The notes under the pieces are model-generated. The model saw nothing but the letters and a program-made list of their open reading frames with translations, did not search any database and had not been told where the DNA came from. The position numbers and the translations under genes are program-made. Positions 1-39,899 of a stretch of DNA of 39,899 nucleotides are shown here, piece after piece (position 1 is the stretch's first letter; each line of letters begins with the position of its first letter). The stretch is from assembly GCF_025291715.1 (NCBI RefSeq), contig NZ_JAMBIZ010000034.1, positions 1 through 39,899 of the forward strand, in the 5' to 3' direction. This stretch comes from Metasolibacillus sp. (lineage in GTDB: Bacteria; Bacillota; Bacilli; Bacillales_A; Planococcaceae).

Positions 1-1
1 T

Positions 2-76
2 GCGGAAGTAGTTCAGTGGTAGAACACCACCTTGCCAAGGTGGGGGTCGCGAGTTCGAACCTCGTCTTCCGCTCCA
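2..76 (+). tRNA. tRNA-Gly (GCC)
   Basis: Full cloverleaf. The 7-bp acceptor stem pairs 2-8 with 66-72, the anticodon stem is 27-31/39-43, and loop positions 34-36 read GCC. The T-loop GTTCGAAC is present, and the discriminator T73 is followed by an encoded CCA at 74-76. It is followed 11 bp later by tRNA-Leu and a shared terminator, so it is probably the end of a longer tRNA operon that starts outside the window. Confidence 0.97.
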
Positions 77-87
77 AATTTGCCTTT

Positions 88-169
88 GCCAGTATGGCGG
101 AATTGGCAGACGCGCGCGACTCAAAATCGCGTTCCTTCGGGAGTGTCGGTTCGACCCCGACTACTGGTA
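88..169 (+). tRNA. tRNA-Leu (CAA)
   Basis: Class II tRNA with a long variable arm. The acceptor stem pairs 88-94 with 162-168, the anticodon stem 115-119 pairs with 127-131, and the anticodon 122-124 is CAA (decodes UUG). CCA is not encoded, unlike in the neighbouring tRNA-Gly. This isoacceptor is one of the known substrates of the wobble methyltransferase TrmL, whose gene lies at 9226. Confidence 0.96.
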
Positions 170-192
170 TAATTTAAAGCATTGATATAAAG

Positions 193-223
193 CACTTCAC
201 AAATACATGTGAGGTGTTTTTTT
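193..223 (+). terminator. Terminator of the tRNA operon
   Basis: A 9-bp stem (193-201 with 208-216, one G-U pair) with a 6-nt loop is followed by a run of seven T. It closes the tRNA-Gly/tRNA-Leu transcript. Confidence 0.9.
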
Positions 224-291
224 GGTATTCAAGATGTTAGATATAAATAATACGGGTATGAAGCTTAGCATTTTCTTAAACAAAATGGCCG

Positions 292-312
292 TTATCGGTA
301 AAATACCGATAA
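292..312. other. Hairpin downstream of katE
   Basis: A perfect 9-bp inverted repeat (292-300 and 304-312) with a 3-nt loop lies just past the katE stop codon. No clean U-tract follows on either strand. It could be a weak terminator or an mRNA 3'-end stabilising hairpin for katE. Confidence 0.4.
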
Positions 313-328
313 GCAGCCAGTTAGTAAA

Positions 329-2377
329 TTATAACGTAGGATAAAGGAAACTTGGACGGTCCCAGAATCTTTGCTTCGCCATTGTATTTATAAATCTGTT
401 AGCAAAATTCTCTTCTGCATCAGTTACAATTCCCTCATCACTTGATAAGCTTAGTGGTTTAAGTATAGCCTCACCATTTTGAATAATGCCGATAGGTTTA
501 AAATGATTGTAGATATCGGTTGTAAACTTTTGAGCTGTATAAGCAAAATGTGTAGTGATATTGCCACTTCCGACAATAAGAATACCATCATATAGAAGTG
601 GAGAACCTGTTAAAAAGCTATCATGTACTTCATATGTTACACCTTCAGTTCCGCTTACTCGCCCTAATGTTTCATGCACAATTACCACTCTTAATTTTGC
701 TGCTGATAATTCGTCCAATAGCTTACTTACACTAAGACCATCGAAGCCTTCAGCTAAGAATACAGCGACACGCAATGTATCAGGTACAAAAATCGTATTT
801 TGGAGACTAAGCGCTGGGGAGGATTTTATAACCGGAGACTCCTCCACATCAGGCACTGTAGTACCTAATTGCTTGGAAACGCTGTGTGCTAATTCGCTGC
901 TAATATGAGCAAGTATATTCACCCATTCCTGTCGTACAAATGGTCCGCATTTTCCAAGCTCGAAGCAATAGGCACCAATGATTTGACGCTTTTCCATGTC
1001 ACTCATACTATTCCAAAACATTTTTGCTTGAGAGTAATGATCATTAAATGATGGAGCTGTTTTTCTCACTTTATGCCCTACTACTGTTGCAGGATAAGTG
1101 ACGAATCCACCCTGTGTGCCTGGTACTGTATATGGTGTATTATTGGCAAGCCCATTTCGATGATAAGCAACCTTTCCACGATCAATAATCATCCTTGATG
1201 CGCCATCCCGCTGGTTATTAGCAAATGGACATACTGGACGATTGATAGGTAGTTGTTGGTGATTCGCACCAAGTCGAGCCTGTTGAGTGTCTGTATAGGA
1301 GAATAATCTTCCTTGAAGAAGTGGATCATTTGAAAAATCAATGCCCCGCACAATATTCCCAGGATGAAATGCACTTTGTTCAGTTTCTGCAAAGGTATTA
1401 TCAACATTGCGATTAATAATGATTTTACCAATTTTACGTAAAGGGAAATCTTCTTCAGGCCATAATTTTGTTGGGTCTAATATATCAAAATCAAAGGCAA
1501 ATTCATCCTCTTCTTTAATCACTTGAATGGCTAGTTCATATTCAGGATAGTTGCCAACTTCAATATTTTCCCACAAATCTCTACGATGGAAGTCAGCATC
1601 GGAACCAAGGCGTTGTGCTTCGTCCCATATTAATGAATGTACACCAAGCAACGGCTTTATATGAAATTTAACAAAGTGAGATATACCATCCTTATTCACC
1701 AAACGGAAAGTGTGTACACCAAACCCTTCCATTGTTCTAAAGCTTTTAGGAAATGCACGATTAGATGCGATCCATAAAGACATATGGGCAGTTTCTTTGT
1801 TGTTCGCCATAAAGTCCCAAAATGTATTGTGTGCTGTTTGCCCTTGTGGATATTCATTATCGGGCTCTGGCTTAACCGAATGAATTAAATCAGGGAATTT
1901 GATTGCAACTTGAATAAAAAATACGGGCATATTAATAGCAATTAAATCATAATTACCGTCATCCGTATAAAATTTAACGGAAAATCCACGAACATCACGA
2001 TTTGTCTCATTACAGCCTTTGGATCCAACAACTTGTGAAAAACGTACAAATAATGGTGTTTTTTTATTAGGGTCTTGCAAAAAATCAGCCATTGTTAAGT
2101 CTGATAATGATTCATATAGCTGAAATTCGCCATGAGCCCCATATCCTCTTGCATGTACGACACGTTCAGGAATACGCTCACGATCAAAATGTGCTAACTT
2201 TTCACGTGCAAGAAAATCTTCAATTAGTGTCGGTCCACGTTCGCCAGCTGTTAATGAATTTTCATCATCAGAAATTGTAATACCTTCATTGGAGGTCATT
2301 TTCTTTCCTTCAGATTCATGAATAAACTGTTCTAATTGCTCACGTTTTTTATTAGACGAATTTGTGTTATCCTTCAA
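329..2377 (-). CDS. katE: Large-subunit (clade 2) heme catalase
   Basis: Hydroperoxidase that disproportionates H2O2 in the cytoplasm. At 682 aa it matches the large-subunit KatE/HPII type: catalase core (about residues 45-540) plus a C-terminal DJ-1/PfpI-like domain (about 545-680). The distal His is H75 (RVVHARGYGAHG), the RFS serine is present, and the proximal heme Tyr is Y361 in the RLFSYTDTQ motif. Odd points: the residue aligned with the catalytic distal Asn of GNN-P is Ile (I148, in LIAINMP), and the usual Asp of FIQDA is Val (V157), so activity may be reduced. The start is TTG at 2377, about 7 bp after a GAGGTGAG ribosome binding site. Monocistronic, divergent from the next operon. 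Confidence 0.95.
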   Translation of the reverse strand: MKDNTNSSNKKREQLEQFIHESEGKKMTSNEGITISDDENSLTAGERGPTLIEDFLAREKLAHFDRERIPERVVHARGYGAHGEFQLYESLSDLTMADFLQDPNKKTPLFVRFSQVVGSKGCNETNRDVRGFSVKFYTDDGNYDLIAINMPVFFIQVAIKFPDLIHSVKPEPDNEYPQGQTAHNTFWDFMANNKETAHMSLWIASNRAFPKSFRTMEGFGVHTFRLVNKDGISHFVKFHIKPLLGVHSLIWDEAQRLGSDADFHRRDLWENIEVGNYPEYELAIQVIKEEDEFAFDFDILDPTKLWPEEDFPLRKIGKIIINRNVDNTFAETEQSAFHPGNIVRGIDFSNDPLLQGRLFSYTDTQQARLGANHQQLPINRPVCPFANNQRDGASRMIIDRGKVAYHRNGLANNTPYTVPGTQGGFVTYPATVVGHKVRKTAPSFNDHYSQAKMFWNSMSDMEKRQIIGAYCFELGKCGPFVRQEWVNILAHISSELAHSVSKQLGTTVPDVEESPVIKSSPALSLQNTIFVPDTLRVAVFLAEGFDGLSVSKLLDELSAAKLRVVIVHETLGRVSGTEGVTYEVHDSFLTGSPLLYDGILIVGSGNITTHFAYTAQKFTTDIYNHFKPIGIIQNGEAILKPLSLSSDEGIVTDAEENFANRFINTMAKQRFWDRPSFLYPTL

Positions 2378-2533
2378 GCTTTTCTCACCTCAAATAAATT
2401 ATTATTTCGGTAAGAAGTATGCCCTATATTCTGAGTTTATATGCAGCATGCTATGAGTCAAAGGAAGAAATATCGAGCTCTAATATCTCTATTTCTAGGC
2501 CATAACGCTCATGACGAAGGGTAGTATGGTTCA

Positions 2534-2562
2534 TTGACTTTTAAAATGCATTAACATAAAAT
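2534..2562 (+). promoter_or_regulatory. Sigma-A-type promoter of the immunity-like operon
   Basis: TTGACT (2534-2539) and TAAAAT (2557-2562) are separated by 17 bp, placing the start of transcription near 2569, about 40 bp before the SUFU start codon. This is a good consensus match. Confidence 0.65.
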
Positions 2563-2607
2563 TTCCTTATTCATTAAGTAATGTCAGGAATCTATGGAGG
2601 GATATGT

Positions 2608-3660
2608 ATGACGGAGGAAGAAAATTATGAGGCACCTGGCTGGGATGCTATTGATCAAGCTGTAGAAAAAATATATGGTGATCAACAGCCAGCTCACTAT
2701 GGCACAATGATTCCATACGCGCTTGGTGGAAATGATCCATTAGACGGTATAAGCGTTTATAAGAGTGAGCAGCCTATAGCACATTGGCATTTTGTTACAT
2801 ATGGCTTTTCAGAGCTATATGAAAAGGAATCGGATAATGTTGAAGTTAGTGGCTATGGCTTTGAATTAACATTTCGTTTAGCAAGGGACATTGCGGAGGA
2901 AGAGCCGCCAGCTTGGGCGCTTAATTTATTGCAAAATATGGGGAGATACGTATTTAGCAGTGGCAATGTATTTCGCGCAGGGGATTACTTAGATGCGAAT
3001 GGACCGATTTGTCTTGATGCTGATACACAATTAACAGCACTTGCTTTTATTGAAGATTTAGAGCTTGCTACAATGGAGACAGCGAATGGGCAAGTTCAAT
3101 TTTTACAGATGATAGGGATTACAGCAGATGAGCTTGAAGCTGTTCAAACTTGGAATACAAGAGGTTTACTAGAAGCTTGTCAGTCATATATGCCTTACTA
3201 TATTACGGATTTAGAGCGAGCATCAATGGTAACGATACAAGAGGTGCAGGATGCTATAGAGCAAGGAATTAAACAAGATGGTTCTAGCACAGGTTATTTA
3301 TACAATGAACAGCTAGCGTGGAGCTCAGGCGAGACAAAGTCAGCTATATTAACGATTGGTGCTAAGCAAGCAAATATCATAAAGAAAACATTAAATGGAC
3401 GCCTTTTAAAAAATAAGTCACTTATCCTTGTTGGACAGCAAGCACAAATTACTTTGAATATCGGCGATATACCTGTAATACAAGAAAGTGAAGAAGGTAT
3501 AGAAATTACACTTCATCATGCTGCATTAGAGGAATTGAATACGATACTAGAACCTAAGGAAAAAACAGTGAGTCTTTCTACGTTTAAAAGCTTAGAGATT
3601 CATATTATACCTACCTCTATAAAAGCCCAGGATGGCAATATTATAGAAACAATAGGCTAA
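2608..3660 (+). CDS. Suppressor-of-fused (SUFU) domain protein
   Basis: About 350 aa, cytoplasmic, no signal peptide. The N-terminal half resembles the bacterial SUFU family (GWDAIDQAVEKIYG, then HWHFVTYGFSELY, GYGFELTFRL, and a LQNMGRYVFSSG..F segment). The family includes B. subtilis YqcF, the partner of an LXG toxin, and is a common immunity module in polymorphic toxin loci. The C-terminal third is not recognised. The start at ATG 2608 is preferred over an upstream in-frame ATG at 2581 because GGAGGG lies 7 bp before it. First gene of a tight five-gene operon. An immunity role is inferred from family and context; no toxin gene is visible here. Confidence 0.82.
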   Translation: MTEEENYEAPGWDAIDQAVEKIYGDQQPAHYGTMIPYALGGNDPLDGISVYKSEQPIAHWHFVTYGFSELYEKESDNVEVSGYGFELTFRLARDIAEEEPPAWALNLLQNMGRYVFSSGNVFRAGDYLDANGPICLDADTQLTALAFIEDLELATMETANGQVQFLQMIGITADELEAVQTWNTRGLLEACQSYMPYYITDLERASMVTIQEVQDAIEQGIKQDGSSTGYLYNEQLAWSSGETKSAILTIGAKQANIIKKTLNGRLLKNKSLILVGQQAQITLNIGDIPVIQESEEGIEITLHHAALEELNTILEPKEKTVSLSTFKSLEIHIIPTSIKAQDGNIIETIG

Positions 3661-3677
3661 AGAAAAGAGGTGGTCTG

Positions 3678-4223
3678 ATGCAAATTGTCTATAAAGAAGT
3701 TGCATCTATACCGTGGCATCGCTTAACAACTGCTTATGGGAGAGGTACAGAAATTCCTGAATTAATAAAACATGAGCAGTATGGACAGCTAGCTCAATTA
3801 ATTGAGCATCAAAGTACGTTATGGCAGGTCACACCTTGGACAATACAGCAGTTATTGTATACGCTACCAAATCGACCAATAGAAAGTATAACACAAGAAG
3901 AAATACAGCTATATGAGATTGTTGCCTCCGCCTTTACTTGGGAGGAGCTAACATCTAACCCTGTCCAGCATATGGATGAATTGCTACAGGAAAAATGGCT
4001 TTGGTCAGAAATTGAAGATGATGAGCTAGGCTGGGAGGAAGAGGAGCCCCGTGGCTATGAGCAATGTGCTTTTGTCAGCTACTATGTTTATAGCGAATAT
4101 CAAATGTATGAAGCAATTCCAATATTTCAAAGGATTGCAAGCAGGCGAGAGCATTTAGCTCCAAGTTTACTAGAGCTGATTGCTCTTTTAGAAAGTCGCA
4201 AAAAATTTTGGAGGTCATTATGA
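3678..4223 (+). CDS. Hypothetical acidic protein of the SUFU operon
   Basis: 181 aa, family not recognised. The N-terminus contains PWHRLTTAYGRGTEIP. The middle is rich in Trp, Glu and Asp (LWSEIEDDELGWEEEEP), with no membrane segment and no known catalytic motif. RBS AAGAGGTGG precedes ATG 3678, 15 bp after the SUFU stop. Its TGA overlaps the next start as ATGA, implying translational coupling. Composition and position fit a small immunity or partner protein, but this is inference. Confidence 0.75.
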   Translation: MQIVYKEVASIPWHRLTTAYGRGTEIPELIKHEQYGQLAQLIEHQSTLWQVTPWTIQQLLYTLPNRPIESITQEEIQLYEIVASAFTWEELTSNPVQHMDELLQEKWLWSEIEDDELGWEEEEPRGYEQCAFVSYYVYSEYQMYEAIPIFQRIASRREHLAPSLLELIALLESRKKFWRSL

Positions 4224-4570
4224 GCGTTTCAATTTATTATACGTGTGAGCGCAATGAAGCATTAACCATTGAGGAACAAAATAAGATTCATGCTATTATT
4301 AATGACTATAATGAAAATTTTCAATGGTCAGATATCGCTGAAACATTTTATGTTTATGAGCAAGGCAGTGATGATACAACGATCATTTTCCAAGGCTCAA
4401 CAAAGCTACCTTTAGTAGATGATTATGAAGTAGTTGTGCAAACTTTATTTTATTGGCTGCAATGCTTAACAGAGATTCGCAGAGCGATTGCTGAGGGAGA
4501 CTGGCATGTACATTTAGATGATACAGATGCTATTTGGGATGAAGAAGAAGGTTGGCAGATGTCAAACTAA
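4220..4570 (+). CDS. Hypothetical small acidic protein of the SUFU operon
   Basis: 116 aa, cytoplasmic, function unknown. It opens with MSVSIYYTCERNEALTIEEQ and ends with an acidic, Trp-containing stretch (WHVHLDDTDAIWDEEEGW). The ATG at 4220 overlaps the previous stop (ATGA) and has GGAGG at 4210-4214. An upstream TTG at 4208 overlaps that RBS and is rejected. The next gene follows after 20 bp. No enzymatic motif is visible. Confidence 0.75.
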   Translation: MSVSIYYTCERNEALTIEEQNKIHAIINDYNENFQWSDIAETFYVYEQGSDDTTIIFQGSTKLPLVDDYEVVVQTLFYWLQCLTEIRRAIAEGDWHVHLDDTDAIWDEEEGWQMSN

Positions 4571-4590
4571 AAACAAAGGAGCTGGCTAAG

Positions 4591-4905
4591 ATGAAAGAAA
4601 TAAACTACTTAGAAATTATGTATAAAGATGATTATTATCCAAACTTTTTAGTAGATAAAATTAAAGTATTGTTAGAGGGCGGCGTTCATTATTTAGAGCA
4701 AGGACCTCATTCTTTAGAGGAAATTCAAGCAAAGTTTGATGAGATTACTTTAGCGATTAACGATTTAGAGGATGAGTTTTATGCGAATAGCAGTGAGCTT
4801 GAAACAGTTGCAAGAGATAGTATTGCTGAAACAGTTATTGATATATTGCAAGCATACAATATTGAGTTGGATGTGGAGGACGCATTACGGGAGCGTGAAT
4901 GGTAA
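4591..4905 (+). CDS. DUF5713-like protein
   Basis: 104 aa from ATG 4591, which has AAAGGAG about 9 bp upstream; the in-frame TTG at 4552 lies inside the previous gene. The MYKDDYYPNFLVDKIK opening and the helical, acidic body resemble the DUF5713 family, whose function is unknown and which occurs near SUFU, SMI1 and DUF4253 genes. No membrane segment. Overlaps the next gene by 7 bp. Confidence 0.75.
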   Translation: MKEINYLEIMYKDDYYPNFLVDKIKVLLEGGVHYLEQGPHSLEEIQAKFDEITLAINDLEDEFYANSSELETVARDSIAETVIDILQAYNIELDVEDALREREW

Positions 4906-5639
4906 TGCTGGAGGAAATGTTAGGCTATTTGCAGGGACAACCTACGAAGGTAATGTCTGCAACGCAATGGTCTGAAAAAGAAGGGGTACTCATTGTGCCG
5001 AGCTATAATTTGTCAGAAATGCTTGAGGAAGTATATGAGGAGCATGAATCTTTAAGTAATTTTGTACAACAGCAGCGACAGCAAATGCAGCATATAAGCA
5101 TGGATGACGTTTGGCGTAAAATTGCAGAATCAAATCTTTTTCATTTGGAGCTTGAGCTAAGTAAGAAAAGCTTTGAGGAAATTTACCAATTGAGCTCCTC
5201 TCAAACAATTAATGAATCATTTTTAGATGAGGTACAGAAGGAAAGCGATGTTAGCTCATTTATAATAGATGAACAATGGATTGATGAACGCAATGAATAT
5301 GAGGAAGGGAAAGTAATCGTTATGGCTGTGCCTACAGAAAAGGCGTTCGAGGCTACTTTATGGATGCCAATGGGTGGCTTTAATGAATGTCCTTTACCTC
5401 TTTATCAGGCAATGGTGATGAAGCATTGGCAAGAGCAATATGATGCGAAGCCGATTGCTGTAACGCAGGACTGCTGGGTTTTAAAAGCAGAGAACAAGCC
5501 TACTACATTTGAGGCAGCACTAGCTTTAGCGAAAGAGCATGTGTTATTTTGCCAGTATGTTTTAGAAGCTTTTTCAACGATTGGAGAGTACGCTGATTAT
5601 TTAATGAAGGAATCAGTTTGGTATTTTTGGTGGGATTAA
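4899..5639 (+). CDS. DUF4253-like protein
   Basis: 246 aa. The C-terminal about 110 residues carry the DUF4253 signature: a substrate-like strand (VIVMAVPTEKAFEATLWMP), GGFNECP, a central CWVLKA strand, and the terminal SVWYFWWD. The N-terminal half is more variable and Glu/Gln-rich. The start is ATG 4899, overlapping the previous gene; ATG 4905 is possible. Last gene of the operon; no terminator is seen before the next promoter at 5668. DUF4253 has been proposed as a toxin-immunity family, which supports the reading of the whole operon. Confidence 0.78.
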   Translation: MVMLEEMLGYLQGQPTKVMSATQWSEKEGVLIVPSYNLSEMLEEVYEEHESLSNFVQQQRQQMQHISMDDVWRKIAESNLFHLELELSKKSFEEIYQLSSSQTINESFLDEVQKESDVSSFIIDEQWIDERNEYEEGKVIVMAVPTEKAFEATLWMPMGGFNECPLPLYQAMVMKHWQEQYDAKPIAVTQDCWVLKAENKPTTFEAALALAKEHVLFCQYVLEAFSTIGEYADYLMKESVWYFWWD

Positions 5640-5667
5640 GCTCAGTTAGGCTACATACCTTTCATGA

Positions 5668-5676
5668 TGTTATAAT
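5668..5676 (+). promoter_or_regulatory. Extended -10 promoter of the LD-carboxypeptidase gene
   Basis: TGT followed by TATAAT (TG at 5668-5669, hexamer 5671-5676) is a perfect extended -10. No good -35 lies upstream. The predicted start near 5683 leaves a short leader with RBS AGAGGTGG before TTG 5703. Confidence 0.6.
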
Positions 5677-5702
5677 ACAATTGATTGAAAGAGGTGGGGA
5701 AA

Positions 5703-6602
5703 TTGAAAATTAGACCAGCAAAATTAACGCAGGGCGATACGGTTGGGGTGATTGCATTAAGCAGTCCATTAAAAATGGAACAGCTTCCAATTAAGCTAGA
5801 ATTGCTTGAACGATTAGGTTTACGTTATAAGTTAGGAAGGACAATTGCGGAGTTTGATGGGTTTTTAGCGGGTAGTGATGAGGAACGCCTAGCAGATTTG
5901 CATGCGATGATAGCGGATGAAGAGATTCAAGCAATCTTTTGTGTGCGTGGGGGCTACGGAATTGGCAGACTGCTAGATAAAATCGATTATCAGCTTTTGC
6001 AGGAGAATCCCAAAATTATTTGGGGCTTTTCTGACGTGACGAGTCTGCATGTAGCAGTAAACCAATTTGCAGATTTAGTGACGTTTCACGGACCGATGTT
6101 AAGTGAAAGTAGCGAATCTTTAGATGAGCTATCTGCAAAAATGTTTCAGCAATTATTTACACCGATGGAGATTCATTATGATGAAGGGATTTCCAAGCTT
6201 GAAACAATTGTTGGTGGAGTAGCTCGTGGGGAATTAATTGGAGGCAATTTAAATCGTCTTGTGAGTACGCTAGCAACCAAATTCGAAGCGGATTTGCAGG
6301 ATAAAATCGTTGTGTTAGAGGATATTCATGAGTCGCCAGATCGCGTTGACGGAATGTTAAATCAATTGCGTTTGGCTCGTAAGCTGGAGCAGGTGGCAGG
6401 CTTTGTGATTGGAGATTTTAATGGTGTCGAAGAAGCGGAGCTATTGAAAATTGTTTCGCATTATTTGAAGCCATTGAACAAACCTGTAGTAGCAGGCTTT
6501 AAAATCGGGCATTGCAGACCGAATATTGGTCTTCCATTAGGTGTCGAGGCGATATTAGATGCAGATGCGAAAGTGTTAAGAATACTACCTGGTGTGGAAT
6601 AA
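5703..6602 (+). CDS. LD-carboxypeptidase (peptidase family S66, LdcA/MccF-like)
   Basis: 299 aa. Serine peptidase of the S66 family, which removes the terminal D-Ala from murein tetrapeptides during muropeptide recycling or hydrolyses microcin C-type conjugates (MccF). Seen: RGGYG about residues 82-86, the nucleophile elbow GFSD with S110, LEDIHE (E206, the family's Glu position), and the C-terminal GHCRPNIGLPLG with the catalytic His. No signal peptide, so cytoplasmic. TTG 5703 is chosen because AGAGGTGGGG precedes it; an upstream TTG at 5685 would sit before that RBS. Monocistronic with its own promoter and terminator. Confidence 0.9.
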   Translation: MKIRPAKLTQGDTVGVIALSSPLKMEQLPIKLELLERLGLRYKLGRTIAEFDGFLAGSDEERLADLHAMIADEEIQAIFCVRGGYGIGRLLDKIDYQLLQENPKIIWGFSDVTSLHVAVNQFADLVTFHGPMLSESSESLDELSAKMFQQLFTPMEIHYDEGISKLETIVGGVARGELIGGNLNRLVSTLATKFEADLQDKIVVLEDIHESPDRVDGMLNQLRLARKLEQVAGFVIGDFNGVEEAELLKIVSHYLKPLNKPVVAGFKIGHCRPNIGLPLGVEAILDADAKVLRILPGVE

Positions 6603-6604
6603 TA

Positions 6605-6647
6605 AAGAAGCTGCACTGTAGGCAATTGCTTACAGGCAGCTTCTTTT
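6605..6647 (+). terminator. Terminator of the LD-carboxypeptidase gene
   Basis: An 8-bp outer stem GAAGCTGC/GCAGCTTC (6607-6614 with 6636-6643) and an inner CTGTA/TACAG stem are followed by TTTT. Confidence 0.85.
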
Positions 6648-6822
6648 CGTAGTGAGCGTTTGATGTTAAATTATCAAGTTTGTTTGTCCTATTACTCATT
6701 TAGTTGGTAATTGGTAATCGGTAACATAATAACGGGTAACTTGTTATTGGTTTGCGTTTAGTTATCGCTAAAAGATTGAAAACGCTCATTACAACTTGGC
6801 TTGGAGTCTCACCGCACCAAGA

Positions 6823-7329
6823 TTAGAAATACATAGAGTCATCAAAGTCGATTTGCACTTGATAGTTTTTCGCATTGATTGCATTTGAGAGGCGGTGTGC
6901 TTGCTTTTCCAGCTCAATTGCACGCACTCGATATTCCTCAGGGTTAAAAAGAGCGACATTATATAAAATCGTTTCCCCTATGCTATGCATATAGCTTTCT
7001 TTTTCAGAAATGCCAAATGTCTTTGCTTGCCCAGCTTCAGCGCGGAGCTGTGTTGCAAGCTCAATCGCTTCAACGATAGCAAGCTTTTCTCCATTAAACT
7101 CAATAAAGTGATCAATATTTGCGCGGTAAATTAAGCGATCAAGCGTACGTGAATCTTTTCTGACTACAGCTAAATCTGCTTCGACTTGCTGCATTGTGCG
7201 TCCCTGTGCTTTTGGTTCTTCCCCTTTTTCTATAACCGTGAAGGAAACAGTGGAGAGCTCGATAGAAAGGTCACTAATTTTTTGTCTTAAAATGCTTTTT
7301 AATTTAATTGCTTCCGCTAATGAAATCAT
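6823..7329 (-). CDS. DIP1984/septicolysin-like family protein (DUF6847-type)
   Basis: 168 aa, almost entirely helical. It has the pattern of the DIP1984 family: LxEAIxLKxxL at the start, a central LDRLIYRAN, NGEKLAIVEAIELATQLR, and a C-terminal LEKQAHRLSNAINAKNYQVQIDF. No signal peptide or membrane segment. RBS AGAGGTGC precedes ATG 7329. The first 26 bp overlap the end of the upstream B3/B4 gene, so the two are one operon and probably coupled. Some members have been called septicolysin, but no haemolytic role can be inferred here. Confidence 0.7.
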   Translation of the reverse strand: MISLAEAIKLKSILRQKISDLSIELSTVSFTVIEKGEEPKAQGRTMQQVEADLAVVRKDSRTLDRLIYRANIDHFIEFNGEKLAIVEAIELATQLRAEAGQAKTFGISEKESYMHSIGETILYNVALFNPEEYRVRAIELEKQAHRLSNAINAKNYQVQIDFDDSMYF

Positions 7330-8011
7330 TTAATGGCACCTCTTTTGTTGTATTTGACAGCAAGGCGATAGAGAAATCGCCACCATTGACTTGTGTGAAC
7401 ATTTTGCCAACGGCTGCTAGCAATTCCTTACAATTATCTTCAGATTGAGATGGACGTAAATACAGGATCTGCAAGGCAGATGTTGTTTGCTCTGTTACAG
7501 CTGTGCGTTGTGAATCAACGAAGGGACTGCCAAATGCTCCAAGCTCATCATCTGTATATAAAATATTTTTAAGTGAGTTATAACGTCCGTTTAAGCCTTC
7601 ATAGCCTGTTTCCTCATCGCCAAGAGCTATTTCAATATCGCCTTGTAGCTTGTCCATGTCGTAAATTCCAATAGGTACTTCATATTGCAATGAGAAGAAA
7701 TTATTTAAATCGACTGCTGAATGGAACGGTGTTAAATAATTTTGCTTGGCAATGCGGCGCATTAAGCTTTCGGCTGAATGACGATAGCGATTAGGGTCTG
7801 CCCCAAGCGTCTTCCAAAGCTTACGCCATTCGGCAATCCCTGCTCGTTCTGTCACAGGAGTTTCCTGCATTTCCAAAAATAAATTTTCCTGATAAAGCTG
7901 TATGCGACCTTTAATCATTTGAGGAGAATCTGACACGACAATTTTGTTATAATAAATAATGCCGATTTTTAAATTATATGTAGAAAGTGAATCGCGCAAT
8001 GCAATTTTCAT
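7304..8011 (-). CDS. B3/B4 (tRNA-editing-like) domain protein
   Basis: 235 aa. The body matches free-standing B3/B4 domains, the fold that proof-reads mischarged tRNA in the PheRS beta subunit: WRKLWKTLGADPNRYRHS, LMRRI, and the NYLTPFHSAVDLNNFFSLQYEVPIGIYD segment, then a C-terminal ELLAAVGKMF region. RBS AGGTGATTTT precedes ATG 8011. First gene of a two-gene operon with the DIP1984-like gene, divergent from queG. A role in trans-editing of misacylated tRNA or in binding amino-acid-like ligands is plausible but unproven for such proteins. Confidence 0.8.
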   Translation of the reverse strand: MKIALRDSLSTYNLKIGIIYYNKIVVSDSPQMIKGRIQLYQENLFLEMQETPVTERAGIAEWRKLWKTLGADPNRYRHSAESLMRRIAKQNYLTPFHSAVDLNNFFSLQYEVPIGIYDMDKLQGDIEIALGDEETGYEGLNGRYNSLKNILYTDDELGAFGSPFVDSQRTAVTEQTTSALQILYLRPSQSEDNCKELLAAVGKMFTQVNGGDFSIALLSNTTKEVPLNDFISGSN

Positions 8012-8070
8012 AAAATCACCTGCTTATTAAGAGTAGATATTATTATAGCAATAAGGAGAGAAAAAGGAAA

Positions 8071-9210
8071 ATGAATGTCACTGATTTACAGACAGAGCTT
8101 ATTTTGTATGCAAAATCAATCGGTGTCGATAAAATTGGATTTACAACAGCCTCTCCGTTTATCGAATTAAAAAATCGTTTGCGTCGCCAGCAAGAATTAG
8201 GCTATCAATCTGGCTTTGAAGAGTCCGATATTGAGAAAAGAACAGAGCCGTTGCAATTGTTAGACCAAGCAGAAAGCATTATTGCAATTGCTCTTGCCTA
8301 TCCTTCTAAAATGCAAGATGCCCCTTTAGGGAAAAAGGGGGAGCGACGCGGTATTTTTTGTCGTGCTTCTTGGGGAGTGGATTATCATGTTGCCGTACGT
8401 GAGCGTTTGCAGTTAATTGAGGCATGGCTATGTGAGCGTGTACCAGATGTTAAAATAAAATCAATGGTTGATACAGGAGAGCTGTCAGACCGTGCAGTAG
8501 CAGAGCGTGCAGGCATCGGCTGGAGCGCTAAAAATTGTTCTATTATTACGCCAGAGTTTGGCTCTTATGTTTATTTAGGTGAGCTAATTACAAACATTCC
8601 ATTTGCACCAGACCAGCCAATGGAGGACGAATGTGGTGAGTGCAGACTTTGCATTGATGTATGCCCAACAGGTGCTATTGTGGAGGGAGGGCAATTAAAT
8701 GCACAGCGCTGCATCGCCTTTTTAACACAGACAAAAGGCTTTTTACCTGATGAGTTTCGTGGGAAAATTGGCAATCGTCTATATGGCTGTGATACATGCC
8801 AGACAGTTTGCCCGAAAAATAAAGGCAAGGTGAATTGGATTCATGAGGAATTTATGCCTGATCCAGAGTTAGCAAAGCCTTTGTTAGAGCCACTATTAAC
8901 GATTTCAAACAAGGAATTTAAAACGAAATTTGGACATGTTTCTGGCTCATGGCGTGGTAAAAAGCCTATTCAGCGCAATGCCATTTTAGCGCTAGCTCAT
9001 TTTAAGGAGCAGCAGGCGGTGCCAAAGCTATTAGCAGTTATGAACAAGGATGAGCGCCCCGTTATTCGCGGAACTGCCGCATGGGCGCTTGGAAAAATTG
9101 GTGGACAAGGTGTCAAAGAAGCGTTGCTAGCAGCAAAAGAGCGTGAGCAAGATGCAGAAGTGCTAGCTGAAATCGACAAAGGGCTAGCATTATTAGTAGA
9201 AATTGAGTGA
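8071..9210 (+). CDS. queG: Epoxyqueuosine reductase
   Basis: 379 aa. Reduces epoxyqueuosine to queuosine at the wobble position of GUN-anticodon tRNAs, using cobalamin and two [4Fe-4S] clusters. Seen: catalytic Asp D134 in SMVDTGELSDRA, AGIGWSAKN (151-155), cluster ligands C188-x2-C-x2-C-x3-C198, and C240-x2-C-x3-C247 in the second cluster motif. The C-terminal HEAT-like helices (about 295-375) are typical of the Bacillus form. Start ATG 8071 with an AAAAAGG RBS. Ends 15 bp before trmL, so both form a tRNA-modification operon. Confidence 0.94.
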   Translation: MNVTDLQTELILYAKSIGVDKIGFTTASPFIELKNRLRRQQELGYQSGFEESDIEKRTEPLQLLDQAESIIAIALAYPSKMQDAPLGKKGERRGIFCRASWGVDYHVAVRERLQLIEAWLCERVPDVKIKSMVDTGELSDRAVAERAGIGWSAKNCSIITPEFGSYVYLGELITNIPFAPDQPMEDECGECRLCIDVCPTGAIVEGGQLNAQRCIAFLTQTKGFLPDEFRGKIGNRLYGCDTCQTVCPKNKGKVNWIHEEFMPDPELAKPLLEPLLTISNKEFKTKFGHVSGSWRGKKPIQRNAILALAHFKEQQAVPKLLAVMNKDERPVIRGTAAWALGKIGGQGVKEALLAAKEREQDAEVLAEIDKGLALLVEIE

Positions 9211-9225
9211 GAGAAGGGTTTATTT

Positions 9226-9699
9226 ATGCCATTGCATATTGTTTTATATCAGCCAGAAATTCCAGCAAATACAGGAAATATTGCACGTACATGTGCTGGG
9301 ACGAATACGAGCTTACATTTAATTCGTCCGTTAGGCTTTTCAACAGATGATAAAATGCTGAAGCGAGCTGGTCTTGATTATTGGGAGCACGTTCATGTCG
9401 TGTATCACGATTCATTAGAGGATTTTATCGCTTATAGCGAGGGCGGCGATGTCTATTTAATTGAAACATACAGTGATGAGCCGTTTACAACGCATGATTT
9501 TAGTGACAGTGAGCGCAATATTTATTTCATGTTTGGTAAGGAAACGACAGGTTTGCCGAAGGATTTTGCTTATGAGCGTCGAGATATGTGCTTACGCATT
9601 CCACAGAGCGACCATATTCGTTCGCTGAATTTATCGAATACGGCGGCGATTGTTATTTATGAGGCATTAAGGCAACAAGGATATCCAGGGCTGAAATAA
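9226..9699 (+). CDS. trmL: tRNA (cytidine/uridine-34 2'-O)-methyltransferase
   Basis: 157 aa SPOUT enzyme. Transfers methyl from AdoMet to the ribose of the wobble base of tRNA-Leu CAA and UAA. Seen: N-terminal QPEIPANTGNIARTCA, the FGKETTGLP loop (about 105-113) and the knotted C-terminus IRSLNLSNTAAIVIYEALRQ. Length is standard for the family. Follows queG in one transcript. Its stop is followed at once by a 21-bp-period repeat array and then a terminator. The substrate tRNA-Leu(CAA) is encoded at 88-169. Confidence 0.93.
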   Translation: MPLHIVLYQPEIPANTGNIARTCAGTNTSLHLIRPLGFSTDDKMLKRAGLDYWEHVHVVYHDSLEDFIAYSEGGDVYLIETYSDEPFTTHDFSDSERNIYFMFGKETTGLPKDFAYERRDMCLRIPQSDHIRSLNLSNTAAIVIYEALRQQGYPGLK

Positions 9700-9704
9700 A
9701 GAAA

Positions 9705-9786
9705 AACGCAGATAAGTCATCGGAATTCGCAGATAATTTGAGAGAAAGCGCAGATAAGTTACGAAAATTCGCAGATAAACAATCAA
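9705..9786 (+). repeat. 21-bp-period CGCAGATAA array in the trmL 3'-UTR
   Basis: Four copies of CGCAGATAA start at 9707, 9728, 9749 and 9770, exactly 21 bp apart. A degenerate fifth copy may follow near 9790. The 12-bp linkers vary, but alternate copies are preceded by AATT or by an A/G-rich stretch, suggesting a 42-bp double unit. The array starts 8 bp after the trmL stop and ends before the terminator at 9812, so it is transcribed. It resembles the array at 19332. Confidence 0.85.
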
Positions 9787-9811
9787 AATGCAAAGTCATT
9801 TGTGAGAAGTT

Positions 9812-9846
9812 AAATAGCATCTCCTTTATGGAGGTGCTATTTCTTT
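9812..9846 (+). terminator. Terminator of the queG-trmL operon
   Basis: A 13-bp stem (9812-9824 with 9830-9842, one G-U pair) with a 5-nt loop is followed by TCTTT. The following base overlaps the first operator repeat of the two-component promoter. Confidence 0.85.
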
Positions 9847-9878
9847 GACATCTAGCTGACATCATAGCGTGTTACAGT
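9845..9878 (+). promoter_or_regulatory. Direct-repeat operator and promoter of the two-component operon
   Basis: TGACATC occurs at 9846-9852 and 9857-9863, 11 bp apart. A -10-like TACAGT (9873-9878) starts 16 bp after the start of the second repeat. There is no normal 17-bp-spaced -35. The layout is that of an OmpR/PhoB-type box overlapping the -35 region. The same arrangement recurs at 11990-12022, so the response regulator encoded next probably activates both promoters. Confidence 0.65.
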
Positions 9879-9896
9879 AACGGGAGAGGTGAGAAC

Positions 9897-10583
9897 ATGA
9901 CAAAAATACTTGTAGTGGAAGACGAATTTGCGATTAGTCAGGTGCTGAAGGTCTATTTAGAGAAGGTTGGTTATCAAGTTGTGCAATGCTATAATGGCGG
10001 ACAGGCTCTAGCATTATTTAACGAGCATCAGCCAAATTTAGTATTGCTTGATATTATGCTGCCTGATAAAAATGGCTGGTCAATTTTGCAGGAAATTCGT
10101 CAGCAAAGTAGCTGTCCTGTTATAATGCTGACAGCCTTAGGCGAGGTACAAGATCGTTTAGCCGGCTTTGATAAAGGGGCGGATGATTATATTGTGAAGC
10201 CCTTTGTGGCAGATGAGATGATTGCAAGAGTGAAGGCGGTATTACGACGTTCGCAAGGCAATGAGCAATCAACCTTTATGAAGCGCTTTGGGCAGCTTGA
10301 AATTGATATGAGGGCACACACAGTTACATTGCATGGACAGGAGGTTGTATTAACACCGAGAGATTTATCTGTTCTGCTTTTTTTGGCAGAGTATCCGAAT
10401 CAAACGTTTACAAGAGATCAGTTAATCGAGCATGTATGGGGCTGGGAATATGATGGCAGTGACCGTGCTGTCGATTTAGCTATTAAACGATTACGCAAGG
10501 CATTGACTGATTGGGATGTAGCGGAAGGTGAAATTAGGACGTTGCGAGGATTGGGGTATCAGCTAAGTGTTGCAAAAAAATAA
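9897..10583 (+). CDS. OmpR/PhoB-family response regulator
   Basis: 228 aa. Receiver domain at 1-120 with acidic residues near E8/D9, phosphoacceptor D52 (LLDIMLPD), T79 and K101 (YIVKPF). A winged-helix DNA-binding domain covers about 130-225 (LTPRDLSVLLFL, VDLAIKRLRKAL, TLRGLGYQL). RBS GGGAGAGGTGAG precedes ATG 9897. The stop overlaps the start of the kinase gene by 17 bp. Its likely targets are its own promoter and the VTC promoter, which share a direct repeat. The signal is unknown. Confidence 0.92.
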   Translation: MTKILVVEDEFAISQVLKVYLEKVGYQVVQCYNGGQALALFNEHQPNLVLLDIMLPDKNGWSILQEIRQQSSCPVIMLTALGEVQDRLAGFDKGADDYIVKPFVADEMIARVKAVLRRSQGNEQSTFMKRFGQLEIDMRAHTVTLHGQEVVLTPRDLSVLLFLAEYPNQTFTRDQLIEHVWGWEYDGSDRAVDLAIKRLRKALTDWDVAEGEIRTLRGLGYQLSVAKK

Positions 10584-11955
10584 AAAAACGACGTTGCTAC
10601 GTTATTGGACAAGCCGCTATTTGGCAACATTGCTTATAGGACTAGCGATTATTTTCCTTCTTTCAGCAAGCTGGATTCGCCATACAGCCTTTACGAACCG
10701 CATTGAAATGATGACATTTTTAGCAGAGGAAACGGTTTATCGGCTGACAGACACAACGGATAAAATGCCAAACTTTATCGATGAGCGAGGGCGGCTGCAA
10801 ATGCGTGAAATTGATCCAATTTTATATATAGCGGATGCAGATGGGAATATTTTAACAAGCAACCGGCCGATGCCACCAGACAGTATAAAAAATGTGGCGA
10901 CATGGTTAGAGGGCGATAAAGAATATACAAAAGTATCCTTGATGCCACAGGGTGAGCATTATCTTGTCAAAAAGCCAATTTATGTGGATGAAGCGCTATA
11001 TGGATGGGTGCTTGTATTAGAGGACGAGCGTCATTTAACACAGGTGAATCAAGCATATGGGCAGCTCGCTTTATTGATAGGTGCCTTAGCAGTGCTTGGT
11101 TGGGGAGCGATTTATTTTTTATCAAGGCGTTTAGCAGCACCGATTAAGCAAGTAGCAGATGCAGCGAAGCAAATTCAAGGTGGCAATTATGATGTGTATT
11201 TACCTGAAAATAATAAGGAACAAGAGGTTGATGAGCTTGTGACATCGTTTAAGGAGATGGCAACGAAGCTAGAGCAGCTAGAAAAAACGCGTACCGAATT
11301 ATTGGCAGGGGTGACGCATGAATTGAAAACACCTGTAACATCGATTAGCGGCTTATTACAAGCAGTGAACGATGGTGTTGTAACAGGAGATGAGGCACAA
11401 GCCTTTATCCAAATGGCCTTACAGGAAACAACGAAAATGAAAACGATGGTTGGCGATTTGCTCGCATTTAACCGTTTTGCGGTTGATGCGCTGCCTGTTC
11501 ATATTGAAACAATTTATATGAATGAGATTGTACGAAATATAGTACAGCAATGGGAGCTATTGCATGAGAAGCAACAGCTTGTGGTACATTATCTTGAGCC
11601 TGATGCTGAGATACAGGGGGATGTAGTGCGTTTACAGCAAATATTAACGAATTTATTGACGAATGCTGAGCAAGCAATTGAGCAGCAAGGAACGATTACA
11701 ATAACAATTGAGCAAGAGGAAAAGCGTGTCATTATGACAATTCAGGATACGGGAAAAGGCATTTTACCAGAGGATCAGCCATTTATTTTTGAGCGCTTTT
11801 ACCGAGGGGAAAATAAAAAGTACGCGGTGCGTGGCTTAGGATTAGGTCTGTCACTAAGCAAAATGATGGCACAATCCATCGGTGGTGATTTGCAATTGAT
11901 TAACAGCAGCGAGGCTGGAACAAGCTTCGAAATAACTTTGGTGAAAGCAGTATGA
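10567..11955 (+). CDS. Sensor histidine kinase (HAMP, HisKA, HATPase)
   Basis: 462 aa. TM1 about 18-36, an extracytoplasmic sensor of about 130 residues (38-165) with no recognised fold name, TM2 about 166-186, HAMP about 187-242, HisKA with H251 in the VTHELKTP motif, and HATPase with N box (LLTNAEQAI), DTGKGI and GLGLGLSL. Starts at GTG 10567 inside the regulator gene with only a weak G-rich RBS; coupling to the upstream gene is likely. Cognate partner of the adjacent regulator. Confidence 0.9.
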   Translation: MLQKNKKTTLLRYWTSRYLATLLIGLAIIFLLSASWIRHTAFTNRIEMMTFLAEETVYRLTDTTDKMPNFIDERGRLQMREIDPILYIADADGNILTSNRPMPPDSIKNVATWLEGDKEYTKVSLMPQGEHYLVKKPIYVDEALYGWVLVLEDERHLTQVNQAYGQLALLIGALAVLGWGAIYFLSRRLAAPIKQVADAAKQIQGGNYDVYLPENNKEQEVDELVTSFKEMATKLEQLEKTRTELLAGVTHELKTPVTSISGLLQAVNDGVVTGDEAQAFIQMALQETTKMKTMVGDLLAFNRFAVDALPVHIETIYMNEIVRNIVQQWELLHEKQQLVVHYLEPDAEIQGDVVRLQQILTNLLTNAEQAIEQQGTITITIEQEEKRVIMTIQDTGKGILPEDQPFIFERFYRGENKKYAVRGLGLGLSLSKMMAQSIGGDLQLINSSEAGTSFEITLVKAV

Positions 11956-11986
11956 GAGTGCGAAAAATTTTTCGCACTCTTTTTTG
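11955..11986 (+). terminator. Terminator after the kinase gene
   Basis: A 26-base perfect palindrome (11955-11980) with a G+C-rich outer stem is followed by seven T. It separates the two-component transcript from the VTC transcript, which has its own promoter just downstream. Confidence 0.85.
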
Positions 11987-11988
11987 TG

Positions 11989-12022
11989 CTGACATCTGCC
12001 TGACACATTGGATGCTTATAGT
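11989..12022 (+). promoter_or_regulatory. Direct-repeat operator and promoter of the VTC operon
   Basis: TGACATC (11990-11996) and TGACACA (12001-12007) are 11 bp apart, and TATAGT (12017-12022) begins 16 bp after the second repeat starts. Copy sequence, repeat spacing and distance to -10 match the promoter at 9845-9878. This indicates co-regulation by the same response regulator. Confidence 0.68.
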
Positions 12023-12047
12023 AAGAGTTGTAAAGGGAGTGAGCACA

Positions 12048-12728
12048 ATGAAAAATGGTAGAAAAGAGATTAAACATGCTATTTCTTATCCGCAGTACAT
12101 GATGATGAAAAGCAAGCTTGCACATGTTATGCAGCTTGATGCACATGCGAATGCAAACGGAAAATATTTAATCCGTAGCACGTACTTTGATAATTTTTCA
12201 AATAAAGCGTTAAACGAAAAAAAGGAAGGCTATTTGCATCGTGATAAGTATCGGGTACGCATTTATGACAAGGCAGCGACGACAGTTTACTTAGAACGCA
12301 AAAGCAAGCGCCACAATATGACGTTTAAAACAAAATGTCTAATGACGAAAGCGGAATATGAAAAAATGCGGCGCAGTGAGCTAGAGTGGATGGAAAAAGA
12401 TGAGCGGGCATTAATCCGCGATTTATATGAACAGATGATGTATCAGCAATTAAAGCCTGTGACGGTTGTTGATTATGAGCGAGAGGCGTATGTCTATCCA
12501 TTCGGCAATGTACGTGTAACCTTTGATAGCAAAATTCAGACGAGTGTGCGCAATAATGATATGTTTCAGCCGTATTTGCCAATGGTCGATGTGCTTGAGC
12601 CAAATATGCTGGTGCTGGAAGTGAAGTATGATGAGTATTTACCAGATATTATTAAATATTTACTGCAATCAGTAGATACACATGCCGAAGCCTATTCCAA
12701 ATATCAATTAAGCCGTATGTTCGGCTAA
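12048..12728 (+). CDS. VTC-domain protein (candidate polyphosphate polymerase)
   Basis: 226 aa, soluble. Single VTC domain, the catalytic fold of yeast Vtc4, which makes polyphosphate from ATP in a tunnel lined by basic residues. Visible family residues: RKEIKH (K9), R65/R69/R71 in HRDKYRVRIY, LERKSK (E83, R84, K85), VDYEREAY, VRVTFD, LVLEVKYD (E191, K193) and SKY (K218). No SPX domain and no membrane segment, unlike eukaryotic VTC. ATG 12048 has an AAGGGAGTGAG RBS; longer in-frame starts lie inside the upstream terminator. It is 14 bp upstream of the DUF4956 gene. Polymerase activity is inferred from the residues only. Confidence 0.85.
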   Translation: MKNGRKEIKHAISYPQYMMMKSKLAHVMQLDAHANANGKYLIRSTYFDNFSNKALNEKKEGYLHRDKYRVRIYDKAATTVYLERKSKRHNMTFKTKCLMTKAEYEKMRRSELEWMEKDERALIRDLYEQMMYQQLKPVTVVDYEREAYVYPFGNVRVTFDSKIQTSVRNNDMFQPYLPMVDVLEPNMLVLEVKYDEYLPDIIKYLLQSVDTHAEAYSKYQLSRMFG

Positions 12729-12742
12729 AAAAGGAGAGATTT

Positions 12743-13429
12743 ATGATGGATACAACGAATTTTACAGATATTTTTAAATCAAGCTTTCTTGAGAAAACAA
12801 CATCCTTTTCTTTGACAGATTCATTGATTGGATTAGTTGTTGCATTTTTTGTTGGGTTGTTTATTTATGCGGTGTATAAAAAAACATTCAACGGCATTAT
12901 TTATTCACATTCCTTTAATATTTCGCTATTGATTATGACGATGGCAACGGCACTAGTCATTATGGGGATTAGCTCAAATGTCTTGTTATCTCTAGGGATG
13001 GTTGGGGCATTATCAATTGTTCGTTTCCGTACACCAATTAAAGACCCGATGGATTTAGTATATATTTTCTGGGCAATTGTTTCAGGTATTTTGTGTGGTG
13101 CAGGCTTTATTCCACTTGTTATTGTCGGTGCGATTTTAATCGGCTTAGTGTTAGTCGTATTTGTCAATAAAATGACGATTGAAAATCCTTATTTGCTTGT
13201 CGTGAAATTTGAACAAGCAGCAGTGAATGAAGAGCTAGAGCAGTTAATGGCAAAGTATTCGAAAAAGTATGCGTTAAAATCAAAATCAATCATGCAAGGT
13301 AGCGATATTGAGGCAACATATGAGGTACGTATGAAATCAGGTGATGCACAATTAATGGAGGCTGTTGCGCAATTAAATGGTGTGAAATCAGCAATTATGC
13401 TGAGCTATGATGGCAATTTTACGGCTTAG
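12743..13429 (+). CDS. DUF4956 membrane protein
   Basis: 228 aa. Four predicted membrane helices (about 25-43, 53-75, 77-86 continuing near 100-118, and 120-142) surround the family hallmark SLGMVGALSIVRFRTPIKDP (about 82-101). A soluble C-terminal domain of about 80 residues (150-228) follows. DUF4956 genes recur next to VTC-domain genes. A role in anchoring the polymerase or passing its product through the membrane is inferred, not shown. RBS AAAGGAG lies before ATG 12743. The stop is followed by a 21-bp-period array. Confidence 0.85.
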   Translation: MMDTTNFTDIFKSSFLEKTTSFSLTDSLIGLVVAFFVGLFIYAVYKKTFNGIIYSHSFNISLLIMTMATALVIMGISSNVLLSLGMVGALSIVRFRTPIKDPMDLVYIFWAIVSGILCGAGFIPLVIVGAILIGLVLVVFVNKMTIENPYLLVVKFEQAAVNEELEQLMAKYSKKYALKSKSIMQGSDIEATYEVRMKSGDAQLMEAVAQLNGVKSAIMLSYDGNFTA

Positions 13430-13446
13430 CTTGTTTAAAAGTGGTG

Positions 13447-13501
13447 ATTCGCTCAACGACATGCAATTTTCGCTCAACAAACAGGGAAATTCGCTCATCC
13501 A
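13447..13501 (+). repeat. 21-bp-period CGCTCA array after the DUF4956 gene
   Basis: Three copies: CGCTCAAC at 13450 and 13471 and CGCTCATCC at 13492, exactly 21 bp apart and each preceded by TT. The array begins about 18 bp after the DUF4956 stop, in the same orientation relative to the gene as the other arrays. The second array of this sub-family is at 22299. Confidence 0.8.
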
Positions 13502-13513
13502 AAATATAAATCA

Positions 13514-13540
13514 GGGGTTGTCTGGAAAAGGGACAATCCC
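13514..13540 (+). other. Hairpin between DUF4956 and cotH genes
   Basis: A 9-bp stem (13514-13522 with 13532-13540, one G-U pair) with a 9-nt loop. It lacks a U-tract, so it is not a standard terminator. It may stabilise or process the mRNA and allow partial read-through into the cotH-like gene. Confidence 0.45.
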
Positions 13541-13558
13541 AATCAAGGGGGATACAGC

Positions 13559-15355
13559 ATGATAAAATCACGTGTGGTCTATTTATGTATGGCAACTTTA
13601 TTGCTGCTCTTTATTGTGATGGTTGCCATTATACCAAACATCGGTATTCAAACGACAAATGCGGCATTTTCCTATGAGGAGCTTGTCTTTAACCAAAGCA
13701 AAGTAACAACGGTTGATATTGAAATCTCTGAAGAGGATTGGCAGAGTATGCTTGAAAATGCTGTAGCAGAGGAGTATAAAGAAGCAACTGTCACAGTGAA
13801 CGGTAAGCGAATGGAGCATGTCGCCATTCGCACAAAGGGCAATTTAACCTTGAACTCAGTAGTTAATAGTGATTCAGACCGCTATAGCTTTAAAATCGAC
13901 TTCGATTATTATGATAATGAACAGAGCTTATATGGTTTAACAAAGCTTAATTTGAACAATAATTATAGCGATACAACATTAATGAGGGAATACATTTCTT
14001 ATGAAATCATGGAGGAAATAGGGCTGCCAACACCAGCACATTCCTATATGTACATTACAGTCAATGGTCAAGACCAAGGCTTATATTTAGGTGTGGAGCA
14101 GGTGGATGAAACGTTTCTTGCTAACAACTTTGGCTCTAACGATGGTTTTTTATATAAACCAGATGGCGTAGGTAGTGATTTAAAATATATTAGTGATGAT
14201 CTAAGTGATTATACAGGTATTGATTTAAAAACAAATGAAGCGAATGCAGAAAGCTCTAAATGGGTTGAGATGGTAAAGGCACTTAGCGAAGGTGGAGACC
14301 TTGAGCAATATTTAGATGTTGATGAAATATTAAGATATTTCGCAGTCAATACCGCTTTAGTTAACCTTGATAGCTATCAAAGTAATTTAAAGCACAATTA
14401 CTACTTGTATGAGGAAAATGGTGTTTTTTCTATTATTCCATGGGATTATAATATGTCCTTTGGTGGTTTTAGCATGGGAATGGGTGGTGGTAATATGCCA
14501 CAGCCAACCGAAGATGCTGATATGTCCAATGCAAATGGCATAGGGAGATGGGGCAATATGCCATTACAAAATGAGGATGCTGACATGTCAAAAGATGGTG
14601 CGAACATGCAACGAGGAAATAGAATGGGCATGGATATGATGGGACAATCAACAGATTTATTAGCAGAAGAAGCCGTTAATTTTAGTATTTATACACCTGT
14701 ATCAGGCATCTCATTAGAAGAGCGTCCATTATTAAATACGTTACTTTCGAATGATGAATATCTAGCTATATATGAAGGCTACCTAGAGGAAGTTGCGACA
14801 ACATATTTAACAGAACAGTATGTGCAAAATATAACGAATAATTTAGCTGCATTGCTGACAACATATGTGGAAGCTGATCCGACAAAATTTTCTACAACAG
14901 AGCAGTTTTTAGAAGCTGTAAAAGGCGAAAAAAGCTTACCTGAATTTGCTAAACAACGCTCAGCATCTATTTTAAAGCAGTTATCAGGTGAGCTTGTAAT
15001 AGAAGCAAGCACAACATCAAGCAATGAAGGTTTTCCAGAGCGCTTTCAAAATGGGGAAATGAATGGGCAACCTCCTGCTAATTGGAATGAAGATGAAATG
15101 GAGCTACCAGCCAATAGAGAGGAGGGGCAGCAAGGAGCATTTGGACAGCCACCAGCTAATTGGAATGGAGATCAAATGCAACCGCCGAATCGAGAGGGTG
15201 GACAAAGGATGCCAAATGGAGCTAACGAATCCACAAATAATACGGCAATGCTCGTTATAGGCGCTGTCACCTTGATTCTTTTAATTGCTGCTACAATCTT
15301 TGTTTTTAAATTTAATCGTAGAGGTAGTAAGAAAAAACGGCTGCTCGAATTTTGA
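13559..15355 (+). CDS. CotH-family protein kinase-like, extracytoplasmic
   Basis: 598 aa. N-terminal signal sequence (hydrophobic about 8-27, possible cleavage near TNA-AF). CotH kinase body about 45-460 with RTKGNLTLNS, GLTKLNLNNNYSD, GLYLGVEQVDE and the metal-binding IPWDYN (about 293-298). Near the C-terminus lie an anchor helix (about 563-582) and a KFNRRGSKKKR tail, so the kinase domain should face outside. A Met/Gly/Asp-rich insert (about 303-365) carries two NMP...EDADMS repeats, and a Pro/Gly/Asn-rich stalk carries two GQPPANWN repeats (about 502-550). CotH proteins are atypical kinases of spore-coat proteins. GGGGG RBS before ATG 13559. Likely co-transcribed with VTC and DUF4956 genes. 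Confidence 0.85.
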   Translation: MIKSRVVYLCMATLLLLFIVMVAIIPNIGIQTTNAAFSYEELVFNQSKVTTVDIEISEEDWQSMLENAVAEEYKEATVTVNGKRMEHVAIRTKGNLTLNSVVNSDSDRYSFKIDFDYYDNEQSLYGLTKLNLNNNYSDTTLMREYISYEIMEEIGLPTPAHSYMYITVNGQDQGLYLGVEQVDETFLANNFGSNDGFLYKPDGVGSDLKYISDDLSDYTGIDLKTNEANAESSKWVEMVKALSEGGDLEQYLDVDEILRYFAVNTALVNLDSYQSNLKHNYYLYEENGVFSIIPWDYNMSFGGFSMGMGGGNMPQPTEDADMSNANGIGRWGNMPLQNEDADMSKDGANMQRGNRMGMDMMGQSTDLLAEEAVNFSIYTPVSGISLEERPLLNTLLSNDEYLAIYEGYLEEVATTYLTEQYVQNITNNLAALLTTYVEADPTKFSTTEQFLEAVKGEKSLPEFAKQRSASILKQLSGELVIEASTTSSNEGFPERFQNGEMNGQPPANWNEDEMELPANREEGQQGAFGQPPANWNGDQMQPPNREGGQRMPNGANESTNNTAMLVIGAVTLILLIAATIFVFKFNRRGSKKKRLLEF

Positions 15356-15369
15356 GCAGCCATTTTCGT
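15339..15369. terminator. Bidirectional terminator between cotH-like gene and spo0M
   Basis: An 8-bp stem GGCTGCTC/GAGCAGCC (15339-15346 with 15354-15361) has T-rich sequence on both sides. It overlaps the cotH-like stop codon and lies just before the spo0M stop. Confidence 0.85.
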
Positions 15370-16134
15370 TTACATATGCTTATTAATTGCCTGTTGTAGT
15401 TTTGCTGAAATCGAATCACCTTCGGAAATAGTTAGGCGGACAAAGCTTTCATCCATATCTAAGGCTTCTGATAAAAGGCTAGCTAATCCTCGAACTTTAC
15501 GGTCTACTTGCAATAAAATTTCCGCTGAACGCTCTGTTTGAGAGAGGAATACTAATTCTAATTCATCTAAGCGTCCACGATACGTATTAGCTGTTGGCAC
15601 AAACTCAAACTCTTGCAAAAACGGATAGCTTTGTCGATAACGTGCAGGAGCAGCTTCGCAATCTACTTTACGCAAATGAAAGCCGAGCTGTTGCACCTCA
15701 TGTATAATTTCAGTAGCAAGTGGTGTTGGCTTAATTTCAATATAATCTTTATCAGTTGGGTCAACAGCCGCCTTGATATCTAGCCCAGTCTGAATCCAGA
15801 CACGCGTCTGTCCCAATGTAACTGGCACATCTGTTGGTAGGATGAAGGAAAATGGAATGCTATGAAACTCATTTGCTCGAATTGTAAAAGCCTCGTTTAG
15901 CTTCATACTTTTTAAAACTGCAGTTTCATTGCGTTTCGAGTCATTTACTTCTTTTAAATAATTTGCACATAAATTTAAATAAATTGTATCAATTTGTTGT
16001 TCTGCATTGCCGCCTCTAATTTCAACAATACCACTTACTACATCACCCACATTGTATGTTGTATACTGTAGCTTTGTATCAACAGTGGCAGAACCAATCC
16101 CAACACTCGCTAAAACTTTGTTAAAAAAAGACAT
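15370..16134 (-). CDS. spo0M: Sporulation-control protein Spo0M
   Basis: 254 aa, close to the usual length. Arrestin-like two-domain beta protein found across Bacillales. Begins MSFFNKVLASVGIGSATVDTKL and has the typical YNVGDVVSGIVEIRGG, FILPTDVPVTLGQTRVWIQTGLDIK (about 108-132), and a FEFVP segment. In B. subtilis it influences early sporulation and cell morphology. A GGAGG-type RBS lies upstream at about 16142-16147. Monocistronic, sharing its terminator with the convergent cotH-like gene. Confidence 0.93.
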   Translation of the reverse strand: MSFFNKVLASVGIGSATVDTKLQYTTYNVGDVVSGIVEIRGGNAEQQIDTIYLNLCANYLKEVNDSKRNETAVLKSMKLNEAFTIRANEFHSIPFSFILPTDVPVTLGQTRVWIQTGLDIKAAVDPTDKDYIEIKPTPLATEIIHEVQQLGFHLRKVDCEAAPARYRQSYPFLQEFEFVPTANTYRGRLDELELVFLSQTERSAEILLQVDRKVRGLASLLSEALDMDESFVRLTISEGDSISAKLQQAINKHM

Positions 16135-16234
16135 ATAAAAATCCTCCTATGTTGTATTGATTTTCATACGTTTTATAAAAGAAAAAGGTTTCACAATTTT
16201 TCACAGCAATATTTTCATGCAGCCTGTCTATATA

Positions 16235-17251
16235 TTATTTTAAATCAATTGCCATCTCAGGCATTACTGGACCAACTTTATTATCTCCCGCACCCTTACT
16301 ATAGAAAATTTCAGGTGTGATAAATAGTGTAGTCGCTTCTGGAGGTAGTTGGTCAATTGAAAAGCTCCAATGCATTGTAGCTGTTTCGATATTGCCTTGT
16401 CCTCCATTACCTTGTGCTTCGTAAACATTCCCTAAATTATCGCGTACTTTTTTAATTGTAATGGAAGCCCATGGCCATTCTTCCATCGTATTTTTATCAA
16501 GCTGTTGTGTATAATGCACGATGGTAGATAAAGCATTTTGCTCAATTGAATTGATGATGACTTGAACACCATCAACCTCTTGCTCCACATGTACCTTTTT
16601 CACATCATTTTCTAGTTTCGGTAGCTTAAATTCGAAGGACCAATCTCCTTTATAGACAACACCCGACTCTGCTTGAATATCAGTAGGATGCCAGCTGACT
16701 AAAACTTCTTCTGGTGCAACACCCTCAAAAAATGGTGTGATTTTCATGACACCAACATAGGTGTTTGCGTCAATTCTCTCAAGCGACATTCCTCCACCAG
16801 CTCCTGTAGCTGATTGAATATCAATGTTGGCAGAACCGTTAATAAAGTGTAGCTCACCTAAATTTTTTTCTGATTCAATCGCATAGGTCAGTGTGACAGA
16901 TGTACCATCAAATATTGCATTTTCAATCATTATCGAAATACCATCACTTGTTTGCATTTGCTCAACAATCGTCGCTAAGTCGCTATAGTTATTATGAATA
17001 AAATATTTATCTGTATATTCCACAATATTTTTCATAAAAGGTATTTGTGCTGCAAAGGATGGGAATGTCAATGGTGTGACAATCGTTCCACCGAGTAATA
17101 TAGCAGCAATTATTGCATATTTACGCCAAGCTGCACGCTTCTTTTTTTGACCAAGCACATACTTTGTTAGTCGCTTTTTTTCTAGTTCATCAACAGCCAT
17201 AGGCTCAAGTTCATCAATATTTAAGTTTGCGAATTTTTTGTAGTCGCTCAT
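16235..17251 (-). CDS. DUF4179-domain anti-sigma factor (probable)
   Basis: 338 aa. A cytoplasmic N-terminus (1-40), one membrane helix (about 45-65, YAIIAAILLGGTIVTPLTF) and an extracytoplasmic part starting with the DUF4179 pattern (FMKNIVEYTDKYF..., TYAIESEKNLGE), then a beta-rich DUF5643-like C-terminal region. Proteins of this build sit next to ECF sigma factors and sequester them at the membrane. ATG 17251 overlaps the sigma stop by 4 bp (ATGA), with AAAGGAGATG as RBS. Single-pass topology fits signal transduction from the envelope. Confidence 0.85.
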   Translation of the reverse strand: MSDYKKFANLNIDELEPMAVDELEKKRLTKYVLGQKKKRAAWRKYAIIAAILLGGTIVTPLTFPSFAAQIPFMKNIVEYTDKYFIHNNYSDLATIVEQMQTSDGISIMIENAIFDGTSVTLTYAIESEKNLGELHFINGSANIDIQSATGAGGGMSLERIDANTYVGVMKITPFFEGVAPEEVLVSWHPTDIQAESGVVYKGDWSFEFKLPKLENDVKKVHVEQEVDGVQVIINSIEQNALSTIVHYTQQLDKNTMEEWPWASITIKKVRDNLGNVYEAQGNGGQGNIETATMHWSFSIDQLPPEATTLFITPEIFYSKGAGDNKVGPVMPEMAIDLK

Positions 17252-17802
17252 ATAAACATCTCCTTTAATTGTGGGGATTCGGCTAATTTTTTTTTGCCGC
17301 GGTATAGGCGGTTATCCACAGCCGCTTTCGTTAAGGATAAGGCATCCGCAATTTCACTATTGGACATTTCTAAAAAATATTTCATTGTAAAAATATCGCC
17401 ATCAGGTGGCTCTAGTTGGCTAATGTGAAGGAGCATTGTGTTTTTTTGCTCCTGCTTTAAAATTGTTTGCTCGCTGTTACTATTATGTTGCTCGTAGCAG
17501 TCAACGAGCTCAGCCGCCCGCATATTTTGCTTGTCTAATGCACGGTAATAATCAATCGCTTTATATTTTGTAATGGTACCAAGCCAGCGCTTGAAGTCAG
17601 CAGGCTCTCCTTGAAACTTCTCGGCATTTTGCCATACATCTAAAAATACATCATTAATGCATTCATCAATCGCGCTTTGCTTGCCGATTGGTGCTAAAAT
17701 TTTGAAGGCAATTGCTTTTACAAATGGTAAGTATTCATCGATGATGTATTCAAGCGCGTCCTCTTTTTGTTTTTTCAAACGTTTTATAAATTTATGCTGC
17801 AT
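17248..17802 (-). CDS. ECF-type sigma factor
   Basis: 184 aa. Region 2 about 20-90 (AIAFKIL, DECINDVFLDVWQNAEKF, FKRWLGTITKYKAIDYYR) and region 4 about 120-175 (FTMKYFLEMSNSEIADALSLTKAAVDNRLYRGKKKL). No N-terminal region 1. ATG 17802 is preferred over TTG 17808 because AAGGAG lies 8 bp upstream of the ATG. Co-transcribed with its probable anti-sigma. I could not find a convincing ECF autoregulatory promoter in the 100 bp upstream. Confidence 0.9.
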   Translation of the reverse strand: MQHKFIKRLKKQKEDALEYIIDEYLPFVKAIAFKILAPIGKQSAIDECINDVFLDVWQNAEKFQGEPADFKRWLGTITKYKAIDYYRALDKQNMRAAELVDCYEQHNSNSEQTILKQEQKNTMLLHISQLEPPDGDIFTMKYFLEMSNSEIADALSLTKAAVDNRLYRGKKKLAESPQLKEMFI

Positions 17803-17880
17803 AAACAAAACTCCTTATCTTTTTAGAAAAAGCTTTTTCATTAATTACAACGAAATGAGCGAGGGATTATTCTCAACAAA

Positions 17881-17908
17881 AAAACTGCTCCAAAATTGGA
17901 ACAGTTTT
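17881..17908 (-). terminator. Terminator of the catE-like gene
   Basis: The stem AAAACTG/CAGTTTT plus inner TCCA/TGGA is followed on the minus strand by a long T-run. It overlaps the stop codon of the dioxygenase-like gene and protects the downstream sigma gene from read-through. Confidence 0.8.
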
Positions 17909-18782
17909 AAATCGTAAACAGGATGCGGATTCCATTCGGGTCTTCCACTGAAAAAATTTGTGTGCCACCATGAAGTGGAGCGTGTTCATATTGCTCTATA
18001 TTGAAGCCTGCTGCTATTAAGTTATTTTGAATTTGCTGTGCCACTTCCTCATTTTCCAAAACAACGGTAAATGATTGTAGTCCGACCTGCTGTGATGAAG
18101 GCTTGCTGCCATTTGCGCTATGCCAAGTATTTAAGCCGATATGATGATGGTAATTGCCTGTTGAAATAAAGAGCGCCTGCTTTCCATAGCGAGCGACAAC
18201 ATTGTAATTAAGCACGTTTGTGTAAAATTGCTCTGATTGTGCGATATCTGCAACAGATAGATGAATATGTCCAATCATCGTACCTTGTGGAAGGCCATTC
18301 CAGCCACCATCAGCTTCTGCTAAAATCGAATTGAAGTTTAGCTGCTCTGTGTACATTGTGACATTGTCATTCTGCCATTGCCAGCTACTTGCAGGACGAT
18401 CTACATAAATCTCAATCCCATTGCCATCAGGGTCATTTAAATACAGTGCTTCACTGACCCCATGGTCTGCTGCACCGAGGCGGATATTGTGCTGAACAAA
18501 ATGCTGTACGATATTGCCTAAATCTTTCCGGCTCGGCAGCAATAGTGCAATATGATACAAGCCTGTTAAGCCATCATGTAATGGCAGGGCATTGTCTACT
18601 TTTATTAAGGATAAAAAGCTTGTTGTGCCATCAACTGTTAAATAAGCTGTTTGCTCATCCTGCTGTAAAATTTGAAAGCCAATAATTGTTGTGTAATATT
18701 CAAGTGAACGTTGTAAATCAGCCACTTTTAGCTGTACATGTGATGTATACATATTCGGTTTTTGATGAAAGTTTATAGTCAT
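17907..18782 (-). CDS. catE: Catechol-2,3-dioxygenase-like VOC protein (CatE/YfiE type)
   Basis: 291 aa, two VOC modules (about 12-130 and 168-291). The N-terminal module has H15, H77 and E124 (NGIEIYVDRP). The C-terminal module has H172 (GHIHLSV) and the YHHHIGLNTWH motif, but the place where the third, Glu, ligand is expected reads DPNGIRI. Length and sequence pattern match the Bacillus CatE group, which cleaves catechols at C2-C3 and is induced by thiol-reactive quinones through CatR. A symmetric candidate operator lies upstream at 18822-18842. Monocistronic. Substrate specificity is not certain. Confidence 0.8.
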   Translation of the reverse strand: MTINFHQKPNMYTSHVQLKVADLQRSLEYYTTIIGFQILQQDEQTAYLTVDGTTSFLSLIKVDNALPLHDGLTGLYHIALLLPSRKDLGNIVQHFVQHNIRLGAADHGVSEALYLNDPDGNGIEIYVDRPASSWQWQNDNVTMYTEQLNFNSILAEADGGWNGLPQGTMIGHIHLSVADIAQSEQFYTNVLNYNVVARYGKQALFISTGNYHHHIGLNTWHSANGSKPSSQQVGLQSFTVVLENEEVAQQIQNNLIAAGFNIEQYEHAPLHGGTQIFSVEDPNGIRILFTI

Positions 18783-18821
18783 ATAGATGCTCCTTATAGA
18801 TTGGACTGTATATCAAATTTA

Positions 18822-18842
18822 ACATATTCCTCGTGAATATGT
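18822..18842. promoter_or_regulatory. Candidate operator upstream of catE
   Basis: A perfect 8-bp inverted repeat, ACATATTC and GAATATGT, with a 5-bp spacer. It is 40-60 bp upstream of the catE-like start and near a -10-like TATACA on the minus strand, so it would overlap the promoter. A dimeric repressor site is likely; MarR/DUF24-type (CatR, YodB) is a guess from the gene. Confidence 0.5.
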
Positions 18843-18868
18843 ACGTGAATTGACTTATCTTTATATAC

Positions 18869-18898
18869 AAAAAAACACCCGTACAGTCCGAGTGTTTT
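18869..18898 (-). terminator. Terminator of the 31-aa membrane peptide gene
   Basis: A 10-bp stem (18872-18881 with 18889-18898; one U-G pair on the minus strand) with a T-run on the minus-strand side. Confidence 0.75.
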
Positions 18899-18926
18899 GT
18901 AGTAGTTGCCTAATTAGGCGTAAAGA

Positions 18927-19022
18927 TTAGTCTTTTTTAGCGAATGGTTTGCCTTCGTAACCACCAGTGAAGATTGCAGTTAAGAATGCTACACAAATGC
19001 CAAGAATTAATAATAATTTCAT
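18927..19022 (-). CDS. 31-aa single-pass membrane peptide
   Basis: A 31-residue ORF: MKLLLILGICVAFLTAIFTG then a short tail GYEGKPFAKKD. One hydrophobic helix covers residues 2-19, with a charged C-terminus. It has an excellent RBS (GAGGAGGA, about 8 bp before ATG 19022) and its own terminator at 18869-18898, so it is a genuine short gene that length cut-offs miss. A longer in-frame version starting upstream has no RBS. Function unknown. Confidence 0.75.
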   Translation of the reverse strand: MKLLLILGICVAFLTAIFTGGYEGKPFAKKD

Positions 19023-19161
19023 GGAAGTATCCTCCTCATGTATATAAACTCTTTTATTAGTATAGCTTATAAGTAGTAACTTTACTATGGTTATTTTGTG
19101 TCTAAATAGGTTAAACTTATGCATTTTCGGGAATAGAAAAGAAAAAAGGAGGGGGCTTAAA

Positions 19162-19326
19162 ATGGAGATAAATAAGAAGCAGCCAACAAGCGGGCATATG
19201 GTGAACGATATGGAGGATTTAAAGCAGTTAGGTAAGCAAATGGAAAATATGCGAGATGGTCAACAGCTAGAGGAGGATGACCGCATCGTAGATCCACAGC
19301 AATTTGATAAATTAGACGAGAAGTGA
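19162..19326 (+). CDS. 54-aa acidic small protein
   Basis: MEINKKQPTSGHMVNDMEDL followed by a Gln/Met/Asp-rich helix and a DRIVDPQQFDKLDEK tail. No membrane segment, no Cys. RBS AAAGGAGGGGG lies just upstream of ATG 19162; the longer in-frame ORF from 19087 lacks a good RBS. The stop is followed at once by a 21-bp-period repeat array and a terminator. Function not recognised. Confidence 0.7.
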   Translation: MEINKKQPTSGHMVNDMEDLKQLGKQMENMRDGQQLEEDDRIVDPQQFDKLDEK

Positions 19327-19328
19327 AA

Positions 19329-19424
19329 ATTCGCAAATATATATGAGAATTTCGCAGATATGTCATGAAAAAACGCAGATATAATTTGAAATTCGCAAAT
19401 ATATTTAAAAAAACGCAGATATAT
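19329..19424 (+). repeat. 20-21-bp-period CGCAGATAT array in the 3'-UTR of the 54-aa gene
   Basis: Five copies of CGCAGATAT or CGCAAATAT start at 19332, 19353, 19374, 19394 and 19414 (steps 21, 21, 20, 20). Copies alternate between an AATTTCGC and an AAAACGC lead-in. The array begins right after the stop codon at 19326 and ends before the terminator at 19432. Same sub-family and orientation as the trmL array. Confidence 0.85.
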
Positions 19425-19431
19425 TCTATTT

Positions 19432-19472
19432 AGTCATTTGGATTTCATTCCATTGAAATTCAAATGGCTTTT
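19432..19472 (+). terminator. Terminator after the 54-aa gene and its array
   Basis: A 13-bp stem (19434-19446 with 19455-19467; G-U pairs included) with an 8-nt loop is followed by CTTTT. Confidence 0.75.
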
Positions 19473-19508
19473 CGGTGTGTAAGGTTCGTCTCTCGAAAGA
19501 ATTCGGTA

Positions 19509-19514
19509 TATAAT
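19509..19514 (+). promoter_or_regulatory. -10 element of the aldo/keto reductase operon
   Basis: A perfect TATAAT lies 21 bp before the first reductase start codon. No good -35 is seen at 16-18 bp, so only the -10 is supported. Confidence 0.4.
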
Positions 19515-19534
19515 AAAATAAAGGGGGTATAAAA

Positions 19535-20365
19535 ATGCAATTGCAAAGTACAAAAAAATTAGCTAACGGTGTAGAAATGCCAATTTTAGGTTTAGGTGTC
19601 TACAAAATGACAGACCGCGATGAAACGCTTGCTGCTATTACGAAGGCACTACAAGTAGGCTATCGCGCAGTGGATACCGCTGCACTTTACTACAATGAAG
19701 CTGAAGTAGGTGAAGCGATTCGTCACTCTGGCGTGCCGCGCGAAGAAATCTTCGTTACGACAAAGGTTTGGAATTCGGATCAAGGCTATGACAACACATT
19801 ACGAGCCTTTGAAACATCGTTGAAGAAATTAAATATGGACTATGTCGATTTATATTTAACACATTGGCCTGTGGCAGATAAATTCGTTGATACATATCGG
19901 GCAATTGAGCGCCTTTACGACGAAAAGCTAATTCGTGTGCCAGGCGTATCGAATCATCATCAACACCATTTAGAGCAGCTTCTTGCAAGCGCAAATATTG
20001 CGCCAGTAGTCAATCAAGTAGAAGTGCATCCATATTTATCACAGCAAGCTTTGCGTGCATTTTGTGCCGAGCAGCATATTGCAGTAACAGCATGGTCGCC
20101 GTTAGGGCGTGGTGGCGTGCTAACAGATGAAACGATTCAGCAAATTGCTGAGAAATATGGCAAATCATCAGCACAAGTTGTGCTACGTTGGCATTTACAG
20201 CACGACATACTTATCATTCCGAAATCAGTAAAGGCACAGCGCATTGAAGAAAATGCACAAATTTTTGATTTTGAATTAACGGCACAAGATATGCAAACGC
20301 TTGACGCATTAAATCAAAATAAACGCTTTGGGCAAGACCCAGACAATTTTAAATTTGATTTCTAA
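19535..20365 (+). CDS. Aldo/keto reductase, copy 1
   Basis: 276 aa NADPH-dependent (beta/alpha)8 oxidoreductase of AKR family 5 type. Catalytic tetrad D47, Y52 (AVDTAALYYN), K77 (TTKVW) and H110 (LTHWP). The cofactor-binding end is IPKSVKAQRIEENAQIFDF. Reduces aldehydes or ketones; substrate unknown. RBS AAAGGGGG before ATG 19535. A near-identical paralogue follows 14 bp downstream. Both carry VPGVSNHH where most relatives read AIGVSNF. A 73-bp stretch of this gene (19901-19973) is almost identical to the paralogue. Confidence 0.92.
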   Translation: MQLQSTKKLANGVEMPILGLGVYKMTDRDETLAAITKALQVGYRAVDTAALYYNEAEVGEAIRHSGVPREEIFVTTKVWNSDQGYDNTLRAFETSLKKLNMDYVDLYLTHWPVADKFVDTYRAIERLYDEKLIRVPGVSNHHQHHLEQLLASANIAPVVNQVEVHPYLSQQALRAFCAEQHIAVTAWSPLGRGGVLTDETIQQIAEKYGKSSAQVVLRWHLQHDILIIPKSVKAQRIEENAQIFDFELTAQDMQTLDALNQNKRFGQDPDNFKFDF

Positions 20366-20379
20366 GGGGGAACTTATTT

Positions 20380-21201
20380 ATGACAATTTCAAAAACAATC
20401 ACATTAGCAAACGGTGTAGAAATGCCACGTATCGGTTACGGCGTATTCCGTATGAAGGAGCATGATGTTGCAGTTGATGGTGTAGCACAAGCATTAAAAG
20501 CAGGCTACCGTGCAATTGATACAGCAGCAATTTATCAAAATGAGGAAGCGGTAGGGGAAGCAATTAAAGCTTCAGGTATCGATCGCTCAGAGTTATTTAT
20601 TACGACAAAGGTTTGGAATGCAGACCAAGGCTTCGATAATACATTGCGCGCTTTTGAAACATCATTAAAAAAATTAAATTTAGATTATATTGATTTATAT
20701 TTAACACATTGGCCAAAGCCAACATTAGCGGACACATATAAAGCAATTGAGCGCCTTTATGATGAAAAGCTAATTCGTGTGCCAGGCGTATCGAATCACC
20801 ATCAACACCATTTAGAAGAAGTATTTGCAGTAGCAAATGTGAAGCCAATGGTCAACCAAATCGAGTGTCATCCATCTTTGTCACAGGATGCATTGCGTGC
20901 GTTTTGCGCAGAGCATAACATTGCGGTAACAGCGTGGGCGCCACTTGGTACAGGTATTGTCTTTACACATCCTGTTGTCAAAAACTTAGCTGAAAAATAT
21001 GGCAAAACACCAGCACAAATTGTGCTACGTTGGCATTTAGAAATTGGTAATATTGCTATCCCGAAATCTGTAACGCCAGAGCGTATTACAGAAAACTTAG
21101 ATGTATTTGACTTTGCGCTTGCAGCAGATGAAGTTGCTGCTATTACAGCATTAAATACATTCCATCGTACAAGTGCTGACCCTGATAATTTTGACTTTTA
21201 A
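20380..21201 (+). CDS. Aldo/keto reductase, copy 2
   Basis: 273 aa. Same fold and the same tetrad positions (D47, Y52, K77, H110) as the preceding gene, with RBS AAGGGGGAA before ATG 20380. The two proteins are clearly related over their whole length but differ throughout, apart from a nearly identical block around YDEKLIRVPGVSNHHQHHLE. They form a two-gene operon that arose by tandem duplication. Different substrate ranges are possible, since the loop after THWP differs (VADKFVD versus KPTLAD). Confidence 0.92.
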   Translation: MTISKTITLANGVEMPRIGYGVFRMKEHDVAVDGVAQALKAGYRAIDTAAIYQNEEAVGEAIKASGIDRSELFITTKVWNADQGFDNTLRAFETSLKKLNLDYIDLYLTHWPKPTLADTYKAIERLYDEKLIRVPGVSNHHQHHLEEVFAVANVKPMVNQIECHPSLSQDALRAFCAEHNIAVTAWAPLGTGIVFTHPVVKNLAEKYGKTPAQIVLRWHLEIGNIAIPKSVTPERITENLDVFDFALAADEVAAITALNTFHRTSADPDNFDF

Positions 21202-21256
21202 TTGTGAAATGTGCCAAAAGGGAAACAAACTATGATAAAATATGAATGTATATCGA

Positions 21257-21262
21257 TATAAT
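21257..21262 (+). promoter_or_regulatory. -10 element of the 74-aa gene
   Basis: TATAAT two bases upstream of the RBS GGGAGGA. This would give a transcript start inside or just after the RBS, so it may be coincidental; no good -35 is visible. Confidence 0.2.
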
Positions 21263-21277
21263 AGGGAGGACTTTCCA

Positions 21278-21502
21278 ATGGCATCAGTATCACATGCGAA
21301 TGCAAAAATTGCACCAGAGCGCTTAGAGGAAGCTTTAGCAAAGCGTGACCGCTTAATTATTGAATTATTAGTGCAAGTGCTTGATGAGCAGCTAGTAATT
21401 GAACGCCCTGTATTACGTGAGCGTTTAAGCAACCTAGTACAGCTATCAGACAATGATGATGAGCTAAAAGAAACAATCTTTGCATTAATTAACAAGCTAT
21501 AA
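21278..21502 (+). CDS. 74-aa hypothetical protein
   Basis: 74 aa, helical and charged (ERLEEALAKRDRLIIELLVQ, then LRERLSNLVQLSDNDDEL). No signal or membrane segment. RBS GGGAGGA lies 7 bp before ATG 21278. Followed by a terminator shared with the convergent LysE-type gene. Family not recognised. Confidence 0.7.
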   Translation: MASVSHANAKIAPERLEEALAKRDRLIIELLVQVLDEQLVIERPVLRERLSNLVQLSDNDDELKETIFALINKL

Positions 21503-21503
21503 A

Positions 21504-21540
21504 AAAATGGCAGTTGGGAATTCCCCAGCTGCTATTTTAA
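21504..21540. terminator. Bidirectional terminator
   Basis: A 13-bp stem (AATGGCAGTTGGG with CCCAGCTGCTATT, G-U pairs) is flanked by A-run and T-run. It lies between the 74-aa gene and the convergent LysE-type gene. Confidence 0.8.
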
Positions 21541-22160
21541 TTTGCCTTTTCCAAAGCTAACTTTACACCAAACAAAATCAATACAGCACCTGTCACACCT
21601 TCCATCACTTTTTGCGTAGATGGTTTATTCATAAATGAGCGGATTTGGTGTAGCAAGTAGACATAGCCAATAAACCATAGAGCAGTCAACGCTGTATACG
21701 TAATACCCATAATGAAAAATGGCAACAATGGATTAGCATTTGTTGCTAAAAATTGCGGTAAAAATGTTAAGAAAAAGACCGCTACTTTCGGGTTAAGTAA
21801 ATTCGTTAAAAAGCCTTGCATAAAGCTTGATTTGCTATCATTTTTATGTGGCACGGCATCGACAAGCTGCGGCTTTCTTTTTGTCATGGCAATCAACGTT
21901 TTAATACCGAGGTAAAGTAAATACATTGCTCCGATATATTTAATAATGGAAAAAACAACAGCTGATTTGACAATAATAGCAGAGAGCCCAAGCACAGCAG
22001 CAGATGTGTGAATCATTAAGGCACATAATGTGCCAGCCATCGTCTGCAAGCCAGCCTTTTTATTAATGAGTAGCGTATTTTTTGTAACAATGGCTGTATC
22101 AGGTCCAGGTAAAATGATGAGCATAACACACATAAAGAGGTAAAGCATAAAGTTTTCCAT
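21537..22160 (-). CDS. LysE/RhtB-family amino-acid exporter
   Basis: 207 aa from ATG 22160. Six hydrophobic segments, with the family signatures LPGPDTAIVTKN (about 18-29) and GFLTNLLNPKVAVFFLTFLPQF (about 118-139). Members export lysine, homoserine/threonine or other amino acids across the membrane. ATG 22160 has ATGAGG about 6 bp upstream; an in-frame ATG at 22172 is possible. Monocistronic. Substrate unknown. Confidence 0.88.
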   Translation of the reverse strand: MENFMLYLFMCVMLIILPGPDTAIVTKNTLLINKKAGLQTMAGTLCALMIHTSAAVLGLSAIIVKSAVVFSIIKYIGAMYLLYLGIKTLIAMTKRKPQLVDAVPHKNDSKSSFMQGFLTNLLNPKVAVFFLTFLPQFLATNANPLLPFFIMGITYTALTALWFIGYVYLLHQIRSFMNKPSTQKVMEGVTGAVLILFGVKLALEKAN

Positions 22161-22243
22161 AAGCAACCTCATTTCTCATATAGAATAATTGTTCAATATT
22201 GTAACAGAAATAAGTGAAAATTCGCAATACTATTTAAGGAAAT

Positions 22244-22296
22244 AAAAATAAGCTTGTTTGACAAGGCGATAACCTTAGTCAAACAAGCTTATTTTT
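22244..22296. terminator. Strong bidirectional terminator
   Basis: A perfect 19-bp inverted repeat (22244-22262 with 22278-22296), A-run on one side and T-run on the other. For the minus strand it ends the pseudouridine synthase transcript after its 21-bp-period array. Confidence 0.9.
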
Positions 22297-22298
22297 CG

Positions 22299-22392
22299 TT
22301 GAGCGAATTTTAGCTTTGGATGAGCGAAATTGCTGATTCGTTGAGCGAATATTGACTTTGGATGAGCGAAATTGTCACTTCATTGAGCGAAT
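22299..22392 (-). repeat. 21-bp-period TGAGCG (CGCTCA) array in the 3'-UTR of the pseudouridine synthase gene
   Basis: Five TGAGCGAA copies start at 22300, 22321, 22342, 22363 and 22384, exactly 21 bp apart. GTTGAGCG and GATGAGCG units alternate with matching linkers (CTTTG after one type, a TTC end after the other), giving a 42-bp super-repeat. On the gene's strand the core is CGCTCAAC or CGCTCATC, the same orientation as the array at 13447. It starts at the gene's stop codon and ends at the terminator. Confidence 0.9.
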
Positions 22393-22394
22393 CA

Positions 22395-23243
22395 TTACTT
22401 TTGAACTACATTATCCTTTACAACAACTCGTTCATTTATAAAAGGATGCTGGAATTCAAGCTGAATGGCATGTAATTCATAATCATTCGTTGCTGTTTGG
22501 CGTGCATTGTATAAGGTATCACCGATAATGGGGTGACCTAAATGTGCCATATGGACACGAATTTGGTGTGTGCGTCCTGTTTCTAATATAACGTGGACAA
22601 CACAGCTATTTTTAAAGCGTTGCACCACCTCATAATGAGTAACTGCATGCTGACCTGATGCTGAAACGACGCGTCTTGTATTATGGTGACGATCCTTGCC
22701 AATCGGTGCATTGATGACACCGCTATCTGTACGGATATTGCCTTGTACTTCAGCAGCATATGTGCGAATAATCGTTTTTTCCTCAATCATTCGATCAAAT
22801 ACTGATTTTGCAATTGGGTGCTTCGCGACAAGAAGTAGCCCTTTCGTTCCTTGGTCAAGGCGATGCACATGCTCAGCATAGCTGCCACCGTTTGCTTGAA
22901 TATGTGCCATCACATGATTCATACATGTATTTGTATCATTTGCCTCGTTTGGATGTGTTGACATACCCTTTGGCTTTGAAACGATTAAGCAATGCTCGTC
23001 CTCATAACGAATAGCCACTTCGCATTGAGCAGTTGGCTGATAGCTTGAGGAAGGAGCAGGGAAATCAAATTTTAATAACGTCCCAGTCGTGAGCGGTTCC
23101 TTCCATATAGCAGCAGTGCCATCCTGCAATGTAACGGCCTTTGCCATGCGCAATTCATGGACGATTTTTTTGCCTAAGCGCCACTCTTCACGTAGCAGCC
23201 GTTCAATTGTTTGACCATCTTGTTGTATTGTATAGGTAAACAT
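22395..23243 (-). CDS. RluA-family pseudouridine synthase
   Basis: 282 aa. Isomerises specific uridines in rRNA or tRNA. Motif II HRLDQGTKGLLLVAK (catalytic Asp about residue 129; the usual Ser of TSG is Lys). Also seen: RTYAAEVQG, GRTHQIRVHMAHLGHPIIGDTLY (about 225-247), and an N-terminal S4-like segment. RBS AGGAGG before ATG 23243. RluD/YlyB-type assignment cannot be refined from sequence alone. The terminator of the upstream bdb pair separates the transcripts. Confidence 0.88.
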   Translation of the reverse strand: MFTYTIQQDGQTIERLLREEWRLGKKIVHELRMAKAVTLQDGTAAIWKEPLTTGTLLKFDFPAPSSSYQPTAQCEVAIRYEDEHCLIVSKPKGMSTHPNEANDTNTCMNHVMAHIQANGGSYAEHVHRLDQGTKGLLLVAKHPIAKSVFDRMIEEKTIIRTYAAEVQGNIRTDSGVINAPIGKDRHHNTRRVVSASGQHAVTHYEVVQRFKNSCVVHVILETGRTHQIRVHMAHLGHPIIGDTLYNARQTATNDYELHAIQLEFQHPFINERVVVKDNVVQK

Positions 23244-23254
23244 AGGTATCCTCC

Positions 23255-23294
23255 TAAAAAATAATCGTGCACCGAAAATATTCGGAGCACGATA
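23255..23294 (-). terminator. Terminator of the bdb-type pair
   Basis: A 13-bp stem (23265-23277 with 23282-23294; one mismatch) with a short loop is followed on the minus strand by TATTTTTTA. Confidence 0.8.
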
Positions 23295-23298
23295 GTCA

Positions 23299-23769
23299 TT
23301 ATTGTGCGTTTATATTATTGAAAAATTCCTTGATTGTATCAACATCATAGTCGCCAACCATGCGTGTAACTTCTTTACCATTTTCGAAATAAATCAATGT
23401 TGGTGTAGCCTCTAACTTATATTTATTCCATTGCTCAGGAAATTCTAAAACGTTTAATTGATCAATATGAATGTCTAGCTCATCGGCAGTAGGCATTAAT
23501 TTTGGTGTCATTTGCTTACAGTATCCACACTCTGGACTGAATAGATAAGCATAAACAGGTTCACCTGTTGCAATTTTCTTTTCTAATGCATCTGGTAAAA
23601 TAATATTTTGATAGTTTTCATCATTCAACTGATCGATTGTGGATTGTCTTAAATCTTCCTTACCATAAGGATTATTTTTTAATTTACTATTGTTTGACAT
23701 ATTCGTTAGTACAATAATCGCTATAAATAAAACAACGATAACACCACCAAAAATAGCAAGCTTCTTCAT
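23299..23769 (-). CDS. Membrane-anchored thioredoxin-like protein
   Basis: 156 aa. N-terminal membrane anchor (about 4-22) then a thioredoxin fold outside the membrane with active site C81-G-Y-C84 (SPECGYCKQM) and cis-Pro in EATPTLIYF. Works as a thiol oxidase or disulfide carrier in the cell envelope. Lies 1 bp downstream of the DsbB/BdbC-type gene, which would re-oxidise it. Closest in role to B. subtilis BdbA/BdbD partners, but which one cannot be settled. Confidence 0.88.
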   Translation of the reverse strand: MKKLAIFGGVIVVLFIAIIVLTNMSNNSKLKNNPYGKEDLRQSTIDQLNDENYQNIILPDALEKKIATGEPVYAYLFSPECGYCKQMTPKLMPTADELDIHIDQLNVLEFPEQWNKYKLEATPTLIYFENGKEVTRMVGDYDVDTIKEFFNNINAQ

Positions 23770-23770
23770 T

Positions 23771-24199
23771 TTATTTTTCCTCCTTTAAAACGCGTAACAT
23801 ATAAAAGCTAATTGCTGCAATTATTACAAATGCAGTTAAGGCTAAAAATGGGATTGTAATAAATCCAAGCCAATTAATATACTGTCCTGTACAAGGAACA
23901 AGACCGCAAGCAGGAGCTGTTGATTGTAAAAAATCAAGCTTCTGGATGCTGTAGTGGTAAAGTGAAATGCTCCCACCAATACAAGCAAATACGGCTGTTG
24001 TTACGGCGATGCGTGCATTTTTTTGGATGTAGGCAACCGTTGTCATAATCACAATTGGATACATTAAAATTCGCTGATACCAGCACATTTCACAAGGGGT
24101 ATATTGCCTAATTTCAGAGAAATAAAGCGAGCCAAGTGTTGCAACTAATGACACGACCCAAATAGCAAGCAGACCATTTTCTAATTTTTTATTCATCAT
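23771..24199 (-). CDS. bdbC: DsbB/BdbC-type disulfide formation protein
   Basis: 142 aa with four membrane helices. Quinone-linked thiol oxidoreductase. Two cysteine pairs face outside: C36-E-M-C39 (PCEMCWYQRI) and C98-GLVP-C103. The size fits the Bdb family. Two ATGs in a row at 24199 and 24196 follow an AGGAG-type RBS. Upstream gene of the pair, feeding oxidising equivalents to the thioredoxin-like partner. Confidence 0.92.
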   Translation of the reverse strand: MMNKKLENGLLAIWVVSLVATLGSLYFSEIRQYTPCEMCWYQRILMYPIVIMTTVAYIQKNARIAVTTAVFACIGGSISLYHYSIQKLDFLQSTAPACGLVPCTGQYINWLGFITIPFLALTAFVIIAAISFYMLRVLKEEK

Positions 24200-24393
24200 T
24201 GTTTCTCCTACATGTCAAAATGAATGATACGTATTGATTATAGATAAAAGGCCCAGAGAAGTAAATTGTTTAGATTATGAATACTTTGTGAGTAGGATTT
24301 CACAATTGATTTCAGCCAAAAGTATGAGCATCGTATGCATGCAATGAGTAGTGATTCAATGATATGATAATGGAAAGAAATTCGAGGTGAATC

Positions 24394-25506
24394 ATGAGCT
24401 TAAATCATTCAAACATTACGATACTAAAAGAAATTGCAGAATTGTTAAATGAAGAGACGGAAATGATTCCAATGCTAAAAGGTGCTTTATCCAAATTTTT
24501 AAATGGTACAAAATTTGATACAGGCTGGATTTTTTTTATTGATAGTAAAGGGAAATCCAAGCTCGTGGCGCATGAAAATTTACCGCAAGCATTAGCTAAA
24601 AATGACTGTCAGCATTTAAGTAAAGGGGGCTGCTGGTGCGTATCGCGCTATCGCAATGATGAGCTGATGAAGGCCTCTAATATTATTGAGTGTCAGCGCA
24701 TTGAAGGCGCAATGCAGGATAGCGATGACGATACAGGTGGTATTACACATCATGCGACAGTGCCGCTGCAATCAGGACAGGAGCGCTTCGGTATTTTAAA
24801 TGTCGCGTCAAAAAATACGGTGCGCTTTACAGAGGAAGAGCTAGAGCTTTTAGAATCGGTTGCCTTTCAAATGGGCTCTGCTATCAAAAGAATTTATTTA
24901 ACGAATGAGCAGCAGGAAATTGCATTAGTACAGGAGCGCAATCGCTTAGCAAGGGATTTACATGATTCGGTGAATCAGCTGTTATTTTCAGTAACACTGA
25001 CATCACGTGCAGGTATTGAAATGAGTGACCAGCCTGAAATAAAGGAAACCTTTAAAGAAATTCAAGAGCTGACACAGGAAGCATTAACAGAAATGCGAGC
25101 ACTTATTTGGCAACTGCGTCCAAAAGGCTTAGAAAGCGGTCTTATTGAAGCGATAAAGGTCTATGCTGAAATGCTTGGCTTAAAGCTGATTGTCAATGTT
25201 TCAGGTGTTATTCAGCTACCTTCACGCATTGAGGAAACATTGTTCCGCATTGCACAAGAAGGATTAAACAATATACGGCGCCATGCAGGGGTGAAAATAG
25301 CAGAGCTTTATGTGACAGTGACACAAACAGATATTTTGCTTGTCATTAAAGATGAGGGGCGAGGCTTTGTTATTGACCCAAAGGCTCGAATACCATCACT
25401 TGGTATTCAATCGATTAAAGATCGAGCGCAGGCTATCGGCGGGACAGCTGATTGGGTGAGTGAAATTGGCAAGGGAACGGAGCTATTAATCCGTCTGCCA
25501 TATTAG
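24394..25506 (+). CDS. NarL-type sensor histidine kinase with Cys-rich GAF domain (YhcY-like)
   Basis: 370 aa, no membrane segment, so a cytoplasmic sensor. GAF domain about 15-165, HisKA_3 about 175-245 with H190 (ARDLHDSVNQLLFS), HATPase about 265-370 (LFRIAQEGLNNIRRHA, DEGRGF, GIQSIKDRAQAIGG). The GAF domain carries a cysteine cluster C72-x7-C80-x-C82-x17-C100 (GGCWC and ECQRI), plus H119/H120. This suggests metal, Fe-S or redox sensing. GAGGTGAATC before ATG 24394. Operon with its regulator 11 bp downstream. Confidence 0.9.
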   Translation: MSLNHSNITILKEIAELLNEETEMIPMLKGALSKFLNGTKFDTGWIFFIDSKGKSKLVAHENLPQALAKNDCQHLSKGGCWCVSRYRNDELMKASNIIECQRIEGAMQDSDDDTGGITHHATVPLQSGQERFGILNVASKNTVRFTEEELELLESVAFQMGSAIKRIYLTNEQQEIALVQERNRLARDLHDSVNQLLFSVTLTSRAGIEMSDQPEIKETFKEIQELTQEALTEMRALIWQLRPKGLESGLIEAIKVYAEMLGLKLIVNVSGVIQLPSRIEETLFRIAQEGLNNIRRHAGVKIAELYVTVTQTDILLVIKDEGRGFVIDPKARIPSLGIQSIKDRAQAIGGTADWVSEIGKGTELLIRLPY

Positions 25507-25517
25507 GGGGTAATGAA

Positions 25518-26168
25518 ATGATACGTGTCTTAATTGCAGATGACCATCATGTCGTAAGAAGGGGACTACTCTTTTTTTTAAAAACACAAAAGGATATTGA
25601 AGTAGTAGGGGAAGCGAAAAATGGCGTAGAAGCAGTACAATTAGTTAAAGAGGTGCAGCCTGATATTGTGCTGATGGATTTAGTGATGCCTGAACTGGAT
25701 GGCATTCAGGCGACAAAGCGCATTAAAGCATTGTATCCAACGATAAAAGTATTAATGCTAACTAGCTTTGCGGATAAAGACCATGTACTTCCAGCAATTG
25801 ATGCAGGCGCATCGGGCTATCAATTAAAGGACATCGAGCCAGATGATTTAGTGCATACGATCCGTCAAATTATGCGCGGAGAAAACATGCTGCATCCAGA
25901 AGCAACAACACAGCTGGAGGAGGGCTTGCGTGAGGAGGAGCAAAAGCTTCATGTACTCAATCCATTAACACCGCGAGAGCAGGATGTACTAGCAGAGCTA
26001 ACAAAGGGCAAAAGCAACCGAGAAATTGCTGCTTCTTTATTTGTGACCGAAAAAACAGTGAAAACACATATTTCTAATATATTTGCCAAGCTACAGGTAC
26101 AAGACCGCACACAGGCAGCTTTATATGCAGTGAAGCATGGGCTAACAGAGGGCAGTGGGCAGATGTAA
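25518..26168 (+). CDS. NarL/FixJ-family response regulator (YhcZ-like)
   Basis: 216 aa. Receiver domain 1-120 with D8/D9, phosphoacceptor D54 (VLMDLVMPELDG), T82 and K104 region (GYQLKD). LuxR-type helix-turn-helix about 148-210 (LTPREQDVLAELTKGKSNREIAASLFVTEKTVKTHISNIF, read in parts). RBS AGGGGGTAATG before ATG 25518. Partner of the preceding kinase. Target genes unknown. Confidence 0.92.
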   Translation: MIRVLIADDHHVVRRGLLFFLKTQKDIEVVGEAKNGVEAVQLVKEVQPDIVLMDLVMPELDGIQATKRIKALYPTIKVLMLTSFADKDHVLPAIDAGASGYQLKDIEPDDLVHTIRQIMRGENMLHPEATTQLEEGLREEEQKLHVLNPLTPREQDVLAELTKGKSNREIAASLFVTEKTVKTHISNIFAKLQVQDRTQAALYAVKHGLTEGSGQM

Positions 26169-26172
26169 AAAA

Positions 26173-26215
26173 ACGCAAGGGGTGTAAATAACGATAGCCC
26201 CTTGCGTCTATTTTT
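26173..26215. terminator. Bidirectional terminator
   Basis: A 10-bp perfect stem ACGCAAGGGG/CCCCTTGCGT (26173-26182 with 26198-26207) flanked by A-run and T-run. It ends the regulator gene and the convergent membrane protein gene. Confidence 0.85.
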
Positions 26216-26495
26216 GAAATTCCTCACTCCATTCATCAATCTTCATTTTCAAATAAGCCCCACCGATTAGAAGAACTAAAATGGCAATTGCTATGACAGA
26301 GGCGTTCGTTATATTTTCTTGAAGTGTTCCTAGCTCATTATTTGCATACAGCTGTATAAACGGTACAATGATGCTAGCAATAATGGAAAATAAAATATAT
26401 TTTCTCCAGCTTCTTTTTTCTTTATTTACATAGCTAAATTGATGAAGCTTTTGAAAAATGATGGTCCAAGCGATAATCAGTAAAAATATTTTCAT
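26208..26495 (-). CDS. Small membrane protein, 95 aa
   Basis: 95 aa with three hydrophobic segments (about 2-14, 33-51, 64-82) and a charged C-terminus (KMKIDEWSEEFQK). No recognised family. ATG 26495 has a GGTGGTGTTTCC-type upstream region with a moderate RBS. It lies 27 bp downstream of the CDF exporter gene on the same strand, so the two may share a transcript. Confidence 0.65.
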   Translation of the reverse strand: MKIFLLIIAWTIIFQKLHQFSYVNKEKRSWRKYILFSIIASIIVPFIQLYANNELGTLQENITNASVIAIAILVLLIGGAYLKMKIDEWSEEFQK

Positions 26496-26522
26496 GGAAA
26501 CACCACCTAACTAGTGTATTTT

Positions 26523-27422
26523 TTAAAAATGATAGTCTCCCTCTGTTGGAGTAGGAATTTCATGTGGTTCAATATGCACGAGCACAACGCAATATGGATT
26601 GAACTGTTTCACTGTATTTTCGATTTGCTCAGTAATCTCATGGCTTTCCCAAACATTTAAATAAGGGTTGACAGTGACTGTCACATCAACAAATGACATA
26701 TTGCCATGCATGCGTCCTTTAAAGTCTACTAGAGTGATGACCCCGTCTACTTTATGAATAAGCTCGCAAAGCGCCTCAGTATCCTCTGTATTAAAGCCAT
26801 CTGTTAAGGTATGCACAGCCTCCCAAAAAATTTCTACACCTGTTTTGACAATAATAACACTAACGAGCAATGCCGTAATAACATCAATAATAGGAAAGCC
26901 TACAATCGCAGCTCCAATTCCGATTGCTGTACCGATACTAACGAGGGCATCTGAACGATTATCATAGGCGGCCGCCTTGACAGCACTGCTATTAATTTTA
27001 TTGGCTAAAGCAATATTGTAACGGTAAACGCCATACATAATAACAGCGCTAATAAGTGCAACAACAGCTGTTAGCATAGAAGGTGTGGCATGTGTTGGGT
27101 GCCAAATACTTTGAACGGAAGAAACAAGCACTTGCAGACCGACAGCAATCATAATAAATGCTGCAATGAGTGAAGCAACCGTTTCCGCACGGAGATGCCC
27201 ATATTGATGGTCATCATCTGCTGGCTTTTGTGAAATGCGCAAGCCAATTAACACAGCAACAGAGGCGATAATATCCGTTGTATTGTTGAGCCCGTCCGCC
27301 TTTAAAGCAGCAGAGCTCCCAATATATCCAACAATTAATTTCATTGCACTAAGTACGATATAAGTTCCAATAGATAACCAAGCGCCTTTTTCACCGGCAC
27401 GTAAATTTGTATATAGCTCCAC
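26523..27422 (-). CDS. Cation diffusion facilitator, Mn-exporter type (MneP/MneS-like)
   Basis: 299 aa from GTG 27422, which has AGGAGG 7 bp upstream. A longer in-frame ORF to 27524 runs back into the upstream terminator and is rejected. CDF fold with six helices. The first metal site reads ADGLNNTTD (Asn where Zn exporters have His), a pattern known from Mn-selective CDFs. Next comes DDDHQYGHLRAE and a second D-x3-D in AAAYDNRSDALVS. The C-terminal cytoplasmic domain (about 215-299) contains GNMSFVDVTV and LVHIEPHE. Probable Mn2+/H+ antiporter. Confidence 0.88.
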   Translation of the reverse strand: MELYTNLRAGEKGAWLSIGTYIVLSAMKLIVGYIGSSAALKADGLNNTTDIIASVAVLIGLRISQKPADDDHQYGHLRAETVASLIAAFIMIAVGLQVLVSSVQSIWHPTHATPSMLTAVVALISAVIMYGVYRYNIALANKINSSAVKAAAYDNRSDALVSIGTAIGIGAAIVGFPIIDVITALLVSVIIVKTGVEIFWEAVHTLTDGFNTEDTEALCELIHKVDGVITLVDFKGRMHGNMSFVDVTVTVNPYLNVWESHEITEQIENTVKQFNPYCVVLVHIEPHEIPTPTEGDYHF

Positions 27423-27460
27423 AATGTTTCCTCCTAGAAAGACTTTTAGACATGACAAAG

Positions 27461-27499
27461 GAGCCGTCCGAAAAGATATAATCCTTTTCGGACAGCCCC
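27461..27499 (-). terminator. Terminator of the CNNM/CorC gene
   Basis: A 12-14-bp stem (around CCGTCCGAAAAG at 27464-27475 paired with 27484-27497) with a short loop. The minus strand continues CTCCTTT. It separates the CNNM/CorC gene from the CDF gene. Confidence 0.75.
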
Positions 27500-27510
27500 T
27501 AACACTGACA

Positions 27511-28863
27511 TTACATTTCTTCAATTAAATTATTTTCAGGAATTTCTTCTTCTGCAAGCTTTTTTACTTCAACATATAAAATATGATGACCATCGGATTC
27601 TTTTATTGTAAATTGGTAGCCATATGCCTCAAAAGAGTCTCCTTCTACGACATCAAAGTGCTGTGTCATAATCCAGCCGCCAATTGTATCAATATCTTCA
27701 TCTTCAATTTCAATACCTAAAATATCATTGACGTTTTCTAACAGCATTTTTGCGTCAATAATATAATGGTTTTCACTGATTTCTTGTACTTCAGGTATTT
27801 CATCTTCATCGAATTCATCTTGAATATCGCCAACGATTTCCTCGATAATATCTTCAATTGTGACTAAACCAGAAGTTCCACCGTATTCATCCATTAAAAT
27901 GGCTAAATGGATGCGTTCCTGCTGGAATTTTAATAGTAAGTCACTAATTGGGATTGTATCAATAACACGAATAACAGGCTGCATATATTCCTCTACTTTT
28001 GTAGCTCCATTTGCAGGATCTTTAACGAAAGCGGTAAGTAAATGCTTCATGTTGACTAGGCCAACAACATGGTCCTTGTCACCATCCGTAATTGGGTAAC
28101 GTGTATATTGTTCAACGCCCATTAGTTCGAAAACTTCGCGTAATGTTTGGTCTTTCTCAATGCTAATAATTTCAGTACGGGGTACCATAATTTCCTTTGC
28201 GATTCGATCAGAAAACTCGAAAATACTATTTACATATTCGTATTCCGAGTGGTTAATTTCTCCACCTTTTAAGCTGTCTGATAAAATCATACGAAGCTCT
28301 TCCTCGGAATGCGCTGCCTCTGATTCAGAAACCATTTTTAAACCGAACATACCTGTAATTGCGCGGGCTGAGCCATTTAATGTGCGAATAAAAGGATACA
28401 TAATGTTATGGAATAAAATAAGTGGTCCTGCTAAGTTTAACGTGACAGCCTCCGCCTTTTGAATAGCTAAAGTTTTTGGCGATAATTCCCCTACGACAAC
28501 GTGTAAAAACGTTACAAGTAAAAATGCAATAATAAACGAAAGGAACGATGTAATGCGACCTTCCAAACCGATTAATTCAAACAATGGATGTAAAAGAATT
28601 TCAAATGTCTTTTCACCTAACCATCCAAGTCCAAGCGCAGTAATCGTAATACCTAGCTGACATGCTGATAAATATTCATCTAAGTTGGCAATTACTTTTT
28701 TCGCTTTAATCGCTTTTTTATTCCCTTCAGCGACAAGCTGGTCGATTCGTGTAGTCCTCACTTTTACTATGGCAAACTCAGTTGCAACGAAAAATGCCGT
28801 AGCAGCAATTAATAGAGCAAATGCTACAAGCCTTATGGTTAGCTCTCCTATATCTCCGTCCAA
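27511..28863 (-). CDS. CNNM/CorC-family (hemolysin-type) transporter protein
   Basis: 450 aa. DUF21/CNNM membrane domain about 1-200 with three to four helices (LIAATAFFVATEFAIVKVR opening, VVGELSPKTLAIQ), a CBS pair about 218-345 (IMVPRTEI, RYPITDGD, HLAILMDEYGGTSGLVTIEDI) and a CorC_HlyC C-terminal domain about 360-440. Family members take part in Mg2+ or Co2+ homeostasis, and the B. subtilis relatives are linked to Mg2+ efflux. Start TTG 28863 with AAAGGA 8 bp upstream. The older name hemolysin is not supported functionally. Confidence 0.92.
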   Translation of the reverse strand: MDGDIGELTIRLVAFALLIAATAFFVATEFAIVKVRTTRIDQLVAEGNKKAIKAKKVIANLDEYLSACQLGITITALGLGWLGEKTFEILLHPLFELIGLEGRITSFLSFIIAFLLVTFLHVVVGELSPKTLAIQKAEAVTLNLAGPLILFHNIMYPFIRTLNGSARAITGMFGLKMVSESEAAHSEEELRMILSDSLKGGEINHSEYEYVNSIFEFSDRIAKEIMVPRTEIISIEKDQTLREVFELMGVEQYTRYPITDGDKDHVVGLVNMKHLLTAFVKDPANGATKVEEYMQPVIRVIDTIPISDLLLKFQQERIHLAILMDEYGGTSGLVTIEDIIEEIVGDIQDEFDEDEIPEVQEISENHYIIDAKMLLENVNDILGIEIEDEDIDTIGGWIMTQHFDVVEGDSFEAYGYQFTIKESDGHHILYVEVKKLAEEEIPENNLIEEM

Positions 28864-28920
28864 ATAAATCCTTTACTTGCGGCCCGAATGAGGGTGGCAA
28901 ATAAAGAGTACACCTCCTGT
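28848..28920 (-). promoter_or_regulatory. Unused strong Shine-Dalgarno and leader upstream of the CNNM/CorC gene
   Basis: AGGAGGTG (28911-28918, minus strand) lies about 50 nt before the accepted TTG start and does not serve it. A 21-codon reading frame from the overlapping GTG (28913) runs to a TAG at 28848-28850, just past the CNNM start. Its GTG overlaps the RBS, so initiation there is doubtful. It may be a leader peptide or ribosome standby site. Confidence 0.25.
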
Positions 28921-29150
28921 TATTAAAAAATTTTTGAATACTTTTATCATAAAATATTTCAAAGAAAAAAACAATTTTTGCTGATGATTTTTTTATCAAG
29001 CGTGTTAATTAGCCTTTATTTTAAAGAGGATACTAATGAATAGCCAATATTTACATAATCACCATATTTGTTTTTTATTTATAGGTATTATTAATTTCAA
29101 GTTTTCGTCATCGACAGAATTCACAAAAACATTTTATTTTTCAAAAAATA
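28921..29150. other. AT-rich intergenic region
   Basis: Very AT-rich, between divergent CNNM/CorC and bmr transcripts. I see no ORF with an RBS, no tRNA and no clear hairpin terminator. It presumably holds the minus-strand promoter of the CNNM/CorC gene, but no convincing hexamer pair stands out. Confidence 0.5.
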
Positions 29151-29180
29151 TTGACGAAGTAAATTTCTGTATGCTAATCT
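29151..29180 (+). promoter_or_regulatory. Promoter of the bmr leader
   Basis: TTGACG (29151-29156) and an extended -10, TGC-TAATCT (TG at 29172, hexamer 29175-29180), with 18-bp spacing. Predicted start near 29187, about 500 nt before bmrC. Confidence 0.65.
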
Positions 29181-29221
29181 TAAGGGGCACTAAATAATTT
29201 AAGGAAATGGAGGGAAGGATT

Positions 29222-29275
29222 ATGATGATTTTATTAAACAACAAAACAACTAAACATTTTAATCCGGACCTGTAA
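29222..29275 (+). CDS. Leader peptide 1 of the bmrCD operon
   Basis: 17 codons, MMILLNNKTTKHFNPDL, with a strong GGAGGG RBS about 8 bp upstream. It sits at the start of the leader, before two tandem terminators. B. subtilis bmrCD is controlled by ribosome-mediated attenuation through a leader ORF (bmrB), so translation or stalling here probably decides read-through. The sequence itself is not obviously related to BmrB. Confidence 0.7.
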   Translation: MMILLNNKTTKHFNPDL

Positions 29276-29318
29276 CGTATTCTTTTATTATTTGCTTGAA
29301 CGCGCATAATGAATGGAT

Positions 29319-29349
29319 GATACAGGCACGTCCCTGTATCTCTTTTTTT
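29319..29349 (+). terminator. Attenuator terminator 1 in the bmr leader
   Basis: An 8-bp perfect stem GATACAGG/CCTGTATC (29319-29326 with 29333-29340), 6-nt loop, then TCTTTTTTT. It lies 44 nt after leader ORF 1 and upstream of the transporter genes, so it must be read through for their expression. Confidence 0.85.
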
Positions 29350-29350
29350 A

Positions 29351-29390
29351 GGCATGTATCCTAATTAAATGGGGATATATGCCTTTTTTT
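29351..29390 (+). terminator. Attenuator terminator 2 in the bmr leader
   Basis: An 11-bp stem (29351-29361 with 29373-29383, one G-U pair) is followed by seven T. It directly follows terminator 1, making a tandem transcription block. Confidence 0.85.
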
Positions 29391-29432
29391 GTGTGTATGC
29401 TGTGCAAAATTAGATGGAGGAGGACATCGGAT

Positions 29433-29489
29433 ATGTTCAAACAATTTCAAGCAAAAATTTTAAAAAGGGAATCGCTGGATAGTGGATAG
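29433..29489 (+). CDS. Leader peptide 2 of the bmrCD operon
   Basis: 18 codons, MFKQFQAKILKRESLDSG, with a strong GGAGGAGG RBS. It lies after the two terminators and directly before a structured RNA segment. A second translated leader ORF suggests another control step, for example on RNA folding near the bmrC start. Not recognised; could be a fortuitous ORF. Confidence 0.55.
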   Translation: MFKQFQAKILKRESLDSG

Positions 29490-29687
29490 TGTAGCTTTAA
29501 CTTGATTCAGCGGGAAATCCCTCTAGTGGGATGAATGCAAAAACATTGCAATCAGGAGGAGTAGCAAGCTCTCTGCTGATTCAAGTTAAGCCTCTGGTGG
29601 GGGTCATGACTTTCTCTTACAAACAGGAGAAAATCCAAATGCCATTACACCGAGGTGTAATTGATAGGAAAGTAGGTAAAAAAGAGT
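29490..29687 (+). ncRNA. Structured leader RNA segment upstream of bmrC
   Basis: A long outer helix pairs 29494-29511 with 29575-29591 (one bulge, one mismatch). Inside it are a 5-bp ATCCC/GGGAT hairpin and a 5-bp TGCAA/TTGCA hairpin, as in a multi-branch junction. Further down are a TTTCTC/GAGAAA hairpin and a perfect ATTACAC/GTGTAAT hairpin (about 29643-29660) shortly before bmrC. No U-tract follows, so this is not a terminator. It matches no riboswitch class I can name. Confidence 0.5.
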
Positions 29688-31430
29688 ATGTTTGATGTAT
29701 TAGGAAAATTAACATGGTTTTTTAAACAGCATTGGAAGCGTTACACCATTGCGATTGTATTGCTTATTTTAGCAAGTGTTGTGGAGGTTATTCCACCTTG
29801 GATGATTGGGCAGGCAATTGATGAAATGACAAAAGGTTTGATGACAGGCAAGCTGCTTAGCTATTATTTAGTTAGTATGCTGCTCATCATTATTGTTAGT
29901 TATTTAATGAATTTTGTATGGCAATATCAATTATTTGGTGGCGCAATTACGTTAGAGCGTATGTTGCGCAAGCGCTTAATGCACCAATTTTTAAAAATGA
30001 CGCCAACATTTTATGAAAAAAATCGTACGGGTGATTTAATGGCTCGTGCAACAAATGACTTAAATGCTGTGTCGTTGACAGCAGGCTTTGGCATTATGAC
30101 ATTAGTTGATTCAACGGTCTATATGGCAGCGATTATTTTAGCGATGGGCTTCGCCATTTCGTGGAAGCTAACATTTTTCGCTATGCTACCTGTGCCGATT
30201 ATGGCGATTATTATTCAGTATTTAGGGAAAATTGTCCACGAGCGTTATATGACAGCGCAAGAAGCATTTGGTGAGCTGAATGATGATGTGCTTGAGTCTG
30301 TTGCAGGGGTACGAGTTATTCGTGCCTATGTACAGGAAACGAGAGATAAAGGACGCTTTGTCAATAAAAGTGAGGAAGTGTTCCAAAAAAACATTCATGT
30401 AGCCAAAATTAACGCATTGTTTGGTCCAATCACAAAGGCCGGTACAGCGATTTGCTATGTTGTGGCATTAGGCTATGGGGCGGTTTTAGTATCAAATGGT
30501 GAGCTATCGGTAGGTCAGCTTGTTACATTTAACGTCTATTTAGGTTTAGCGGTATGGCCGATGTTTGCGATTGGTGAGCTGATTAATGTTATGCAGCAAG
30601 GGAATGCCTCACTTGACCGTGTACAGGAAACGCTTCATTACGAGGCGGATGTACAAAATCCAGCACAGGCAGTTGCATTACAAGCACCAACGGCAATTGG
30701 CTTTAATGAATTTACATTCCAGTATCCTTTGTCACAGGTGAAAAATTTACAGCAAATTTCAGTTGCCTTAAGGCAAGGGCAAACATTGGGGATTGTTGGA
30801 AAAACAGGTGCTGGTAAAACAACATTTGTTAAGCAACTATTACGAGAATATCCGCTAGGTGATGGGCAATTGACAATTGGAGAAGTCGATTTAGCACAGC
30901 AAACGAAGGAGCAAGTGTTAGATTGGATTGGCTATGTGCCACAAGATCATGTATTGTTCTCAAGAACAATTCGAGAAAATATTTTATTTGGGAAAGAAGA
31001 TGCAACAGAGGCGCAAATTGCTGATGCAATTCGACTTGCGCATTTTGAGCAAGATTTGAAAAACTTGCCGATGGGAATGGAAACACTTGTAGGAGAGAAG
31101 GGTGTTTCGCTATCGGGTGGACAAAAGCAGCGTGTATCCATTGCACGTGCACTCATTAAAAATCCTGAAATTTTAATTTTGGATGATTCTTTGTCAGCTG
31201 TTGATGCGAAAACAGAGGCGAAAATTATCGACAATATTCAAAATGAACGTAGTGGTAAAACGACGATTATTACAACACACCGTTTATCAGGCATTCAGCA
31301 CGCAGATCAGATTATCGTGCTAGATGAAGGGATGATTACAGAGCAAGGTACACATGAAGAGCTTCTTGCACAAAATGGTTGGTATAAAGAGCAGTTTGAC
31401 CGCCAGCAGCTAGAGGGGGAATCTGAATGA
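29688..31430 (+). CDS. bmrC: Heterodimeric multidrug ABC exporter subunit BmrC
   Basis: 580 aa half-transporter: six membrane helices (1-310) and an ATPase domain (about 340-575). Very similar in layout and motifs to B. subtilis BmrC (YheI): FYEKNRTGDLMARATNDLNAVSLT, GVRVIRAYVQET, Walker A GKTGAGKTT (about 371), signature LSGGQ (about 475), Walker B ILILDDS with Asp in place of the catalytic Glu. That degenerate site is what is known for BmrC, so ATP hydrolysis occurs at the composite site completed by BmrD. Start ATG 29688 has only a weak RBS. Overlaps bmrD by 4 bp. Expression depends on the attenuator leader. Confidence 0.93.
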   Translation: MFDVLGKLTWFFKQHWKRYTIAIVLLILASVVEVIPPWMIGQAIDEMTKGLMTGKLLSYYLVSMLLIIIVSYLMNFVWQYQLFGGAITLERMLRKRLMHQFLKMTPTFYEKNRTGDLMARATNDLNAVSLTAGFGIMTLVDSTVYMAAIILAMGFAISWKLTFFAMLPVPIMAIIIQYLGKIVHERYMTAQEAFGELNDDVLESVAGVRVIRAYVQETRDKGRFVNKSEEVFQKNIHVAKINALFGPITKAGTAICYVVALGYGAVLVSNGELSVGQLVTFNVYLGLAVWPMFAIGELINVMQQGNASLDRVQETLHYEADVQNPAQAVALQAPTAIGFNEFTFQYPLSQVKNLQQISVALRQGQTLGIVGKTGAGKTTFVKQLLREYPLGDGQLTIGEVDLAQQTKEQVLDWIGYVPQDHVLFSRTIRENILFGKEDATEAQIADAIRLAHFEQDLKNLPMGMETLVGEKGVSLSGGQKQRVSIARALIKNPEILILDDSLSAVDAKTEAKIIDNIQNERSGKTTIITTHRLSGIQHADQIIVLDEGMITEQGTHEELLAQNGWYKEQFDRQQLEGESE

Positions 31431-33163
31431 GTACAAGTAAACGATTGTATCATTACGCATTATTATTTAAAAAGCCAATATTAGTAGGGCTCGTTTTATT
31501 AACATTAGCAGTTTTTACAGATTTAGCAGGACCATTTATCGCTAAGCACATTATTGATAACTATATGACACCAGGAGATATTGCTGTTAAACCGTTAACA
31601 TGGCTATTAATTGTCTTCTTCGGGTTATCAATAGCGACAGCAATTTTACGTTATTTTATGTATATTTATTTGCAAATTGGGGCAAATCGTGTTGTACAGC
31701 AAATGCGCCAAGATGTCTTTGGACATATTCAAACATTGCCAATTCACTACTTTGACAACTTACCAGCCGGCAAAGTCGTGGCACGTGTAACGAATGATAC
31801 AGAGGCAGTGCGTAATTTATATGTAACAGTGCTATCACAATTTGCAACAAGCATTATTTCCATTGCAGGGGTTTATATTGCATTATTTATTTTAGATGTG
31901 AAGTTAGGGTTAATTGCCTTAGTTGTGATTCCATTTATTTACGTGTGGATGATTGGCTATCGTAAATTTGCTTCTAAATACAATCATGTTATTCGTACAA
32001 AAATCGCTGATATTAATGCGATGATTAATGAATCGATTAATGGAATGACGATTATTCAAGCATTCCGCCGTGAAGACCAAATGAAAAAGGAATTTGCGGA
32101 GATGAATAATGAGCATTACGAGTATGAGCGGAAGCTATTATTTTTAGATTCAGCAACATCCTTTAATTTAGTAAACGTATTGCGTTTATTAATGTTTATG
32201 GTGTTTATTTATTACTTTGGTACGCAGTCGATGACGATGCCTGAAGCAATTACAGCAGGGACATTGTATGCGCTTGTTGACTATTTAACGCGCTTATTCA
32301 ATCCGATTGTCCAATTTGTTAATCAGTTCTCACAGCTAGAGCGCTCATTAGTGGCTGGCTCTCGCGTATTTGAGCTGTTGGATCAAAAAGGGGAAGCGGT
32401 AAGCGAGGAGCGCATCCCACGTTACGAGGGCAATGTGGTATTTGACAATGTTTCCTTCGCTTATAAAGATGATGAGTACGTCTTGAAAAATTTAAACTTT
32501 GAAGCGAAGAAAGGCGAAACAGTGGCGCTTGTCGGGCATACAGGCTCAGGTAAAAGCTCTATTATGAACTTGTTATTCCGCTTCTATGACCCACAAAAAG
32601 GGCATATCACAATTGATGGGCAAAATATTACCAGCTTGCCGCGCCAATCAATTCGTGACCATATGGGTATTGTGCTACAGGACCCATATTTATTTACAGG
32701 TACAATCGCTTCCAATGTGAGCTTAAATGATGAGCGTATTTCACGCGAAGCAGTTGAAAAAGCATTAGCTGCAGTAGGTGGCGAGCGCGTTTTGGCAAAT
32801 TTAGAAAAAGGACTAGATGAACCAGTAATTGAAAAAGGAAGCACGCTGTCATCAGGGCAGCGCCAATTAATTTCCTTTGCACGTGCACTAGCATTCAATC
32901 CAGCGATTTTAATATTAGATGAAGCGACATCGAATATTGATACGGAGACAGAGGAAATTATTCAGCATGCTATGGACGTATTAAAGCAAGGGCGTACGAC
33001 ATTTATTATTGCGCATCGTCTATCAACAATTAAAAATGCTGATAAAATTCTTGTACTAGATCGTGGTGAAATCGTTGAGCAAGGCACACATGATGAGCTG
33101 TTAGCATTAGGTGGTCGCTATGAAACGATGTACCAGCTACAGGCAAATTCATTGAATGGCTAA
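31427..33163 (+). CDS. bmrD: Heterodimeric multidrug ABC exporter subunit BmrD
   Basis: 578 aa half-transporter. Motifs follow BmrD (YheH): YFDNLPAGKVVARVTNDTEA, Walker A VGHTGSGKSS (about 368), an unusual LSSGQ signature (about 474), and Walker B ILILDEATSNID with intact catalytic Glu. B. subtilis BmrD is about 95 residues longer because of an extracellular insert after TM1. Here TM1 is followed directly by HIIDNYMTPGDIAVKPLTW, so this is a compact form. Start ATG overlaps the bmrC stop (ATGA). Exports hydrophobic drugs together with BmrC. Confidence 0.92.
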   Translation: MSTSKRLYHYALLFKKPILVGLVLLTLAVFTDLAGPFIAKHIIDNYMTPGDIAVKPLTWLLIVFFGLSIATAILRYFMYIYLQIGANRVVQQMRQDVFGHIQTLPIHYFDNLPAGKVVARVTNDTEAVRNLYVTVLSQFATSIISIAGVYIALFILDVKLGLIALVVIPFIYVWMIGYRKFASKYNHVIRTKIADINAMINESINGMTIIQAFRREDQMKKEFAEMNNEHYEYERKLLFLDSATSFNLVNVLRLLMFMVFIYYFGTQSMTMPEAITAGTLYALVDYLTRLFNPIVQFVNQFSQLERSLVAGSRVFELLDQKGEAVSEERIPRYEGNVVFDNVSFAYKDDEYVLKNLNFEAKKGETVALVGHTGSGKSSIMNLLFRFYDPQKGHITIDGQNITSLPRQSIRDHMGIVLQDPYLFTGTIASNVSLNDERISREAVEKALAAVGGERVLANLEKGLDEPVIEKGSTLSSGQRQLISFARALAFNPAILILDEATSNIDTETEEIIQHAMDVLKQGRTTFIIAHRLSTIKNADKILVLDRGEIVEQGTHDELLALGGRYETMYQLQANSLNG

Positions 33164-33170
33164 ATCAGAG

Positions 33171-33200
33171 GAGCTGCCGATTTTTCGGCAGCTTTTTTAT
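33171..33200 (+). terminator. Terminator of the bmr operon
   Basis: A 9-bp perfect stem AGCTGCCGA/TCGGCAGCT with a 4-nt loop followed by T6-7. Confidence 0.9.
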
Positions 33201-33236
33201 ATGGATGAATGAATTAGATTTTTTAGGGGGATTACC

Positions 33237-34067
33237 ATGACAACAAATAAGCAGCTCGCACAATTTCTGGCATTGCTAAACAACGAGCCAGCACATCATA
33301 TAGGCTACTGTGGTGAAAATGTAGAAGAAATTGAGCAAGCTTTGAGAGAAGATTTTACAGAGGATGCTTTTGTTATTGCATATGCTAATGAGCATATTAC
33401 AGCAGCAATTGGCTTAGATATAGATGGCACAAGTGCGGAAGTATGGGGACCATTTATGCAACAAGCGGAGCAAGCACCATTGCTAATTACTATGTGGCAG
33501 CAGCTTTTAGAAAAGCAGCCAAGCATTACGAAGTTCCAATTTTTTATTAATGAGCAAAATAAGCTAGCAATCGAATTTGCAGAGGCAATCGATGCTAAGC
33601 AAACAGGACAGCATGCAGTTTTATTATGGCAACAGCAGGAGCAACAAGCAGAGACATCCTTCCATTTTTATGAGCCACAATTTTATGAGGCTTTTGCAGC
33701 AATACACAATGCTGCATTCCCCAATACGTATTATAATGCAGAAACAATTATTAAGCGTTTAAGCAATGAAAATGAATTGCTATTACTTGTCAATGAAGAG
33801 GGACAGCTACAAGGCTACGCATATATTGAGGTAGATGCTCTATATAAAAATGCAGCTATTGAATATATTGCAATTGCGCCCGCTTTTTGGCGACAAGGGT
33901 TAGGTACAAAGCTATTAATGATGGTACTTGCCCATATAGGTAGGGTACATCAAATTTCAGAAGTTCGATTAACGGTAGATAGAGCGAATGAGGCAGCACT
34001 GCGGTTATATAAAGCAGCAGGATTTACTGTAAAGCATGAACTAATCAGCTATTATTTAATAAAATAG
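33237..34067 (+). CDS. GNAT-family N-acetyltransferase, two-module
   Basis: 276 aa. The C-terminal half (about 138-276) is a clear GNAT domain: AAIEYIAIAPAFWRQGLGTKLL holds the acetyl-CoA loop (RQGLGT), followed by LTVDRANEAALRLYKAAGF. The N-terminal half looks like a second, degenerate GNAT module without that loop. Acceptor unknown. RBS AGGGGG before ATG 33237. Monocistronic, between two terminators. Confidence 0.85.
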   Translation: MTTNKQLAQFLALLNNEPAHHIGYCGENVEEIEQALREDFTEDAFVIAYANEHITAAIGLDIDGTSAEVWGPFMQQAEQAPLLITMWQQLLEKQPSITKFQFFINEQNKLAIEFAEAIDAKQTGQHAVLLWQQQEQQAETSFHFYEPQFYEAFAAIHNAAFPNTYYNAETIIKRLSNENELLLLVNEEGQLQGYAYIEVDALYKNAAIEYIAIAPAFWRQGLGTKLLMMVLAHIGRVHQISEVRLTVDRANEAALRLYKAAGFTVKHELISYYLIK

Positions 34068-34133
34068 TAGAATTGGCTTCTTTTAATCAGGTATAACTAG
34101 AGCAAGAAATATATTGTTAATAAAGATTTAATA

Positions 34134-34176
34134 GGGTTGTCCAAAAAAACTTTTTGGGCAGCCCGCTTTCTTTTCT
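34134..34176 (+). terminator. Terminator of the GNAT gene
   Basis: A 14-bp stem (34134-34147 with 34151-34164, two G-U pairs) followed by a pyrimidine-rich CTTTCTTTTCT tract. It lies directly upstream of the extended -10 of the next gene. Confidence 0.7.
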
Positions 34177-34177
34177 A

Positions 34178-34186
34178 TGATAAAAT
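34178..34186 (+). promoter_or_regulatory. Extended -10 promoter of the LuxR-type regulator
   Basis: TGA-TAAAAT (TG at 34178, hexamer 34181-34186). The -35 region is poor. Start near 34193, which makes ATG 34222 with its RBS the natural start codon. Confidence 0.45.
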
Positions 34187-34221
34187 AAACGTAAAATATG
34201 CATACATTTGTAGGTGATAAA

Positions 34222-35301
34222 ATGATAAAGCCTGTACAGTTTGTTTTATTTTGCAAAATACATCGTAGCAATTTAATGCAAAATATTAGTTCTTATGTGC
34301 AGATGGAGGAAGGGCTATCCTTTGAAGAAAAACAAGAGATCATTGAGTTTGCAGATCACTTTTTAAGCTTTGTTATTAAACAAAGTGATGCTGATGAGCT
34401 AAATAATTTAACAAATCAGCTACAGTTGTTTATTCAAGTGCATTTACGCCAAATATCAGGACAGTTTTTAAATATATTTCGTGCCGTTTTTGAACAAGCA
34501 ACATTGCGTTTATTATTTGATCAAAAGCATCCACAAATCGAGCCGCTCTTTCTTTTTTTATCAAATTGCATGATGGGCTTAATGCAGCAATATTATGTAT
34601 CAGTTGATGCGTCGCATGAGCGGTTGACATTTGATATGAGTGGACTTAGTAAAATAGATGAAGTATTAATTCGTGCTTCTAGCGCAGTGGAATTGCCAGC
34701 CATTTTGGAAGAAGTGAAGAGCATCTTCCAATTTAAGCGCTGTATTTTTTATGTATATATCCCATGGAAAAATGAGTTTCAAGGAATGTTCGGAGATCAA
34801 CTAGAAATTATCCAAAATATTAAGGGAAGCTTAACCGCAGATTTACCCATTTTTAGCTTGAAGCAGCCACTCTATTTGCGGGAGCCGTATCCGTATATTG
34901 ATAATGAATTGATTCAAAAATTCAATTTGTCATCAATGATTTTTATTCCTGTTATCAATGGAAGTCAATTATACGGGTGGCTAGAGCTTGATCAAAAAGG
35001 GGATTTCTTTCCATATTCACAAGTGCAATTAGACACATTAGAGCTTGTCGGAAAGCGGCTTGGGCTGTTGTTTTCACGAAAGCCTGTAACCTCTCAGCTT
35101 GAACAGCATTCAGGGCTGACGGAGAAGGAGCATAGTGTACTTTATTTAATCGCAGAAGGCTATAGCAATAAAGAAATTGCTACTACTTTGTTTATTAGTG
35201 AATTTACAGTGCGTGACTATGTGCAAAGGCTCCTTGCTAAATTGCAGGTTAAAAATCGCACACATTTAGTTGGAGAAGCGTTTAAACGAGGCATTTTATA
35301 G
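34222..35301 (+). CDS. LuxR-type transcriptional regulator with GAF-like domain
   Basis: 359 aa from ATG 34222, which has AGGTGA just upstream; ATG 34198 would be almost leaderless. A helical N-terminal region (about 1-145), a GAF-like domain (about 145-285: IDEVLIRASSAVELPAILEE, FIPVINGSQLYGWLELD) and a C-terminal LuxR helix-turn-helix (about 295-355: LTEKEHSVLYLIAEGYSNKEIATTL and FTVRDYVQRLLAKL). No receiver domain. Followed 78 bp later by an MFS transporter gene in the same direction, a possible target. Confidence 0.85.
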   Translation: MIKPVQFVLFCKIHRSNLMQNISSYVQMEEGLSFEEKQEIIEFADHFLSFVIKQSDADELNNLTNQLQLFIQVHLRQISGQFLNIFRAVFEQATLRLLFDQKHPQIEPLFLFLSNCMMGLMQQYYVSVDASHERLTFDMSGLSKIDEVLIRASSAVELPAILEEVKSIFQFKRCIFYVYIPWKNEFQGMFGDQLEIIQNIKGSLTADLPIFSLKQPLYLREPYPYIDNELIQKFNLSSMIFIPVINGSQLYGWLELDQKGDFFPYSQVQLDTLELVGKRLGLLFSRKPVTSQLEQHSGLTEKEHSVLYLIAEGYSNKEIATTLFISEFTVRDYVQRLLAKLQVKNRTHLVGEAFKRGIL

Positions 35302-35379
35302 AAATCAGGTTGCTTATTTACTACGAAGAACGTATATTTAGATTATCGAAATAAATGTCTGTAGAACGAGGTGCGATAA

Positions 35380-36633
35380 GTGAGAAAATGGCTTCAGGAT
35401 TGGGGCAAAAGCTTAAAATCTTTTAATCGAAATATACGCTTATTTATTTTATCCAATGTGCTTATCCAAATTGGCATGGGTGTTTTCAGCGTGATGTACA
35501 ATTTATATATTCGAGAGCTTGGCTTACCTGAGTCTGTTAATGGCAGCGTTATTTCAGTGACATCGCTTGCGACGGCAATTATGCTTATACCAGCAGGGCT
35601 ACTAAGCGATAAGCTAGGGCGCAAATGGCTATTAATTATTGGCTCAACATTGACAGCTGCCTTGCTTGTTGGACGCAGTGTTGTCACAACAGAGCAACCG
35701 ATGTTAATGCTCGCTTTCGGTATGGGAATTGTTTGGGCATTAGCACAAGTTTCAGGTGTGCCTTTTTTAGCTGAAAACTCAACTTCACGTGAAAGAATGC
35801 AGTTGTTTAGTATTCATTTTGCACTTGTAACTGTAGCAAATGTTGTTGGGAATTTATTAGGCGGGATTATTGCAGATGGCTTGCAATGGCTCATGCATAT
35901 GGAGGAAGTACAAAGCATTCAAATAGCGTTACTAGCAGGTTGTGTCATTTTCTTCTGTGGTCTATTCCCACTGTTCAAATTAAAGCCAGCAGTTGTTGTA
36001 AAGAAGGAAAAAGTGCAGGAGTTAAATGTAAATAAGGAAGCCGGCTGGTCATTTAATTTAAAAATGATACTGTTTTTCGGCACAGCGAATTTACTCGTTG
36101 GCTTTGGAGCAGGCTTAGTTATTCCATATTTAAATTTATACTTTGCCAATCGCTTTGATGCGTCCAACTCATACATTGGATTGATTTTAGCACTCGGCTC
36201 TGCTATGACAACTGTGGCAATGCTAATTGGACCTATGCTTGTCAAGCGTGTTGGTAAAGTAAGAGCGCTTGTCCTATTTCAGCTTATGTCGATTCCATTT
36301 TTGTTTTTAACAGCTTTTACAAATTCATTGTTTTTAGCATCGCTCGGCTTTTTAATGCGCCAAGCATTGATGAATGCAGGTAACCCAATTCAAAGTGCTA
36401 TTGCGATGGAGGTTGTTCATGACAAATATAAAGGATTAGCTAACTCTGTCAATCAAATGGTCTTTAATTTAGGCTGGGCGGTTATGGGCTTACCAGCAGC
36501 ATATCTCGTTACAACATATGGCTCTTATTGGGGCTATGCCTATGCGTTCTGTATTACAGGTAGTTTATATTTAATTGCCTCGACATTTTTCTATATTACA
36601 TTTGGGCGTAAATATACGTTGAAGGAAGAATAA
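35380..36633 (+). CDS. Major facilitator superfamily transporter
   Basis: 417 aa, 12 predicted helices in two halves. Between TM2 and TM3 is the MFS signature-A-like loop GLLSDKLGRKWLL (about 68-80), and a weaker copy GPMLVKRVGKVRAL in the second half. Also an N-terminal MGVFSVMYNLYIRELGLPESV segment seen in Bacillales efflux-type MFS proteins. Start GTG 35380 with GAGGTG about 7 bp upstream. Substrate unknown; drug or metabolite efflux is possible. Confidence 0.88.
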   Translation: MRKWLQDWGKSLKSFNRNIRLFILSNVLIQIGMGVFSVMYNLYIRELGLPESVNGSVISVTSLATAIMLIPAGLLSDKLGRKWLLIIGSTLTAALLVGRSVVTTEQPMLMLAFGMGIVWALAQVSGVPFLAENSTSRERMQLFSIHFALVTVANVVGNLLGGIIADGLQWLMHMEEVQSIQIALLAGCVIFFCGLFPLFKLKPAVVVKKEKVQELNVNKEAGWSFNLKMILFFGTANLLVGFGAGLVIPYLNLYFANRFDASNSYIGLILALGSAMTTVAMLIGPMLVKRVGKVRALVLFQLMSIPFLFLTAFTNSLFLASLGFLMRQALMNAGNPIQSAIAMEVVHDKYKGLANSVNQMVFNLGWAVMGLPAAYLVTTYGSYWGYAYAFCITGSLYLIASTFFYITFGRKYTLKEE

Positions 36634-36642
36634 ATAAAAAAG

Positions 36643-36683
36643 CACCTAAACATTTAGTAAAATACTAGTGTTTAGGTGTTTTT
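36643..36683. terminator. Terminator of the MFS gene
   Basis: A 10-bp perfect stem CACCTAAACA/TGTTTAGGTG with a 16-nt loop, T-run after it and A-run before it. It can also serve the convergent secreted-protein gene. Confidence 0.85.
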
Positions 36684-36719
36684 GATTAAACATAATACTA
36701 GATGAAAACGCGTAATAAA

Positions 36720-37640
36720 CTATTTGTTATCAAGATAATATAAAACTTCATCTTCATTTAAACTAGAAACAATTGCAATATACATATCATCTTGTTGATA
36801 CTTAATTGTAATTAAGTCTTCGTTAGCAGAGTTTTGATGATAAGCTATTTCATATAATATATCTTTATACTGTTTTTTTATAAATTGGTGTTCATCTAAA
36901 TTATTAAAGATAACAGGTGCTTTCTGTTGGATGACAGATAATACATCTTCAGACTCTGTTTGTAAGTATTGATCTACTAATACATTATCTAATTTAATAC
37001 TAGAGTTAGATTTTTTGAAGTCCTCTTGTAAACTCGATTCTAAATTTAAAGAGTTACCAATTAAATTTTCTGCCAAATTAATAGATTGAGGTGAAGTTGG
37101 ATAACTATTATCTGTTTGATAGCCTTGAGATCCTCCAACAACCCATGTTTGCCATACTTCAGTTCCACAAGCATATGTTGATGAATCTAGACCAGAGATT
37201 GTTGATATACCAACTGCAGCAGAGCGATTTACTGGACCTAGTGGTATGTTTCGATTCCAATTGACAGTGTAGTAGGTACCTTGATAAAGTCGTTGTCCAA
37301 AAAGTGAATTATCATAAACTACTGTATTTGAGTTTTCAGTATTATAAGATGTAGACATACCACCTTGTACAAAACCTTTAGAAATAGAGGTGATAATTAC
37401 AGTATGGTTTTTCAAATTAAATGAGCTAGTATTATATGCGCCAGCAGTAAAATGTAAGCGTGCATCATAAACGCCATTACAATTTTCAGCCAATAATCCT
37501 GTTACTGAATATGTTCTAGCCACAGAGGAACCTGTACCGGAATTTGGTAGATAAGTACCCCAGCTGTAAGCTAAAGATTTACTTGGGGATAAACTTATTA
37601 ATAAAATTAATATTGTTAAGAATGTAAATACTTTTTTCAT
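36720..37640 (-). CDS. Secreted protein of unknown function
   Basis: 306 aa. Classical signal peptide (MKKVF, hydrophobic to about residue 20, possible cleavage after SLA). The mature N-terminal about 160 residues are Ser/Thr/Tyr/Gly/Asn-rich and probably beta-structured (YSWGTYLPNSGTG, TYSVTGL, VNWNRNIPLGP) with two Cys (NCNG and YACG) that could form a disulfide. The C-terminal about 120 residues are charged and helical. No recognised family. Base composition is more AT-rich than neighbours, hinting at recent acquisition. Confidence 0.75.
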   Translation of the reverse strand: MKKVFTFLTILILLISLSPSKSLAYSWGTYLPNSGTGSSVARTYSVTGLLAENCNGVYDARLHFTAGAYNTSSFNLKNHTVIITSISKGFVQGGMSTSYNTENSNTVVYDNSLFGQRLYQGTYYTVNWNRNIPLGPVNRSAAVGISTISGLDSSTYACGTEVWQTWVVGGSQGYQTDNSYPTSPQSINLAENLIGNSLNLESSLQEDFKKSNSSIKLDNVLVDQYLQTESEDVLSVIQQKAPVIFNNLDEHQFIKKQYKDILYEIAYHQNSANEDLITIKYQQDDMYIAIVSSLNEDEVLYYLDNK

Positions 37641-38002
37641 TGTAGTGCTTTTAAAGTATAAATTGGTTAATAATTATCTTCCGCAAGTAATTATTTTATA
37701 TATAATAATGTGAGTTTACTATTTTTTATTTTTAAATACATACAATATAAATATTTGTGTGAAAATGATAAATTAACCTTTTTCAACTCCTTTCATAGTA
37801 TAAATAATACCTATAGAAGATAAATTATGTAAATATTGTAACTTATATAATTTGTAAATTCAATATATTTAGGTTATAAAATATATAATTTTATGGTTGT
37901 TTTTTATATGTATAATAAATATAGATTATGTTTATTGATGTTAAGGAGGGTTGAATTTTTTATTATTTTGCATTAAAATAAATAATGAACAGGAGGGATT
38001 GG
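37641..38002. other. AT-rich intergenic region
   Basis: About 360 bp, extremely AT-rich, between the divergent secreted-protein and lipoprotein genes. A TATAAT at 37911-37916 could be the -10 of the lipoprotein gene, but no fitting -35 is seen. I find no ORF with an RBS and no RNA gene here. Confidence 0.5.
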
Positions 38003-38392
38003 ATGAAAAAACAAGTTACCCTTTTATTATTATTTGTGTTGTTGTTGACTAGTTGTGCCAACTCATTAACTAAGTTAGAAGATAGGCTTTTAGATGCAGG
38101 AATTAAAAATATTGATAAAGTGATTATTATTGATGTCCCTACCAAAGAAAAGCGTATAATAGATGATCAACAAGTATTAGAGGAATTTATTTATCATATG
38201 GGAGGTACAAGAATCATGCCACAAGAAAATGAGAAAGAAGAAAATGCTCAATATGTGGTAGAGTTCTATGATCAAGGAAACTCATTTAACTATTATGTTC
38301 CTATAACTTCAAAAGAGCGTGGAGATTATACAAATGATAACCCAATATCTGTTGTAGAAAACTTTTTTAAAAAGGCACCTGTGATTGAGTAG
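38003..38392 (+). CDS. Small lipoprotein of unknown function
   Basis: 129 aa from ATG 38003, preceded by AGGAGGG; a longer in-frame ATG at 37985 lies before that RBS. Lipoprotein signal peptide with lipobox LLTSC. The mature protein is charged, with a KVIIIDVPTKEKRIIDDQQVLEEFI core and VVEFYDQGNSFNYYV strands. No recognised family. AT-rich like the neighbouring secreted protein gene. Confidence 0.75.
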   Translation: MKKQVTLLLLFVLLLTSCANSLTKLEDRLLDAGIKNIDKVIIIDVPTKEKRIIDDQQVLEEFIYHMGGTRIMPQENEKEENAQYVVEFYDQGNSFNYYVPITSKERGDYTNDNPISVVENFFKKAPVIE

Positions 38393-38431
38393 TGCTGTAT
38401 AATAGAAGATTTATTTAAAATATATATTATG

Positions 38432-38480
38432 AAAATAAGGTATGAATAGAGGTATCATCATTCTATTCATACCTTATTTT
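38432..38480. terminator. Strong bidirectional terminator
   Basis: A perfect 18-bp inverted repeat (38432-38449 with 38463-38480), A-rich start and T-rich end, between the lipoprotein gene and the convergent MntP/YtaF-like gene. Confidence 0.9.
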
Positions 38481-38504
38481 AATTTGTGCAAAGCCACTTA
38501 TTTA

Positions 38505-39065
38505 TTAAGCAAAAATTTCAAAAATACCAATACCTATAAGAAGCCAGCCGGCAATAGCTGTAGAGTATCGGCCAATAAAGCTTTTTGCTAATAAAATGCC
38601 GAAATGGCTGCCGATGGCTATCGTAATAAAGGAAAAGACACCAATGGAAATAACCATCGCTATTGTTGAAATATCATTTGCTCCAATAGCAATGCCTGTT
38701 GCTAAGCAATTAGCTGATAAGATGAACCCAAGTATAATGGCATCTTTTAGGGCAAGGATGGCGCTATGATTTTTATCAAATGATTTTACATGATTTCCTT
38801 TAGCTAATCGCTGTGACAATAAAGTCCATGTACCAATAATACATAGCAAGAGACTACCTAATAGATTGGCTAAATAAACTGAAATATAATCACTTAATGT
38901 CTCACCAATTGTGATAGCTACATAGGTCACAGCCATAGATAATAACGCAATAACAGCGTTCGAGATAATAGGGATTGTTATTCGCTTGATTCCATATGCT
39001 AAACTGATGCCTAAATTATCTAAATTTACGGCTATCCCTACGAGAATAATAGTAATCCACTGCAT
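38505..39065 (-). CDS. MntP/YtaF-family membrane protein
   Basis: 186 aa with six hydrophobic segments. Two inverted halves each carry an acidic or polar metal-type motif: AVNLDNLGISLAYGI (about 13-27) and LSANCLATGIAIGANDIS (about 115-132). The family includes the Mn2+ exporter MntP and the sporulation protein YtaF of Bacillus; the NLDN form points to YtaF. ATG 39065 is chosen over GTG 39074 because GAGGTGGG precedes it at good distance. It lies 69 bp downstream of the TerC-type gene, likely the same transcript. Confidence 0.8.
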   Translation of the reverse strand: MQWITIILVGIAVNLDNLGISLAYGIKRITIPIISNAVIALLSMAVTYVAITIGETLSDYISVYLANLLGSLLLCIIGTWTLLSQRLAKGNHVKSFDKNHSAILALKDAIILGFILSANCLATGIAIGANDISTIAMVISIGVFSFITIAIGSHFGILLAKSFIGRYSTAIAGWLLIGIGIFEIFA

Positions 39066-39134
39066 CAAACCCACCTCGAACCCATTATATGAGTAAAATA
39101 CTATTTGGTTCGATATTGATTTATAAATATTGCC

Positions 39135-39860
39135 TTAAGCAATTTTAAGCTTTTTTAAAAAATGGATAGCAAAAGTAATTGTAAAGACAATAATTAACAC
39201 GACAAAAAACATGTAGTGTGGCACATGGATACCAACTATACTAACAAGCATTTTGAGTGCAACGATACCGATGATAATAAAGGCAGCTTCCTCTAATTCA
39301 GGTATTTTTTCAATAACGCTTAAAAATAAACCTGCAATTGTTCTCATCATGACGATGCCTAGCATTCCGCCAATCATTAATATCCATACTTGATTAGAGA
39401 TGGCAAATGCAGCAAAAATGGCATCAAGTGAAAATGCGACGTCCATTAACTCGATCATAATAACGGTTGCCCAAAAGCTTCCAAACAGTCGAACTAACAG
39501 ACCTGATTTTTTAACTTCCTTAACGCTATCTGCCTCTCCTATATGTGCGAAATGAGCGATACATAGCCACCCTAAATACAGAGCGCCAAGCAATTTTATA
39601 AACCAAAAATCTACTAAATAAACACCGATTCCTATAAACAAAAAGCGAAAAAAGTAAGCACCGAACATACCATACATTAGCGCTCGTTTTCGTTGTTTAT
39701 TTGGTAAATGCTTCACAAGTACTGCTAGTACAAGTGCATTATCTGCTGATAGCAAGCCTTCGATGATAATAAGTGTTGATATTAATCCCCAAGAGACCGG
39801 ATCAGTTAAAATTTCCTTCCACATGTCACCGTCAACCCAAATTGAACATTTTTTGCTCAT
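39135..39860 (-). CDS. TerC-family membrane protein (YkoY/YceF-like)
   Basis: Up to 241 aa with about seven helices. Typical TerC motifs: EGLLSADNALVLAVLVKHLP (about 30-49), with the conserved ADNA acidic site, and MDVAFSLDAIFAAFA (about 138-152), its second-half counterpart. B. subtilis relatives YkoY/YceF (MeeY/MeeF) deliver Mn2+ to secreted enzymes and export Mn2+. The start is unsure: ATG 39860 has no RBS, and ATG 39824 has only a close GGTGAC. The leader is cut off by the window end, so a Mn-type riboswitch cannot be assessed. Confidence 0.85.
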   Translation of the reverse strand: MSKKCSIWVDGDMWKEILTDPVSWGLISTLIIIEGLLSADNALVLAVLVKHLPNKQRKRALMYGMFGAYFFRFLFIGIGVYLVDFWFIKLLGALYLGWLCIAHFAHIGEADSVKEVKKSGLLVRLFGSFWATVIMIELMDVAFSLDAIFAAFAISNQVWILMIGGMLGIVMMRTIAGLFLSVIEKIPELEEAAFIIIGIVALKMLVSIVGIHVPHYMFFVVLIIVFTITFAIHFLKKLKIA

Positions 39861-39899
39861 TAAGGATGAACACTTTTTATTCGGTAAAGATTCTTTGTT

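Follow-up and report, generated by a model that had tools for sequence, protein, structure and literature searches.

What could a polyphosphate-polymerase-like protein, a DUF4956 membrane protein and an export-type kinase be doing together behind a two-component system? The window, by which we mean the whole stretch of 39,899 nucleotides that was analysed, raises this question at 12048-15355, where the first-pass annotation had placed a VTC, DUF4956 and CotH trio that open reading frames and Pfam domains confirm. The answer we favour, held with about as much doubt as confidence, is that VTC, DUF4956 and a surface protein form a surface-polymer module, which is turned on by a two-component system of its own. 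The gene set recurs in many Gram-positive bacteria, and its product may be a phosphate polymer destined for the cell surface.

The locus and its gene products

The three genes are contiguous and lie 3′ of the regulator and kinase genes on the same strand (ORF list and Pfam). The OmpR/PhoB-type response regulator (9897..10583, +; Pfam Response_reg 4.1e-29, Trans_reg_C 1.7e-22) precedes a histidine kinase with HAMP, HisKA and HATPase_c domains in Pfam (10567..11955, +), for whose signal all of the best 25 NCBIfam matches were below cut-off. A terminator-like stem-loop 3′ of the kinase gene (11954..11981, +), with a 12-pair stem and a T tail, divides it from the VTC gene, and the trio is therefore probably transcribed separately as its own unit. 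Upstream of this unit are a direct repeat of 11-bp period, TGACATCTGCCTGACA (11990..12005, +), as a putative regulator site, and a -10-like element, TATAGT (12017..12022, +), with TATAGT-like sequences at an equal distance in many relatives. The other putative regulator site, the direct repeat TGACATCTAGCTGACA with an 11-bp period (9846..9861, +), lies 35 bp 5′ of the response-regulator ATG. A second terminator-like stem-loop marks the cotH end (15339..15361, +).

The VTC-domain protein (12048..12728, +; Pfam VTC 1.6e-37, 129.7 bits against a cut-off of 23) has 226 aa when its start is taken as the ATG at 12048; the longest frame opens at 11952. VTC is the only domain that Pfam matches in it, so that neither an SPX domain, as had been noted from the sequence, nor a membrane domain of its own was found. 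Its apparently complete basic catalytic set, also claimed at first pass, proved real, and conservation across orthologues, set beforehand as a test, held through all 56 sequences of alignment A5: R5, K9, R65, K67, R69, R71, K85, K94, R145, R156, E191, K193, S217 and K218 are invariant. The VTC profile matched yeast Vtc4 (3g3q, E 5.1e-12), and the profile alignment pairs R69, R71 and E191 with Vtc4 R264, R266 and E426, changes to which inactivate Vtc4 according to the available text of PMC9911596. K218 is the equivalent of Vtc4 K458, described as a catalytic residue in the accessible part of PMC4641920. The structure model (pLDDT 92) has VTC proteins as its best solved relatives, with TM scores of 0.59-0.75 for Vtc4 chains and at most 0.56 for TTM enzymes that do not belong to the VTC family. 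Against a polymerase, Vtc4 R253 is replaced by Lys (K58) and K455 is not kept, as counted along the profile alignment; we take both Vtc4 residues to line the tunnel. Fold and residues together make it likely that the protein synthesises polyphosphate, although the literature searched, parts of which were available as excerpts, held no report of a bacterial VTC protein making polyphosphate.

The DUF4956 protein (12743..13429, +; Pfam DUF4956 6.8e-11) had been described as a four-helix membrane protein. Its membrane nature stood and the helix number did not: the model, of moderate confidence (pTM 0.60), has five hydrophobic helices (24-48, 56-75, 78-94, 102-120 and 123-143) and a C-terminal ACT-like domain at 149-221 (strand-helix-strand-strand-helix-strand). 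Among the matches listed, a structure search returned ACT and ferredoxin-like matches to this domain, including the C-domain of Mycobacterium tuberculosis MgtC (2lqj, rank 19, E 2.2e-3), and no structural match to the transmembrane part. Profile searches gave no credible solved relative by sequence, and a DUF4956 profile search of PDB sequences did not find a Vtc chain. An MgtC profile reached 56 of 63 DUF4956 members at E<=1 (best 3e-4); the window protein, at 14.8 bits, is below the Pfam MgtC cut-off of 31.4, and the DUF4956 sequences have an invariant motif of their own, SLGMVGALSIVRFR (63 sequences, alignment A4). We noticed no VTC-DUF4956 fusion among the fetched loci. The only long DUF4956 frame (L118, 340 aa) joins a receiver domain to DUF4956, which we read as a deletion scar.

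The third protein is a CotH-type kinase (13559..15355, +; Pfam CotH 3.2e-64, 217.9 bits). The signal peptide and C-terminal anchor proposed for it correspond to hydrophobic stretches at 1-19 and 558-576 in a hydropathy scan, with the signal peptide identified as such by eye only. D271 and D296, which with N280 are presumably catalytic-site residues, occur in 101 of 104 alignment rows and N280 in 97 of 104, the three gapped rows being stray PelG tails. Met/Gly-rich segments were seen in both CotH and Cthe_2159 proteins, with up to 11 Met per 40 residues in one CotH, and copper binding was considered.

Distribution and regulation

Relatives were drawn from two sets. The order sample comprised 99 VTC places picked by hand, with window-like ones favoured, and one DUF4956-only region. 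The named sample is biased to close kin because it took the best 80 of at least 579 confirmed relatives; 8 of these had no VTC frame in the simple gene caller, leaving 72. Seven named loci, on the same contigs as order-sample loci, were removed from the counts over 165 distinct loci and are still included in the named-sample counts (72), the CotH alignment, the swaps on the VTC tree and the repeat-versus-regulator counts. L119 (135 aa) was omitted from the tree. An earlier CotH profile held three PelG-only proteins; the 165-locus count used a clean one, by which one locus loses its CotH label.

The expectation that the three genes co-occur was upheld. DUF4956 is present in 125 of 127 VTC genomes and absent from 133 of 134 others (261 genomes; Fisher p 7e-72, which ignores kinship), and it is the next same-strand gene after VTC in 160 of 165 distinct loci. 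The trio is consecutive in 70 of the 165, none of them Pel-linked. CotH is near VTC in 95/165 and a Cthe_2159-type gene in 43/165, never both together (0/165; Fisher p 2e-21, again ignoring kinship), with at least nine swaps between them on the VTC tree. Counting against a module, 27/165 have neither of these nor Pel near VTC, a figure to be read knowing that at least one LRR-CotH neighbour (L103) escapes the CotH profile. At locus L091 the CotH has the size of a spore-coat protein, and this CotH may have no connection with the VTC module.

A regulator pair lies within four genes of VTC in 93/165 distinct loci and near distant genes of the same stretches in 0/142, a control that is weak because few neighbours remain there. 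In relatives the repeat motif is conserved 5′ of VTC genes or of PrsA-like ones: TGACA-N6-TGACA has 45 exact matches in 1.67 Mb against 2.3 in shuffles, and 44 of them precede VTC (18), regulator (15) or PrsA-like (11) genes, from which a dedicated regulon of the two-component system is likely. A different repeat, TTTAAGG-N4-TTTAAGG with at most one mismatch, has 43 matches against 1.7 in shuffles, 37 of them before VTC (20) or Cthe_2159 (17) genes. Within the order sample a repeat lies upstream of the VTC unit at 53 of 59 regulator-linked and 1 of 40 other loci; among the 72 counted from the best 80 of at least 579, the link is loose (17/40 and 11/32). The window's own genome holds five matches to TGACAYNNNNYTGACA, two in the VTC locus and three elsewhere (L220, L229 and C33), of which L220 and L229 fall inside long opposite-strand frames; a genome-wide regulon was rejected there. 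Gene linkage and conserved repeats thus back the first-pass idea of a dedicated regulator.

Competing readings of the module

In the reading that we favour, the regulator and kinase would turn on the VTC unit through the putative repeat sites, and VTC, as its fold and residues strongly suggest, would work on the cytoplasmic side, with ATP as the source of the phosphate that it polymerises. DUF4956, a near-obligate VTC partner, could plausibly gate the enzyme through its ACT-like domain, replacing SPX, and export is plausible if a DUF4956 oligomer carries the phosphate chain outward. The surface protein, CotH here and Cthe_2159-type elsewhere, might perhaps handle the product or what the product decorates. 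A fuller version, by analogy with yeast VTC, is doubtful: polyphosphate would be secreted through a DUF4956 channel, CotH would use it as a phosphoryl donor outside and Cthe_2159 versions would capture the polyanion. Outside, where ATP is scarce, the anchored CotH would then modify surface proteins or glycans, and in Pel species the polysaccharide, being cationic, would be the partner to which the exported polyanion binds.

A possible but less probable account is control of exopolysaccharide or envelope, with DUF4956 and CotH tuning an exported glycan; VTC would regulate DUF4956 in a way linked to phosphate or ATP and would not be the source of an exported polymer. In Streptococcus intermedius, the available text of PMC12345266 reports altered Pel level and aggregation in DUF4956 and CotH deletions, while a strain without the VTC gene (SIR_1593) kept both aggregation and Pel production; DUF4956 and CotH may therefore serve a function for which the polymerase is dispensable. 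PelG lies inside a single frame of more than 1000 aa in 18 of 24 PelG genomes, and the one checked by Pfam is PelG plus CotH. Cthe_2159 is described as carbohydrate-binding, and an acyltransferase-3 gene shares the promoter repeat in two relatives. Yet a profile search found no PelG in the window's genome (83 contigs, completeness 100), which rules out Pel as the context of this trio; within the host's order 103 of 127 VTC genomes lack PelG, and no Pel genes were found near VTC at any of the 72 named loci (from the best 80 of at least 579). A mere regulator, moreover, could dispense with the equivalents of Vtc4 R264, R266, E426 and K458 that VTC keeps. It is unlikely that VTC and membrane-bound DUF4956 make an intracellular polyphosphate pool under envelope stress, with CotH co-regulated and phosphorylating surface proteins. 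The lack of a Pfam membrane domain in VTC fits such a pool, as does the tie of MgtC proteins to phosphate and ATP homeostasis (PMC12345266, in the part available), but PPK1 and PPK2 are already in the genome, and the near-obligate membrane partner and a surface third gene fit it poorly. PPK1 and PPK2 also count against the reading that we favour, and they rule out VTC as the sole polyphosphate enzyme. Least probable is that VTC lacks polymerase activity and acts on triphosphate, as a TTM hydrolase or some other enzyme. E7 is Glu as in TTM hydrolases, one residue of their acidic patch, where Vtc4 has Thr, which counts against a polymerase, and the accessible parts of PMC8233210 and PMC4641920 describe many activities on the TTM fold; against this, R5 and K193 are basic at acidic-patch positions, as in Vtc4, and Vtc4 is the best fold match. 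We placed R5 and K193 there by motif spacing, and the Glu-90 equivalent (K94?) is a tentative assignment.

Comparison with known systems

The first-pass statement that no described bacterial system was known to join these families with a dedicated two-component regulator is mistaken as regards the joining of the three families, since cotH, polyphosphate polymerase and DUF4956 genes are attached to Pel clusters in the available text of PMC7112168 and PMC12345266. Outside Pel, the authors of the latter, a 2025 paper, state in the accessible part that they failed to find the trio in synteny, which our loci contradict, and a trio linked to a two-component system was not found in the literature searched. 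In this analysis the trio emerges as a module that occurs in many Bacillota and is self-regulated. Being small and testable, it offers a way to ask whether polyphosphate is made by bacterial VTC proteins and carried by them through the membrane, and it bears on the donor and substrate of an exported CotH kinase.

PPK1 and PPK2 are also polyphosphate enzymes, but of families different from VTC and encoded on other contigs. The eukaryotic VTC complex (Vtc4/Vtc1/Vtc2-3) resembles the window protein in its TTM polymerase fold, in its main catalytic residues and, as proposed, in a separate membrane part; the window protein lacks SPX and a fused transmembrane part and sits at the cell membrane. DUF4956 shares weak profile likeness and the ACT-like C-terminal fold with the MgtC/SapB family, but is under the MgtC cut-off and has SLGMVGALSIVRFR instead as its invariant motif. 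The spore-coat CotH kinase (5jd9) shares the kinase domain (E 7e-20), with D271, N280 and D296 within the aligned region, whereas the window CotH is about 600 aa long, has export and anchor stretches and adjoins VTC and DUF4956. Closest are the Pel-linked accessory genes of Streptococcus, Clostridium and Bifidobacterium, which, in the available text of PMC7112168 and PMC12345266, comprise the same three contiguous families. Unlike them, the window trio stands without a Pel cluster, not contiguous with pelDEADAFG, and has an OmpR/histidine-kinase pair and conserved repeats; some relatives also carry a PrsA-like gene, and Cthe_2159 can take the place of CotH.

Layout and linkage of the locus

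The VTC, DUF4956 and CotH genes very probably form a functional module that has a two-component regulon of its own. The genes for a response regulator (9897–10583, +) and a histidine kinase (10567–11955, +) are followed by those for the VTC protein (12048–12728, +), DUF4956 (12743–13429, +) and CotH (13559–15355, +), all assigned from open frames and Pfam domains. As read from the sequence, the regulator unit is closed by a terminator-like stem (11954–11981, +), and the VTC unit has its own promoter-like stretch, with TGACATCTGCCTGACA at 11990–12005 (+) and TATAGT at 12017–12022 (+); a second terminator-like stem-loop lies at 15339–15361 (+).

Of 261 genomes of the order, 127 have VTC, 126 have DUF4956 and 125 have both. 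The loci studied comprised 100 VTC genes from the order and 72 from named hosts, leaving 165 distinct once seven contigs present in both sets were removed. DUF4956 is the next same-strand gene after VTC in 160 of these 165, and 93 have a regulator/kinase pair no more than four genes from VTC. The three genes are consecutive on one strand in 70 of the 165; 54 of these 70 have the regulator pair and none is linked to the exopolysaccharide cluster Pel. In a weak control, as few neighbours remain there, the pair was near distant genes of the same stretches in 0 of 142 cases. Named VTC hosts include, among the matches listed, Lysinibacillus, Virgibacillus, Planococcus, Paenibacillus, Clostridium, Clostridioides, Acetobacterium, Lachnospiraceae and Atopobiaceae. 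Of 14 control genomes, Bacteroides ihuae, Corynebacterium glutamicum and Methanosarcina acetivorans, the same three for each, matched both VTC and DUF4956; CotH matched in two of them and in Bacillus subtilis.

In a relative whose genome has no VTC match, a receiver domain is fused in frame to DUF4956 (L118:7551-8573, 340 aa), which resembles the scar of a deletion within the regulator-kinase-VTC-DUF4956 order. Near VTC/DUF4956, the window (16235–18782, −) has a sigma-factor gene with a DUF4179-domain gene beside it and a glyoxalase-like gene; the distant-clade loci L091, L093 and L098 have them there too. For Clostridium perfringens, the available part of PMC11677781 lists one locus in which genes for CotH and for a polyphosphate-polymerase domain occur alongside a sigma and an anti-sigma factor gene.

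Upstream repeats

Repeats were first spotted by eye 5′ of VTC in 18 loci, and 100 fetched regions and window positions 3001–22000 were then scanned. TGACA-N6-TGACA had 45 exact matches in 1.67 Mb vs 2.3 in mononucleotide shuffles, of which 18 precede VTC (a partly circular count), 15 the regulator and 11 the cluster's PrsA-like foldase gene, with 1 elsewhere. TTTAAGG-N4-TTTAAGG (at most one mismatch) had 43 matches vs 1.7 in shuffles, 20 before VTC (again partly circular), 17 before Cthe_2159 and 6 elsewhere. The initial inspection did not extend to sites 5′ of the regulator, PrsA-like or Cthe_2159 genes. With looser cut-offs, a repeat lies 5′ of the VTC unit in 53/59 regulator-linked loci of the order vs 1/40 others, and in 17/40 regulator-linked loci of named hosts vs 11/32 others; shuffled upstream regions gave 1/99 and 0/72. 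The one-mismatch motif is not enriched in the window alone (5 found vs 3 expected), and the case for the repeats rests on exact matches and on conservation, among loci that are related. A scan of the window's own genome for TGACAYNNNNYTGACA gave five matches, two of them at this locus. Judging by the position and form of the repeats, the regulator would bind them.

In some relatives a repeat site also precedes another gene, either one for an acyltransferase-3 (L213, L227) or one whose product looks secreted and has no clear family (L215, L226). At L096 and L124, distant-clade VTC proteins have a regulator pair, a Cthe_2159 gene and TTTAAGG repeats beside them, which looks like a replacement of the polymerase itself. 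Intergenic TTCGCTCA-N13 arrays of 21-bp period occupy 13448–13497, between DUF4956 and cotH, and 22300–22391, with 49 pair matches genome-wide (at most one mismatch) vs 0 for a reversed control; together with similar CGCAGATA-type arrays (9728–9778, 19324–19425) they are a dispersed repeat family. A SUFU-domain gene, small frames and a DUF4253 gene follow one another at 2581–5639, a row that we take to resemble a polymorphic-toxin immunity array.

Predicted roles of the three proteins

The single window VTC sequence (226 aa) found no chain among PDB sequences; a profile of 27 VTC relatives recovered the yeast polyphosphate polymerase Vtc4 (E 5.1e-12). With Vtc4 numbers derived from chain positions printed in the profile alignment, the window/Vtc4 pairs are K9/K200, R69/R264, R71/R266, K85/K281, K94/K294, R145/R361, R156/R373, E191/E426, S217/S457 and K218/K458; Vtc4 R253 is replaced by Lys (K58) and K455 has no counterpart. 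The paired Vtc4 residues beyond R264, R266, E426 and K458 are presumably also catalytic. The available text of PMC9911596 names R264, R266 and E426, and that of PMC4641920 names K458. A predicted model (pLDDT 92) has Vtc4 as nearest solved structures. Of the positions of the acidic patch that marks TTM-fold hydrolases, R5 and K193 are basic as in Vtc4, but E7 is acidic. Polymerase activity is therefore likely, and we consider it probable that the protein makes polyphosphate. PPK1 and PPK2 are encoded in the same genome, which argues for a dedicated polyphosphate pool.

DUF4956 is modelled as an ACT-like domain with five hydrophobic helices; its listed fold matches are ACT and ferredoxin-like domains, with 2lqj, the C-terminal domain of MgtC, ranking 19th. 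MgtC similarity reached E ≤ 1 in 56 of 63 members (best 3e-4). SLGMVGALSIVRFR (83–96) is invariant in an alignment of 63 sequences, and its G85, S91, R94, F95 and R96 are still invariant in a 27-sequence alignment with distant-clade members. Export of the polymer with DUF4956 is a tentative proposal, somewhat doubtful in our view.

CotH matches spore-coat CotH (5jd9, E 7.2e-20), and a simple hydropathy scan found both N- and C-terminal hydrophobic stretches in 69 of 89 CotH proteins unfused to PelG. D271 and D296 occur in 101 of 104 aligned rows and N280 in 97, the three gapped rows being PelG tails included by error. CotH lies within three genes of VTC in 95 of the 165 loci and Cthe_2159 (PF14262) within four in 43; they co-occur in none of the 165, and 27 have neither, nor Pel, nearby. 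The CotH/Cthe_2159 state switches at least nine times on a quick VTC tree (171 rows, seven duplicates among them, many weak forks). This exchange argues against a core enzyme as the third gene's product and for an effector that serves a shared product at the surface; that CotH acts with the polymer is unlikely.

Relation to Pel and other known systems

PelG exceeded the cut-off in 24 of 261 genomes, all with VTC, and matched weakly in three more; 103 VTC genomes, the window's among them, are without it. The 15 fetched Pel-linked loci form one clade on the quick tree, where many forks are weak, and usually run PelD/E-like (labelled by position and size; Pfam gave no match), deacetylase, PelF, PelG, CotH, VTC, DUF4956. 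All 15 lack both a nearby regulator pair and the repeat. Of the 24 PelG genomes, 18 have PelG within a frame longer than 1000 aa, and the single one checked by Pfam is PelG plus CotH. Such PelG-CotH fusions, one protein of ~1030 aa (L074:4888-7980 and similar loci), place the kinase domain at the exporter.

According to the accessible portion of PMC12345266, in S. intermedius Pel rose without DUF4956 and fell without CotH, and in one medium either loss lowered aggregation by over half. Aggregation and Pel production persisted in the VTC mutant, and this absence of an aggregation defect is the strongest result against the interpretation given here. The authors of that paper did not find the trio apart from Pel; our literature search, mostly of listings and with most subscription papers outside its coverage, found no description of a Pel-free trio with a two-component system.

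The Streptococcus DUF4956 homologue is called MgtC-like with an ACT domain in the same portion of PMC12345266, and the likeness of DUF4956 to MgtC consists here of weak profile similarity and the ACT-like C-terminal fold match 2lqj. The Pel accessory group, as listed in the available part of PMC7112168, likewise comprises cotH, a polyphosphate polymerase and DUF4956, whereas the three genes of the window stand in a genome without PelG.
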